Shown: positions 1 through 64,000 of the stretch, piece after piece | How the letters are laid out: the number at the start of each line of letters is the position of its first letter | How positions within the stretch are numbered: position 1 is the first letter of the stretch | Assembly: GCF_932274485.2 (NCBI RefSeq) | Contig: NC_065887.2 | Location: 15,596,001-15,660,000 of the forward strand | DNA from: Patella vulgata | Lineage: Eukaryota; Mollusca; Gastropoda; Patellidae | Length of the DNA: 64,000 bases | Direction: 5' to 3' | Notes under the pieces: model-generated | Database searches by the model: none | Told to the model about the DNA's origin: nothing | What the model saw: the letters and a program-made list of their open reading frames with translations, nothing else | Program-made: the position numbers and the translations under genes

Positions 1-408
1 TCGAATATCAGACTCGGATAATTTTCTGTTTTTTTGGAGCTAAATAAAATAGCTTTTGTTTTATTTGGATTAAAGTTTATAAGCCAATTATTCGCCCAAA
101 TGTTGAGATATGTCATATCGTAGTTTAGGGACTGTTCTATCTCTGAAACTGACTGTTTGCTACACCCAAGTGCCGTGTCGTCTGCAAATAATCTAGCCAC
201 ATTATGGAGTACATCTTGTACATCATTGATGTAAGTCAAAAACAAAAAGGGGCCCAAAACAGATCCCTGGGGAACTCCTGATTGAAGAGTAATTTCTTAT
301 GACACAGAGCCATTTACGAATACCCGTTGAGTCCGGTCTTGGACATAATTAGACAGCCACGTAATTAGCATGCCTGAACTGAAACCCCATATTGACTTAA
401 TTTGTGTA
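1..408 (-). pseudogene. LINE ORF2: frame-shifted remainder of reverse transcriptase palm
   Basis: After a short deletion near 408, homology resumes in another frame with LIHKLSQYGVS, then RTQRVFVNGS, GVPQGSVLGP (about 249-280) and the catalytic FADD box at 177-188, and runs off the window edge. Several frame changes are needed to follow it. The order of blocks is that of a LINE reverse transcriptase. Confidence 0.8.
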
Positions 409-2379
409 TCAAACATCGCAAAAAACATAGCAGGAATATAGTTGCTTATCTATTGCAGATGAGATATCATGATACACTTCTAAAAGTTGGTGAACAGTAG
501 AGTAGTTTGGTCGAAACCCTGATTGGTATTTGTACAAGAGATTGTTTTCGTGAAAGTAGTTAAACAGGTGTTTGAAAACTACCTTTTCTAATAATTTACT
601 CAAAGTACTTAATAGGCTTATAGGTCGGTAGTTTGAAACTAGAGAGCTGTCTCCTTTTTTATAGAAAGGTAGGACATTTGCTTTTTTCCAAATTGTTGGA
701 AAAACGCCTGATTCTAGTGATTTATTAAAGATATATTTTAATGGTACACATATTGAGGTTTTGGTATATTTTAGTAACTTGTTACTAATATTATCAAATC
801 CATTGGCTTTTTTCAATTTCAGTGTACTTATTAGATCTGCGATTTCCTTTTCTTCGACTAAAGGAATATCAAGTAGACAATTTGTTCGCTTATTGAATTT
901 TGGTAATTCTCCTTGCTGAGTGTTATTTGAAATTGATCCGAAATAGTTGTTAAGTAATTCAGCTTTATCAAAATTTGAATGAGCAATTCTTCCATTGAGG
1001 TCTAAAAGTGGAGGAATATCATTTGATACATTTTGGCCTAATACTTTCCTTAAATTATTACAGTAATTCTGGTTATTTGTATCGTTAGAATTCAAGAAAT
1101 TTGTGATTTCTTCTTTGTATTTTGTTTTTAACGCTTTTTTAAAATTATTTACTTTATTTCTTTGAACTTTGTATTTTCTTAAATCGCATTCATGTTGTGT
1201 TTTCAAAGCTTTTTTGTGTAACCTGTTTCTGATTCTTATCGCTCTACGTATTTCTGTATTAAACCATGGTTTGTCTGTATTAAACCATGGTTTGTCAGTT
1301 AGTCTTATAGTTATTGATTTCTTTGGTATGCACAATGTAATATAGCTATTTAGAATTTCATAAAATTTTGAACATACTAAGTTTATATCAGAATTTGCAA
1401 AGGTACTCTCCCAATCGTGTTCTTTGATAAGAGTATTTAACCTATTATAATTACCATCCTTATATACAAATATCTCCCGTTTAAAATTCCTGGGATTTGA
1501 AACTGGAAAATCTAATAATGCATAAACACCCTTATGATCGGATATGTCAGGAGTGACTTTAATCGTTTCACTGGAACTAATCTGAATTTCATCATTTACT
1601 AAAATTACATCTAATAAGGTTGATGATGTCAGAGTAACGCGTGTAGGTTCATCAATAACATTTCTGAGATTATTTAAAGATAAAACACCCCGTAGCTTGC
1701 AGCGTGGTGCTAGCAAGTCATCATTTAGATCACCTAAAATTACAACCTTAAACGTGGTTTGATAGGCTAGTTCAATGGATCTTTCGAACAATGACCAGAA
1801 TTCAATTGTGCTGTTTGGCGGGCGATAAAATAAGGCAACAAGTAATACGGTGTTTGGAAATTTGCATTCCACCCAAATACTCTCTATACCTGTAACCTCA
1901 AGATCATCTCGCCGTTTGCAATAAATGGTTTTATTTACATATAATAATAATCCGCCACCATGCGACGTCCGATCCTTCCGGTATGGAGAATGGTAACCGT
2001 CCCATTTTAGAGATGAATCTAACACATAGTTATCCAGATGAGTCTCAGTGAAACTACAAATATGGTAATCATTGACATCGTTGTATATTGTTTCAAGTTT
2101 GTGTCTTATACTGCGTGCATTTAAGTGATAGACTGATAGCTTTTCATTTGAATCGTGATTTAAAGGTCCAGGATTTTTATGAACGTCTCCTGATCTTAGA
2201 ACTAATAAGGCCAAAACAGTACTTAGCAGACATAAATTATCAAGTTCACATAAAACTATTAGAGATATTATTCGACATTGCCATTTCTCAGATGCCTCGT
2301 GCTTTACTGTGTAGTAAATGTCAACTATTACAGTAGCGATGAAAATATAATGAGTGTTGCACTTCCGCCAGTACTGCAC
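409..2379 (-). pseudogene. LINE ORF2: endonuclease and N-terminal half of reverse transcriptase
   Basis: This open frame of 656 codons starts with a hydrophobic N-terminus that ends in the 2A-like motif GDVHKNPGP. It is followed by an APE-type endonuclease (YHLNARSIRHK, FTETHLD, GGGLLLYV, LFYRPPNS, LGDLNDD, SDHKGV) and the first reverse transcriptase blocks (KKGDSSLVSNYRPISLLS, YQSGFRPNYST, YVFCDV). It reads open up to the catalytic block after FCDV, where the expected SKAFDxVWHxG segment is missing and the frame changes, so the enzyme cannot be functional as it stands. A 21-bp tandem duplication near 1254-1295 doubles the DKPWFNT stretch. Confidence 0.88.
2164..2190 (-). other. 2A-like ribosome-skipping motif at ORF2 N-terminus
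   Basis: These nine codons read GDVHKNPGP, directly after a hydrophobic run (STVLALLVLRS). The canonical 2A core is D(V/I)ExNPGP, with separation between the last G and P; here H replaces E. 2A-like sequences at this place are known from CR1-like LINEs of molluscs and echinoderms, where they can release an N-terminal leader from the enzyme. Activity of this variant is not shown. Confidence 0.6.
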
Positions 2380-2778
2380 GAGGGGACTAAGAAATTATCA
2401 AACAGTTAGATCTTAAATATTTAGTTAGTTTTGGTGGATATAGAGACATGAGAACATGATGTAAATAACTAGTAAACAAATAAAACATATATACAGACAA
2501 AAACAGTGAATTATTTACAGTTAAAGGATGAAGTTCTACATCACCTGAAAGTATTATTAGTATACTATTCAAAAAAAGTAGGGGATATTTGATTTTTAAG
2601 TGTTATTAAAGTCACCTAATGAAACTGACGAAGAAACAAATGACAAAATGAAATGAAGTTCACATTCATCGATTTATTCCAAATGATCGTTAGACTAAGT
2701 AAGGCACAGACTGACCATTATAAGGGTAAAATGATACCCGGGGTCAAACAGCAAAGTTACCACAGCATCACAACCAAG

Positions 2779-3228
2779 TCAGTAAAGGGTAAATCCTCCT
2801 CTGTTTGCCAAACAAGCATTGATCCAACGTGGCATACTCCTAATGAGACGTCTAAGGTCATTTTGGTCCAGATTGTCCCATTCCTGTTGCAACGCAGCAG
2901 CAAGTTCTTGGACATTGGCAGGACGTTGTTGACGTTGACGTAACCTCTGTCCAAGCATGTCCCAGACATGCTCGATGGGGGAGAGGTCGGGACTCAGTGC
3001 TGGCCAAGGTAATGTGGTGATGTTCTGTTGTTGGAGGTAACCTGTAACGATCCTGGCCCTGTGACATCTTGCGTTGTCATCCTGGAAGATGAAACGGCGG
3101 CCATGACGTCGTGCGAACGGCACAACATGGACTGCCAAGATGTTGTCCCGGTAGTACTGGCCTGTAACACGCCCTGCAACAACATGTAAAGCCGTTCTTC
3201 CAGCAACAGTGATGCCTCCCCACACCAT
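2779..3228 (-). pseudogene. Tc1 transposase C-terminal half (inverted arm)
   Basis: On the minus strand, 149 residues from MVWGGITVAG to the C-terminus match the right-hand copy almost perfectly, including QDDNARCH and SPDLSPIEH. The N-terminal half is absent because the arm stops where the second copy begins. Confidence 0.88.
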
Positions 3229-3232
3229 AGTA

Positions 3233-4464
3233 TACTATTCAAAAAAAGTAGGGGATATTTGATTTTGGGGGCATAATACTAAAATATGCAAATGACTACG
3301 AAAAAAGTCACTATAGAACCTAACAGAAGAAACATTTCCAGTTACATGTGACGCCCAAACGCACCAATAGCTACCGCATGGAATGCAGGTGATGCTTGGG
3401 ATCATCATGGGGGTCCAACCCAAGATTTGCACGACTCTGACTTTGAATGTTACAGTCATTGTGGCATTGAATTCCAGGGTGGAAACATCAGTTTAATTGT
3501 TTTAGTGACCAGAAAACAAATTTTGATATGCTTCGGCTTACCCAAAATGAAAGGTTACGTGCCTTTGGCATGCTACAGATCCATTGTTTGAGAGATCATC
3601 ACATTCAGGCAAGACGTCGTTGGTGTAGGGATCGTCAACACTGGGACAATCGACGCTGGAGCAATGTGATGTTTTCAGATGAGTCAAGGTTCACTGTTAA
3701 TTTTTTGGACAGACGTAGGAGGGTGTGGCGTCGTCGAAACGAGCGCTTCCAAGACGTTAACGTCATCAGACATGATCGATTTGGGGGTGGTTCTGTTATG
3801 GTGTGGGGAGGCATCACTGTTGCTGGAAGAACGGCTTTACATGTTGTTGCAGGGCGTGTTACAGGCCAGTACTACCGGGACAACATCTTGGCAGTCCATG
3901 TTGTGCCGTTCGCACGACGTCATGGCCGCCGTTTCATCTTCCAGGATGACAACGCAAGATGTCACAGGGCCAGGATCGTTACAGGTTACCTCCAACAACA
4001 GAACATCACCACATTACCTTGGCCAGCACTGAGTCCCGACCTCTCCCCCATCGAGCATGTCTGGGACATGCTTGGACAGAGGTTACGTCAACGTCAACAA
4101 CGTCCTGCCAATGTCCAAGAACTTGCTGCTGCGTTGCAACAGGAATGGGACAATCTGGACCAAAATGACCTTAGACGTCTCATTAGGAGTATGCCACGTC
4201 GGATCAATGCTTGTTTGGCAAACAGAGGAGGATTTACCCGTTACTAACTTGGTTGTGATGCTGTGGTAACTTTGCTGTTTGACCCCGGGTATCATTTTAC
4301 CCTTATAATGGTCAGTCTGTGCCTTACTTAGTCTAACGATCATTTGGAATAAATCGATGAATGTGAACTTCATTTCATTTTGTCATTTGTTTCTTCGTCA
4401 GTTTCATTAGGTGACTTTAATAACACTTAAAAATCAAATATCCCCTACTTTTTTTTGAATAGTA
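3233..4464 (+). mobile_element. Tc1/mariner element, 300-bp internal deletion
   Basis: This copy has terminal repeats at both ends. Compared with the copy at 17846 it lacks exactly 300 bp, with the junction at a shared GATC, suggesting a microhomology-mediated deletion. The transposase frame survives because 300 is a multiple of three. It is 1232 bp long, which with the missing 300 bp gives 1532 bp for the parent. Confidence 0.9.
3528..4247 (+). pseudogene. Tc1 transposase lacking the DNA-binding domain
   Basis: The 239-residue frame keeps the whole DDE catalytic core: first Asp in FSDESRF (residue 51), second in QDDNARCH (141) and Glu in SPIEHVW (176), which gives the DD34E spacing of Tc1 transposases. 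The 100 residues missing after LQI would hold the paired helix-turn-helix domains that bind the terminal repeats, so this protein probably cannot recognise its element. The frame is otherwise open. Confidence 0.9.
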
Positions 4465-4814
4465 TATTAATATCAGGTACCAGAATTATGTATTACTGCA
4501 TTGATGATTTTGGATACATTATGATTAAAATAATGGGGTTAGTTTTTACTCATTACTGATTATACATGTAATTCAAGTTAGAGATCTAATAGTATTTGTT
4601 AATACGGTTTAGTTGGGAGTCATGGGTTATCGAATTTATTATATATTATAATTATAGTGTTAGTTAGCATTTACATTAATAATTTTAATGGAAGAGTTTT
4701 TATGTGGGTAGGTCCAGTTGACACAATTAAGTAGTAGATTTTATAGTTGCACATTTTGTTGTTCTTATGTCATTTTTCACGACACATATGATAGTAATAT
4801 AGGTCACAGTAGTT

Positions 4815-5597
4815 TTAGCGACTCAGCTTATTAATTAACTGTTCTTCTATTTCGGGGTAGAGATCGATTTTGCAGATTTTGTCGTTATGCCCTTGTGCAC
4901 GAATTTTACCATTTGTAAACCATGAGGCTTTGACTAGTGGGTGGTTTTGTAGACGCTGTAGTTGTTTTACACTTTCCAACGTCATGTCTTCTGCAAATGA
5001 GATTCCAGTTTTGCTCAGTTTACGCCTGTTAGTTAAGACAATTTGCCTCTCATCACGACGGAGAAATCGAACTATGATCCCCCTTGGTTTGGAATTAGTA
5101 CTAACACCTGGTTTTTGTGGAGCTCCAACTCTATGTGCTACCTCGACTGAGATGGGACACTCTATTTTCAGTTTGTTTTTAATAATGTCATTTATTTTGT
5201 TTACACAGTCTTCGTTAGCCGTTTCTGGAACGCCAAATACTCGTAAGTGGGATTTTCTTGTATATTGCTAAAGATTATTCATTTTGTCGGCTAGGGCTTG
5301 ATATTCTATTTCTTTTTTCTTTAGATTGTTTTCAAGGGCCTCAAATCTTTCGTGAAAGTCATCTACGTCCTGACCTATTTTTTGCTGGGTGAGCTCGACT
5401 TCAGTTAGTCTTTCATATTGTGCAGAGAATTTGTTTTCGATGTACGAAATCAGTCTATTTTCTATTCCCTCTACCGCTGTGGACACAGCCTCTTGAATAA
5501 TAGAGCGAAATTGATTACTGTCAAATACGGAATTATCAACTCTACCCTTGTTTATTTTAGAATTTTCGTCTTTCTGAGATTCTTCGGGTGTTGACAT
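4815..5597 (-). pseudogene. LINE ORF1 protein (coiled coil + RRM), one internal stop
   Basis: The reading frame begins with an ATG at 5597 (MSTPEESQKD) and runs to a TAA at 4815-4817. It is interrupted once by an in-frame TAG at 5268-5270, which is probably a mutated Glu codon because the usual wording there is NNLEQYTRKS. The first part (to about residue 109) is a charged heptad-rich coiled coil. The second part reads as an RRM-like domain, with LRVFGVPE, RRDERQIVL, RRKLSKTG and ISFAEDMT. LINE ORF1 proteins of this type trimerise and bind the element RNA. The frame upstream of 5597 opens with GTG rather than ATG, so MSTPEE is taken as the start. Confidence 0.8.
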
Positions 5598-5640
5598 TAA
5601 ACACTCGCCCCACCCCACCACTCTCTTTAATTTAGCCAGT

Positions 5641-6896
5641 GAAGGCTACCAAACTTGTATCAATTTTAATTTAAAAAAGTATATATGCATTCCGCCGAGA
5701 ATATAATAAATACATTTCAAGAGAGGATTAACTTTACTTTTCAGTATATATAGGCTTATACGGAATTTTGGATGAAGCCCCGAATTTTTATTTAAAATAC
5801 CCTCCCCTCCCCCTTTTCACTTTTCAAGGCAAGTAAATATAAATGTGCCAGAAAATTATTTATATATTTGAAAAGAACAGTGAACGTGCTTTCTACTGAT
5901 ATGTAGCATGATATCTGGAATTTCGTAGTGAGGGCCAGCTTGATTCGCAGTTAGTGAAGGGTAAGTATTCTTAGTGAAGGATGAGATAGTGAGGGATGAC
6001 TTGATTTCGTGGCCGCTTCAACATTGATAAATAAAGTCGACAACCCGACATCACGACATTTTTACGCGACATTACGACATTCTTAAATGTCGTAGTGTTG
6101 GGTTAAAAATGTCGTGATGTCGGGTTGTCGTGGTGTCGGGTTATAATGTCGTGATGTCGGGTTGTCGCCTTATGAAGGGCGACACCACGACATCACGACA
6201 TGATACCAATCAGCCACCATACTTTTGGTCACTAGTCTTATTTATATTTATCTAATCTGTTACTTGTATGATGTAATGAGTACAGCTTTGTGACTTGTAG
6301 AAAGAGACTAAGCCGACATTTACGATAAAATTAACACGACGATACGACAGAGTAAAGTGTTGTGTGATTGTGTCAATTCTGTCGTGATGTAGTGTTGTCG
6401 CGTTATGAAAAGGGCGAGATTTAACATGGCCACTATCAGCCACCATAGTCAATACTGTCGTAATGTCGTGTTGTCGCGTTATGAAAAGGGCGAGATTTAA
6501 AATGGCCACTATCAGCCACCATAGGATTCTGATGGAGAGATATCCTAGGCAACAAGCTTATGGGGCCCCTTCCAATCCCCCCACCCTCGCAACTAGAGGA
6601 AAATGAAAGTGTGTTTGAGTAAAGCCAATGAGGATTACAGTGTGAAAAATATTATACATCTAGGCCCGAAATCCCCTGGATCTTGAGGCCCATAGGTAAT
6701 TCGGACACTGTTCAGAAAGATTAAAATGAAATAACTATTTTCTAAAATTACTTTCACATCACTTGGCTCGGCTGAGCATTTGTACATATAAACATAAAGA
6801 GTATCCGTATCAGATTTCGAAAATATTTTTAAATTTCCTTTCATATATTATCGTTGCTCAATAAATGTCCAATTTATGTACAGCCGAGTCATAATG
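5641..6896. other. Intergenic, GTCGTGATGTCG snap-back repeats
   Basis: No gene was seen. From about 6030 to 6210 the sequence is a set of direct and inverted copies of a GTCGTGATGTCGGGTTGTCG-like word, able to fold on itself. A related 70-80 bp unit ending in AGCCACCATAG is present at about 6360-6450 and again at 6450-6525. The rest is AT-rich and unremarkable. Confidence 0.6.
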
Positions 6897-7245
6897 CAAT
6901 CTGATTAAAATACAGATCTATATTTCGTTTCGTTTTTTATACTTTCGATGGCCTACATTACATGATGTTCTGACCGGTTGTAGTGATAGTTCGCGTCAGA
7001 GGTCATACGAGCTTGCTTTTGACCCTATGACGTCAGACATTGATTAATCAACCAGTGTTGACGTTTCTAGTGGTTTACCCACAGTTCCGAGCCCAGTACG
7101 CCAAGAACTCGCCGTAACAAACCGCTCCATTGGCTAATCCCTCACATTAACCAGAACGCGGTTTATATAACAACTCTTCCTAATCCTAGTGTAGTGAAGA
7201 CAAGTAAAACGATAAAACGAAATTTTGAACTATAAAAAACGAAAA
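6897..7245 (+). mobile_element. MITE family A, copy 1
   Basis: It begins with CAATCTGATTAAAATACAG and ends in degraded AACTATAAAAAACGAAA. The interior includes CTATGACGTCAGAC and CCCACAGTTCCG, shared with the better copy at 41912-42281. Confidence 0.75.
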
Positions 7246-7325
7246 CTAAAATCACTAAAATAGCAAAATTCCGGTGAGGGCACTGGGTGTAAGCATAAAC
7301 GCTTCGGAACTGAAAACTGTTGCCA

Positions 7326-7633
7326 CAGGGGTGGATCCAGAAATTTTGGCAGGAGGGGGTTTGTATATACATACACATTGAGCTTTTTAAACAGAGAAAT
7401 TCAACACCTCGTTTGACGTCAGCTTGTATTATGAATTAATACATAATACAATTAATTGTGATATTACATGATGTCTATATCATTATCTCGTGCTTTGAGT
7501 GTCCGCCCTGTCCCACATCTGACGATAAAGGATAAAGCACACGGCCGAGAAACTTTTCTCATAAAAAGTGTTGATTTACAAAAAAAAATATGTAGCTTAG
7601 CTGGGGGGGGGGGGGGGGCTGGATCCGCCCCTG
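7326..7633. mobile_element. Short TIR element, hAT-like ends
   Basis: It starts CAGGGGTGGATCCAG and ends CTGGATCCGCCCCTG, near-perfect inverted ends, and is flanked on both sides by TGCCA. A run of about 15 G lies near the right end. CAGGGG-type ends are common in non-autonomous hAT elements, but a clean 8-bp duplication is not visible here. No coding potential was seen. Confidence 0.65.
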
Positions 7634-7756
7634 TGCCAGATTGAACTAACCGTTACAATACCAATGAGGAGAGTTCCATACGCTGTAACAATGTCAGACA
7701 GTCGTAGAGATATGAAATAAATAAGTTTATTCGTCTTGAAATGTATCAGTTAGAGG

Positions 7757-8129
7757 GGAGCCACGGTGGCTAGGTTGTTAAGACGCTGGCTCGCTAGCCT
7801 GGAGGTCGGGTGTTCGATCCCTGCATTGGCCGGTTCATCCTGATTTTCCGACGTGGTTTCCCCTTGTCAGTGGTGCAGAACGGAGGGCCTGACAAGGACA
7901 GCTGTCTAGTCCTTCGGGTGAGACGAAAAAACCGAGGTCCCGTGTATATATTGGGATGGACGTAAAAGATCCCTTGGCAGTTGGAATTCGATATAAGAGT
8001 AGGCGATAGTGCCGCTTCCCGGGCAAAATTTCCCTCATAGCACACTGTATGGCGTATGCCGTCTTCATAAGCCGAGTATAGGAGCAGAACAGTAGGACGT
8101 TAAACCCCAATTCATTTTATTTCATTTCG
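7757..8129 (+). mobile_element. SINE family C (tRNA-derived), best copy
   Basis: The 5' part (AGCCACGGTGGCTAGG...GTGTTCGATCCCTG) resembles tRNA A and B promoter boxes. The body contains GACAAGGACAGCTGTCTAGT and AAACCGAGGTCCCGTGTA, and the end is GGACGTTAAACCCCA followed by an ATTTCATTT tail. Open frames across it are read-through of the repeat, not genes. About a dozen other copies lie in the window. Confidence 0.8.
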
Positions 8130-8592
8130 TATCAGTTAGTTGGCCTTGAACTTGCATGTCGCTTTCGTGACCTTGGCATTTGATTAATCGCAGGCTTCAA
8201 TGCCAGGAAATAACGCGTATCGATAAACTAAATCGCTTGAATTTCGTAGTTTTATGGTATTTTGAATAACAGAAAGTATTGAGAATTGTCACAAACATGT
8301 GATATTTCTGACTCTAAGGATTAATCTAGAATAAAGTATTGTCGAATTTTAAAAGTATTTAACAACTTTTAAACTCACGAAATAACCAATGCTCCGATGC
8401 CAAGATTTGAAATGTCAGTCCCATGGACCCTTTCAATAATACTTTGAAAATGCCAAAATGCCACACTCCTTATTTTATTGGATAATGCCTATCTATCTTA
8501 ATAAATTAAAATGATTTTTTCCCAATATAAAATACCGTTGGCTCCTATATAAATCAAAATAACACCAAAATCATGAATAATTTGTATATGGC
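8130..8592. other. Intergenic, nothing recognised
   Basis: AT-rich sequence with no open frame of note and no repeat I recognise, apart from the 8-bp target copy TATATGGC at 8585-8592, which belongs to the next element. Confidence 0.5.
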
Positions 8593-9095
8593 CAGGGACG
8601 GATTGGGGCCGGGTGCTCTCCCCCGGGAAAATTTTGAAAAATGAATCCCAAATATGCGATTTGGTGGCATATCTGATTATAATCTCTTCAAATTCAGCCA
8701 GCAGACCAGCGTATACCCACAAACAATGTGCAGGTGACTTAATAATTAGTATAAAAATTGCGGGCGACAGTGTCGGGTGAATCCGATGAAGATGAAATTC
8801 GGAATCCCAATTGCAAGATTCCGAATTCCGGCCTACACCCAGCACACCCGGCCTTGAAAATCTATTATACCAGCCCATTCCAGACTCCAGTGATGGCGTG
8901 GCGGCCCGTTAAAGCCACCGGCCACATACAACATGATCATCATTGTTCCGTGGCCGGTCCAATACCCCCGCCCCCCATATAATGTTCAGCAGAAAAAAGG
9001 GTTTTTTTTTAGACCAATTGGACAAAATTATTTTGTTTTCATTTTTTGTCCGACGGGCCCTTGGGGTGATCGCCCGATGGCCCAATCCGCCCCTT
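8593..9095. mobile_element. Non-autonomous hAT-type element with 8-bp target duplication
   Basis: The left end reads CAGGGACGGATTGGGGCC and the right end GGCCCAATCCGCCCCTT, an imperfect inverted repeat. TATATGGC occurs directly before (8585-8592) and directly after (9096-9103) the element. An 8-bp duplication with CAGGG-type ends is the signature of hAT transposons. There is no transposase, so it must move with an enzyme from elsewhere. Confidence 0.85.
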
Positions 9096-9103
9096 TATAT
9101 GGC

Positions 9104-9307
9104 CTATCTAGTATTATAGGACTGACGGGGTTTCGATTCCTCGGTTGTACGTGACAGGGAGTGGTGTCGCCCGCCCAACCTCGTGGGTTTTCTCCGGGTC
9201 CTCCGATATCCTCCCACTACTAAAAACCACCACGCGCAAGCGAATTATTCAAATAAAATTGAACCATGTGTCCATGTGTTAGTCCCCTAATGACCTAGTG
9301 GACGTTA

Positions 9308-9350
<43 letters not shown>

Positions 9351-9351
9351 A
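9104..9351 (+). mobile_element. SINE family B (tRNA-derived), 5'-truncated
   Basis: It retains the B-box region (GGTTTCGATTCCTCGG), the body (TCGTGGGTTTTCTCCGGGTC) and the CT-rich tail, but the left part is lost. Confidence 0.75.
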
Positions 9352-10427
9352 TTTTAAACAATTGTAGGCCCACAAAGATTTTTTTTATAGACATTAGATA
9401 TGAAGTGAGTTTAGATTTTCTTTTTTAGGTTTTTTTTTTTTTTTTGGGGGGGGGGGGTCTATTAATTATTTGAAAATAGTATAATTTATACTTGAATCAT
9501 ATGGTAACATATTAAATAGTAATAAAGAGTTTGTTTGCTGGGATTTTGAGGGTTTTTTGGTTCTTGCCATGGGGTTTTAATTTGGGGCGTCATCGAATTG
9601 CTTATATTGCCTTACAATAAATAAACGGGTGGGCCGCAGCTATATTTCCCATGCAATGAAAAGAAATTGAATGAAAATTATTTTAGTATGTTTGAATTAT
9701 ATAACCCGGGCCATTGGTAATATTATCATTATTCCAAATATATCTATTGTCGCAATAGATCTCAAAACGTAGCTCTAATCAATGTTTGTTAATGTTATAA
9801 TTTTAAGTTAGGATAGGACGACGGCTGTCCTAAGTTAAAATTGATTTTAGTTAAAATTGTCCCTAAAATAGTTTTGTGAAACGCCACTAGTAGATTTTAT
9901 CTAAAATGCTTAAAATCGTTTTGTGAAACACATCTATCTTAAGTTAGGATGGAATTTTAGTTTAAGACGATTTTAAGGATATTTAAGTTTTTGTGAAACA
10001 GGGCCCAAATTAACTAACTTACCTAACAGGCTTGTCCAATCTAATGCACGTTTATATATAAGGGGAGACAAATCCATTTACTGGTTGTCTTTACAAGCAA
10101 AGTGAATTCCAAGTCCAGAGGGGAAAGTTAAAACGGATTTAGCCATATCCCTTAATCAATAGTCACGTATAATATGTCGTTCGGGGTGGAGGGCCAGGTA
10201 AGGAACCACTGTGTAGTTTTTCGGATGACATGGAAAACCGAGGTCCCGTGGAATTCGAAATAGGCCTGATATAGTCAAATCGAGATGTCAAGTAGCACTT
10301 TTCTGTTCCCACAACTTCATCTATGTTCATTTCAGATATACGAGATATAATTTTCATGCTGCCCGAAAATGGTGTTTTATGTAATAGAATCTATCTATCT
10401 ATTTAACTGTCAAAGGGGTGTGGAATG
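9352..10427. other. Intergenic with MITE remnants
   Basis: No gene. At about 9800-10010 the words TTTTGTGAAAC and CTAAGTTA recur, ending TTTTTGTGAAACAGGGCCC, which looks like the end of a palindromic MITE. A partial SINE C (plus strand) lies at about 10180-10255. Confidence 0.5.
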
Positions 10428-10735
10428 GGGTTTAATGTCTACTGTTCTGCTTCACCCAGACTAATGAAGACGTGCTTATGCCATGCAATGTGCTATGGCG
10501 GAAATTATTTCCCGGACAGTCGGCGTTACGGCCTAAAGTTATTTCGAAATTGAATTAGCAGGAACTCTTTTTACGTGAACGCCAGTGTGTACAAGGGACC
10601 TATGGATGGAAATTATTTCCCTGATAGTGGGCGTTATACGGCCTAATGTTATTTCGAAATTGAACTAGCGTGTACAAGGGACATGTTTTTTGTACCATCC
10701 GAACGACTAGACGCAGTTCCTTGCCAGGCCTTCCT
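10428..10735 (-). mobile_element. SINE family C, internally duplicated
   Basis: A reverse-oriented copy in which a segment of about 100 bp (GGAAATTATTTCCC...GTGTACAAGGGAC) occurs twice in tandem. A further plus-strand fragment with AAAACCGAGGTCCCATGTA follows at about 10800-10905. Confidence 0.65.
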
Positions 10736-10905
10736 CAACAATCGAACCTACTAGCGCAATGTAGAGGCTCACAACAACGATTAATGTTCTGGTTATGCTT
10801 GATAGGGGCCTACCTTCGGTAATGGCGGAGAGCGGTGAGCCTGTCAAGGAAATCCGCCTAGCCGTTCGAATGGAGCAAAAACCGAGGTCCCATGTATACC
10901 ATAGA

Positions 10906-13248
10906 CTGTACAGGTTAAAGACACCCTTACTGTAGGCAAATCGCGGGTAAGTTAAAAATTGCATATTTCTTGTGTCCCAAATGCCCAACAGGTTGATCAT
11001 AGGTAGTATATACAGACACAATTAAAATTCTTTAAAGCTTACTTGACAATTGACGTGTATATATTATATTTATAAGTATAAATGACTAGTTAAGCGGGGG
11101 GGGGGGGGGCGCAAAAAATATAAATGTTTCTAAATCATCATACCACGCGCTGAGCTTTTCGGAGTCGTACCTAAAATCATCTAAACTCGACCCCCCCCCC
11201 CCAAAAAAAAAAACAAAAAAAAACCGCCCCACCCAACAACATAAATTAATAATGTTTGGTGAAATACGTTATCAGTTCAAATGGAACGGCAGTCGTTTAC
11301 GACTGCTTAGCTCATTCTAAGCGTTTTTTTTTGTTTTTTATTTATTTATTTATTTATTTTTTTGTCGCTTGTCAACCAGCCTTTAGCAATTATTTCCGCA
11401 TAGTCTTGTAAGATAAGTTTTTATTTGTTCATTACAAAATGACACCCGAAACAATAGGGTAAACTACTCGTGTACTGATTATAAAATGTTAATTGTGTTT
11501 TAAATATTAGACATTAGGATCCTATAGGTTCATGGCAAAAAGAAAATGACCAATATTGATTGAAATTGACCAATATTAGATTATAATTCGTGTTTTTAAT
11601 TTGGAATATTATTGAAAATATCGTACTGGATGACAAGATAATATCACGGGCCTTATAATAAGGTCCAGAATCATATGCACAAATTTTGACAAATAAATAT
11701 CTTGTGATTTGTATTGTTGTTAAATTATGAGTTAAAGCGAGAATTTCAAATTTTCTAAGAAAGTCAAAACATAATTATTTCTATGTCTTTTGCTCAATAG
11801 GTTATCAAATCACTTTGATACGATCATGGGAATTATTTCCCACCCTTAAAAATCTATGACACTGGAAATAACAACACAATTACCTCCCCTGTTTTGCTAT
11901 TAACAACATGGGGCAGCCATTTTCCAACGTTGGAATTTGAAGTTAAAAATGATATTTTTGCCAATTTCTCAGCTGGCAATAGTGAATTATAGGATTAACA
12001 GGATTATTCTTTAACAAGGTAAGACTGTTTATGGATACCATCTATTTTAAGCCTTTATTTATATACATTTAAAAATGTAACTTGAAAATTTGCAATTGCA
12101 ACTTTAAATTGCGATTCTCTATCTTGGCGTTCTTCTTTAAAAAATAGATAAAAACAAAATTACTTATACGGTATTTCATTTTTCTTTCATATCCTTTCCT
12201 TCCCTTTCTTAGATCTATGCTTTGTTTGCACATGACATTTTTTATGTTCAAGTCTGTGTGACAAATAAAAAGCCTTCGCTTTGAATGAAGGAACAGCCCA
12301 CTGTCAAAAGGAAGAAGATCGGTGGTGAACGTGAATTTTCGGAAAACATCGGCTACTTCCGGTATTTGCGTATTGGAGCGGAAAAAAAGATCATGGATAA
12401 TTCGTCGATAGCCTTGCAATAATGACAGATAACGGTTCATAAGACCAGTCCATCGATTTAAGGAAGGGTGGGTATAATTGATAAATATTACGATATTGCA
12501 TGATTAAAATTCTAGGAACATTGGTGTTGAATTTACTCTATTATATGAACGAGGAGTTTTGACGTTCTGCTTTGTCTACACGAAATGTTGTGGTGAAAAT
12601 ATCAACAAAGCAGTTTGCGAATGTCTGGTTCAAGATATGACGTCTGCAATAATAATAGTGTCTATGTCTATCGTTTAAGCTTATGTCTAGCCAGTTATGA
12701 TACGGCCATTTATATATTCATTGGTAAATATTGAACTGATGTAAATAGCCTATTTATTTGTTATCATTTGGTTAGAATTAGGCCTCAGTAGACTGTATAT
12801 TATTGACTATTGACTTTGTATATTGTAGGCCCTATTGTGTGATACTGATAGGCTATAATTAGGCTATCACTATTCATTTATTGCTGGGAAATATACTGTC
12901 TGATGTCAACTGCCATTTCTTTGTTTGCCTTTTTCTGAAATTATTTTAACATGAATCAAATACATGTTTTTTTGTTTTTGTTTATTAATTTTTATTTTAA
13001 TGCTTTCTTGTTTCTTTTTGTGTACCGTAATCTTTAAAAATGGACACAACCTCTTTGGGATATATGGAATTGTTTTAAGAAATGGGTATATTTCTACATT
13101 TAATTTTAAGAATTAACATAGACAGATACATGTTGACCCAGTCTTTGGATAGATTTTGTGTTCAATTAAATGGAATTGAACATTGTTTTGGGTCATTTTG
13201 ATACCTGTACCGTACTATTCTGCAAGATAGGCTATAGTTATTTTTTTT
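10906..13248. other. Intergenic, homopolymer runs; possible promoter region at 12.3-12.45 kb
   Basis: Poly-G, poly-C and poly-A runs lie at about 11096-11225. At 12069-12440 the minus strand has a 123-codon open frame (start MNRYLSLLQGYRR) that I do not recognise. Only its first half has protein-like composition, and ACTTCCGGT, an ETS-like site, lies inside. It might be a first exon of a minus-strand gene, but this is weak. Nothing else is seen. Confidence 0.3.
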
Positions 13249-13628
13249 TATTAAAGCGGCATTATTCAAGAGCTCAATTTGCCTATTGCACGTCTTTCTT
13301 TTGGCCTTAAATGGTATATAAATTATTTAACATGACAAGACCATAATCAACTCTTGTTGTCATTGTATTACCCAGATTTTAAGTAGATTAGAACGGTTTG
13401 GCCATTTAATGACTTAATTTAAACATGGAGAAGCGAGGCTAAGACTCAAATAACCAGCACCATGGTTATGATAATAAACAATCCGTGCATACATCTTGAC
13501 AAAACAACAAACAGTGATTAATTTGAATGAAATTTTCAATATATTCATTTTGCATTATCTATTTTTGAACTATTATAGCAAGAACAGCCGGCTCTTTATC
13601 TAAATCTTACATAATATATCTTTAAAAT
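13249..13628. mobile_element. MITE family E, copy 1
   Basis: The ends are inverted: TTAAAGCGGCATTATTCAAG on the left and TTACATAATATATCTTTAAA on the right. The interior has TTTGGCCTTAAATGG, GAAGCGAGGCTAAG and TTGAACTATTATAGCAAGAA, shared with the copies near 14.9, 22.5, 38.8, 48.9 and 51.3 kb. Confidence 0.7.
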
Positions 13629-14052
13629 ACTACACTGAGTCTTTGACATGAATTTTTGAGGTAAAAGGTTTATTCATGCATATCCAGGCTTACACGCAGA
13701 CTACATACGCTACTTATATATATTCCTTTTATTGTTGTTAGACTTTGTCGTAAACGTTCATGTAAGGTCTAACTTCCAACGAGTTGCAAAAGTATACATG
13801 TAGCATCTAAAACCTCTTAACGTTATTGTTTGTATACAAATTGTACTCATTTGGTCATAGTTGGCATATTTGATTATTGCGAAAATATATTATTATTTGA
13901 TATGAAACAGATGATGCTTCAACCTGTATCCGTCGTAGCCTTTATGATTGTCAATCAAGGATGTTTAGGATACCCAACCTTTTCAGCCATGAGGGCCCAA
14001 TGGCCACAACCTTAAAGGACAGAAAAAATCAGTTAAAATCACAAATGTAGCA
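13629..14052. other. Intergenic, nothing recognised
   Basis: AT-rich sequence. The 61-codon open frame inside has no recognisable content. Confidence 0.4.
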
Positions 14053-14429
14053 CAATCTCATTAAAACACATCCTATTTCGTTTCATTTTTTATAGTTTAA
14101 AATTTCATTTTACTTGTCTTTACTACACAAGGATCTAGAAGAGTTGTTATATAATGTAGGTGTTCTAGATAATGTGAGGATTTAGTCTATGAAACGGTCT
14201 GTTGCTGCGACTTCTTGGCGTGCCATGCATGGAACTGTGGGTAAACCACTAGAAATGCCAAAGCTGATTGATTAATCAATGTCTGACGTCATAGGGTCAA
14301 AAGCCTCTCATACGACCCCTGACACGAACTTCGAGTACAACTTTTTATATCTTCATGTAGTGTAGGCCATCGAAAGTATAAAAAAACGATACGAAATATA
14401 CAATGTAGATCTGTATTTTAATCAGATTG
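14053..14429 (-). mobile_element. MITE family A, copy 2
   Basis: A reverse-oriented copy bounded by CAATCTCATTAAAACACATC and TGTATTTTAATCAGATTG. It contains the shared CTGACGTCATAGGGTCA core. Confidence 0.8.
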
Positions 14430-15174
14430 AAAGTACCAGTAACAATCATAAATGATTACTGGTAGTGATAATGAATTTTATTATTAAAAATTGAACTGAA
14501 GTTTTGATCAGAAATAGCCGTTATTTGCCTAGTTCCTTTAGGAACGGTGTCTAATCGGACTATGTCTACTCACTCTTCCTATTCATCCTTATTAAGCTGC
14601 AATATGAAAATACCGCTTTATCCCCCCCCCCACCTGTGTTCTAAGGCTATTTTAGAATCCTTACAGCTATTTTTCACTGTGATTCTTCTTGGTTTGAAAA
14701 AAGGAATCATTTCTAGCCACATCTGAGTCTTACACAAATTTATAATAATTTGACACTATTTTCAAGTAGAATTTTGCGATTCAGCCACAAACCTGTGACC
14801 ACTAGGGTTTCATAATGGCAGACCAATTTAAACATATTTTGTTTATACTAAATCTGCCTATTATACGGGTTTTTATTTTGGCTTCAAAAAAGGTTACCGG
14901 GTACCATATAGAAATTATTATTTAGACATTTGTTTATATGTATTCATATGACAAGCCTGTAATCAACTCTATATCTAGACTGTCGGATGGTGCAGGTGTA
15001 AATGGATTAAAATAGGATAGCCATTTAATGATTCAGTTAAAAAATGGGGAAGCGAGGCTGAGCCTTTATTAACAAATAAGGTTGCTACGATAATAAACAA
15101 TCTATGTCAAAACTTCAAACAATGATAACATCGTTCTGAATGAAGTAATTTGAATCCAATGGTTAAAGGGTTAA
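14430..15174. other. Intergenic; degraded MITE E at about 14845-15160
   Basis: The second half matches family E (TGACAAGCCTGTAATCAACTC, GGGGAAGCGAGGCTGAG). The first half has no recognised feature. Confidence 0.55.
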
Positions 15175-15445
15175 GCGAGACACTGGGCGATTGAGTGGTC
15201 TAAGATATATGTGCACATCAGATCAGTAAGGTCTTGCACGGTTTTGATCCCACAACTATGCGCAAAAAGGAGAGTACAGTGGTCTTCCCAGCCTCATGGT
15301 TTTTCTCTGGGTCCTCCTGTTTCCTCCCACAGGTAAGACCCTTAGGCTCAAGTGAATTGTTAAAATCAAATTATGTCATCCGTTAGTCCCGAAATGGCCT
15401 CGTTTGTGTCGAGTGGAGGTAAATACATGTACTCTCTCTCGCCTC
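15175..15445 (+). mobile_element. SINE family B, degraded
   Basis: It keeps a B-box-like GGTTTTGATCCCACA, the GGGTCCTCCTGTTTCCTCCC body and the TTAGTCCCGAAATGGCCT segment. Confidence 0.7.
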
Positions 15446-16107
15446 TTCACGTATCAGGTTTTCCAGTTTTTCTGATCAATCTATAACTTTAAGTTGAGTT
15501 AGAGCCGTGAGGATACATGTATACTATAAGCTTACTGGTTATTTGATTACAATATTTGCTTTGTATTTATTGAAACAAAGAATTCTGTCTGGATTTAAAA
15601 ATGGATAGCGGATGATACACTGTATGTACATGTATAGGTCACTGTGCAAGCAACCTAGAATAATGCTTGACATACATGTAGAAGAATATGCCAATATTCC
15701 TGTAAACGTCAGAAATTGTAATTAAAGTTCTCCAAATCAAAGGGATTGAAAACTCGGCATCTAAGCAACATATAGCCCGGTTGAGATTTAAAAAATACAA
15801 TGTAATCGGAAGAAATCAAAATTACCAGTCCTTTATACATGTTTTTAGTTCATTTTCTGTATTTTGGTGGGAAGAGTTTGGAAACTCAGCATGTAGCCAG
15901 GTCCAGATTTCCAAAAATACCACATAAATTGTGTTGAGCATTAATTGCTTGTATTGGAATAAAAGAGTGATCTGTTCTATTTCTAGGCTAAATCATAGTT
16001 AATGATTTATACAAGTATGGCTCTAATATAAATTCTCTTTAAAGTGGCGAGCAGTATAATTGTTGTGGAATTTGGTCAATGTCAATAATTTGTTTTTTTT
16101 TTAAATG
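15446..16107. other. Intergenic, nothing recognised
   Basis: AT-rich with many ACATGTA words. An imperfect direct repeat around 15740-15915 (GAAAACTCGGCATCTAAGC and GGAAACTCAGCATGTAGCC) suggests an old duplication. Confidence 0.4.
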
Positions 16108-16330
16108 TGGGGTAGCGTGGCTGAATAATCATGTGCACTTTAGATCATATGGCCTGTCATTGAGTCAAGTGGTGTGGTTTCGATCCTGTCCTCGAACCTG
16201 CTTGACCTTGTGGGTGTTTTCCAGGTCCTTTAGTCTCCTACACCACTGTTAATAAATGTTAAAAAAGCCCTATATGCAAGCAAATTATTGAAATGATATT
16301 ATACCGTATGTTTTAATCACAAAATGACAA
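16108..16330 (+). mobile_element. SINE family B, degraded
   Basis: Recognised from GGCCTGTCATTGAGTCAAGT, GGTTTCGATCCTG and CTTGTGGGTGTTTTCCAGG. Confidence 0.65.
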
Positions 16331-16349
16331 TCAGAATCCAGCCTCGAGA

Positions 16350-16570
16350 AATGAAATGGGATTTACTGTCCAGTCTGTCCTACTGACTACTGTTCTTCTC
16401 CGACTGGGCTATTGAAGATGGGCATATGCCATACAGTGTGCTATGGGGGAGATTTTGCCCAGATAGTGGCAATATGGCTTACTCTTATATAAAATTCCAA
16501 CTGCCAAGGGATCTTTTTTGTGCACGCCAATGAAGACACGTCGTGTAGATGTAGTGAGCCAGTACCATAC
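16350..16570 (-). mobile_element. SINE family C, truncated
   Basis: A reverse-oriented copy with CCATACAGTGTGCTATGGGG and CCAACTGCCAAGGGATCTTT. The tRNA-like end is lost. Confidence 0.7.
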
Positions 16571-16705
16571 TTGGCTCTGGAAATAATTTATACAATTTTT
16601 GAACCAGGATCTGGGCTGGCTGCATACAATCATGTTCTTGGGGCAATGCTCTTCAAAGAAAATAGCCTAAGGCTCTGCCTATTCGAATACGATCAGCAGT
16701 AAACT

Positions 16706-16912
16706 CAATCTGATTAAAACACAGATCCTTCGTTTCGTTTTTTATAGTTCAAAATTTCATTTGACTTATCTTTACTACACTAAGATATAGAAGAGTTGTT
16801 ACATATACATGTATTTATAACCTGCATTCTGGATGATGCTAGTTTTTGGTGTGAAGAACTGTGGGTAACCCACTAGAAACACTGTATATTAGATCTGTAT
16901 TTTAATCAGATT
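16706..16912 (-). mobile_element. MITE family A, copy 3, internally deleted
   Basis: It has both end repeats (CAATCTGATTAAAACACAG and GTATTTTAATCAGATT) but is only about 207 bp long, having lost the centre. Confidence 0.75.
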
Positions 16913-17774
16913 ACAGGAAACTTGCCTTGCTTGTTCTTTGGACAATTGTGCATAAGGTCATCAACAAACTGACTGAATCGTGCAATCCACAACATGTCTT
17001 AACTTAAATTTTAAATTTATTTGAAAATTCTAAATTCATATACATTCATGATTTACAATTAGTGACATTCATAATCAAAAGTTAAAGTTATTAATGTGGA
17101 GAAATTTGTCTGGTTTGCATGGACTCGTTGGCTCTTTAATTTATCATTACAGATAATATGTACATGTATTTGATAATAGCCTAAGGCTTTACTGGTCCAG
17201 ACTACATGCGATATAGTTTATAAATACATAATAGGATTATATTCGTCGACTAATAATCTTTACCAAAGAACAAAATTGATCAGAGTTTGTTATACAGCCA
17301 GTCAGTGATGATGTAAAAACCATTGTTATTTTTTATAGAATAATAAAGAGAGAAAATTAAGTTTTGGTAGACTTTGTTTGATTAGGTAAGTAGCTTACAT
17401 GTAACTAATTTTAATCTCATTTCGATTTTTATGGATAAATTGATTGGAAGTACCGGTATGTGTTGGCTTTTGTTTGATAAAAAACAAATTGCTACTGTTT
17501 TAAAGGGGCTGCTGCAAGCTCCTAGTGCTGGCACGATATAATGTTGAATCGATATATCGTGATTCGCATTCTCACAATTCGCGTATTGAATCGTGAGACA
17601 CTGAATGGATGTATCGTGATTCTTTTATATGGGTACACTACAAACAGTCTTGTTCCTTATTTTGATCCACATCAATATTGTGATATAAACTTATTTCTTC
17701 AACATCAGCAGGACTAGAAATATCAATTATTCATTTACCGGTATCCTGTTGTTGTCTTGGTAAATATTGACCTA
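16913..17774. other. Intergenic, nothing recognised
   Basis: AT-rich sequence. At 17530-17620 a short stretch repeats ATCGTGATTC- and GAATCGTGA-type words in both orientations. No gene was seen. Confidence 0.4.
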
Positions 17775-17845
17775 GGCCCGTATTCAAAGGATATCTTTAG
17801 ATTAAGATAGTCACTTAACTACCGGTACTAGATTTCACTTAAATA

Positions 17846-18935
17846 TACTATTCAAAAAAAGTAGGGGATATTTGATTTTGGGTGCATAATACTAAAATAT
17901 GCAAATGACTACGAAAAAAGTCACTATAGAACCTAACAGAAGAAACATTTCCAGTTACATGTGACGCCCAAACGCACCAATAGCTACCGCATGGAATGCA
18001 GGTGATGCTTGGGATCATCATGGGGGTCCAACCCAAGATTTGCACGACTCTGACTTTGAATGTTACAGTCATTGTGGCATTGAATTCCAGGGTGGAAACA
18101 TCAGTTTAATTGTTTTAGTGACCAGAAAACAAATTTTGATATGCGTCGGCTTACCCAAAATGAAAGGTTACGTGCCCTTGGCATGCTACAGATCGGCACA
18201 ACACAGGCGGTTGTGGCGCGGACGATGAATGTTTCTCAGTCTGTCATAAGCAGGCTATGGTCCAGATACCGTGATACACAATCTGTACAGGACAGACCAC
18301 GCTCAGGTCGACCAAGGGCGACAACTCAAGCCCAGGATCGATTTATCCGTACCTTGGCCTTGAGAAATCGTGTCATCACAGCAAATCAGATCAGCGCTCG
18401 TCTTCAAACAGACACTGGTGTGAGAGTGAGTGGCCAGACGATTCGGAATCGACTGCATAGGGGTCACCTTCGCGCCCGACGTCCTCGCGTGATCCCTTGT
18501 TTGAGAGATCATCACATTCAGGCAAGACGTCGTTGGTGTAGGGATCGTCAACACTGGGATAATCGACGCTGGAGCAATGTGATGTTTTCAGATGAGTCAA
18601 GGTTCACTGTTGATTTTTTGGACAGACGTAGGAGGGTGTGGCGTCGTCGAAACGAGCGCTTCCAAGACGTTAATGTCATCAGACATGATCGATTTGGGGG
18701 TGGTTCTGTTATGGTGTGGGGAGGCATCACTGTTGCTGGAAGAACGGCTTTACATGTTGTTGCAGGGCGTGTTACAGGCCAGTACTACCGGGACAACATC
18801 TTGGCAGTCCATGTTGTGCTGTTCGCACGACGTCATGGCCGCCGTTTCATCTTCCATTTGTTTCTTCGTCAGTTTCATTAGGTGACTTTAATAACACTTA
18901 AAAATCAAATATCCCCTACTTTTTTTGAATAGTAT
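17846..18935 (+). mobile_element. Tc1/mariner element, 442-bp internal deletion
   Basis: The terminal repeats TACTATTC...GAATAGTA are flanked by TA on both sides. Compared with the 3233-4464 copy, 442 bp are missing near the 3' part, joined at a shared CA. It is 1090 bp long; with the deletion restored it would be 1532 bp, the same as for the other copy, so both come from one parent family. Confidence 0.92.
18141..18881 (+). pseudogene. Tc1 transposase lacking the C-terminal catalytic part
   Basis: The 246-residue frame keeps the N-terminal paired helix-turn-helix region (QNERLRALGMLQIGTTQAVV, VISRLWSRYRDT, GRPRATT, VRVSGQTIRNRL) and the first catalytic Asp (FSDESRF). After RRFIF it runs into the 3' non-coding part (HLFLRQFH), so the second Asp and the Glu are lost. 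It could still bind DNA but not cut it. Confidence 0.9.
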
Positions 18936-20329
18936 ATATGTAACTTCCTGTAAGTTAAGGGTAAGTGGTATTCAAAGGCAATGTTAAGTATAAAATTTTC
19001 CCTTAAGTTAAGCTGCCTTAACTTTTAAGTGTTTAGTCTTTTAGCGGTATTCAAAGGCCAGTTTAAGTGAGAAAAATCCACTTAACTTTAAGTGACCTAT
19101 GGGAGGTACCTTAAAGTTAAGCGAACTTATAATGACTTCTTTAACCGGAGTACACAGTGTAGTAGCAGGCCCGTAATGGCGATTTTAAAGGTTAGGGGAT
19201 TGAGATTGAACAAAGACAATGTCGCCGAGCGTAGCTGGCCTCAAACTTTTTTTTTCATCGACAGCTTTGATGTTGTAGTGACATACATGTAATAGTGTAT
19301 AAGGTTACTATCACCGAGATGGTCATGGATATATTTCTTTCCGATCATTTTATCCTTTTCGTATTGCTCATTCATGTTTTCCGGTACGGTCTTATAAAGT
19401 TTAATGCGCTAAAATTTGACACTGTGTTGACTGTTGATATTCCATTGTAGATTCCGACAAATATTTATACTACCATGAGAAATAAGGCCTGATTTATTTT
19501 TTACAAATTTTCCCATATCCATATATGAAGTTAGCTGTGAATTGAATTATTGTCACCAATGTATTACAATTAATTTCTTGTACATATTACTTATTGCGTT
19601 TTAATCGGTATTCTGCAGGTAGAAACTAACGTCAATTGCATCTTTCGTATACACAATGTACCATCAACGCCGCAAGGCGATTGGGATTCTAAAGAGTAGC
19701 TCTGACCGAATTTCTATAAATTTCTCAAATGATAAATTGATAAAAAGCATTGAATGATGTTTTCAGCCTAACTTTAAAGCCAAAAGTCCCTGTGTATAAT
19801 TGCTAAGATGTTGTTTTATATTCGTTGTATACATTTTTAAAATAATAAAATTTACAATATCCGCCATTATACTACCACTATTCGATAACTTCAATAGAAA
19901 TCTATTGAAATTGAATTTTCTATAAAAATCTACCAGTCTAGTATGACTATAGTGGTGCTTTTAACTGGACATAAACTAGCGTGAGAAGTGAGAATTTCAT
20001 GATTTTTGACAATTGTAGGTATTCCATCGGTTAGAAATTCATGCTTTTTGACGATTGCGGGTATTCCATAATTTAAGTGTAGAGTTAAGTTTTTCACATA
20101 GCCAAGGAAATGTAACATACAGCCTTTGAATACTGATTTAAGGTAACACAGTTAAGTGGAAAAATTAAGTATATTTACTCAACTTTAAGAAAACCTTTGA
20201 ATACAGGCCCTGGTTATGAAATGTGATACGAATTGTATCGTAGCACCTGAATCGCAATGCTTCTCGTATCGTGACTGCAGTGGCAATACGCAGCACTAAG
20301 AGCTACATATACATGCATTACAATCAGCC

Positions 20330-20770
20330 ATAGTGGAGCCACAGTGGCTCAATGAGTACTGAGCTAGCGCTAGCTCACTAATCGGTTCGATCTCGGTATT
20401 ACATATTACAATTACAATTAGCCATAGTGGAGCCGCAGTGGCTCAATGACTACTGAGCTAGCTCACTAATCAGTTCGATCCCGGTGTGGGCCATTATAGT
20501 TTACTGTGATTCTCCATTTTGATTTTCTCATGTCAGTGGTGCAGGACAAAGGGCCTGGCAAGGACAGTGTCTAGTCATTCGGATAGGATAAAAATCCAAG
20601 GTTCTGTGTGCAGGCTGCCGTGCATGTAACAGAACACTTGACAGTTGTCTGGGCAAAAATTTCCTTTATAGCATAGCACACTGTCCGGCATGCATGGCCA
20701 TCTATGTCGGTTTTCATTAACCGAGTTGCCAGTTGGTGCAGTAGGACCTTTAACCCAATTTCATTTCACC
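20330..20770 (+). mobile_element. SINE family C with duplicated tRNA-like head
   Basis: The head (CATAGTGGAGCCACAGTGGC...GTTCGATC) occurs twice in tandem at about 20325-20395 and 20410-20485, followed by one body and an ATTTCATTTCA end. Confidence 0.7.
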
Positions 20771-22454
20771 AGACATAGTCCTGCAGCAGGTTTTACAAGT
20801 CTCAGTTATTCCGTCTTTAATCTCATTAGACAAGAGTCGTCCACTGAAATCATACAATGTATGATGACTGGTTACTGACATGGTTTCAAGGGCCTGTTTC
20901 ACATACATATGTACATATGGTTCAATTCATTTAGTCTCAGACCAGACCTTTTACAAAATTACCTAATTTACTTTTACTTATTTATACAGTATGTATCTAA
21001 TGTCTATTAGCTTTTAATCACAAGATAATTTAGTTGACATCACCGATAAAATTATAGACATTATTCTAAACAGTCTCTATCATTCAGACGAATATTATGA
21101 ATCGTCAACATTTGAGCATATACATGTATATTAAGTCATTGGGAGAACTCAAAGAGCGTGATGAGGGAGGTAAATAGCCCCAATACAAAATGGCGACACT
21201 CACGGAATCATTTTCAAGCATTGACGTTTCAGACAAATGTATTTGCATTGCCTGTTCAGCATCCATGATTTTTGTCTTTTTAAGGGTGTGACATCTATGG
21301 ATTTTATTTATTTTAATTCATTGTCACTTAAAGGAGCTAAATCGATTATATTAGGGACCTAGAAATTGACACAAATGGTCCGCCACGCATATAATAATGT
21401 AATATGTAAACTGATTAACATTCAATCGTTTCCGTTTTTACTCAATCGAATGGCAATCTCTAGCATCTGGTTATTCTAGTCTACACATATAGTATTTATT
21501 GCACATGCTCTACAGTACATGATTCGTGTAGGTACATGTACCAATGATTATATGTTTATTTTGTCTTAAATATCGGATATCAGAAGCCCATCTTTTCCCC
21601 CGTAAGATCACAACATCAATGTTGACTTAAATTGACAAATAATTTGTGTTTTCATTGTGGAAGACTTTGGATGATATTGAGTTAGAGACTTAGCTTCTTT
21701 ATAGGAATGTAATTGTAAACTAAAAAGTTCCATTGCCCATGCATAACTGGGAGTTTATGTGGTTGATTATCCAGTCACGTTTCTTCAAATGTGGACAGTT
21801 AACCCAGACCCTGAAGGTACATGTAATGAAGTGTTGGAAATATTTAATTACTGGGTAAGCGAGAAGAGTTTGGTTGTTAATTACATGTAGGCTGTGTGCA
21901 TCCCTCACTCACTGCAATACTTATGATGAAACTGGAGTTGAGTTATTTACGTTGGCTTATTAGAGTATGTCACTATACTTACTAGTGTAGTTCATTATTA
22001 TGTAAACTCACACACACACACCAGTACTTTATATTAAATAACTTCTAAAAATAGCTTTACGACTTAAGTGTTTTGAAATAGAAAAATTTGAACTTTATCA
22101 GTATATTGATGAACTCTCTATAAATAAGTGGCTGCAAGTTTAACATCGAACTTATGTGCAAATTCCAAAGGGCTAAAATGTATTCAGAATTATCGTTTAA
22201 TACATTGTACAGGTATTCAATAAATTTATTGGAGTCTAGCCAGCCTTCTTACGTCAGTGTTTGGTTTTAAAAAGGGCGATGGTCGGTTTACACAATGTAA
22301 CTTTATAAAGTCACTGATGTGGATGGTCGGTTTATTATACAATGTAACTTTAAAGTCATTGATTGTTGTTTGCATTTTCTGGACAATATCTACTATTTCA
22401 CAGCTTAATCTATGCTAAAATGGGTACACCCAGATTGATTATACATGTATAACA
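20771..22454. other. Intergenic; MITE family F at about 21328-21705
   Basis: The element ends are CTTAAAGGAGCTAAATCG and GAGACTTAGCTTCTTTATA, inverted. Its interior matches 47632-48150 in the opposite orientation. At 22255-22375 a GATGGTCGGTTTA...AATGTAACTTTA segment is tandemly doubled. No gene was seen. Confidence 0.5.
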
Positions 22455-22800
22455 TTTAAAGATACATTATGTAAGATTTAAATAAAGAGCTAATTCTTGC
22501 TATAATAGTTCGAAAATAGATAATGTAAAATGAATAATTTGAAAATTTCATTAAAATTACTCTATTGCAAGACGTGTGCAATAATTTCAACCACCTTACT
22601 GGTTCTTCGAAGCTAAGTCTCGCTCCTCCATTTTTAGATTAAATCAAAATATGGCTGAACTGTTCTAATCTATTTATTATCGGAGAAATCTGATGCCATC
22701 GAGAGTTGATTATGGCCTGGATCAGTTAATTAATCTCTAATTAATAATTTAGAAAGCATTTCAGGCCTAAAGAAAGACCTGCAATAGAAAGATACATTCA
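22455..22800. mobile_element. MITE family E
   Basis: It starts TTTAAAGATACATTATGTAA and holds the CTATAATAGTTCGAAAATAG, CTAAGTCTCGCTCC and GAGTTGATTATGGCC words of the family. Confidence 0.7.
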
Positions 22801-24829
22801 CACGAAAATATTTATGGGCATGTCATTTCCTATAAAAGTACAGCATATTTAGTAAAAACCTGTACATGTATTGGAAAGTACATATAGATGCACTCAATCT
22901 TCCTAGAAAAATACTGGATTCCTTGTAGAACATCCATAGCGCCTGCAGGACAAAAATACAAGAGTGACAGTCTGATTATATAACAATTAAAAATACATTT
23001 ACCCGATAATATTTATAAAAGTACAGCATATTTAGTAAAAACCTGTAAATGGAAAGAACATATACATGTAGATATCCTCAATCTTCTTAGAAAAATACCG
23101 GATTCCCCCCAAAAAACGAAAAATTGTTTTGTGAAACCAGGGCCAGAACTACATGTATGTTTATATGCATGTGTAATGCATGGTAGAATATAAAAAAGAA
23201 ACTTAAATTACAATTATTTTATATTATGATTAAAGTGCAGCAATTGTATGAATAAAGATTATTTCCAAATTAAAAGAAAAATGCAGCTAATTTTCTCTGC
23301 CGTATTCGTAAATACATCTCCTGCAAAAAAAGCAACCTGTATTTTATGAAGCAACGCAAGATCTGTGTGTGTCATGTCTTCCAGTCTGAGATGAGTTGTG
23401 GATAAAAACATGTTACCGTAAATAGACCTTAATTGATTGAATTGTACAAAAGATTGAATTGCTATTACTCTATCCCTTGTTAAAATTTGGATCAATTTAA
23501 TGGGAAATAAAGAACAGCAGAGCCGAAACTGAGAAACCTGGAGTCTTTCTGGATTTGAAATGAATTGGATCGATTAGGTCTCTCGTGGAACATTATTTGA
23601 GGAAAAATGGAAAATTAATTCTCTTGCATTGTGGATGTGAATTTTATTCATGAGTGCAGTGATGATACAAAATGTATTTATATAATTAATGACTTTCAGT
23701 ATTGATAAATTTATCATGCATAAAATTTTTTCAGAAATTAATCGGTGGTCTGCATCAGGTTTGCGCAATAAATGTGTCATTCAATGACTAGGCTGCCATA
23801 GAACTCCAACGATCTGCACCATTCGTGTGATTAAGGCATGAGAAGTTATTGATTGAATTGAATTTTTATTGGCTTGTGTATAATTTTGGTATCTAGTTCC
23901 TGTGAATGGGCGTAATGTGTAGCCCGTACCATTGAGTTTTCTAATTAATTATCTTTTATTGAATTTAAACTTGAAGTGACAATTACAGGAGCTAAATTTA
24001 ATATTACCGGTATCCATAATATTTTAAATTAAAAACACAAATTATAAATCCATTTTGGGCCATTTCAATGAATCAATATTGATGTTAACTTAACCATATC
24101 CAATTTTTAAGAGTAAGACACAGTGAACATTTGAAAATCAGTACTCTATGGACATAATGACTTTGGAAGCCATTTGTAATGAACAAAGAAAAACATATCC
24201 CAGAAAACAATGTGGAAGTAATTAGAAATGACTGATTCACAAACAACTAAATGATAATAAAAATCTTTCTACAAGGTACTAAACAGACGTAAACGACCGA
24301 CGTTCAGTTTGAACTGTTCGCATATTTCACCTAATATAATCGATTAGAAATTACAATAAAATTTCAGTAAGTTTTAGTCCGTTTTTTCTGAACATTAATG
24401 TTATATACACTACATGTACTTACTTACTTACTTACACAGTGCTTAAACTTATTAACTTCAAATCTTAAAATTGCAATTATTAAAGATAAATGCATGGCAT
24501 ATGGTCTTTGAATAGAGAATTTTGATTGACCATACATGTACATGTACCTGATGCACATACTACATTATACAAGTAATTGTGTTTTTATGTTTTGTCCTAT
24601 ATTATTCAAAAGACTGTCATATGTTGATTTATATCCGGTACAGGGATATCAATTTATAGTTCAGAAAATCTAAATATTTAACTTTGAATAATTAAAAACT
24701 TGCTGACAATAGGAAAGTACAATGCAATCCAATCTACAGTCAATTTACATTACATGTAACTTGCTACAGGATTTAATTGGAGAAATAAATGAAATTGAAA
24801 GCAAATACCTACCTGTAAATGTAATTTGA
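22801..24829. other. Intergenic; 95-bp direct duplication, MITE remnants
   Basis: About 95 bp containing AAGTACAGCATATTTAGTAA occur at about 22835-22925 and again at 23013-23107. A TTACAGGAGCTAAAT word near 23985 hints at a family F remnant. No coding sequence was recognised. Confidence 0.45.
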
Positions 24830-25097
24830 GACGAATCGTCTAATGGTAGCAATGCATGCACTTTAAATCGTTTGTCGTCATTGAGTCAACCAGTCTGGTC
24901 TGAAGCGTGTGTTTAACAAAGAGTAGGGTTGCCTGTGTAGGCTAATCTCATGGGTTTTCCCCAGGGTGATCTTGTTTCCTTTCACTGCAAAAGAAATGTA
25001 CGTGCAAGCAAATTATTGAAGTAAAATTGAACCATATGTTAGTCCCAAAATGACCTAGTTTGTTTTGAGTGGACATTAAAACCCATTGCCCCCTTGC
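24830..25097 (+). mobile_element. SINE family B, degraded
   Basis: Recognised by GTCATTGAGTCAACCAGTC, TCTCATGGGTTTTCC and TTAGTCCCAAAATGACCTAG. Confidence 0.7.
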
Positions 25098-25149
25098 TAT
25101 GTGTAAACAGTTTTTTTTTATTGACAAATTATGCATCTTTAAAAGGATA

Positions 25150-25440
25150 TTGCCAAACATTTCAGCTGTGTATAATGCATGTAATTTGTTGAGAAGCTAC
25201 ATGTAGCACTGTGTATAATGCATGTAATTTGTTGAGGAGCTAGCACTGTGTATAATGCATGTAATTTGTTGAGGAGCTAGCACTGTGTATAATGCATGTA
25301 ATTTGTTGAGGAGCTAGCTCTGTGTACAATATATATGTAATTTGTTGAGAAGCTAGCACTGTGTACAGTGTATGTAATTTGTTGAGAAGCTACCTGTAGC
25401 ACTGTGTATAATGCTTGTAATTTGTTGAGAAGCTACACAT
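25150..25440 (+). repeat. Minisatellite, unit about 40 bp
   Basis: Roughly seven copies of CACTGTGTATAATGCATG / TAATTTGTTGAGGAGCTAG in tandem, with small length changes. Confidence 0.85.
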
Positions 25441-25452
25441 TTGACCAAAAAA

Positions 25453-25873
25453 CAATCTGATTAATAATATAGAATCTATATTTCTTTCAATTGATTTTTT
25501 ATACTTTAAACAGACTTCACTACATTAAGATCTGACTGATTGTAGAGGTTCATGTAGGTCGGGTAAGGGGTCGTGTGAATGACCTTTGATCTTGTTACTA
25601 TGAAGTCAGTTCTTTGATTAACAAATCAGTGTCAGTGTTCCAAGTGGTTATTTGGAATTCCAACTTTTGCTTTGTTTTGTTTTTTTATCGCTGTCCATGT
25701 CTACCTACAGTTCCGAAGACACCACATGATAAGAACTCTACTCAATATACCATTTTATTGGCTAAATCAACTGGATCGCTGGTTATGGCAACGCTTCCAG
25801 ATTCTAGCCAAGTAAAACGAAATATTGAGCTGCAAGCAATGAAACGACATTGGATCTGTGTTTTGATTATATT
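25453..25873 (+). mobile_element. MITE family A, copy 4, upstream of ANKIB1
   Basis: The left end is CAATCTGATTAATAATATAG and the right part is AACGACATTGGATCTGTGTT. The interior is diverged and longer than in other copies. Confidence 0.65.
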
Positions 25874-26110
25874 ACAGAGAAAAATTTTGGAGACGCATTC
25901 ACTTAGTCATACATGCTCTAAAATAAATTTAGGAAAAGTAACTTTTTCTGGTTTTATGAACATGTTTTTTTCCCCAGAAAGCCAGTAACTACATATAGAT
26001 TCTTTTTTAACCAACTCTCTCGTGTTCTGAAACAACGTGCCGTTAAATTTGAGTTTTTGTGTGTTTGTTTTTGTTTTTTTTAAAAAATCTCTCCTGTTTT
26101 TCTCTTGTAG

Positions 26111-26250
26111 ATATTTAGCCATTCAGTAAAGAGATAAGATACAAATCAGAAGAATGATGGCCAGCTGTCCATAATGAATACCTTCATATAACTTGGAACA
26201 AAAACTCTAAAATCACAAGTTGACTGTAGCTGCTACAGTTTAAGCTAAAT
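26111..26250 (+). other. ANKIB1: Likely ANKIB1 5' UTR part of first coding exon
   Basis: A good 3' splice site (TTTTTCTCTTGTAG) ends at 26110, suggesting that the first coding exon begins here with 5' UTR spliced from an unseen upstream exon. In-frame stops TGA and TAG at 26221-26229 precede the ATG. The promoter was not located. Confidence 0.5.
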
Positions 26251-26438
26251 ATGGGAAGTGCTTCGTCAAAGTTCCGCAAGTATCTACAGAGTGATAATGA
26301 AGTGGCGGCACTGCAGCTGTATCAGAATAACAGCGATCTCCGTAAGGCATTAGATCCAAATTGTTCCTACGGTGATTCACATCAACATGAGACTCCTCTA
26401 CATATATGTGCGCGGCACGGGATGCGGTCATTGCTCAG
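26251..26438 (+). CDS. ANKIB1: ANKIB1 coding exon 1
   Basis: It starts at the ATG of [12 protein letters not shown]; human ANKIB1 begins MGNTTTKFRKAL. It ends in phase 2 (CTC AG) before GTATAG. It carries the first ankyrin helices ([12 protein letters not shown]). Confidence 0.93.
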
Positions 26439-29400
26439 GTATAGTTTTACTTATTTATACGTTCTTTATCTGAAATAAAATGAAATGGGGTTTAATTAAT
26501 GTCCTACTGTTCTGCACCAAATTGGCTAATGTGTCTTCTTTGATCATTGCCATTTAGTAATTGAACATATTATTAACACAAGGTACGTTTTAATGGATAC
26601 ACAATTACTGAGTATAATACTCTCGTCTTTATCAAACAAATGCTACAGGTATGTGAATAATAGGCAAATATATATGAAAAATATGCAACAAAATTACAAT
26701 CAAATACAATTAAAACTTAACACCTTTGATTAGGGGGCCATTTAAACCTACACTGTGGAGGTTCATTCTCACCCAGCTCAAAACTTAAATAATCATATTA
26801 GCGTGACTAAGGTGTTAATTGGAATTTCTAAAGAAGGATTAGCTGTAGTCTGTTTCACATTGGGCACTGTTTATTTCATTAGGTTAAGCCTAATAGTAAA
26901 ACACAATCACTTGATAATGTTTTATTCAACACTTATTATAGTAAAACATGTTTATTTTAACACTTTTAATGTAAATGGAAAAACTTAATATAAAAAATAA
27001 ATAACTAAATAGTACTATGAAATGAGCATCAACATTAAAAATATATATTTCATATGGGCAAGTAAACATTTCATACTTTTTACTCTAAATGGACAAGATG
27101 AGATACCGCATCTACATAAAGCATGATGTCTCTTTGACACTTATTAAACACAGTTCACATGACACTTATTAAACGGTTAATCCATATCTAATTAGGTGAA
27201 CACATTTCAGCTACAGACCATAATCCCCCAGCCCTAAACCCTTAATCCCCTTAATCAATATTTTGAGCTGGATGAGAACACCCCACTGTGGAAACTCTTG
27301 TAGCGATTAAAAAAGGGAGGGGGGAGGGGGAGAGTGTTATTATTATAACAATCAATGTATTTACACCATTAATGGGAATGCAATTAACCTGAGCTATAAA
27401 TAAACAATACTTAAAAGAGAAGTGTGCATGTATGAGTGAACAAGAGTGATAGCTAATACAAGGGAAAATAAAAATTATTAATTCAATAAACAGAAAATCA
27501 TGAAAGATTAACGTATTATTAGATTATGAAACTGGAGGGGGGAAACCGTAAATATATTAATTCATTAAACTATAAAACATGAAGGATAAAACCTATTATT
27601 AGGGTTCGTTACGTACACAGGACCTTGTTTCCTTATACAATCTAAACATCATTATTAGTTATTCCTACTGTAAAACTCTAACAAACGAAACAATCATTTT
27701 ACTTAGCAATACATTATATATGGAATTCTCCACCCTTAAACATGCAACATAAGATCAAAGGATTCAAAGGATCTAATGATAACGATGACTGTGGATTTGA
27801 CTTCTTTGTTTTAGCACTGCAGGAACATACATTAATAATTATTATATCTATAATTCTAACAACCAATACATCACACAGGACCATAACATATCATAACAGA
27901 TTGTAGTCATTATGACCATCGTCTTAATTCACGTCTGCTTCGATTTTCTCGATAAGCTGGTCTCTTGGTAAGCCTATCTCTCTTTGTCTTACCGTCTGAG
28001 TTCGGTTTCTACCTGAGATCATTTATAACGGACAGGTGTTATCAACAACCTTATTAGTATATGTATTTGACAGCCATTCACAAGTTATAATACATATTAG
28101 GAGCCTTCATTTAACGGGCCATCATATAATATTATGTAATAATATGAGATGTCTTACTAACTTATTTATTAGATGTGTGATACACCTGCCTATACCATTG
28201 TCTTACAGACATCAAAGAATCTGAAAGTTTAGACATCTTCAAGTTTGAAGATACATCTATTTGATGAGAATAAACAATAAAAAAAATCCAAATAAATTTT
28301 AAAATGCATACAGAGCTTATCCTTTTGTTCACACTATACAAATTCTGTGTTGATTAATATATTGACCAAGAGGGTTTTAGATATTGATTGCTTCATGCTG
28401 TGAGTCTGTGACAGATAAGTCAGCTGTGGTCCCTTTCATCTTTCATTGAATATTTAAATTAATTTGTTAGTGTCAAATAATAGTATTGAGACATCTTATT
28501 AAATGCCATTTATTCGATTTCATTTCAGGATATTTCTATATGAAAAGGGAGGTAATCCAAACAAAACTAATGTTCATAAAGAAACTGCTCTACATTGTGT
28601 CTGCATGGAGAAAAATTCACAGTTCTACAATGTACAGCGGCGACGTTTAGACTGTTTGGCGATGGTATTAAAATGGAAGGGAGCTACGCTACAAGATGAG
28701 GAAGTAGAAAAGATCGATATAAATGCTGTTGATGAGGTAATGTTCACATGTTATGTTTTATGATCGTGGGGGTCTTTTAGTGTTGGGAGGTTCCAGAGAA
28801 AACACTTGAGGTTGTGCAGGCAACCCTACATGCATGTTTGGGATCAAAACCACACCACTTGACTCAGTGACAGATCTTATGATCTAAAGCACATGCATTA
28901 GACCACTTAACAACCAATCCCTCTCCCCCAAATGTAGATAAAGACAACACCAATTTTAACTTTCGTTTTGTGGGTACATCTATTCAAAGTTAGCTTTTTA
29001 TTCTTGGGGTAAATATAATTTCAAAGTAAAAAGTACCTGTTTGTTCTTTTCAGAAGGATTGAGTAGTTTGACCACCTCACACTAAATTTTGAAACAAGCT
29101 GTCAAGGATGTCTGTATTAGAAATAACTATTTTGTAATATTCTGGTTTAATAAATCTTAACTGAATCGCAAACTGAATAGATTCTTATTTTCAGAATTCA
29201 TTTTATTTTATAGAAACAGAACACAGCACTACATTATGCCGCAGCATCAGGACTTAAAGCATGTGTTGAGGTAAGCATTTAAAGTGGATATTTATCAGGC
29301 AATATGTCTTAAGGATTAAAGTTCTGGAAGAAAACTGTCCAAACATACATGTAGCCGTAGCTAGAAAAAAATGACCCATATTAAGTTTTACCATGCATTG

Positions 29401-32400
29401 ATTTTATGTGTGAGAGAAATGAGGTTTAACGTCCACTCGACACAAACTAGGTCATTTCGGGACTAACATATGGTTTAAATTTTATTTCAATAATTCGCTT
29501 GCGCATAGGGGTCTTTAACAGTGGGAGGAAACCGGAGGACCCGGAGAAAACCCATGAGGTTGGACAGGTGACCCTACTCCTTTTCACGTACAACCGTGGA
29601 TTCGAAACCACGCCAGTTGATTCAATGACAGGCCTTATGATACAGCGCGCACATGCTAACCATTAGGCCATCCAACCCCCCTTGATTTTATATACCTGTA
29701 GTAGGCAGTTATGACACTTCATTTGAAAACTATCTGAATACTCTGGGTCAGAGTGGGTAGCATTAACTTTGTGTTATTGATACAGGTATCTTGTCTTTAA
29801 CAAAGAACATTATGTAGGACAGTTTCCTTAAAACACCAGCTTGATTATTGATTTACAATTTTTTTTATTTATTTATTTTTTTCCTCCTTTTAAGATGCTA
29901 GTTCAGTATGGTGGACCATTATTTTTAGAAAATGCTGAGAATCAAACACCATGTGATTGTGCTGAACAAAATGGTCATTCTGAAATTGCTCTATATCTCG
30001 AATCAAAGATGGTATTTTCTGTAAGTACATTTGGCTCAACATGTTGTGTGTTTAAGTATTTATGTTAAGTATTCTTTAGAGGACATTAATAATGCAACTG
30101 TTTACCAGTGCATTTTAAGTATTGTTTAATGGTCGAGAGCGAGACATTAAGTAATATATTGTAACAATATATTACGCAATGTCTTAAGCTCGAGACCATT
30201 AAACAACTTAAAATACAGACACTTGCACGTGCTTTGCAATGAAATACGTCACTCGAGTTCATTATTTTACCAAGTTACGCTTGGCACATTGCCCGTACGA
30301 TTATTTGAAATAAGGGTACTCCAACATCAAAGTAAGGATGACGTCACATCTGTATTTTAAATCCATTTAAATATCAAAATGTCATTCACTGGTTTCTTTA
30401 GCAAAACAAGAGTTATTTCCCTTCTGCTGGAGACCTACCCTTCAGCACTTGGTAAGTATTGACTCCCCTTGTCCAGTGAAAATAATAGGTGATAATGATA
30501 TGATTCACATCAGTATATCACTGCATAGTCTGAAACAACTGCTCACTGGACATACTAAACTTAGACTGTCTGTCTACAGTTAGCTCTACTTGAGAACAGA
30601 CACTAAGCTAGTTGACTGACATTTTAAGTCCTAATTCGACGATATTAGTCGAAGTATAGATTGAGAATTTTGTTCTACTTCCATTTAATAAATCTGAAAA
30701 AGTTTATTTAGTCTTTGCATGTATGACGGATGTGAAACAGAGTAGAAATGCATTACAAAACAGTATCCTATTTTTTGGATATGGATGCCGTTTAGGGCAA
30801 AGATCTATTCTCAAGGAATGAAGTAGATGGATCTCTGTGTGCAGAAAGCTCCCTATACTGCCTCAAAAAGCTCTCCATATTGCATGACCGGATACTAGCT
30901 CATGGGGATGCGTCATCTATTCCCATGACTCTGGCGGTTTGTGACAGTGCTAAAATCATGTGTATTACATGTATATTGTATTTGAAATAGATATATTTTT
31001 TTTAGAATGATGGAGAAGCAGCCGAGGAAGATGAAGAATTATTTAATATTCCTGTTGAGGTAATGTTGATGCTTCTGCTATTGAAATTTTATGAGTATGA
31101 AAATTTGTCAGGGAAGAAGACTTTTCGTTTTATGCACCCGTCTATCCACAATTGCTTGCCTACATTTTCTAAACACTGGCTTGTGGAGGCACTAGAGGAT
31201 AAAGTTAATATCGGATTGACTTTAAATTTATGTAGCCTTCGGTGTTTATGCTCATGAGACAAAGAAGCTTTTCATTTCTGATAAAAGTATTGTCTTAAAT
31301 GTTTTAAGTTATACTAGTGCATAACCTGGCGCTGTGAGTGTTGTGCCCGTAACTCCAAAAGCGGAAGTGGTAGGCCAACACCACCTAGTCTATGTTACTT
31401 CTCAATTCGAGCTACCCCTATACACCAAATTTCAGCCTCGAGACAGCTCTAGTCTAGACAAACGACAGTCACAAATATTAGTATAGATGTGTATAATTGA
31501 TGTGTATATGTATGAGTATTTATATGTTGTGTATAATTGACAAGTATATGTACGATATAGATGTTGTGTATAATTGACAAGTATATGTACGAGTATTTAT
31601 ATGTTGTGTATAATTGACAATTATATGTACGAGTATTTATATGTTGTTTTGTAGGAATATAGTGGTTTACGTGCTCAAGATCTACAAGAGGCTAAAGATC
31701 AACTTCTAGTAGAAACTGCAGACATGCTCAGTGTACCATTATTTACAGCCGAAGCTTTGTTACGCAATCATGGTATGTATGGTTAACACCCCAGGATCCA
31801 AGGATCCGAATATTATAACAAAAGTATACCAGTTCGTACACCCAAAATTATTCACAACATATGTGATCATGATCAATTCAGATATTCAGCCCTAGACTAC
31901 ATGTACCTACATGTGTGACAAGAAGTTCTGATCTTTTTATTTGCTTGAATGACGAGATCAATATTGTAGCCAAGAAGTAGCACCTAGTTGTTTAGATGAG
32001 AAGAAAAACAAAACAAGGTCCTGTGTACATGTTCGCATGGAAAATTTCTGTCATATATTACTGCGTGGTGTATGCCTGTCTTCATTAGCCCAGATGGAGC
32101 AGAAAAATAGGACGTTAAACCCCATTTCATTCTGTCGCAATTTTATTTTGAATAGTAACAGTGCATTCAGTTGTAATCTTTTTCTCGACTTACAGAGTGG
32201 TCCAGAGAGGCATTGCTGGAAGCATGGATGACTAACCCTGTTGATGTATGCGAAAAGTCTGGGGTCATGACCCCCACCAATTTGTATAGTGATATGCCTG
32301 AAGTACAAGATCAATTGAATAGTCCACTACCAAGTCCTAGTAAATCTAGCCCTACTAATCCTGATCCTATTGTAAGTTTCATTTTAACATAATTATCATC

Positions 32401-35400
32401 CCATGCAAAGCACATAGTTATTAGGAGGAATACTAAACGGTTCTCAGAACATTTATGTCTTTTATCTGGTCATCGACCAAACTGTTCTTGGACCTCTTTG
32501 CTCTGGCTAAGGTCACGCTGATACATTTTGCATACATTCATAAGTACTGCATTAACTCGTGGGTCATATTCTTTTAAAGCCATACAGGGGTTGGATGGCC
32601 GAATGGTTAGCATGAGCGTGCTGTATCATAAGGCCTGTCATTGAGTCAACTGGCGGGGTTTCGATTCCCCGGTTCTACGTGACAAGGAGTAGGGTCGTCT
32701 GTCCAATCTCGTGGGTTTTCTCCGGGTCCTCCGTTTTCCTCTCACTGCTTAAGATCACTATGCGCAAGCGAATTATTGAAATAAAATTGAACCATTTGTT
32801 AGTCCCGAAATGACCTCGTTTGTGTCGAGTGGTTGTTAAACCCCATTTCTTGCTTTCTCTCTCTTTAAAGCCATACTTTAGAACCATATTTGATCCCATA
32901 TGGAAACCATCCCTTTTCGTGGGCAGGTCTGAATGATTTAACCCATTTACACTATTGAGAACCAGCAGTGAGGGTCCAGGTCCGAACTGAGCGATATCCT
33001 ATTTTTGTAGTGTAAATAAGGTTAAATTTAAAGGGGTGTTTTTGTGCAATAAAACATGTCTTGATATCAAGGACACAATGAATTGCACGAATTTAGTGCG
33101 GGATTACATGTATTGTCTAATAGTTAACGGAATTCAGAATCAATGGAATCCCTGATTTGTGATAATGGTAGAACTAGCACTGCTGACTTTGCTTAACACT
33201 TCTTTCATAACAAAATGACTAATTGTTTCATTTTCGAATTATTTCAATTATCTTTTTTTAAATCAAATTTTTGTCAGTCAGTGTTTAGGAATACAGCTTT
33301 ATTGGTATTTTTTCAGTGTGATATTTGTACGTGCTCATATACATCAACAGATGAAACTGTACATACATGTGTTGTTTGTGATCATCATTTCTGTAAGGAA
33401 TGTTGGGAAAGGTAAACATGTATTTCTACATGTAGATAGTTTTATAAACAGATAGTCAAATTTCTCTCTTGTATGGGGGGTTGGATGGCCGAATGGTTAG
33501 CATGTGCATGCTGCGCTGTATCATACAGTCTGTCATTGAGTCAACAGGCGGGGTTTCGAATCCCCGGTTGTACGAGACAAGGAGTAGGGTTGCCTGTCCA
33601 ACCTTGTGGGTTTTCTCCGGGTCGTCCAGCTTCCTCCCAAAGCTAAAGACCCCTGCGCGCAAGCGAATTATTGAAATAAAATTGAACCATGTGTTAGTCC
33701 CGAAATGACCTAGTTTGTGTTGAGTGGACGTTAAACCCCATTTCTCTCTCTCTCTCACTCTTGTATATGGTTGCAGCATTTTGCACTCAAAGAACTATTT
33801 ACTTCGAGAATAGATCTCTGCCCTGAATGGCCGCCATATCCAAAAATTAGTATAATATTTTGTAATGCATTTCTACTCCGTTTCACATGTCACATGCAAA
33901 GACTAAATAAACCTCTTCTGTTTTTGTAAATACAAGAGGGATAAATATTTTTCAATATTCTCGAAGTATGCTTAGTGTTTTCGAATGTTGGTCAACTAGC
34001 TTAGTGTCTGTTCTCAAGTAATTATAGGCAGGCAGCATAAGTTTAGTATGTGGTTGCCAGTGTGTTGCTATTAATGTGCCGATCATTGGTTACAACATAA
34101 GTATCAACTAGAAGTTATCCCTTGCCAGGCCATGCAATTCTGCACCACTGACAAGCAGAAGCCAGACTGGATAACCCCTGGAAATGTTCTCGGCCAACCC
34201 CAGGATCAAACCCAAGACATCATCTTCAGTGAACAAGGTCATTACTCTCTGTGCCACCGTGGCTCCCCTCACTACAAATATTTGCATGGCTAAGAAAGCT
34301 GCTGGTTTCCTGGGATTTTATATTTACATTAATTAGATCTTATTTATTTAATTTATTGAAATACAAATATTTGCATGGAAAAAAAAAAGAAAGGTGCTGG
34401 TTTCCTTGGATTTTATATTTACATTAATTAGATCTTATTTTATTAATTTATTGAAATAATATTTTGTAGATATCTAAATCTGAAAATACAAGAAGGAGAT
34501 GCTCATCATATAACATGTCCAGCTTATGATTGTAGTAAATTAGTACCATTAGAAACTATAGAGAAAGTTGTCTCCCGTCCTATGGCTATCAAATATTTAC
34601 AGTTTGATATACAGGTAATATATACAGTAATTCTTACTGGTTGTAATTACAGTAAACCATGGCAGGAAATCCATCGCAGTTAAATTTATAAGCTTACAGT
34701 TTTTATCAATCAGTTACGGAGCACAACATGAAATTATTGTCATGTTGGATAAGACATTTTATTCCGTATATTAGTATCACCTGGCTTTAATTGACATAAC
34801 TCAACCATTCTTCTGGCAAGAATTGTACTTATATAAGTGTAATTTAAGAAGACAGCCAAGCTGATATGTAGTTGTGATAATTCTCAGTGTAATGAATGAG
34901 TATAGCACAGAACGAATGAATGATAAAAAAAAGATAAACAAAGCTTAAAAAAATTCCCCAGATTAAAAATTTATCCACTTAATCATATTTAAACCAAAAT
35001 TTGTGGAAATGGCAGTCATCATCATGAGAACTGGGCAATATCGATTGAAACGTGTTTCGGTGGTTTGTTACTTCACTCCACAGAGATTTGGTCTATCATG
35101 TGCAGAACATTGGACATGTAGCGAGGTTGTGGTCATACTGTAGTAACTGTTAAAAATTCTTGTCTGAAGATTGTCTTAAAATAGTTCAAAGAATGTTTTA
35201 TATTTTTTAAAATTTAGGCATTTGTTGAAAGTAATCCTGATATGAAATGGTGTCCATATCCTGGTTGTGGTCGAGCTGTTAAACTACCAGATCTTGATGG
35301 TTCTGCGGCTACAAACGCAGGACATCCTAGAATACCCAGTGATACTTCTAGAGGTGTTGATTGTGGCAATGAACATTATTTCTGCTGGTAAATACATAAC

Positions 35401-38400
35401 ATTTAGATAATTTGGGATCATATTTTATTTGGCTGCAATCTTTCAGTAAAGAAGGTACATGATGACTAAGGTCTGATATCCTTTAGGAAGAAAATATTTG
35501 CACCTTATTTATTGATAGACACATTTCAGGACTGTTAAATCTAGGTTCCCACTTTCGTGCGCTACGATAGGATGGTCCCTATTGAATCCACGACCTGGTA
35601 CTTGCAGATACGTTCGGATATGTTTTGATATGATCAAGACGATTACTCCACGATTTCAATCGCAGCACGAATTGTGATAGTGGGACCCTAGCCTAACCGA
35701 TAAAACCAATGGTCTATATTTTCTTATTACCTACACCTATTTCATATTTTGTACCTTTTCTCCTTATTGCCTATATCTATTTATTTTTTGTACATTTTTT
35801 CCTTATTAGGGAATGTTTAAAAGAAGCCCATGAACCATGTAGTTGTGATAATTGGGATAAATGGTATAATAAGGTAGCAGAAGTCAAGCCTGAACAAAGT
35901 AAGTGCAGGGATGATTGATAGCATAGAATGCGCAACAAAATATCAAGAATTTATTTCACTAAAGATCAAACATATTGTGTATATATTTATACTGCACACC
36001 GAATCATGATTATTGAAAATATGACCATAATGTAAACCCACTGATCATCTTTTCATTTTTCTAACACAATCTAATATTTCATGACTTAATTTACTCTAAA
36101 ACATTTAATTAAGAAAACAAGATCAGTATATCAGTGGTAGTTCATCGGCCGGCCTGAATTCAATCAGATTAAGAAAAGACCTTTTAAAATATTTTAGCAA
36201 AAGCTTTTAGGTGGTGCTGGCTTGTTTATATCATATCTTTGTAAATATTTAACCAATTTGATAAATCTTTTGTTTTCAATTTTTTTTTTTTTCATTTTAG
36301 TGTCTGGTACAGAAATAGAAACAGAGAGTGCTGCTAATTGTTTATGGTTAGTGACTAATTCCAAACCCTGTCCCAACTGTAAATCACCTATACAGAAAAA
36401 TGAAGGTTGTAATCATATGAAATGCTCAAAGGTAAATAGTTTTTTGTATACTCATTACTGTAATGGTCTTTATTAAAGGTAACAACTTTGTGCACTCATT
36501 ACTGTAGATGTGAATAGTTTGTACACTCATTACTGTAGTTGGTCTTTACTAAAGGTAAAAAGTTTGTACCACATTACTGTAGATTGTCTTTATTAAAGGT
36601 ATATAGTTTGTACACACATTAATGTAGATTGTTTTTATTAAAGGTGAATAGTTTGTTTAAGATAATCATTACTTTAGATGGTCTTTATTACAGACACAGT
36701 GACTATACACAAACCAGAATAATTTGTCATCACTGTAGACATATTTTATTATTTTGTAGTGTAAACATGATGTTTTGTTATCTATTTTGCAGTGTAAACA
36801 TGATGTTTTGTTATCTATTTTGTTGTGTAAACATGATGTTTTGTTATCTATTTTGTAGTGGAAACATGATGTTTTGTTATTTATTTTGCAGTGTAAACAT
36901 GATTTTTGTTGGGTATGTCTAGAACAATGGAAGAGACACAACTCGAGTACAGGTGGATATTTCAAATGTAATCGATATGAAGTGGTGAAAAAAGTTGAAG
37001 AAAAAACCTCACAAGTATTAACAGAGGTAATTATATTGTTTTTTTATTCTATAATTTGTCTATAAATGTATTAATGGGGCAGTTTAGCCTTTGTCATTAA
37101 TAGTTTTTTTTTTATCTTCGATATGAATGTTAAAAGAGTTTTAAAAATGTGCTTTTTGAAGAAAAAAAAATCCTAAATAGTGACTGATTGATCCCTTAGT
37201 AACATCGCAACTGCAAGCGTCAAATAAAGCCAAACTGTTTGGTACTTCGAGTTGTGCATTTTTTTTTAAAACTGTTATGATAAGCTGGATAATGAATAAC
37301 ATATACTATATACACAAATAGCAATGGTTAGACTATCACTAACCCACCTGTGTGCTAAGTAATTTTAATAATAAATAAATAATGATAAATAAATAACCTG
37401 TTTAATAAGTGTGAGCAGGCTATTAAGGTAAAGTCTACTTTTATTTTTCTGAAAACCAGACCTGTGATGGTTCAGTCAGTAATTAATTCGCTGGCTCACT
37501 AACCAGGAGACCTTGGGTTCCCTTCCGTGGGTCTCTTTGGCAGCACTGCAGGATGGAGGTCCTGGCAAGGAATAACTGTGATGAGTCATTTTGAATGGGA
37601 AGAAGATAACCCTTGACAGTTTGAACTCAAAATACAGAGTAGACTGTAGTGTCGCTGTCTGGGCAAAATTTATCTAATAGCACACTGCATGGAGTAAGCC
37701 TGTTTTCATTAGTTCAAATGCATAAAGATGACTGCAATATACTGATGTTTGTTTTATCCTTTTACAGGCGGAAGAAAAAAATCTACGTATGCAGGAATTG
37801 AATAGATTTGTACATTATTATACACGATTTAAAAACCATGAAAACAGTTTCAAAGTAAGTTTTATTTTTTTAGAAATACAGTTTTGCAAAATATATATTT
37901 GTATTTCTTAGGGCTACATTGATAGAGATAAAATTTGTTTTTATATGTCAACAATTCACTGTGGGCGTGTTATGTCATCATCCGGTCTGTCGGCTTGTGA
38001 ATGCGATAGAGGCTACGTACAGTTTTCGATGGATTCATGAGAAGACAAACCCTATTGATATTCAGCATTCCATGACTTTCTAGGCTTGTGTTTTCCTCCC
38101 TTTGCCAAAATATCAAATTTGGCAAACATCAAAGTTTTCCTTTATGATAAACTGTATCCGAGACATTACTGCTGTGTGGACATGCTCATCTTTTACAAAG
38201 AGGAAAGACCAAATGTCATTTTAGAACAACTAGAAAATATTGCAAAACACACTTTGCAAAAAGACACATGCACTGGTATTCAATTTGAAATGTTACATAA
38301 TATTACATTTATAGCTGGAAGAACCTCTACTTAAAACAGCCCGTAATAAAATGATGAAATTAGCCGAGGCCGTTACTGATCCTGGTAAGTTCAGACCCCG

Positions 38401-41400
38401 CCTTTGGAAGACATGGGAGCACGATAACTTTTATTCTAATTACAGATTAAGTTACCAATTTGAGTTCATTTTAGTATAGTTTAAGCCATGAAAAATTAGA
38501 AATAGTCCCAAAAATAACAATAAGCTTCTTTAATATGCCCTGTGTAAATATGTTACTTTGTCTTACAAGGTATGTTTCCACTTCTTTTACACATGGAATT
38601 TATTTTATAACTACAGCTACAGCTAATGCAGAGACTAAATTTGTAGAACATGCCGTGCATCAGTTGTTGAAGGCAAGACGTGTATTAAAATCATCGTATG
38701 TATATGGTTATTATCTAGATGGACCAGGATATAAAAAGATTGTTTTTGAATTTATGCAGGTTAGAATGTGTAACTTGTTTAAAGATACATTATGTAAGAG
38801 ATATTTCCTGTTGTTTTTCTGGCTTTAAGTGTTATATAAATAATTATATAATCAACTCTCTAGACCTTTGGATGACTTAGACCATACTCGCCATTAGTGC
38901 ATTAAACGCTAATATGGCTGGAGACTGGCGATATAGGAACTGACAGTCAAGACTATATTATCGTGGCAATAGTACTTGACAATCAAGAATATATGAATGA
39001 ATTGTGGGTAAAATTTCTATCTGCCAGTGGTTGGCTATTTCTTGTCAAAACTTCAAACATTCAAAACTTCACTCTGAACGAAGTAATTTGACTGAAATTT
39101 TCAATATATTCATTTTTCAATATCTATTTTTCAATATCTGTTTTTGAACTGTTATAGTAAGAATGGCCAGCTCTTTATGTAGATATTACATAATATATCT
39201 TTAAGAGGTAAAATGTTTCTCATCCATCATGTTTGGATTACTTGTAATGGTCCATTAAATATATTGTGGCAGGTAAAAGTAGCAGAATTTCAATTTCTAT
39301 TCAGCAATAAACCTAGAACCAAAGTTTCTTGTTTCAGTATGGTAGAATAAGTATTTTGATTTTCGGTGTAGTTACCTTTATGATATCAAATGAAATGGGG
39401 TTTTATCATCTTACTTTTCGGCAGCAATGAAGATGTACAGAAACCATACACTGTACTATAAAGTCTATACAGCTACGATTCCGTCATCTCTTTGAACTAA
39501 AATATGCAATGGTTCTTTTACATGTATGCCAATGTGTACACATTTCCTTGGTTTTTTTTTTACCTATCCAAATGAATAGACACTGTTCTTGTTGCAAGGG
39601 TCTTCATCCTGTACCACTCACAATGGGAAACCACACTGGAAAATCTGTTAATGCCTTCTGTTGAATAAAAAAATTTTGTATAAAATGATTAAAGACTGAA
39701 TTTATTTAATTTACAGACTGAATTAGAAGAATGCACGGAAATCTTATCACAGATGGTCAACCGACTGTATCTTAGAACACCACGGAAGAAGATTATTGAG
39801 CAAGCTCTGATAGTACAGAGAAAGAGATTAGAATTTTTAATCGCTATATCTAAAGGTCTAGTACCTCCAGAAACACCTCCATCACTACGTAAAAAGCGTA
39901 GACGAAAATACAGCATGGAGTTAGAAGATGTAAGCTGTTAAATATGTTTTCATATCTTTTGAGATTGGAGTTTTTCAGCTTGATTTTGTTTTTATATGGT
40001 AAACATTAAAAAAATGGCCATGATTGGTCTGGAGTTTTAATGATGTTTTTAAAGAATAACTATAATTGGATTAGAGTTTTAAAGTTTTTTTTTTTAAAAA
40101 AATAACTGTAATTATTTTAGCGTTTTTAATGATTTTTTTTTAAAAAGTTTCTACGATTGGTTTAAAGTTTTAAAGAATAACTATGATTGGATTAGAGTTT
40201 TAAAGTTAGTTTTTTTTTAAAAAATAACTGCGATTATTTTAGCATTTTTAATGATTTTTTTTTTAAAAAGTTGCTACGATTGGTTTAAAGTTTTAATGAT
40301 TTTTTCAAAAATAGCTGCGATTGGTTTAGAGTTTCTATGATTTATTTTAAAAATAACTGCGATTGATTTAGAGTTTCAATGATTTATTTTAAAAATAGCT
40401 GCAATTGGTTTAGAGTTTCAATGATTTATTTTAAAAATAGCTGCGATTGGTTTAGAGTTTCAATGATTTATTTTAAAAATAGCTGCGATTGGTTTAGAGT
40501 TTCAATGATTTAATTTAAAAATAGCTGCGATTGGTTTAGAGTTTCAATGATTTATTTTAAAAATAGCTGCAATTGGTTTAGAGTTTTAATGGGGGTTTTA
40601 GAAATACCTATGATTGATTTAGAGTTTTAATGGGTTTTTTTAAAAAATAGCTACAATTATTTTTGAGTTTTAACAAATCTTTTAAAAATAGATGCGATTG
40701 GTTTAAAGTAGTAATAATTTTTTCAAAATAGCTGTTTTGAGTTTTAAAGTTTTTTGTTAAAAATAGCTGCTATTGATCGACTGCTTAAAAAAATGATCAT
40801 GTCTAGTAACTCATAGGTTCATTTTAGGCTTTAATTTGTCCTATTATTTATTTCTCTTTATTATAGGAAGATTTAAAGAAGGCCATAATGGCATCTATAA
40901 AAGAGGTTGATCCGTCTAATCCATGGATTAAAGATGCATCCGGTCGTCATACCAACGTGATGGCATATCTTGATTGGCCAGCTGAAGATTCGGATGATTC
41001 AGAAGCTGATGTAGCTATTACATCATTACGTAATTATGGTACACAATATATTAGAATTAGGGACGTAATTAAAAATCCATTTACTGCCGATTCCACATTT
41101 TTCTCTTTGAACATGGTATGATAGTTTATTTATTTTTTTATAGATGATCTATTATTCATAGATGTAAATCATTGGCTAGCTGGTATTAACACAAAATCAG
41201 ATTACGTTTATGGTCTAACGCGATCATAAGAATGTCATTGAGTCAGAGGACATGGTTTCGATCCCAAGCTTTTGTTTTTATATAAACAATATTTTATTTC
41301 AAAAGGATGAAAATGGTTCAGGGAACAAGCATAGCCTATAGCACCCCTGTCCTTCCAAGCTTGTACTGTTTGTGACAAGGAGTGAGTCGCCTGCCCAACT

Positions 41401-44400
41401 TTGTGGGTTTTCTCTGGGTCCTTTGAGTGAACGTTGAATACCTATTTTAGACTCACATCAGGAATGATTTTTACAGTGTTTTTTCCCTCGAGTGTAAAAA
41501 AAGATGCTCAACTGTCAATCCGGAACATTCTGAATTGAAGTGTGTTGGATGGGGTGTGGGAGTACAAGTGTGGTTTAATGTCTGTGCTTTTGATTGTAAA
41601 GTTTGTCATTGAGTCAAATGTAAACAAAGAGGATGGGAACACTTCGTGGCTAAATCTTATCGTTGAGGCATCCATTGCGAGAGTGTGAATCCATTTTGAT
41701 TCAAATGCTTTCCAAGTGACTTATTTTTGTCAAATGGTATGGTTTTGATCGAAGTTTGTATGTGCTTTGAAAAAAAACTACGCATCATGGAATTATTGAT
41801 AAAAATTCTACTATATGCTAGTCCCACAATGACATAGATTATGACATCTTTTGTTTTTCAGTTGCAATTGTTGCCCAAAATCCTCATGTTCTCTTGATTG
41901 TTACTGTTTGTCAATCTGATTAAAATACAGATCTATATTTCGTTTCGTTTTTTTATACTTTCAATGGCCTACACTACATGAAGATCTGACAAGTTATAGT
42001 GATAGGTCACGTCAGGAGTCAAAAGACCGACTTATGACCCTATGACGTCAGACATTTGATTAACCAATCAGCATTGATGTTACTAGTGGATTACCCACAG
42101 TTCCGCGAAAAACACGCCTAAAGCTCGCAGTAACAGACCATTTCATTGGCTTATCCCTGACACCATTCAGAACACAAGTTAAATAACAACTCTCCCAGAT
42201 CCAAGTGTAGTAAAGACAAGTAAAACGAAATTTTGAACTATAAAAACGAAACGAAATAGGATCTGTGTTTTAACCAGATTGACTGTTTGTGGAATTGAGT
42301 GAAATGAGTTGTAGCAGTCAAGTATACCCAATGTTTATTACACATGTCAAGATGTTTTATTGTTGTTACAGGTAAATGTTATAAATCAGGATGTACCAGA
42401 CCGAGAGCACCAAACCCTCGTACAGGAGAGATACATGATTATTGTAGTCCTAGTTGTCAACGTGCAGATCAAGAACAACAGATAGCTAATGAACAAAAAG
42501 GTTAGATATAATATCACATACATGGTGTGTCTATGATAGCACAGGAGCAGGACAGTTGCCTTCCAAACAATTGAGGACGCTAGTGCAATAAGGTGGACAA
42601 TTGCCATTGTTTTTAGATAAAATCATTTGTTTATTTCAAATAAATCAATTTTTAGCAGATTTTATCTTATCACAGTATGTCAATTTCAGTGTTTTGGTCT
42701 AAAAATATGAAAAATGACTATTTTGGGCAGATTGTATGAAATGGTACTCATCCACCTTATTGTACTAGCATCCTGACATGCCGCCACGCTAATGTATACT
42801 CAGATTGTTTATTTAACATTTATCTACTTAACGAAACAAAAAATACCAATGCTAGATAATCTTCCCACTTGGATTTCAAACAGGCCTATCAATTTGGTTC
42901 ATAGAGAGGGGGAAATGGGGTTTAACGTCCACACGACACAAACAAGGTCATTTGGGGACTAACATATGGTTTAATTTTATTTCAATAATTCGCTTGCGCG
43001 TAGGGTTCTTTAGCAGTGGGAGAAAACCCACGAGGTTGGACAGGCGACCCTACTCCTTGTCACGTACAACCGGGGATTCAAAACCAAGCCAGTCGACTCA
43101 ATGACAGACTTTTTGATACAGCGCGTGCACGCTAACCATTCAGCCATCCAACCCCCCAGAGAAGTGAAACATCGCTTAGTAATAAACAGTAATTGTATTT
43201 CATAGTATTGTGTATTTCATAGTATTGTGTATTTCATAGTATTGTGTATTTCATATTGCGGGGGGTTGGGTGGCCGAATGGTTAGCACGTGCGTGCTGTA
43301 TCATACGGCCTGTCATTGAGTCAACTGGCGTGGTTTCGAATCCCCGGTTGTACGTGACAAGGAGTAGGGTCGCCTGTCCAACCTCGTGGGTTTTCTCCGG
43401 GTCCTCCGGTTTCCTCCCACTGCTAAAGACCCCTACGCGCAAGCGAATTATTGAAATAAAATCAAACCATATGTTAGTCCCGAAATGACCTAGTTTGTGT
43501 CGAGTGGACGTTAAACCCCATTTCTCTCTCTCTCTCTCGTATTTCATATTATTTTGTTCACTAACCTGGATAACATTATATATACTGTTTATTATTATAG
43601 AAGAAATACCTGAGGTTATATTAGATGAACATATGGATTTATTGAGAGCATTAGAGATGTCAAGATTACAGTATCTACGTGATACAGGTTTATTATACGT
43701 ACCTACAGAGGGTGATGACAGGTAGGTTATACAATATAGTTATATGTACTTTCAGAGGGTGATGACAGGTTATACAATATAGTTATATACAATATAGTTA
43801 TACATGTACCTTCTGGGGGTGATGACAGGTTATACAATATAGCTATATACAATATAGTTATATAATATGTACTTTTAGAGGGTGATGACAGGTTATACAA
43901 TATAGTTATATACAATATAGTTATACATGTGCCTACAGAGGGTGATGACAGGTTATAGGATATAGTTATATGTACCTTCAGAGGGTGATGACAGGTTATA
44001 CAATATAGTTATATACAATATAGTTATACATGTGCCTATATAGGGTGATGACAGGTTATAGGGTATAGTTATATGTACCTTCAGAGGGTGATGACAGGTT
44101 ATACAATATAGTTATTTACAATTTAGCTTTATGTACCTTCAGACGGTGATGACAGGTTATACAATATAGTTATATATGTGCCTACCGAGGGTGATGACAG
44201 ACAGCTACGTTGTAGAATCTAAACCTGTACCATCACTAATCAAAATGAATCATTAAGTGATGCTGTGGTATCTAAAGAACCAGAATATTTTATTATATGG
44301 CCTAAAACTTTAATTTTCTTCATGTGCTCGTTGGAAATCTTGTGTACACACACTTAGCTTAGAGAGGACACAGTATGTTTGAAAATACCTAGTTCATGTT

Positions 44401-47028
44401 AACCAGGACTTAATTGAAGATAATCCTTTAGTGATTGAGCATTGGTACTAACTCTAAACATGTGTTCTGCAATCATTCTGTCTAGTGATCTTTTTATTTC
44501 ACCAATGTATCATTTATCATTGCAACAATCAACTTCTAGTACTACCAACCAATGTTTCATTTGTCTGCAATATCTTCCTTGGTGGAACCAGAGAGAGAGA
44601 AATGGGTTTAAACGTCCACTCGACTCAAACTAGGTCATTTCAGGACTAACATATGGTTCAATTTTATTTTGATAATGCACTTGCACATAGGGTCTTTAGC
44701 AATGGGGGGGGGGGGGACCGGGAGACCCGAAGAAAACACATGAGGTTGAACAGGCAACCCTACTCCTTGTCACGTACAACCAGGGAATCGAAACCATGTC
44801 CCACAAACAAATGAATAGTACAAACTGTCATTTGTGTTTGAAAAGGTTAAGAAAACACTTGTATGTATGTATAACAACCAGTTCTTCCATATAATTGTTT
44901 GTTGTGTTTTTAAATGCAGATGGTTTTAGATTATTGTGATACTTTTTCAGTGAACCATCAACAAGTGGTATAGCTACAGGATCAAGTCCACAGAAAATCA
45001 ACTCGAGTCAACCAACTGCTGCTACAAGACCTAGATCCAATAGTCTAGGTTCGGCTTCTAAACCAAATGATTTGACTCCCATGGAGAAACTTGATATAGA
45101 ATTACAAAGAGTCATTGAAATATCTTCTACGATACCCAAAGGTACAGTTAGCAGTCTGTCATGTTAAACACTTCTTTGAAATTTAAGGCCAGTGGTTTCA
45201 TGGTTTTGTTAGCACTCAACATATTTTTTTAAAAAACACCCATTGGCAGTGGCTTAGTTTCTTTTGGGAGTTATGGGTTTTAGCATCACCTGTTAGGTAA
45301 GAGGTGAACACATGGCCTTCGAGACTAAGCAGAAATGTAATTTCAGTGCTCCCAACATTACAAAACATCACATTTGTATGTTTCTACATCTTTATTCGGA
45401 CGGTACGAAAAACCATGGTCCAGTGTACACATTGGGAAGCACATAAAAAAAAACAATAAAGAGTAGCAGTATTCTGATCGAAACCTATCTCTACAAATGA
45501 TTTTCAATTTAATAATGTCAGTCTGTCCCAATCAGCTAGATATACAAGGTAACTATTGTACTCGACAGGAAGTAAAGAACGTAGCCTTTTGAATATAGGT
45601 AGGCTAATATTTTTAGCTAATATTGTGGATCTGTGTTTGAATAAGCGAGACCAGAGTAGGGAGAGAGAAATGGGGTTTAACATCCACTCAACACAAACTA
45701 GATAATTTCGGGACTAATATATGGTTCAATTTATATTTCAATAATTTGCTTGTGCATAGGGGTCTTTAGCAGTGGGAGGAAACTTGAGGACCTGGAGAAA
45801 ACCGATGAGGTTGGACAGGCGACATTACTCCTTGTCACATACAACCGGGGAATCGAAACCACGCCAGTTGACTCAATGACAGACCTTATGATGCAACGTG
45901 CACGTGCTAACCATTCAGCCATCCAACCCCCCTGACCAGAGTAGGCCCTATACAATCAAGGAGTTCACCTCGGGCATGTGACTGCTCATCATTATCATTA
46001 AACTTGTTGTTTCAGGTGTAGAATCTGAGTCTATAAATAAACCTGAAGGTCATATAGCCAGCCATCATAGAAGGTGTAGCAGTAGTCGTTTTGATGAAAA
46101 TATGTCAACAATAGTTCAACGAGTGCCAAATAAAAGTGTGGAGGATTTATATTCTAACGATACTACAACAAACAGTGTTCATCTGCCATCATGTACGTGT
46201 GAAAAATGTCTCGAACAGTTGGGAGCTTGTGCAAGGGTCGAGGGTGAGGAGACGCGAAATTCGTGGGCCGGATCATCAAATACTTTTGGTATTATTAAAG
46301 ATTTATCGGTGTCCAATATCCATTCAGATGAAGGCGACAAAATGGTGCATTTCACATCAAAAGATTTTGCTGCCATCTTTAATAAAGATACCCATCTCTT
46401 TCCCCAAACATGTAAAAGTAATCCCTCTTTGAGTGAAATGTCTCCACCAGAAAGTAGTGCCTTTTTACTTCCCTCAACTTTAAGCGGGAAACCACGCGAA
46501 GCCTGGGTCCAGGAATCCCCATCTGAAACAACCAATAATGCTGAGATTAGTTCTGAAGAAAGCAGCCAGACAGAAGAATCCCATGTGGACAAGGCTTGTA
46601 AGGCAGCCATTTTGAGCTTGTCCAAACATCCTGAATTTGGCCTTGTTCTTGAACCAATGGCTTTTTCGTCACCGATTGATAAAACTAACGGAAACACTTC
46701 AGACAAACAAGAAGACTACAGTGAAACGAGTGTGGCGTCAGATATAGGAAATGACAACCAATCTTTTACTAACTCAACAGCTCATAGTGATTCGGGACAT
46801 GTATCCTTGTTAGAAATGGCCGAAAATCTTGTTCAGATGACAGAAGAAATGAACATACAAATTCAGGAAATGAACGAACAGTTCAGCTCCACAAGCGATG
46901 AGCAGCAAGTAACTGCTGATGATAACAATAGTGCTAATGACACTGGAATAGAAATTGTTGAAAACAAAACTTCTCGTGAAACTACAGAATCAGAGGATGA
47001 AGAAGAACCACAATCATTTTTTATTTGA
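26251..47028 (+). CDS. ANKIB1: ANKIB1 orthologue: ankyrin repeat and RBR-type E3 ubiquitin ligase (22 coding exons)
   Basis: The joined exons (188, 208, 57, 126, 54, 118, 176, 95, 145, 170, 89, 131, 135, 87, 70, 143, 213, 172, 129, 121, 191 and 1013 nt) give one open frame of 1276 residues; human ANKIB1 has about 1090. Order: an N-terminal [11 protein letters not shown] (glycine-2 myristoylation-like), ankyrin repeats (about 45-195), RING1 from Cys310, IBR (about 390-470), RING2 (about 499-560) with the presumed catalytic Cys512 in NEGCNHM, a helical Ariadne-like region (570-735), a small Cys-rich module (793-820), a UIM-like helix ([11 protein letters not shown], 849-859) and an acidic Ser-rich tail. 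RBR ligases pass ubiquitin through the RING2 cysteine to a substrate; substrates of ANKIB1 are not evident here. The match to the human protein is clear across most exons, and all splice phases agree. Confidence 0.95.
26439..28528 (+). other. ANKIB1: ANKIB1 intron 1
   Basis: 2.1 kb. It holds a short minus-strand SINE C fragment at about 26474-26535 and a roughly 60-bp doubled segment near 27475-27610 (AAACTGGAGGGGG region). Otherwise it is plain AT-rich DNA. Confidence 0.6.
28529..28736 (+). CDS. ANKIB1: ANKIB1 coding exon 2
   Basis: It reads [23 protein letters not shown]...INAVDE after a TTTCAG acceptor and ends in phase 0 before GTAATG. It corresponds to human GRDGNPNKRNVHNETSMH...AAIDAVDN. 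Confidence 0.95.
28762..28928 (-). mobile_element. SINE family B, partial, in ANKIB1 intron 2
   Basis: Reverse-oriented; GGTTGTGCAGGCAACCCTAC and GACTCAGTGACAGATCTTAT identify it. Confidence 0.7.
29214..29270 (+). CDS. ANKIB1: ANKIB1 coding exon 3
   Basis: Nineteen codons, [19 protein letters not shown], an ankyrin helix pair matching human [18 protein letters not shown]. Phase 0 at both ends. Confidence 0.95.
29410..29681 (-). mobile_element. SINE family B, in ANKIB1 intron 3
   Basis: A nearly full reverse copy from AGAGAAATGAGGTTTAACGT to GCCATCCAACCCCC. Confidence 0.8.
29895..30020 (+). CDS. ANKIB1: ANKIB1 coding exon 4
   Basis: [20 protein letters not shown]...ESKMVFS, last ankyrin repeat; human has LLVKHGGDLFAENENKDTPC. 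Phase 0. Confidence 0.95.
30540..30860 (+). repeat. Interspersed repeat D, in ANKIB1 intron 4
   Basis: It shares GTCTGTCTACAGTTAGCTC, TTAGTCGAAGTATAG and the AGAAATGCATTACAAAA region with an inverted copy at about 33790-34050, and its core with 54090-54260 and 59000-59110. Confidence 0.65.
31006..31059 (+). CDS. ANKIB1: ANKIB1 coding exon 5
   Basis: Eighteen codons, [18 protein letters not shown], acidic linker that aligns with human RDPEAEEIEAEYAALDKRE. Acceptor TTTTTTTAG, donor GTAATG. Confidence 0.88.
31487..31650 (+). repeat. Minisatellite abutting the exon 6 acceptor
   Basis: About four copies of a unit of roughly 40 bp (GTGTATAATTGACAAGTATA...GAGTATTTATATGTT). The last runs directly into the splice acceptor TTTTGTAG. 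Confidence 0.8.
31655..31772 (+). CDS. ANKIB1: ANKIB1 coding exon 6
   Basis: [20 protein letters not shown]...TAEALLRNH, matching human PYEGLRPQDLRRLKDMLIVE...TAEALLRAH. Ends in phase 1. Confidence 0.95.
32000..32129 (+). mobile_element. SINE family C fragment, in ANKIB1 intron 6
   Basis: The 3' part only: TTAGCCCAGATGGAGCAG and GGACGTTAAACCCCATTTCA. Confidence 0.7.
32196..32371 (+). CDS. ANKIB1: ANKIB1 coding exon 7
   Basis: [20 protein letters not shown]...TNPDPI; human DWDREKLLEAWMSNPENCC. UBA-like helix then a Ser/Pro linker. Phase 1 to 0. Confidence 0.93.
32587..32866 (+). mobile_element. SINE family B, near full length, in ANKIB1 intron 7
   Basis: A box region GGATGGCCGAATGGTTAGCA, B box GGTTTCGATTCCCCGG, body TCGTGGGTTTTCTCCGGGTC and CT-rich tail. 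It is not a tRNA gene because the fold and 3' end are lost. Confidence 0.85.
33317..33411 (+). CDS. ANKIB1: ANKIB1 coding exon 8 (RING1)
   Basis: CDICTC...[15 protein letters not shown] gives the first zinc ligands of RING1 (human LCDICMC...CGHDFCRGCWES). Phase 0 to 2. Confidence 0.95.
33474..33760 (+). mobile_element. SINE family B, in ANKIB1 intron 8
   Basis: A near full copy with an intact B box (GGTTTCGAATCCCCGG) and a CT tail. Confidence 0.85.
33790..34050 (-). repeat. Interspersed repeat D, inverted copy, in ANKIB1 intron 8
   Basis: Reverse complement of much of 30540-30860 (TTTGTAATGCATTTCTACTC, GTTGGTCAACTAGCTTAGTG). Confidence 0.65.
34118..34266 (-). mobile_element. SINE family C head, in ANKIB1 intron 8
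   Basis: Reverse copy of the tRNA-like head, ending GTGCCACCGTGGCTCCC. Confidence 0.7.
34272..34468 (+). repeat. Direct duplication upstream of exon 9
   Basis: About 90 bp with ACAAATATTTGCATGG, GCTGGTTTCCTGGGATTTTA and TTACATTAATTAGATCTTAT occur twice, back to back, ending at the exon 9 acceptor. Confidence 0.8.
34470..34614 (+). CDS. ANKIB1: ANKIB1 coding exon 9
   Basis: [20 protein letters not shown]...KYLQFDIQ, end of RING1 and start of IBR; human [20 protein letters not shown]. Phase 2 to 0. Confidence 0.95.
34615..35217 (+). other. ANKIB1: ANKIB1 intron 9
   Basis: No repeat or coding potential recognised. Confidence 0.5.
35218..35387 (+). CDS. ANKIB1: ANKIB1 coding exon 10 (IBR)
   Basis: [22 protein letters not shown]...[11 protein letters not shown] carries IBR zinc ligands; human AFVENNPAIKWCPTPGCDRAV. 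Ends in phase 2. Confidence 0.95.
35810..35898 (+). CDS. ANKIB1: ANKIB1 coding exon 11 (IBR end)
   Basis: [20 protein letters not shown]...KPEQ; human ECLGEAHEPCDCQTWKNWL. Ends in phase 1. Confidence 0.95.
36301..36431 (+). CDS. ANKIB1: ANKIB1 coding exon 12 (RING2, catalytic Cys)
   Basis: [20 protein letters not shown] then [11 protein letters not shown]; Cys512 is the expected ubiquitin thioester site of the RBR mechanism. It ends AAAG before GTAAAT, in phase 0. Confidence 0.96.
36428..36665 (+). repeat. Tandem repeat of the exon 12 donor region
   Basis: Units of about 45-47 bp (AAAGGTAAATAGTTTGTAC, CTCATTACTGTAGATGGTCT, TTATT) start at the true exon 12 end. AAAG/GT copies lie at 36431/32, 36478/79, 36554/55, 36598/99 and 36643/44, the third after a partial extra unit. 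Confidence 0.85.
36750..36906 (+). repeat. 33-bp tandem repeat of the exon 13 acceptor and exon start
   Basis: Five copies of a 33-bp unit (TGTAAACATGATGTTTTG, TTATCTATTTTGCAG) begin at 36760, 36793, 36826, 36859 and 36892. The last is the real exon 13 start. Four of the five have an AG directly before the exon-like part. Confidence 0.9.
36892..37026 (+). CDS. ANKIB1: ANKIB1 coding exon 13 (RING2 end)
   Basis: [20 protein letters not shown] then [17 protein letters not shown]; human [20 protein letters not shown]. Phase 0 at both ends. Confidence 0.94.
37462..37735 (+). mobile_element. SINE family C, degraded, in ANKIB1 intron 13
   Basis: Contains GTGATGGTTCAGTCAGTAAT, GGTCCTGGCAAGGAATAAC and AGCACACTGCATGGAGTAAG. 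Confidence 0.7.
37768..37854 (+). CDS. ANKIB1: ANKIB1 coding exon 14
   Basis: [20 protein letters not shown] then FKNHENSFK; human [20 protein letters not shown]. Phase 0. Confidence 0.95.
37855..38314 (+). other. ANKIB1: ANKIB1 intron 14
   Basis: No repeat recognised; an 82-codon open frame inside has no recognisable content. Confidence 0.5.
38315..38384 (+). CDS. ANKIB1: ANKIB1 coding exon 15
   Basis: [20 protein letters not shown], aligned with human LEQRLLKTAKEKMEQLSRAL. Ends in phase 1. Confidence 0.93.
38617..38759 (+). CDS. ANKIB1: ANKIB1 coding exon 16
   Basis: [20 protein letters not shown] and [20 protein letters not shown]; human FIEDAVHVLLKTRRILKCSY. Phase 1 to 0. The acceptor has two CTACAG copies six bases apart; the first fits the frame. 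Confidence 0.94.
38778..39205. mobile_element. MITE family E, just after exon 16
   Basis: Inverted ends TTTAAAGATACATTATGTAA and TTACATAATATATCTTTAA. It begins only 18 bp after the exon 16 donor. Confidence 0.75.
39388..39660 (-). mobile_element. SINE family C, degraded, in ANKIB1 intron 16
   Basis: Reverse copy from AAATGAAATGGGG to GGGAAACCACACTGGAAAAT. Confidence 0.65.
39717..39929 (+). CDS. ANKIB1: ANKIB1 coding exon 17
   Basis: [20 protein letters not shown] then [20 protein letters not shown]; human [20 protein letters not shown]. A basic RKKRRRK run near the end could be a nuclear signal. Phase 0. Confidence 0.95.
39990..40790 (+). repeat. Long minisatellite filling ANKIB1 intron 17
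   Basis: About 17-19 copies of a unit near 43 bp (AAATAGCTGCGATTGGTTTA, GAGTTTCAATGATTTATTTT), most regular at 40320-40590. It contains many T runs. Confidence 0.9.
40867..41038 (+). CDS. ANKIB1: ANKIB1 coding exon 18
   Basis: [20 protein letters not shown], then [11 protein letters not shown] and an acidic Ser-Asp run. The end at 41038 is chosen because a phase-1 donor (TATG before GTACAC) is needed to join exon 19. The frame stays open to 41118, so the donor is the least certain of the gene. Confidence 0.75.
41208..41442 (+). mobile_element. SINE family B, degraded and interrupted, in ANKIB1 intron 18
   Basis: GTCATTGAGTCAGAGGAC and GGTTTCGATCCCAAG at the left; GACAAGGAGTGAGTCGCC and TTTGTGGGTTTTCTCTGGGT at the right, with about 90 unrelated bases between. 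Confidence 0.6.
41912..42281 (+). mobile_element. MITE family A, best copy, 9-bp target duplication
   Basis: 370 bp with inverted ends (CAATCTGATTAAAATACAG and CTGTGTTTTAACCAGATTG). ACTGTTTGT stands directly before and directly after. A 9-bp duplication is typical of Mutator-like elements; the class is inferred from this one copy. It contains CTATGACGTCAGAC, a full CRE palindrome. Confidence 0.85.
42372..42500 (+). CDS. ANKIB1: ANKIB1 coding exon 19 (Cys-rich module)
   Basis: [20 protein letters not shown] then HDYCSPSCQ places four cysteines as a possible small zinc site (Cx4C, Cx3C). I know no counterpart in human ANKIB1. Phase 1 to 1. Confidence 0.88.
42908..43159 (-). mobile_element. SINE family B, minus copy of an inverted pair
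   Basis: Reverse copy from GGAAATGGGGTTTAACGTCC to CATCCAACCCCCC, about 100 bp from a plus copy. Confidence 0.8.
43173..43256 (+). repeat. Short tandem repeat between two SINEs
   Basis: Several copies of TAGTATTGTGTATTTCA in a row. Confidence 0.75.
43259..43539 (+). mobile_element. SINE family B, best copy
   Basis: 281 bp: TGGCCGAATGGTTAGCACG (A box region), GGTTTCGAATCCCCGG (B box), CTCGTGGGTTTTCTCCGGGT, CTACGCGCAAGCGAATTATT, TAGTCCCGAAATGACCTAG, GTCGAGTGGACGTTAAACCC and a TCTC tail. A tRNA-derived SINE with a conserved central part and a simple-repeat tail. Confidence 0.9.
43601..43721 (+). CDS. ANKIB1: ANKIB1 coding exon 20 (UIM-like)
   Basis: [20 protein letters not shown], then [31 protein letters not shown] fits a ubiquitin-interacting motif, as human ANKIB1 has in LLAIQLSLQES. 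Ends in phase 2. Confidence 0.92.
43699..44203 (+). repeat. Minisatellite derived from the exon 20 end and donor
   Basis: Ten copies of GTACCTACAGAGGGTGATGACAG-like sequence, the first being the true exon end. Nine are followed by GT; the last reads GACAGACAGC. Spacers of 20-38 bp read TTATACAATATAGTTATATA. Confidence 0.9.
44597..44798 (-). mobile_element. SINE family B, partial, in ANKIB1 intron 20
   Basis: Reverse copy from GAGAAATGGGTTTAAACGTC to CCAGGGAATCGAAACCATG. Confidence 0.75.
44951..45141 (+). CDS. ANKIB1: ANKIB1 coding exon 21
   Basis: [20 protein letters not shown], then [20 protein letters not shown]. Ser-rich and disordered, with a second UIM-like helix (LQRVIEISS). Phase 2 to 1. 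Confidence 0.9.
45660..45934 (-). mobile_element. SINE family B, in ANKIB1 intron 21
   Basis: Near full reverse copy. A short family C piece (AAACCATGGTCCAGTGTACA) lies upstream at about 45400-45450. Confidence 0.8.
46016..47028 (+). CDS. ANKIB1: ANKIB1 coding exon 22 (last)
   Basis: 337 codons and the stop, from [12 protein letters not shown] to EEEPQSFFI. It is an acidic, Ser/Thr-rich, probably disordered tail that also carries [13 protein letters not shown]. An open frame on the opposite strand here is a shadow. Confidence 0.93.
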
Positions 47029-47631
47029 TGATTAAATCTATTTATAGTTCAATGTTTTCATTTTGTGTCCATCATCATTGATCATCGTAATGCTAATTAG
47101 CTTCACAATTTTACTCATCACTTAATTCTCATATGACAATTCTGCCTCATTGTCTCCTGCCTTTCGAAGAAAGCAAGGATCTGTTAAAATGGGTTTCGGC
47201 TGTCTGTCACATGAATAGAATGTTGATGTTGGTGTTAATTAAGTAAATGCCTTGATGCAGTTCGATGATGAGCATTTACTGATTAGGCTAAACAGAGATA
47301 AAAAATATGTCTGGTTGATGCTTTGGGTTACGATAGCTTTATTTCTAATTAAGTAATAGTGGTGAAACTTGGTGTATAGTTTTGTTACATCAAAGCTTGA
47401 CTAAGTTCAGTCGTGAACATTTTCTGCTAACGCTATATTTAAGTTGGATTGCTTGAAGCTTTACAGAAAGATAAACATACAATTAATGAGTGTCATCTAT
47501 TTATTTTGTGATTGAGGCGGGGAACATCAGCCTCACCATTGGCTTGTTTGATCTTCTTTCTTAAAAACATTATTGTCCATCTACTAATTTTGCCAGTCAG
47601 TGTCTCGTTGGCTTTCGCTGAGAAATCTACC
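47029..47631 (+). other. ANKIB1: Likely ANKIB1 3' UTR and following DNA
   Basis: No coding sequence. No clear AATAAA close to the stop; the first ones lie at about 47787 and 47925, inside or after a MITE, so the 3' end is not placed. Confidence 0.4.
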
Positions 47632-48150
47632 ACTTTTAAAGTAGCTAAGTCTCTAACTCAATATCATCCAAAATCTTCGACATTGAAAACACGATTTATT
47701 TGTCACTTTAAATCAAAATTGATGTTTTGATCTTACCGGGAAAAGATAACCTTCTGATATCCAATATTTAAGACAAAATAAACATTTTAGAATTAGTACA
47801 CGAATCGTGTACCATAATGCGTTTCAGCGCTATTTGTAATAAGGGACTCAAAAACGAGGCTAGGCATATTCCACAAGTCATTTCAAACGGTGATGCTATA
47901 TTCTTATCTGGAGAGCATGCCCAATAAATACTATCGGCGTAGACTGGAAAAACCAGATGCTAGAGATTAAAATTCGATTGAGAATACTGGCGTATTTCGC
48001 CAAACCTAACTGATTAGAAATTACAGTAAAAACAGAAACGATTGAATGTAAATCAATTTATATACATTCATATTACATTATTGTATGTGTTGCGACCCAT
48101 TTGTGTCAATTTCTAGGTCCCAAATATTAGCGACTTAGCTCCTTTAAATT
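47632..48150. mobile_element. MITE family F
   Basis: Ends TTTTAAAGTAGCTAAGTCTC and GCGACTTAGCTCCTTTAAA are inverted. The interior matches 21328-21705 in the opposite orientation (GATATCCAATATTTAAGAC, ATGCTAGAGATTAAAATTCG). Confidence 0.65.
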
Positions 48151-48883
48151 GCATGTCAGAGAACATAATTAACATAATTAAAATTCAATTACTTGAACCC
48201 AGTCAGATAGTTGACTAAAAAATGATAAATTGTGTTGATTTACCAGATGTTATTACATCACAATATATTTTTAATAGTAGATCATAAAATGATCCATCAT
48301 TGTGTTCAACTGTGTAATATGAATATTCATTTATTACTCAGATTGTAATCTTTTGATGAAAAGATGAAATCCAAATGAACTTTATATCAGATTTGTATAC
48401 GCCCACATTTCATAGAGGTATACATGTATTGTTGTCATTGTCTGTAATTTGTTATGAACAATCTACTGGTCCGAGTTCTTGACAGATTTTTTTAGAGTTA
48501 TCTTCCCATTTATGATCAGACTTATAGGAAAGCTTGTGAACTCAATACAGGACAAAGTCAATATAGGACAAAGTTCTTGATGAACCTGTGGCTCTGTGTA
48601 TTAGAGAATTAGCAGACCAAATTATTTTTAAAATTTTCATATAGTAAGTTTTAAACAAGTTAAAAAGATTTCTCTTTTCATTTATTTGTGGGTTTTTTTT
48701 TTTGAACTTGTGAATGTGATGTAGGGCAAAGTTCTTGGTAGAATTTTCTCAGTCTTGGACGGTAAAGGGTTGGGTGGGTGTGTTTTGGAGGGGGAGGGGG
48801 ACGGGGAATTGTCCACTGCTAACTAGCTATTTCTACTAGTGGGCGTATTAGTGGACCTATTTGTGTTATTATTGAAACAGGTT
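48151..48883. other. Intergenic, nothing recognised
   Basis: AT-rich with short G and T runs. No open frame of note. Confidence 0.4.
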
Positions 48884-49254
48884 TGTTAAAGAGACATTAT
48901 GTGAGATTTAAAACTGGATGTTCTCACTATAATAGTTCAAAAATAGATAATGAAAAATGATTATATTGAAAATTTCAGTCAAATTATTTAATTCTGAAAG
49001 AAGTTATAAACGGCTACCTTTATTGGATCTCTGGCAGTGGATGCAATTAGAATGTATTACAATTGTATTACTTTTTAATACGAGTGAGATTTTTCATATA
49101 TAACAATATAAAGCTGTGTATAACTCTATTGACAAGCCTTTTATCGCCAGTCTATGATGGGCTTATCATGTGAATAAATGGCTATAATAATTTATTGCCA
49201 TAAAAACAGCATGCAATGGACAAATTTAGCTCTACCATAATGCCTCTTTAAATA
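48884..49254. mobile_element. MITE family E
   Basis: Ends TTAAAGAGACATTATGTGAG and CTACCATAATGCCTCTTTAA are inverted. The family words CTATAATAGTTCAAAAATAG and ATGGACAAATTTAGCTC are present. Confidence 0.75.
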
Positions 49255-49939
49255 AATGATTTAGTTTAATTTGTAAACCATTCATTTCAGTACACCAAGA
49301 AACCATCTTGATTTAACCAACTTATCATTACTCTGTATGTTTCTTGAGTGCCTTGGTGATCTGGCATTAACAACATAAAACATGATTGGTTAAAAACAAT
49401 TGTTGGGAACCAATTAAAGGAGATACTTAGTTCTAATTTTTCAGTGCTAATTGTTCAGTGCTACATCACTTAAAACTCTCATTATGCAGCATTCAATTTT
49501 GCCTTGTGAAATGAACATTATCTATGGCTAAGGGAGGTCACAAATGTTTTGGGAATAGAAGATGTATGCCATGACTAAAATATGAATGTTTTAACAATAT
49601 CATTCTTTACATATTTTCAAAAGACGTACATACTTGCAAAATGCAGAGCTATTTATATCACTTATCTTAAAACTACCAAATCAATGATTTTTGACATTGT
49701 GGCCTCGAATGTAAATTTAAACACAATTTTTCCTAAAGGTGAAGGTTGTTAGCTTTGGAACAGATTATTTATTTTTTTTTTTTAAAAAGATGCTTTTCAC
49801 AAGTCGTAATAACTGGTAAATTCAAACTCAGAAATGCAACAGAATTCAGCAGCATAATGAGTAAAAGAAAAAAGAACTTTAAACATCTGAATACCATGTC
49901 AGGTCATATATAATAATTGAGATCATAAACAATGCAATC
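49255..49939. other. Intergenic, nothing recognised
   Basis: AT-rich, no gene or known repeat. Confidence 0.4.
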
Positions 49940-49941
49940 AG

Positions 49942-50096
49942 GGGCCTTATTCACAATATTTTAAACTGAAATATTTTAAGAATGATGGCTTTTCATTTAT
50001 TTAAATGCTAAAATTTGTATTAGAACTTTAATTCTTTGCCAATCAAAATGCTGAATGATAAAATAGTTTATTTTAAGATTTTGAGAATGAGGCACC
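49942..50096. mobile_element. Small palindromic MITE
   Basis: About 155 bp with near-inverted ends GGGGCCTTATTCACAATATT and ATTTTGAGAATGAGGCACC. No coding content. Confidence 0.55.
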
Positions 50097-50242
50097 AGTC
50101 ATATTTCATCTGAATGTTTATGTTTCAGTAAATATTCAGTTTTTTCTACAATTTTATAGCACACACATATACATATATATATTATAATCTTATATCTTTT
50201 AATTTATTTTTGTATTATAATCAAGAAATGATGATAGTTCAT

Positions 50243-50635
50243 CAATCTGATTAAAATATAGATCCTATTTCATTTTATTTTTTATAGTTCAAAATTTCAT
50301 TTTACTTATTTTCACTGCAGCAGAGTCTGGATTCTGTGTGATGTGAGTGATTAGCCAATCAGATGATCTGTTTAGTCGAATTCTTATCATATGGCGAAAG
50401 GAACTGTGGGTACACATTTAAATCAATAAAAAACAAAACGAAGCAAAACAGGTATTTCCAAATAGCCACATAGAACACCAACCCTGATATGTTAATTGGA
50501 TGACTGATGTCAAACTTCGCTGTAATAACCCCTGGCATAACCTCCCACTACAACCGGCCAGATCTTAATATAGTGGAGGTCATCGAAAGTATCCAAAAAT
50601 GAAGTGAAATATAGATCTGAATTTTAATTAGATTG
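50243..50635 (-). mobile_element. MITE family A, copy 6
   Basis: Bounded by CAATCTGATTAAAATATAG and GAATTTTAATTAGATTG, diverged inside. Confidence 0.75.
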
Positions 50636-51109
50636 ATAATTTATGTTAGTTTATAGATAAATAATTTATTTCTAAAAAAATGTTTATTTTCATTGTATAC
50701 AAAACTCAAGTAGATGTTTATGTATTGTAATTATTTTATTTAAAATTCGCCTTATTTTAAAAGAAAACATTAAGAAATTCTTTTTACGGTTTAGTAGATT
50801 CAGCAGTCGCTCAAACGAATTGTCATGACTGATGACCTCTTAATAGGAGTGACCTCTTAATAATATTTCAAAGTGCTGATATCAAGTAACATTTTACACA
50901 TCGATGCATCAGTAAAATTGGCTGTTCCCGAAACTAGGTAATAGAACAAATGTTCTTTAACTCAGATCTCTAATATAAATTCTGTAGTCATATTGTTAGG
51001 CTTCCACCTTTTAGGCTCTTCCTCAAGCGGTATGAAGGTAGACCAAGACTTCATACAAGAATAATATCCAGTACAGCATGTAAGCAATGACGTTTCTACT
51101 CCGGAAATT

Positions 51110-51155
<46 letters not shown>

Positions 51156-51270
51156 TATTATTGTCTCCTTTAATTTATATTGGTGACCAATAGTATTGGG
51201 CTTTAGCAATGGAAGAATGCTCATTTGTATACATGTACTGGAGGTTTTTTTTTTTTAGTTTGATTAAATG
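50636..51270. other. Intergenic; (CT)n microsatellite at about 51112-51150
   Basis: A pure CT run of about 40 bp. Nothing else recognised. Confidence 0.6.
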
Positions 51271-51714
51271 TTTTAAAGATGTATTATGTAAAACTTAATA
51301 AAGAGAATACTGTTCTTCCTATGAATATGTTAAAAAGATAAAAGTGCTGTCCGTTCTTACTATAATAGTTTAAAAATAGTTAATAAGAAATGAATATATT
51401 GAAAATTTCAGTTAAGCTACTTTATTCTAAACGAAGTTATGAATGTTTGAAGTTTTGACAAGATAGTCTTGATTGTCAGTTACCATTGCACTGCAGCAGT
51501 AATAAACAACGCTGTGATTATCCATTTTATCATTAATTGTTTGTTAATTGGCGAAGGTGTTCTAAACCATGCAATATCTAAACCATCCGATGCCCTAGTG
51601 AGTGATTATAGGCTCCCATGTGAATAAATGTCTAAATAATAATTTATATGACATTTAAAGCCATAAAAAGGACCTACAATAGACAGATTTAGTTCTTACA
51701 TAATGCATCTTTAA
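51271..51714. mobile_element. MITE family E
   Basis: Ends TTTTAAAGATGTATTATGTA and TTACATAATGCATCTTTAAA are clear inverted repeats; 444 bp. Confidence 0.8.
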
Positions 51715-53236
51715 ATTAAATTTAGAATTAAATACAAGATGAATCTTTATCATAAAATAAAAATAAGTTTATTTATATAACTGATTGTTGAGGGACCAGC
51801 AACTTGTTTAATAGTTTAGCTAAAAATGCAATTCATTGAAAATTGTAGGCAATAAGATATATATATATCAAACTACAATATTAAATACATGTATGTGTTC
51901 AATAAATATAAGTATGTCTCAATAAGGTCACGCCAATTTGATTTTCTGTTCTTCAGGATCACACCTAAAGATTTTCCTTCTTATTTTTTTTTTTTTTTTT
52001 TTTTTTGAAAAAGACTAATTTAAAAACCAAAAGTACTTGGTTGTGCTGTTCAAATACTTTTAGTTCCAAATTTTGATATTTTAAACAAAACATGTTTCAC
52101 ATGATTTAAGTGGATATTTGTTTATCAAGACCCTGTAGAAGAGAAAATTAATTTGTTGTGACCTAAGTGATCAGGGTATATTGGTATATATGTCATAATA
52201 TGATGTACATTACACTACATGACACACTGGGAATTTCAATCATTAGCAAATTAAACTACAATATTGTGAGAATTGAATCTTGTCAGGAAATATCAGTTGA
52301 AAAGTGGTTGAATTACCTGCGATATTTATAAAGATAAGATAAATTGAAAATTTTACAGCATTCAGCTTGCCATAATATGAAAGTTGTCAAAGAAAATTTT
52401 GGATTCTGTCATGCCGTTTGCAGGACCAATTGTTCTTCTGCCATCTATGGAGCAGATGCAAGAGGGGCTTACTACTGACCTTTGTGGGGGGCATTACATA
52501 GTACCTTGTAACTCAAGATATGCTGAAAGTTTTACAAAACCAGCTTTTGTTTGTTGGGGGAGGGGGCAGAGTAGTTTGCCTTGCCTAGGACACAAATTTG
52601 TCTAGCACCGGCCCTACTTACACATAGGCCCTACTCCCCTACATGTTCTGACAGTTCACATGAATATTTTTTTTTTCACTGTATTATATGGAGCAATTAG
52701 TTTTAACAAATATACAGAAATCAAAAATGGTGAAAATGACAAATAATAACTTGTAAAAGAAATCAAAACATAAAATAAGAATTGGATGTAATTTATGTTT
52801 CATTTTATTTTCGATTGTGTAAAAATACGAAAAATAAACATAAGTGTGAGCTATGCTTTAATTAATAATAAATATTGTTTGAAATCAGCCCTTAACAGAT
52901 GTCTAAACATGATTGGTGGAATGTTTTCTCTGCTACCAATAGAATTAACTGTAATTGCTTAGACTGACAATTTTTAATTAGCCTGTTAAATATACACTGT
53001 AGCTTTTGATTGGAAGAAATAATGTCTGTTTTATAAATCTTTATTTTGTAAATATTTATTCAAATATTCAAAAACTGCAATATTCATGAAGGTTACTTGT
53101 AAATTTGTTACAAAAAAAGGAAAAAAAGGAAAAACAAATGACAGAAATTAAAAAAACAAAAGAATTGTGCTTCAAAAGATAATAAAATTAATGGTGTCTC
53201 AAATATTTAATATTTGTTTATTTTCTTTAACAACCA
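51715..53236. other. Intergenic, nothing recognised
   Basis: AT-rich with T and A runs. A 73-codon open frame near 52384 has no recognisable content. Confidence 0.45.
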
Positions 53237-53501
53237 GGGAGAATGGGTAGTAGCCGAATGGTTGATCATAAGGTCTGTCATTGAGTCAGGTGGCGTGGTT
53301 TTAATTCCCGGCCTGTACGTGACAAGGAGTAGGGTCGGCTGTCCATCCTTGTGGGTTTTCTCTGGGGCCTCTGGTTTCCTCCCACTGCTAAAGAGTCCTT
53401 CATGCGTGTGAATTATTGAAATAAAATTGAACCATATATATGTTAGTCCTGAAGTTACCCAGTTTGTGTCGATTGAATATTAAATCATATTTCTCTCTCC
53501 A
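53237..53501 (+). mobile_element. SINE family B, just outside the duplicated block
   Basis: It starts GGGAGAATGGGTAGTAGCCG and lacks part of the A-box region. The same variant head recurs inverted at 54829 and 59986. Confidence 0.8.
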
Positions 53502-54352
53502 TTTAACAACTTGTTTGGATTACATGAATGATGTATGGATAGTGGATAGAGATGGGGAAGTCCATGGTTTATATCAGATAAATTCCCCATAAAATCAGAT
53601 CTATGAAATCCAGAAATGAAATGAAATGAAATGGGCTGTATCATTGTACTTTTCTGCATATCTGGGCTCATCATGATCGGCATACACCAGGCAGTGTGCC
53701 ATGAAGGAAGTTTTCCCTGGATAACGTTTTACTGACTGAGCCACGACGGCTCCTATGAGATCCAGGAAACTAGGTTAAAATAAAGAGGATAAGTTGACAC
53801 AGATTGTCCTGGTATATTTTGTGTTGGTCAACAGCTGGATTCTTGGGACTTAACGAATTTCTCTGTAGGTTTGGCAAACTTTTACTGTACAAAAAAGCCC
53901 CACCTATGGCCGTGAAAATGGTGACATTTTGTACCTCTTTCCCTGTTCACACAGACACATCCTCGATATCCCCAGTGGAGTAGAACAGAACGATGCCACC
54001 ATGGATGTTATTTAAATGACGATTTTTGTTGACTTTTTCTGTAGAATCATCATAACATTTATACATGTCCCTGTTCTATCAAAACAACCAATTTCTAGAT
54101 AGAGAGAAATGGACCATAGTTCCGATGTGTAGCTTACGAAACTTACGCCGTCTGTCTACAATTAGCTCCACATGAGAACAGACCCGAAGCTTGTTGGTCG
54201 ACATTTTAATCCCCACTTCGACGATGTTTGTCGAAAACACCACGTACTGGGAATTCTTTCCAAAAACCTGTACGTTTATTATATTATGATAAAAACCTCC
54301 TGCCATTGGCAGTTTTAAGAATATGAAAGGTAAATCTTTTCCAGATTTAATT

Positions 54353-54368
54353 GGCCCTGAAAAGGGCC
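54353..54368 (-). promoter_or_regulatory. Histone-type 3' stem-loop, copy 1
   Basis: GGCCCT-TTTC-AGGGCC with six perfect pairs, 23 nt after the stop codon; the purine-rich CTGGAAAAGATTTACC follows. Confidence 0.75.
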
Positions 54369-54391
54369 GTTTGAAACAGTCTTTGTAGAAT

Positions 54392-54625
54392 TTATGCTCT
54401 AGCCATATTTCGTATCTTGTTCCTCAGAGATAAAACTCCTTCCACCACCGACATCCTCAATCTAATGCTATAACGAAATGGACGTAGTTCATCTCTTCTG
54501 GCTCTGTTGTATCTAACTTGAAGATCTTTTAGTTTGTTATTTAATAAAATAACCTGCTCACAAGCTAGACGGAATCTGTACTCTGTCTCAGACAAGGTGA
54601 CGTTAAGTCTTGAAATAGATTCCAT
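54392..54625 (-). CDS. 92-residue basic protein gene family, copy 1 (77 residues, internal deletion)
   Basis: Begins MESISRLNVTLSETEYRFRL and ends NKIRNMARA. Compared with the other four copies it lacks exactly 45 bp in frame, removing 15 residues with the SYYQYAHQK helix. TATAAATA lies 81 nt before the ATG, and a perfect stem-loop GGCCCTTTTCAGGGCC follows the stop. It has no introns. Function unknown. The deletion removes a well-kept segment, so this copy may be non-functional although it is open throughout. Confidence 0.65.
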   Translation of the reverse strand: MESISRLNVTLSETEYRFRLACEQVILLNNKLKDLQVRYNRARRDELRPFRYSIRLRMSVVEGVLSLRNKIRNMARA

Positions 54626-54706
54626 CTTTGATGTTCAATATTTTCAGCAGTGAAGTAGAGTTGTATACCTGATAAATGAGAATAATATATCAACTTCTGT
54701 CATCGT

Positions 54707-54714
54707 TATTTATA
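54707..54714 (-). promoter_or_regulatory. TATA box, copy 1
   Basis: TATAAATA in the GATGGTATAAATAACG context, 81 nt before the ATG. Confidence 0.65.
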
Positions 54715-54828
54715 CCATCATGAAACCACTTACATTATTTTTTCTTTATAACAATCTGACACCAGTATATCTGTGTATGGCTGTCAGGTACATCATTCAT
54801 GTAATCCAAACAGGTTGTTAAGTGGGTA

Positions 54829-55082
54829 AAGAGAAATAGGTTTCAATGTTCACCCGACACAAACTAGTTAATTGCGGGACTAACACGTGGTTCAATTCTA
54901 TTTCAATAACTCGCTTGAGTGAAAGGGTCTTTAGCAGTGGGAGGAAACCGGAGGACCCAGATAAAACCCACAAGGTTAGAACGACCCTACTCCTTATCAC
55001 GTACAAGCCGGCAATTAAAACCACGCCGCCTGACTCAATGACAGACCTTATGATCAACCATTCGGCTGCCCATTCTCCCTGG
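54829..55082 (-). mobile_element. SINE family B in duplication unit 1
   Basis: Same copy as 59986-60239, with almost no changes. Open frames across it on both strands are repeat read-through. Confidence 0.8.
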
Positions 55083-55248
55083 TTGTTAAAGAACATAAAC
55101 ATATATCAAATAAATACTGGTTCTGTAAAACTGTCAGCATATGTAATGTGACCCACAAATGTTTTTTTTACCTAGACTAAATGTGAGATAATCCCATGAT
55201 GATTTCCGCTTTATTGGCCATTATGGGCAGCTTTACGCAAAGCATTGC

Positions 55249-55618
55249 TGGAAATGAAATGGGGTTTAAAGTCCTACTGTTCTGCTACTATGCTGGGCTA
55301 ATGAAGACGGGCATACGCCATACAGTGTGCTATGAGGGAAATTTTGCCCGGGCAGCGGCACTATTGCCTACTCTTATATCGAATTCCAACTGCCAAGGGA
55401 TCTTTTACGTGCACGCCAATGTGTACACGGGACCTCGGTTTTTCGTCCCATCCGAACGACTAGACAGTTTTCCTTGTCAGCCCCTCCGTCCTGCATCACT
55501 GGCAAGGGAGAACCACGCCGGAAAATCTGGATGAACTTTCTCGGCCAATGCAGGTATCGAACACCCGACCTCCAGGCTAGCGAGCTAGAGTCTTACCCAC
55601 TTAGCCACGTGATCCCCT
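55249..55618 (-). mobile_element. SINE family C in duplication unit 1
   Basis: Full-length reverse copy from AATGAAATGGGGTTTAAAGT to TTAGCCACGTGATCCCC. A 112-codon open frame on the plus strand is read-through of the SINE. Confidence 0.85.
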
Positions 55619-55850
55619 GAGAATATCTAAAAGTTTTTGTAGCTTAATTTCATCAGGAGTTAATTGAACTATGTCATCAGCTTTACATATTAAACTAAAT
55701 CATTTATTTAAAGAGGCATTGTAGTAGAGCTAAATTTGTCCATTGCATGCTGTTTTTATGGCCAATAAATTATTATTTAGCCATTTCTACACATGACAAG
55801 CCCATAATCATCACTTTAGACCATCGTCATAATCATCACTCTAGACCATT

Positions 55851-56165
55851 GTAACGAAATATTAATTCGTTGTAACGAAATATTAATTCGTTGTAACGAA
55901 ATATTAATTCGTTGTAACGAAATATTAATTCGTTGTAACGAAATATTAATTCGTTGTAACGAAATATTAATTCGTTGTAACGAAATATTGATTCGATTCG
56001 CTGTAATGAAATATTAATTCGTTGTAATGAAATATTAATTCGTTGTAACGAAATATTAATTCGTTGTAACGAAATATTAATTCGTTGTAACGAAATATTA
56101 ATTCGTTGTAACGAAATATTAATTCGTTGTAACGAAATATTAATTCGTTGTAATGAAAAAGTAAT
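55851..56165 (+). repeat. 21-bp minisatellite, unit 1
   Basis: About 15 copies of GTAACGAAATATTAATTCGT (plus one base). One copy carries a TGATTCGATTCGCTG variant that is also found in the array at 61008. Confidence 0.9.
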
Positions 56166-56840
56166 TCATTATTATGAAATAATTAATTCTAGAGAGTATA
56201 TTATGGCTCTCAACCCAAGGATCAGTGTAGAGTATAGCATTTTGTGTCTACGCTCTAACTTGAAATAAAATTACACAACTGGCGATTAGAAAGATAATAA
56301 TTACACAAATTCTGTGTTTGGAGACAAAATTTGGCGGCTCTTTTTGAAAGATTTTCCTACTCACTTCTATGTTAAAATCTGACCTCGTCCAGTTACGTCA
56401 TTGTATTTAAACGAATAGTTACTTGCATGCAAGAACGGAATATTTGTCACCTGACTCTTGACTCACTGACAGATGGTATGATCTAAAGCGCAAGGGTTAG
56501 ATTAATAACCATCCTATCCCGGTCAGGCAAGCAGAGTTGGAGTAGTATGGCAATTCCCATCGACGTAGCTATAAAACTCATTCAGAAATTATGTCTGCGA
56601 TATAACTTCGGTGGAAGCGGACATTAATAAAGTTATTTCACACACATGTGTGTAGATATTCGTTCTAATGCGCCGAATACAGTTTTCTACTGGGGGAATT
56701 CTTTTTTCCAAAAACAAAAATCTATTTGTGAAAGTTAATAGCATTGGGGTGATTCTGACCTGTACCTTTATTAGATATGAAAACTTTCTAGCATTGGTAG
56801 TTTTAAGAATATGAAAGGATTATCTTTTCCAGATTTCATT
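56166..56840. other. Duplicated spacer, no gene recognised
   Basis: Matches 61300-61956. It contains a short family B remnant near 56455-56520 (GACTCACTGACAGATGGTAT). Confidence 0.5.
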
Positions 56841-56856
56841 GGCCCTGATAAGAGCC
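56841..56856 (-). promoter_or_regulatory. Histone-type 3' stem-loop, copy 2
   Basis: GGCTCT-TATC-AGGGCC: six pairs with one U-G wobble, loop UAUC, 23 nt after the stop. Confidence 0.75.
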
Positions 56857-56879
56857 GTTTGAACCAGTCTCTGTAGAAT

Positions 56880-57158
56880 TTATGCTCTAGCCATATTTCG
56901 TATCTTGTTTCTCAGAGATAAAATTTCTTCAGCTTTCTGGTGAGCGTATTGATAATAAGAATTTCTTACTCCCTCCACTACCGACATCCTCAATCTAATG
57001 CTATAACGAAATGGACGTAGTTCATCTCTTCTGGCTCTGTCGTATCTAACTTGAAGATCTTTTAGTTTGTTATTTAATAAAATAACCTGTTCACAAGCTC
57101 GACGGAATCTGTACTCTGTCTCAGACATGGTGACGTTAAGTCTTGAAATAGATTCCAT
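56880..57158 (-). CDS. 92-residue basic protein gene family, copy 2
   Basis: Full-length frame of 92 codons (MESISRLNVTMSETEYRFRR to NKIRNMARA). It is rich in Arg and Lys, with a heptad-like stretch (ACEQVILLNNKLKDLQVRY) that should form a coiled coil, then a basic part (RRDELRPFRYSIRLRMSVVE). There is no signal peptide or membrane segment. One exon, TATAAGTA 81 nt upstream, histone-type stem-loop downstream. It is transcribed away from copy 3, with 1.39 kb between the two ATGs. I do not recognise the family; it is not a core or linker histone. Confidence 0.75.
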   Translation of the reverse strand: MESISRLNVTMSETEYRFRRACEQVILLNNKLKDLQVRYDRARRDELRPFRYSIRLRMSVVEGVRNSYYQYAHQKAEEILSLRNKIRNMARA

Positions 57159-57239
57159 CTTTGATGTTCAATATTTTCAGGAGTGAAGTAGAGTTGTATA
57201 CCTGATAAATGAGAATAATATATCAACTTCTATCATCGT

Positions 57240-57247
57240 TACTTATA
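57240..57247 (-). promoter_or_regulatory. TATA box, copy 2
   Basis: TATAAGTA, same position as in the other copies. Confidence 0.6.
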
Positions 57248-58455
57248 CCATCATGAAACCACTGACATTATTTTCTCTTTATAACAATCTGACACTAGTA
57301 TATCTGTGTATGGCTGTCAGGTAGTATCTGATATGTTGTGATTATACTAATTATCTTATTGTATACCAATTAATCAATTAACGACATTTTAATTGCCGTC
57401 ATAGATTTATTTCATGGATACTCGTTTGAACAGTTTTCCGTAAAATTAAACCTGTGTACTTTGCAATATTTATTCTTAGTGTCGGCGATTTGTTTGTATT
57501 TTTATGTTTATGCTACGATTTGAACAAAGTGAGAATCCATGTTTATAATCGGACCGGGGGGGTTGGGTTAGCACGTGCGCGCTGTATCATAAAGCCTGCA
57601 ATTGAGTCAACTGGCGTTGTTTAGAATTCCCGGTTGTATAAGGAGTAGGGTCGCCTGTCCAACCCCGTGGGGTTTCTCCGGTTTCCCCCCACTGCTAAAG
57701 ACCCCTACGCGCAAGCGAATTATTGAAATAAAATTAAACCATATGTTAGTCCCGAAATGACCTAGTTTGTGTCGAGTAGACGTTAAACTCCATTTCTCTC
57801 TCTCTCTCTCTCTCTCTTATAATCAGACCGTACTTTATCTGTATAATGATGAATAATTATCTTTAGTTTAATTGTCTTTAGTTTGTGTCGAGTAGACGTT
57901 ACCCCCCCCCCTCTCTCTCTCTCTCTCTCATAATCGGACCGTACTTTATCTGTATAATGATGAATAATTATCATTAGCTTTAGTATTATTCCGAATATAT
58001 ACGACACAATAAGTGGATAACGCGACAATTTATTCCATGGTATCATCTGCCATATCATTTATACCAGGAGGCAGTTTTGGTAATATGGGGATTTCTATTT
58101 TAATGTAATTTTAGTGTATTTTGGCGAACCAGGATACACATTCGTATCTGAAATAGGCCTTGTCATGACAATACAATGCAGGCACAGCCTAATCAATTAC
58201 ATAAAACGAAAGAGATAGCCATAAGTTTAGATTTTACGAAAAAAAAAGGCCACACGAAGAACAACGGATTAATCAAAATGTATCACAGTAATCAAAATGT
58301 ATCACAGTAATTAAAATGTCGTTAATTGATTAATTGGTATACAATAAGATAATCATTATAATCACAACATATCAGATAATACCTGACAGCCATACACAGA
58401 TATACTGGTGTTAGATTGTCATAAAGAGAAAATAATGTCAGTGGTTTCATGATGG
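57248..58455. promoter_or_regulatory. Divergent spacer between copies 2 and 3
   Basis: The two ends are inverted copies of each other for about 150 bp beyond each TATA box (TGTCAGTGGTTTCATGATGG, CTGACAGCCATACACAG, ATTAATTGGTATACAATAAG), so both genes have the same upstream region. The centre holds a SINE B (57556-57818) and a TC-rich repeat near 57903-57929. Confidence 0.7.
57556..57818 (+). mobile_element. SINE family B in the divergent spacer, unit 1
   Basis: GGGGGGTTGGGTTAGCACG to the TCTC tail, with a small A-box deletion. Confidence 0.8.
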
Positions 58456-58463
58456 TATAAATA
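58456..58463 (+). promoter_or_regulatory. TATA box, copy 3
   Basis: TATAAATA, 81 nt before the ATG at 58545; transcription likely starts near 58485-58500. Confidence 0.65.
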
Positions 58464-58544
58464 ACGACGACAGAAGTTGATATATTATTCTCATTTATCA
58501 GGTATACAACTCTACTTCACTGCTGAAAATATTGAACATCAAAG

Positions 58545-58823
58545 ATGGAATCTATTTCAAGACTTAACGTCACCTTGTCTGAGACAGAGTACAGATTCCG
58601 TCGAGCTTGTGAACAGGTTATTTTATTAAATAACAAACTAAAAGATCTTCAAGTTAGATACGACAGAGCCAGAAGAGATGAACTACGTCCATTTCGTTAT
58701 AGCATTAGATTGAGGATGTCGGTGGTGGAGGGAGTAAGAAATTCTTATTATCAATATGCTCACCAGAAAGCTGAAGAAGTTTTATCTCTGAGGAACAAGA
58801 TACGAAATATGGCTAGAGTATAA
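58545..58823 (+). CDS. 92-residue basic protein gene family, copy 3
   Basis: Full-length frame (MESISRLNVTLSETEYRFRR to NKIRNMARV), identical to copy 5 in protein sequence. It differs from copy 2 only at Leu/Met-11, Val/Ile in AEEVLS/AEEILS and the last residue. One exon; TATA box and histone-type stem-loop at the usual distances. Divergent partner of copy 2. Function unknown; a basic coiled-coil protein made in S phase would fit the 3' end, but that is inference. Confidence 0.78.
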   Translation: MESISRLNVTLSETEYRFRRACEQVILLNNKLKDLQVRYDRARRDELRPFRYSIRLRMSVVEGVRNSYYQYAHQKAEEVLSLRNKIRNMARV

Positions 58824-58846
58824 ATTCTACAAAGACTGGTTCAAAC

Positions 58847-58862
58847 GGCTCTTTTCAGGGCC
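58847..58862 (+). promoter_or_regulatory. Histone-type 3' stem-loop, copy 3
   Basis: GGCTCT-TTTC-AGGGCC preceded by TCAAAC, 23 nt after the stop; the purine-rich CTGGAAAGGATT, a possible histone downstream element, follows at about 58870. Confidence 0.8.
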
Positions 58863-58999
58863 AATTAAATCTGGAAAGGATTATCCTTTCATATTCTTAA
58901 AATTGCCAATGGCAGAAGGTTTTATCATAATATAATAAACGTACAGGTTTCTTGAAAGACCCCCCCCCCCCCCAGCAGTAGTTTTTAGGACGAAAATCG

Positions 59000-59130
59000 T
59001 CAAAAGTGGGAATTAAAATGTCTATTAACAAGCTTTGGGTCTGTTTTCAAGCGGAGCTAATTGTAGACAGACGGCGTAAGTATCGTAAACTTCACATCGG
59101 AACTATGGTCCATTTCTCTCTATCTAGAAA
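59000..59130 (+). repeat. Repeat D core downstream of copy 3
   Basis: AAAATGTCTATTAACAAGCT and GGAGCTAATTGTAGACAGAC, also inverted at 54090-54260. Confidence 0.65.
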
Positions 59131-59734
59131 TTGGTCGTTTTGATAGAACAGGGACATTATACAGAAAAGTCTCTATGTAAACTGCATCCACGATATCCCC
59201 AGAGGCATCATTCTGTTCTACTCCACCGGGGATATCGAGGATGTGTCGGTGTGAACAGGGGAAAATGTAAACAAAAACAAAGATACCACTTTTGTGGGGA
59301 ATAGTTTACGTGTCCATTGAAAACAATTTGAAGAGTGTTTGTTCATACGGCTGAACCCCAAGCGTGTTAAAGATTTTACTGTAGATACTCTCTATTAAAT
59401 CTTTAACGATGTTTAATCAAGGGTTTAAAGATTTTGTTTCTGCTTGTTTGGAATTATTTGCCATGCAAAAGTATATCGTGAAAGAAGACAAGAAAAATAA
59501 TTTCTAGAGCAGTTTCGTGTTGTATTTTTTATTTGAAGGTCTTCACTGACACCTTGCAAGATCACGGCCGTAGGTGGGGCTTTTTTGTACTGTAAAAGCA
59601 TGTATTATAAGGTTTCCCAAACCTACAGGAAAATTTTCCGAAGAATCCAGCTGTTGACCAACACAATATATACCAGGACAATCTGTGTCAACTTCTCCTC
59701 TTTATTTTAATCTAGTCTTCTGGATCTCACAGGA

Positions 59735-59872
59735 GCCGCCATGGCTCAGTCAGTAAAACATTATCCAGGTAAAACTTACTTTATGGCACACTGCCTGGTG
59801 TATGCTGATCAACATTAACCCAGATATGCACACAAGTAGAATGTTACACCCCATTTCATTTCATTTCTGGAT
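59735..59872 (+). mobile_element. SINE family C, truncated
   Basis: GAGCCGCCATGGCTCAGTC head joined directly to the 3' end; the body is deleted. Confidence 0.7.
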
Positions 59873-59985
59873 TTCATAGATCTGATTTTATGGGCATATT
59901 CTGTGATATAAACGATGGACTTCCCCATTCCTGTCCACTATCCATACATCATTCATGTAATCCAAACAGGTTGTTAAGTGGGTAA

Positions 59986-60239
59986 AGAGAAATAGGTTTC
60001 AATGTTCACCCGACACAAACTAGTTAATTGCGGGACTAACACGTGGTTCAATTCTATTTCAATAACTCGCTTGAGTGAAAGGGTCTTTAGCAGTGGGAGG
60101 AAACCGGAGGACCCAGATAAAACCCACAAGGTTAGAACGACCCTACTCCTTATCACGTACAAGCTGGCAATTAAAACCACGCCGCCTGACTCAATGACAG
60201 ACCTTATGATCAACCATTCGGCTGCCCATTCTCCCTGGT
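59986..60239 (-). mobile_element. SINE family B in duplication unit 2
   Basis: Counterpart of 54829-55082; one visible change is AAGCCGG to AAGCTGG. Confidence 0.8.
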
Positions 60240-60405
60240 TGTTAAAGAACATAAACATATATCAAATAAATACTGGTTCTGTAAAACTGTCAGCATATGT
60301 AATGTGACCCACAAAGGTTTTTTTTTACCTAGACTAAATGTGAGATAATCCCATGATGATTTCCGCTTTATTGGCCATTATGGGCAGCTTTACGCAAAGC
60401 ATTGC

Positions 60406-60776
60406 TGGAAATGAAATGGGGTTTAAAGTCCTACTGTTCTGCTACTATGCTGGGCTAATGAAGACGGGCATACGCCATACAGTGTGCTATGAGGGAAATT
60501 TTGCCCGGGCAGCGGCACTACGGCCTACTCTTATATCGAATTCCAACTGCCAAGGGATCTTTTACGTGCACGACAATGTGTACACGGGACCTCGGTTTTT
60601 CGTCCCATCCGAACGACTAGACAGCTTTCCTTGTCAGCCCCTCCGTCCTGCATCACTGGCAAGGGAGAACCACGCCGGAAAATCTGGATGAACTTTCTCG
60701 GCCAATGCAGGTATCGAACACCCGACCTCCAGGCTAGCGAGCTAGAGTCTTACCCACTTAGCCACGTGATCCCCTG
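60406..60776 (-). mobile_element. SINE family C in duplication unit 2
   Basis: Counterpart of 55249-55618, with a few base changes. Confidence 0.85.
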
Positions 60777-61007
60777 AGAATATCTAAAAGTTTTTGTAGC
60801 TTAATTTCATCAGGAGTTAATTGAACTATGTCATCAGCTTTACATATTAAACTAAATCATTTATTTAAAGAGGCATTGTAGTAGAGCTAAATTTGTCCAT
60901 TGCATGCTGTTTTTATGGCCAATAAATTATTCTTTAGCCATTTCTACACATGACAAGCCCATAATCATCACTTTAGACCATCGTCATAATCATCACTCTA
61001 GATCATT

Positions 61008-61300
61008 GTAAGGAAATATTAATTCGTTGTAACGAAATATTAATTCGTTGTAACGAAATATTAATTCGTTGTAACGAAATATTAATTCGTTGTAACGAAA
61101 TATTAATTCGTTGTAACGAAATATTAATTCGTTGTAACGAAATATTGATTCGATTCGCTGTAATGAAATATTAATTCGTTGTAACGAAATATTAATTCGT
61201 TGTAACGAAATATTAATTCGTTGTAACGAAATATTAATTCGTTGTAACGAAATATTAATTCGTTGTAACGAAATATTAATTCGTTGTAATGAAATAATTA
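61008..61300 (+). repeat. 21-bp minisatellite, unit 2
   Basis: Same array as at 55851 but shorter by one to two units. Confidence 0.9.
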
Positions 61301-61956
61301 ATTCTAGAGAGTATATTATGGCTCTCAACCCAAGGATCAGTGTAGAGCATCGCATTTTGTGTCTACGCTCTAACTTGAAATAAAATTACACAACTGGCGA
61401 TTAGAAAGATAATAATTACACAAATTCTGTGTTTGGAGTCAAAATTTGGCGGCTCTTTTTGAAAGATTTTCCTACTCACTTCTATGTTAAAATCTGACCT
61501 CGTCCAGTTACGTCATTGTATTTAAACGAATAGTTACTTGCATGCAAGAACGGAATATTTGTCACCTGATTCTTGACTCACTGACAGATGGTATGATCTA
61601 AAGCGCAAGGGTTAGATTAATCACCATCCTATCCCGGTCAGGCAAGCAGAGTTGGAGTAGTATGGCAATTCCCATCGACGTAGCTATAAAACTCATTCAG
61701 AAATTATGTCTGCGATATAACTTCGGTGGAAGCGGACATTAATAAAGTTATTTCACACACATGTGTGTAGATATTCGTTCTAATGCGCCGAATACAGTTT
61801 TCTACAGGGGGGAATTCTTTTTTCCAAAAACAAAAATCTATTTGTGAAAGTTAATAGCATTGGGGTGATTCTGACCTGTACCTTTATTAGATATGAAAAC
61901 TTTCTAGCATTGGTAGTTTTAAGAATATGAAAGGATTATCTTTTCCAGATTTCATT
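61301..61956. other. Duplicated spacer, no gene recognised
   Basis: Counterpart of 56166-56840. Confidence 0.5.
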
Positions 61957-61972
61957 GGCCCTGATAAGAGCC
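61957..61972 (-). promoter_or_regulatory. Histone-type 3' stem-loop, copy 4
   Basis: GGCTCT-TATC-AGGGCC, as in copy 2. Confidence 0.75.
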
Positions 61973-61995
61973 GTTTGAAACAGTCTCTGTAGAAT

Positions 61996-62274
61996 TTATG
62001 CTCTAGCCATATTTCGTATCTTGTTCCTCAGAGATAAAATTTCTTCAGCTTTCTGGTGAGCGTATTGATAATAAGAATTTCTTACTCCCTCCACTACCGA
62101 CATCCTCAATCTAATGCTATATCGAAATGGACGTAGTTCATCTCTTCTGGCTCTGTCGTATCTAACTTGAAGATCTTTTAGTTTGTTATTTAATAAAATA
62201 ACCTGTTCACAAGCTCGACGGAATCTGTACTCTGTCTCAGACAAGGTGACGTTAAGTCTTGAAATAGATTCCAT
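61996..62274 (-). CDS. 92-residue basic protein gene family, copy 4
   Basis: Full-length frame (MESISRLNVTLSETEYRFRR to NKIRNMARA), the direct counterpart of copy 2 and different from it in protein only at residue 11. The stem-loop and TATAAGTA box are kept. Its ATG lies 1.24 kb from that of the divergent copy 5. Confidence 0.78.
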   Translation of the reverse strand: MESISRLNVTLSETEYRFRRACEQVILLNNKLKDLQVRYDRARRDELRPFRYSIRLRMSVVEGVRNSYYQYAHQKAEEILSLRNKIRNMARA

Positions 62275-62355
62275 CTTTGATGTTTAATATTTTCAGCAGT
62301 GAAGTAGAGTTGTATACCTGATAAATGAGAATAATATATCAACTTCTATCATCGT

Positions 62356-62363
62356 TACTTATA
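62356..62363 (-). promoter_or_regulatory. TATA box, copy 4
   Basis: TATAAGTA, same position as in copy 2. Confidence 0.6.
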
Positions 62364-62671
62364 CCATCATGAAACCACTGACATTATTTTCTCTTTATAA
62401 CAATCTGACACTAGTATATCTGTGTATGGCTGTCAGGTATTATCTGATATGTTGTGATTATAATGATTATCTTATTGTATACCAATTAATCAATTAACGA
62501 CATTTTAATTGCCGTCATAGATTTATTTCATGGATACTCGTTTGAACAGTTTTCCGTAAAATTAAACCTGTGTACTTTGCCATATTTATTCTTAGTGTCG
62601 GCGAATTGTTTGTATTTTTATGTTTATGCTACGATTTGAACAAAATGGGAATCCATGTTTATAATCGGATC

Positions 62672-62788
62672 GGGGAGTTGGATGACCCCTACGCGCAAGC
62701 GAATTGTTGAAATAAAGTTAAACCATATGTTAGTCCCGAAATGACCTAGTTTGTGTCGAGTAGACGTTAAACCCCATTTCTCTCTCAC
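62672..62788 (+). mobile_element. SINE family B, internally deleted
   Basis: GGGGAGTTGGATGA joins directly to CCCCTACGCGCAAGCG; about 150 bp that are present in the unit 1 copy are missing, which accounts for much of the shorter spacer. Confidence 0.75.
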
Positions 62789-63425
62789 ACACTTATAATC
62801 GGACATTACTTATCTGTATAATGATGAATTATCATTAGCTTTAGTGATTTCTACAAAGTAGTTGATTTGCATATTTTGTGCTTTTCATTTTCTGTAATCT
62901 GCTTTCTTTCTATGGTGACAGGTAGGTCCATATCCAATATCGCCATTACGGCAGTATTATTCCGAATATATACGACACAATAAGTCGATAACGCGACAAT
63001 TTATCCCATGGTATCATCTGCCATATCATTTATACCAGGAGGCAGTTTTGGTAATATGGGGATTTCTATTTTAATGTAATTTTAGTGTATTTTGGCGAAC
63101 CAGGATACACATTCGTATCTGAAATAGGCCTTGTCATGACAATACAATGCATGCACAGCCTGATCAATTACATAAAACGAAAGAGATAGCCATAAGTTTA
63201 GATTTTACGAAAAAAAAGGCCACACGAAGAACAACGGATTAATCAAAATGTATCACAGTAATTAACCTGTATCACAGTAATTAAAATGTCGTTAATTGAT
63301 TAATTGGTATACAATAAGATAATCATTATAATCACAACATATCAGATAATATCTGACAGCCATATACAGATATACTGGTGTCAGATTGTTATAAAGAGAA
63401 AATAATGTCAGTGGTTTCATGATGG

Positions 63426-63433
63426 TATAAATA
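63426..63433 (+). promoter_or_regulatory. TATA box, copy 5
   Basis: TATAAATA, 81 nt before the ATG at 63515. Confidence 0.65.
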
Positions 63434-63514
63434 ACGATGACTGAAGTTGATATATTATTCTCATTTATCAGGTATACAACTCTACTTCACTGCTGAAAAT
63501 ATTAAACATCAAAG

Positions 63515-63793
63515 ATGGAATCTATTTCAAGACTTAACGTCACCTTGTCTGAGACAGAGTACAGATTCCGTCGAGCTTGTGAACAGGTTATTTTATTAAA
63601 TAACAAACTAAAAGATCTTCAAGTTAGATACGACAGAGCCAGAAGAGATGAACTACGTCCATTTCGATATAGCATTAGATTGAGGATGTCGGTGGTGGAG
63701 GGAGTAAGAAATTCTTATTATCAATACGCTCATCAGAAAGCTGAAGAAGTTTTATCTCTGAGGAACAAGATACGAAATATGGCTAGAGTATAA
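63515..63793 (+). CDS. 92-residue basic protein gene family, copy 5
   Basis: Full-length frame with the same protein as copy 3 and only silent changes seen (for example TTTCGATAT for TTTCGTTAT, TACGCT for TATGCT). TATA box and stem-loop as in copy 3. More copies may lie beyond the window because unit 2 is not complete. Confidence 0.78.
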   Translation: MESISRLNVTLSETEYRFRRACEQVILLNNKLKDLQVRYDRARRDELRPFRYSIRLRMSVVEGVRNSYYQYAHQKAEEVLSLRNKIRNMARV

Positions 63794-63816
63794 ATTCTAC
63801 AAAGACTGTTTCAAAC

Positions 63817-63832
63817 GGCTCTTTTCAGGGCC
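63817..63832 (+). promoter_or_regulatory. Histone-type 3' stem-loop, copy 5
   Basis: GGCTCT-TTTC-AGGGCC, 23 nt after the stop; purine-rich CTGGAAAAGATT follows. Confidence 0.8.
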
Positions 63833-64000
63833 AATTAAATCTGGAAAAGATTATCCTTTCATATTCTTAAAATTGCCAATGGCAGAAGGTTTTATCATAA
63901 TCATAATATAAAAAACGTACAGGTTTCTGGAAAGACCCCCCCAGCAGTAGTTTTTTAGACGAAAATCGTCAAAAGTGGGAATTAAAATGTCTATTAACAA

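Follow-up and report, generated by a model that had tools for sequence, protein, structure and literature searches.

A cluster of five short single-exon genes

Within the 64-kb window, which is the whole stretch of DNA analysed here, tblastn searches and alignment located five paralogous genes between 54.3 and 63.9 kb (Table 1), in agreement with the five-copy family of the original prediction. That prediction had given 92 residues to each copy, which holds for four of the five; copy 1 has lost 15 codons through an in-frame 45-nt deletion and encodes only 77 residues. The proteins of copies 2-5 are 97-100% alike, and those of copies 3 and 5 are the same. Copies 2/3 and copies 4/5 form divergent pairs. 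A unit of ~5 kb with one gene pair occurs in tandem duplicate, being 97% alike over 2.8 kb and 90% alike over 1.3 kb; a more diverged inverted repeat (84-87%) contains copies 1 and 3. Overall, the duplications at the locus, both tandem and inverted, span 0.65-2.8 kb and are 84-97% alike, with other repeats nearby. The window also contains 21-bp tandem arrays, which were the source of Rfam matches to MIR4227 and mir-983 that we took as artefacts.

A TATA box was present at -89 to -82 in all copies, with the predicted 81 nt between box and ATG; three copies have TATAAATA and the other two TATAAGTA. The start codon lies in the context AAGATGG, which was graded strong. Upstream, the frame is bounded by an in-frame stop at -12, so that the open reading frame is complete in one exon. 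This agrees with the claim that the genes are intronless, although the 5' UTR may contain an intron. The copies differ by 5 nonsynonymous substitutions and 6 synonymous ones, against an expected nonsynonymous share of 72-78% (p 0.02-0.06, depending on transition bias), and the full-length copies differ by three nonsynonymous changes (L/M, V/I, and A/V). This skew towards synonymous changes gives modest support to a coding function under purifying selection. Taken together, the TATA box, the start-codon context with its upstream stop, and the excess of synonymous changes speak for genuine genes with a single exon.

Table 1. Positions of the genes and their associated signals in the 64-kb window.
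Feature	Sequence	Position	Strand	Remarks
Copy 1 CDS		54392..54625	-	77 aa, in-frame 15-codon deletion relative to the others
Copy 1 TATA box		54707..54714	-	
Copy 1 hairpin	GGCCCTTTTCAGGGCC	54353..54368	-	six Watson-Crick pairs; RF00032 31.4 bits
Copy 1 purine stretch	GGAAAAGA	54335..54342	-	candidate histone downstream element
Copy 1 AATAAA		54275..54280	-	72 nt past hairpin
Copy 2 CDS		56880..57158	-	92 aa
Copy 2 TATA box	TATAAGTA	57240..57247	-	
Copy 2 hairpin	GGCTCTTATCAGGGCC	56841..56856	-	loop UAUC; RF00032 19.9 bits
Copy 2 purine stretch	GGAAAAGA	56823..56830	-	
Copy 2 AATAAA		56767..56772	-	68 nt past hairpin
Copy 3 CDS		58545..58823	+	92 aa
Copy 3 TATA box		58456..58463	+	
Copy 3 hairpin	GGCTCTTTTCAGGGCC	58847..58862	+	RF00032 24.3 bits
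Copy 3 purine stretch	GGAAAGGA	58873..58880	+	
Copy 3 AATAAA		58934..58939	+	71 nt past hairpin
Copy 4 CDS		61996..62274	-	92 aa
Copy 4 TATA box	TATAAGTA	62356..62363	-	
Copy 4 hairpin	GGCTCTTATCAGGGCC	61957..61972	-	RF00032 19.9 bits
Copy 4 purine stretch	GGAAAAGA	61939..61946	-	
Copy 4 AATAAA		61883..61888	-	68 nt past hairpin
Copy 5 CDS		63515..63793	+	92 aa, protein same as copy 3
Copy 5 TATA box		63426..63433	+	
Copy 5 hairpin	GGCTCTTTTCAGGGCC	63817..63832	+	RF00032 25 bits
Copy 5 purine stretch	GGAAAAGA	63843..63850	+	

The hairpin and other signals past the stop codon

On the sense strand of all five copies we found a hairpin of the histone type, CAAAC-GGCYCU-UWUC-AGGGCC, with the 6-bp stem and 4-nt loop that had been described. 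Its distance from the stop codon, predicted as 23-24 nt, is exactly 23 nt in each copy. A search of the 64-kb window with the GGCTCTTTTCAGRGCC pattern, allowing up to three mismatches, returned five matches, all of them at these genes, when 0.26 were expected by chance, and none of 100 shuffles reached five matches. A structural definition (GG..CC, six pairs, loop UNUN) likewise retrieved the same five only, its chance rate being 0.4 per 64 kb, or about 2e-4 per 60-nt stretch on one strand. As the five genes are paralogues from one ancestor, the hairpin counts as one origin and not five, and its conservation among the copies says little because they are recent duplicates. The match in sequence and position is far beyond chance. 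Two of the 16 positions vary: copy 1 has C-G in place of a U-G pair, with pairing kept, and loop position 2 is U or A; the fold energy ranges from -8.4 to -11.4 kcal/mol. The 64-kb window yielded no histone gene, and the hairpin is therefore not that of a neighbour.

SLBP sites are closed by a UA pair and have U as the first and third base of the loop, and both hold for the hairpins described here. The minimal 20-nt site of this protein requires G at the second stem position, with AA 5' and A 3' of the stem (PMC10388802). All five copies carry these letters, the AA lying within CAAAC with one C between it and the stem. By the letters that it retains, the hairpin qualifies as a candidate SLBP-type site. 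Furthermore, each copy gave a sense-strand match to the Rfam model RF00032 (Histone 3' UTR stem-loop) that spans all 46 positions of the model, with a best E of 7.2e-6 in a 10-kb search against 4227 families. Since every score (Table 1) lies under the gathering score of 34, we did not assign the hairpins to this family.

The predicted purine-rich stretch, GGAAARGA, is likewise found in all copies, 10 nt 3' of the stem, and it constitutes weak evidence. Its pairing with human U7 was no better than that of random window sequence, and the host U7 may differ. In the bivalve Lucina, only a subset of histone genes had a detectable downstream element of this kind (PMC6210712). The AAATCTGGAAARGAT stretch is a candidate segment for U7 snRNA pairing. 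Further downstream, four of the five copies (1-4) carry AATAAA at 68-72 nt past the hairpin, a feature absent from the original prediction; a polyadenylated mRNA is therefore possible for these copies. Copy 5 has lost this signal (AAAAAA).

A small basic protein with a modelled two-helix shape

The encoded protein is small and basic (11.2 kDa, pI 10.3, 16 Arg). AlphaFold2, run without an alignment, placed residues 13-44 and 48-91 in two long helices with a pLDDT of 84.5, and the protein thus models as a two-helix hairpin. We found no relative of it in Pfam, where the only hit was SlyX at E 0.25, or in NCBIfam and PHROGs, and a sequence search of the PDB gave no match. Searches for relatives in viral, prokaryote, phage, and plasmid collections, which hold no animal genomes, found none, and no match to degenerate DNA patterns, whether of the hairpin or of the FRYxIRxRxxxVEGVRNxYYxYA core, was obtained in the same non-animal collections; given their content, these negatives carry little weight.

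Structural comparison by Foldseek reached a best E of 0.62 against the PDB and nothing significant against viral models. VIA Z values against two-helix hairpin proteins were about 8-10 (up to 9.9), which is the usual range for helical hairpins, and for this reason the structure matches give no trustworthy lead. The Snf7/ESCRT-III core, the ING4 and NuA4 coiled coils, and designed hairpins resemble the protein in modelled shape, but their identity to it is 4-19%, with no sign of relationship. Comparison with five human histones showed no significant similarity. A histone origin of the protein was ruled out by Pfam, by this human-histone comparison, and by the modelled two-helix, non-histone fold. 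The claim of a non-histone protein is therefore upheld both in sequence and in modelled fold, and the profile and structure searches that had been proposed with it, run here against Pfam and the PDB, revealed no histone relationship.

Proposed histone-type 3'-end control and competing explanations

The locus shares many features with metazoan replication-dependent histone genes, which are likewise short, intronless, and clustered in multiple copies with divergent pairs and a TATA box, and which encode basic proteins and carry a 6-bp/4-nt hairpin with CAAAC before it and a purine stretch after it. In bivalve histone mRNAs this hairpin also lies near the stop codon (PMC6210712). The genes studied here differ in their non-histone protein and fold, in the bases 3' of the stem (AATT or AATG, not the usual ACCA), and in that U7 pairing was not recognisable with human U7. 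Histone genes of C. elegans have a comparable order of a hairpin, a possible downstream element, and then AATAAA; in contrast to the genes here, they encode histones and their loop starts with C (PMC1924863). As judged from its sequence, the 3'-end layout thus resembles both histone genes and RF00032 elements. Since the encoded protein was compared with histones and is not one, we did not class the genes as replication-dependent histone genes.

We consider that the locus is probably a cluster of non-histone genes subject to 3'-end control of the histone type, in which pre-mRNAs would be cut after an SLBP-bound hairpin and the mRNAs would carry no poly(A). The original prediction of such control is partly supported, in that the sequence contains a coding gene with the hairpin in the right place and orientation. 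Under this explanation, TATA-driven, clustered, intronless multi-copy genes would encode a small basic helical-hairpin protein. The signal suggests that the pre-mRNA would be cut just past the hairpin with the help of SLBP, U7 snRNP, and the histone cleavage complex, yielding mRNAs without poly(A) whose synthesis and decay may follow the S-phase programme, or which oocytes and early embryos may store. The AATAAA would serve as a fail-safe, as it does 3' of histone genes.

The main competitor is an ordinary polyadenylated gene, whose mRNA would end past AATAAA and whose hairpin would be a chance or otherwise functional element of the 3' UTR. The presence of AATAAA in four copies, the lack of a recognisable U7 site in the comparison with human U7, and RF00032 scores under the gathering score all speak for it. 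Nevertheless, copy 5 has no AATAAA yet encodes a protein identical to that of copy 3, and the fit of the hairpin in sequence and position far exceeds what chance would provide. Moreover, AATAAA does not refute a histone-type end, because histone genes themselves carry or use such signals: in C. elegans every histone gene has AATAAA just past the hairpin, yet the mRNAs terminate 3-6 nt beyond that hairpin (PMC1924863), and misprocessed histone RNA of fly and human makes use of such poly(A) signals (PMC6303110). On balance, we regard an ordinary polyadenylated gene as rather unlikely. The coexistence of hairpin and AATAAA in four copies would also suit a gene with dual ends, producing RNA that ends at the hairpin in oocytes or dividing cells and RNA with poly(A) in the remaining tissues, and some human H2B genes are reported to yield polyadenylated mRNAs under several conditions (PMC3661734). 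The sequence gives nothing that would separate dual ends from histone-type control, and copy 5 has the hairpin only; we give the dual-end possibility little weight.

The least probable explanation, and in our view a very improbable one, is that of a decaying duplicated repeat, with the open reading frame and hairpin as remnants of a recent amplification and the genes not expressed. It would account for the tandem and inverted duplications with repeats around them and for the deletion in copy 1. However, all five frames are open, the deletion in copy 1 is itself in frame, substitutions are skewed towards synonymous changes, and the TATA box and start-codon context are kept. Copies 1 and 3 also differ by only 0-2 changes per 50 nt from -100 to +300, whereas the part of the 3' flank that aligns (+400 to +700) has 1-19 changes over the same length. 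Gene conversion could be an alternative source of this low divergence of the cassette relative to its flank.

We lean slightly towards a non-histone gene family that took over the complete histone 3'-end system, with its protein supplied alongside DNA replication or from maternal stores. What the protein does is a matter for conjecture. It might be a structural protein associated with nucleic acid or chromatin and required in amounts that scale with DNA or cell number, because a basic, probably self-associating helical hairpin is here encoded by several near-identical genes with a histone-type signal; that it is such a chromatin- or nucleic-acid-associated structural protein of the early embryo or germ line is put forward only tentatively.

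According to published descriptions, replication-dependent histone mRNAs alone among animal mRNAs lack poly(A) (PMC6303110; PMC10388802). In the open literature we found no report that assigns a histone-type hairpin end to any gene other than a histone gene, and an earlier report may exist. The genes may thus be an exception to the histone-only rule, in which known machinery serves a new kind of client. If this is true, the rule would be broken and the signal would be transferable between genes, and the protein would presumably be one that has to keep pace with DNA replication in its amount or that the egg must store. Poly(A)-selected RNA-seq would then miss the transcripts, and the gene is perhaps poorly annotated as a result. 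Proteins with a similar FRY-LR-R...VEGVRN...YYxYA core may, we presume, be annotated as uncharacterised in other invertebrates.

Duplication of the gene pairs

A unit of approximately 5 kb with one divergent pair of the small intronless genes is tandemly duplicated in the window. Because the duplication extends past the window end, further copies of the unit may exist. The unit contains arrays of a 21-bp sequence, TTGTAACGAAATATTAATTCG, and microRNA-family matches were considered spurious since they were produced by these arrays. The minus strand of another repeat resembles a tRNA-derived SINE when read by eye (GTGGCTAAGTGGGTAAGACTC ... GGTGTTCGATACC); ARAGORN found no tRNA.

Features in the window (window positions)
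Feature	Position	Strand	Remarks
Non-LTR retrotransposon	412-2394	-	661-codon open frame; endonuclease, beginning of reverse transcriptase domain
Tc1/mariner-type transposase fragment	2782-3234	-	Likeness to 3471-4244 fragment, inverted relative to it
Tc1/mariner-type transposase fragment	3471-4244	+	DDE_3, HTH_Tnp_Tc3_2
Tc1/mariner-type transposase fragment	18084-18878	+	DDE_3, HTH_Tnp_Tc3_2
Acidic open frame	45982-47025	+	348 codons
Copy 1	54392-54625	-
Duplicated unit, first 2.8 kb	54789-57559, 59945-62675		97% alike
Duplicated unit, next 1.3 kb	57700-59031, 62684-64000		90% alike
SINE-like repeat	55187-55620, 60344-60777	-
21-bp arrays	55849-56189, 61006-61304		14-16 copies

Deletion in copy 1

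Copy 1 of the five paralogues has lost 15 residues of the modelled second helix in frame, in the VRNSYYQYAHQKAEE region. Despite this deletion, its histone-type hairpin scored best among the five copies (31.4 bits against Rfam RF00032).

Elsewhere in the window

Transposable elements occur elsewhere in the window. The acidic open frame is Ser/Glu-rich, with a CTCEKC motif; it had no match in Pfam and is perhaps a large host-gene exon.
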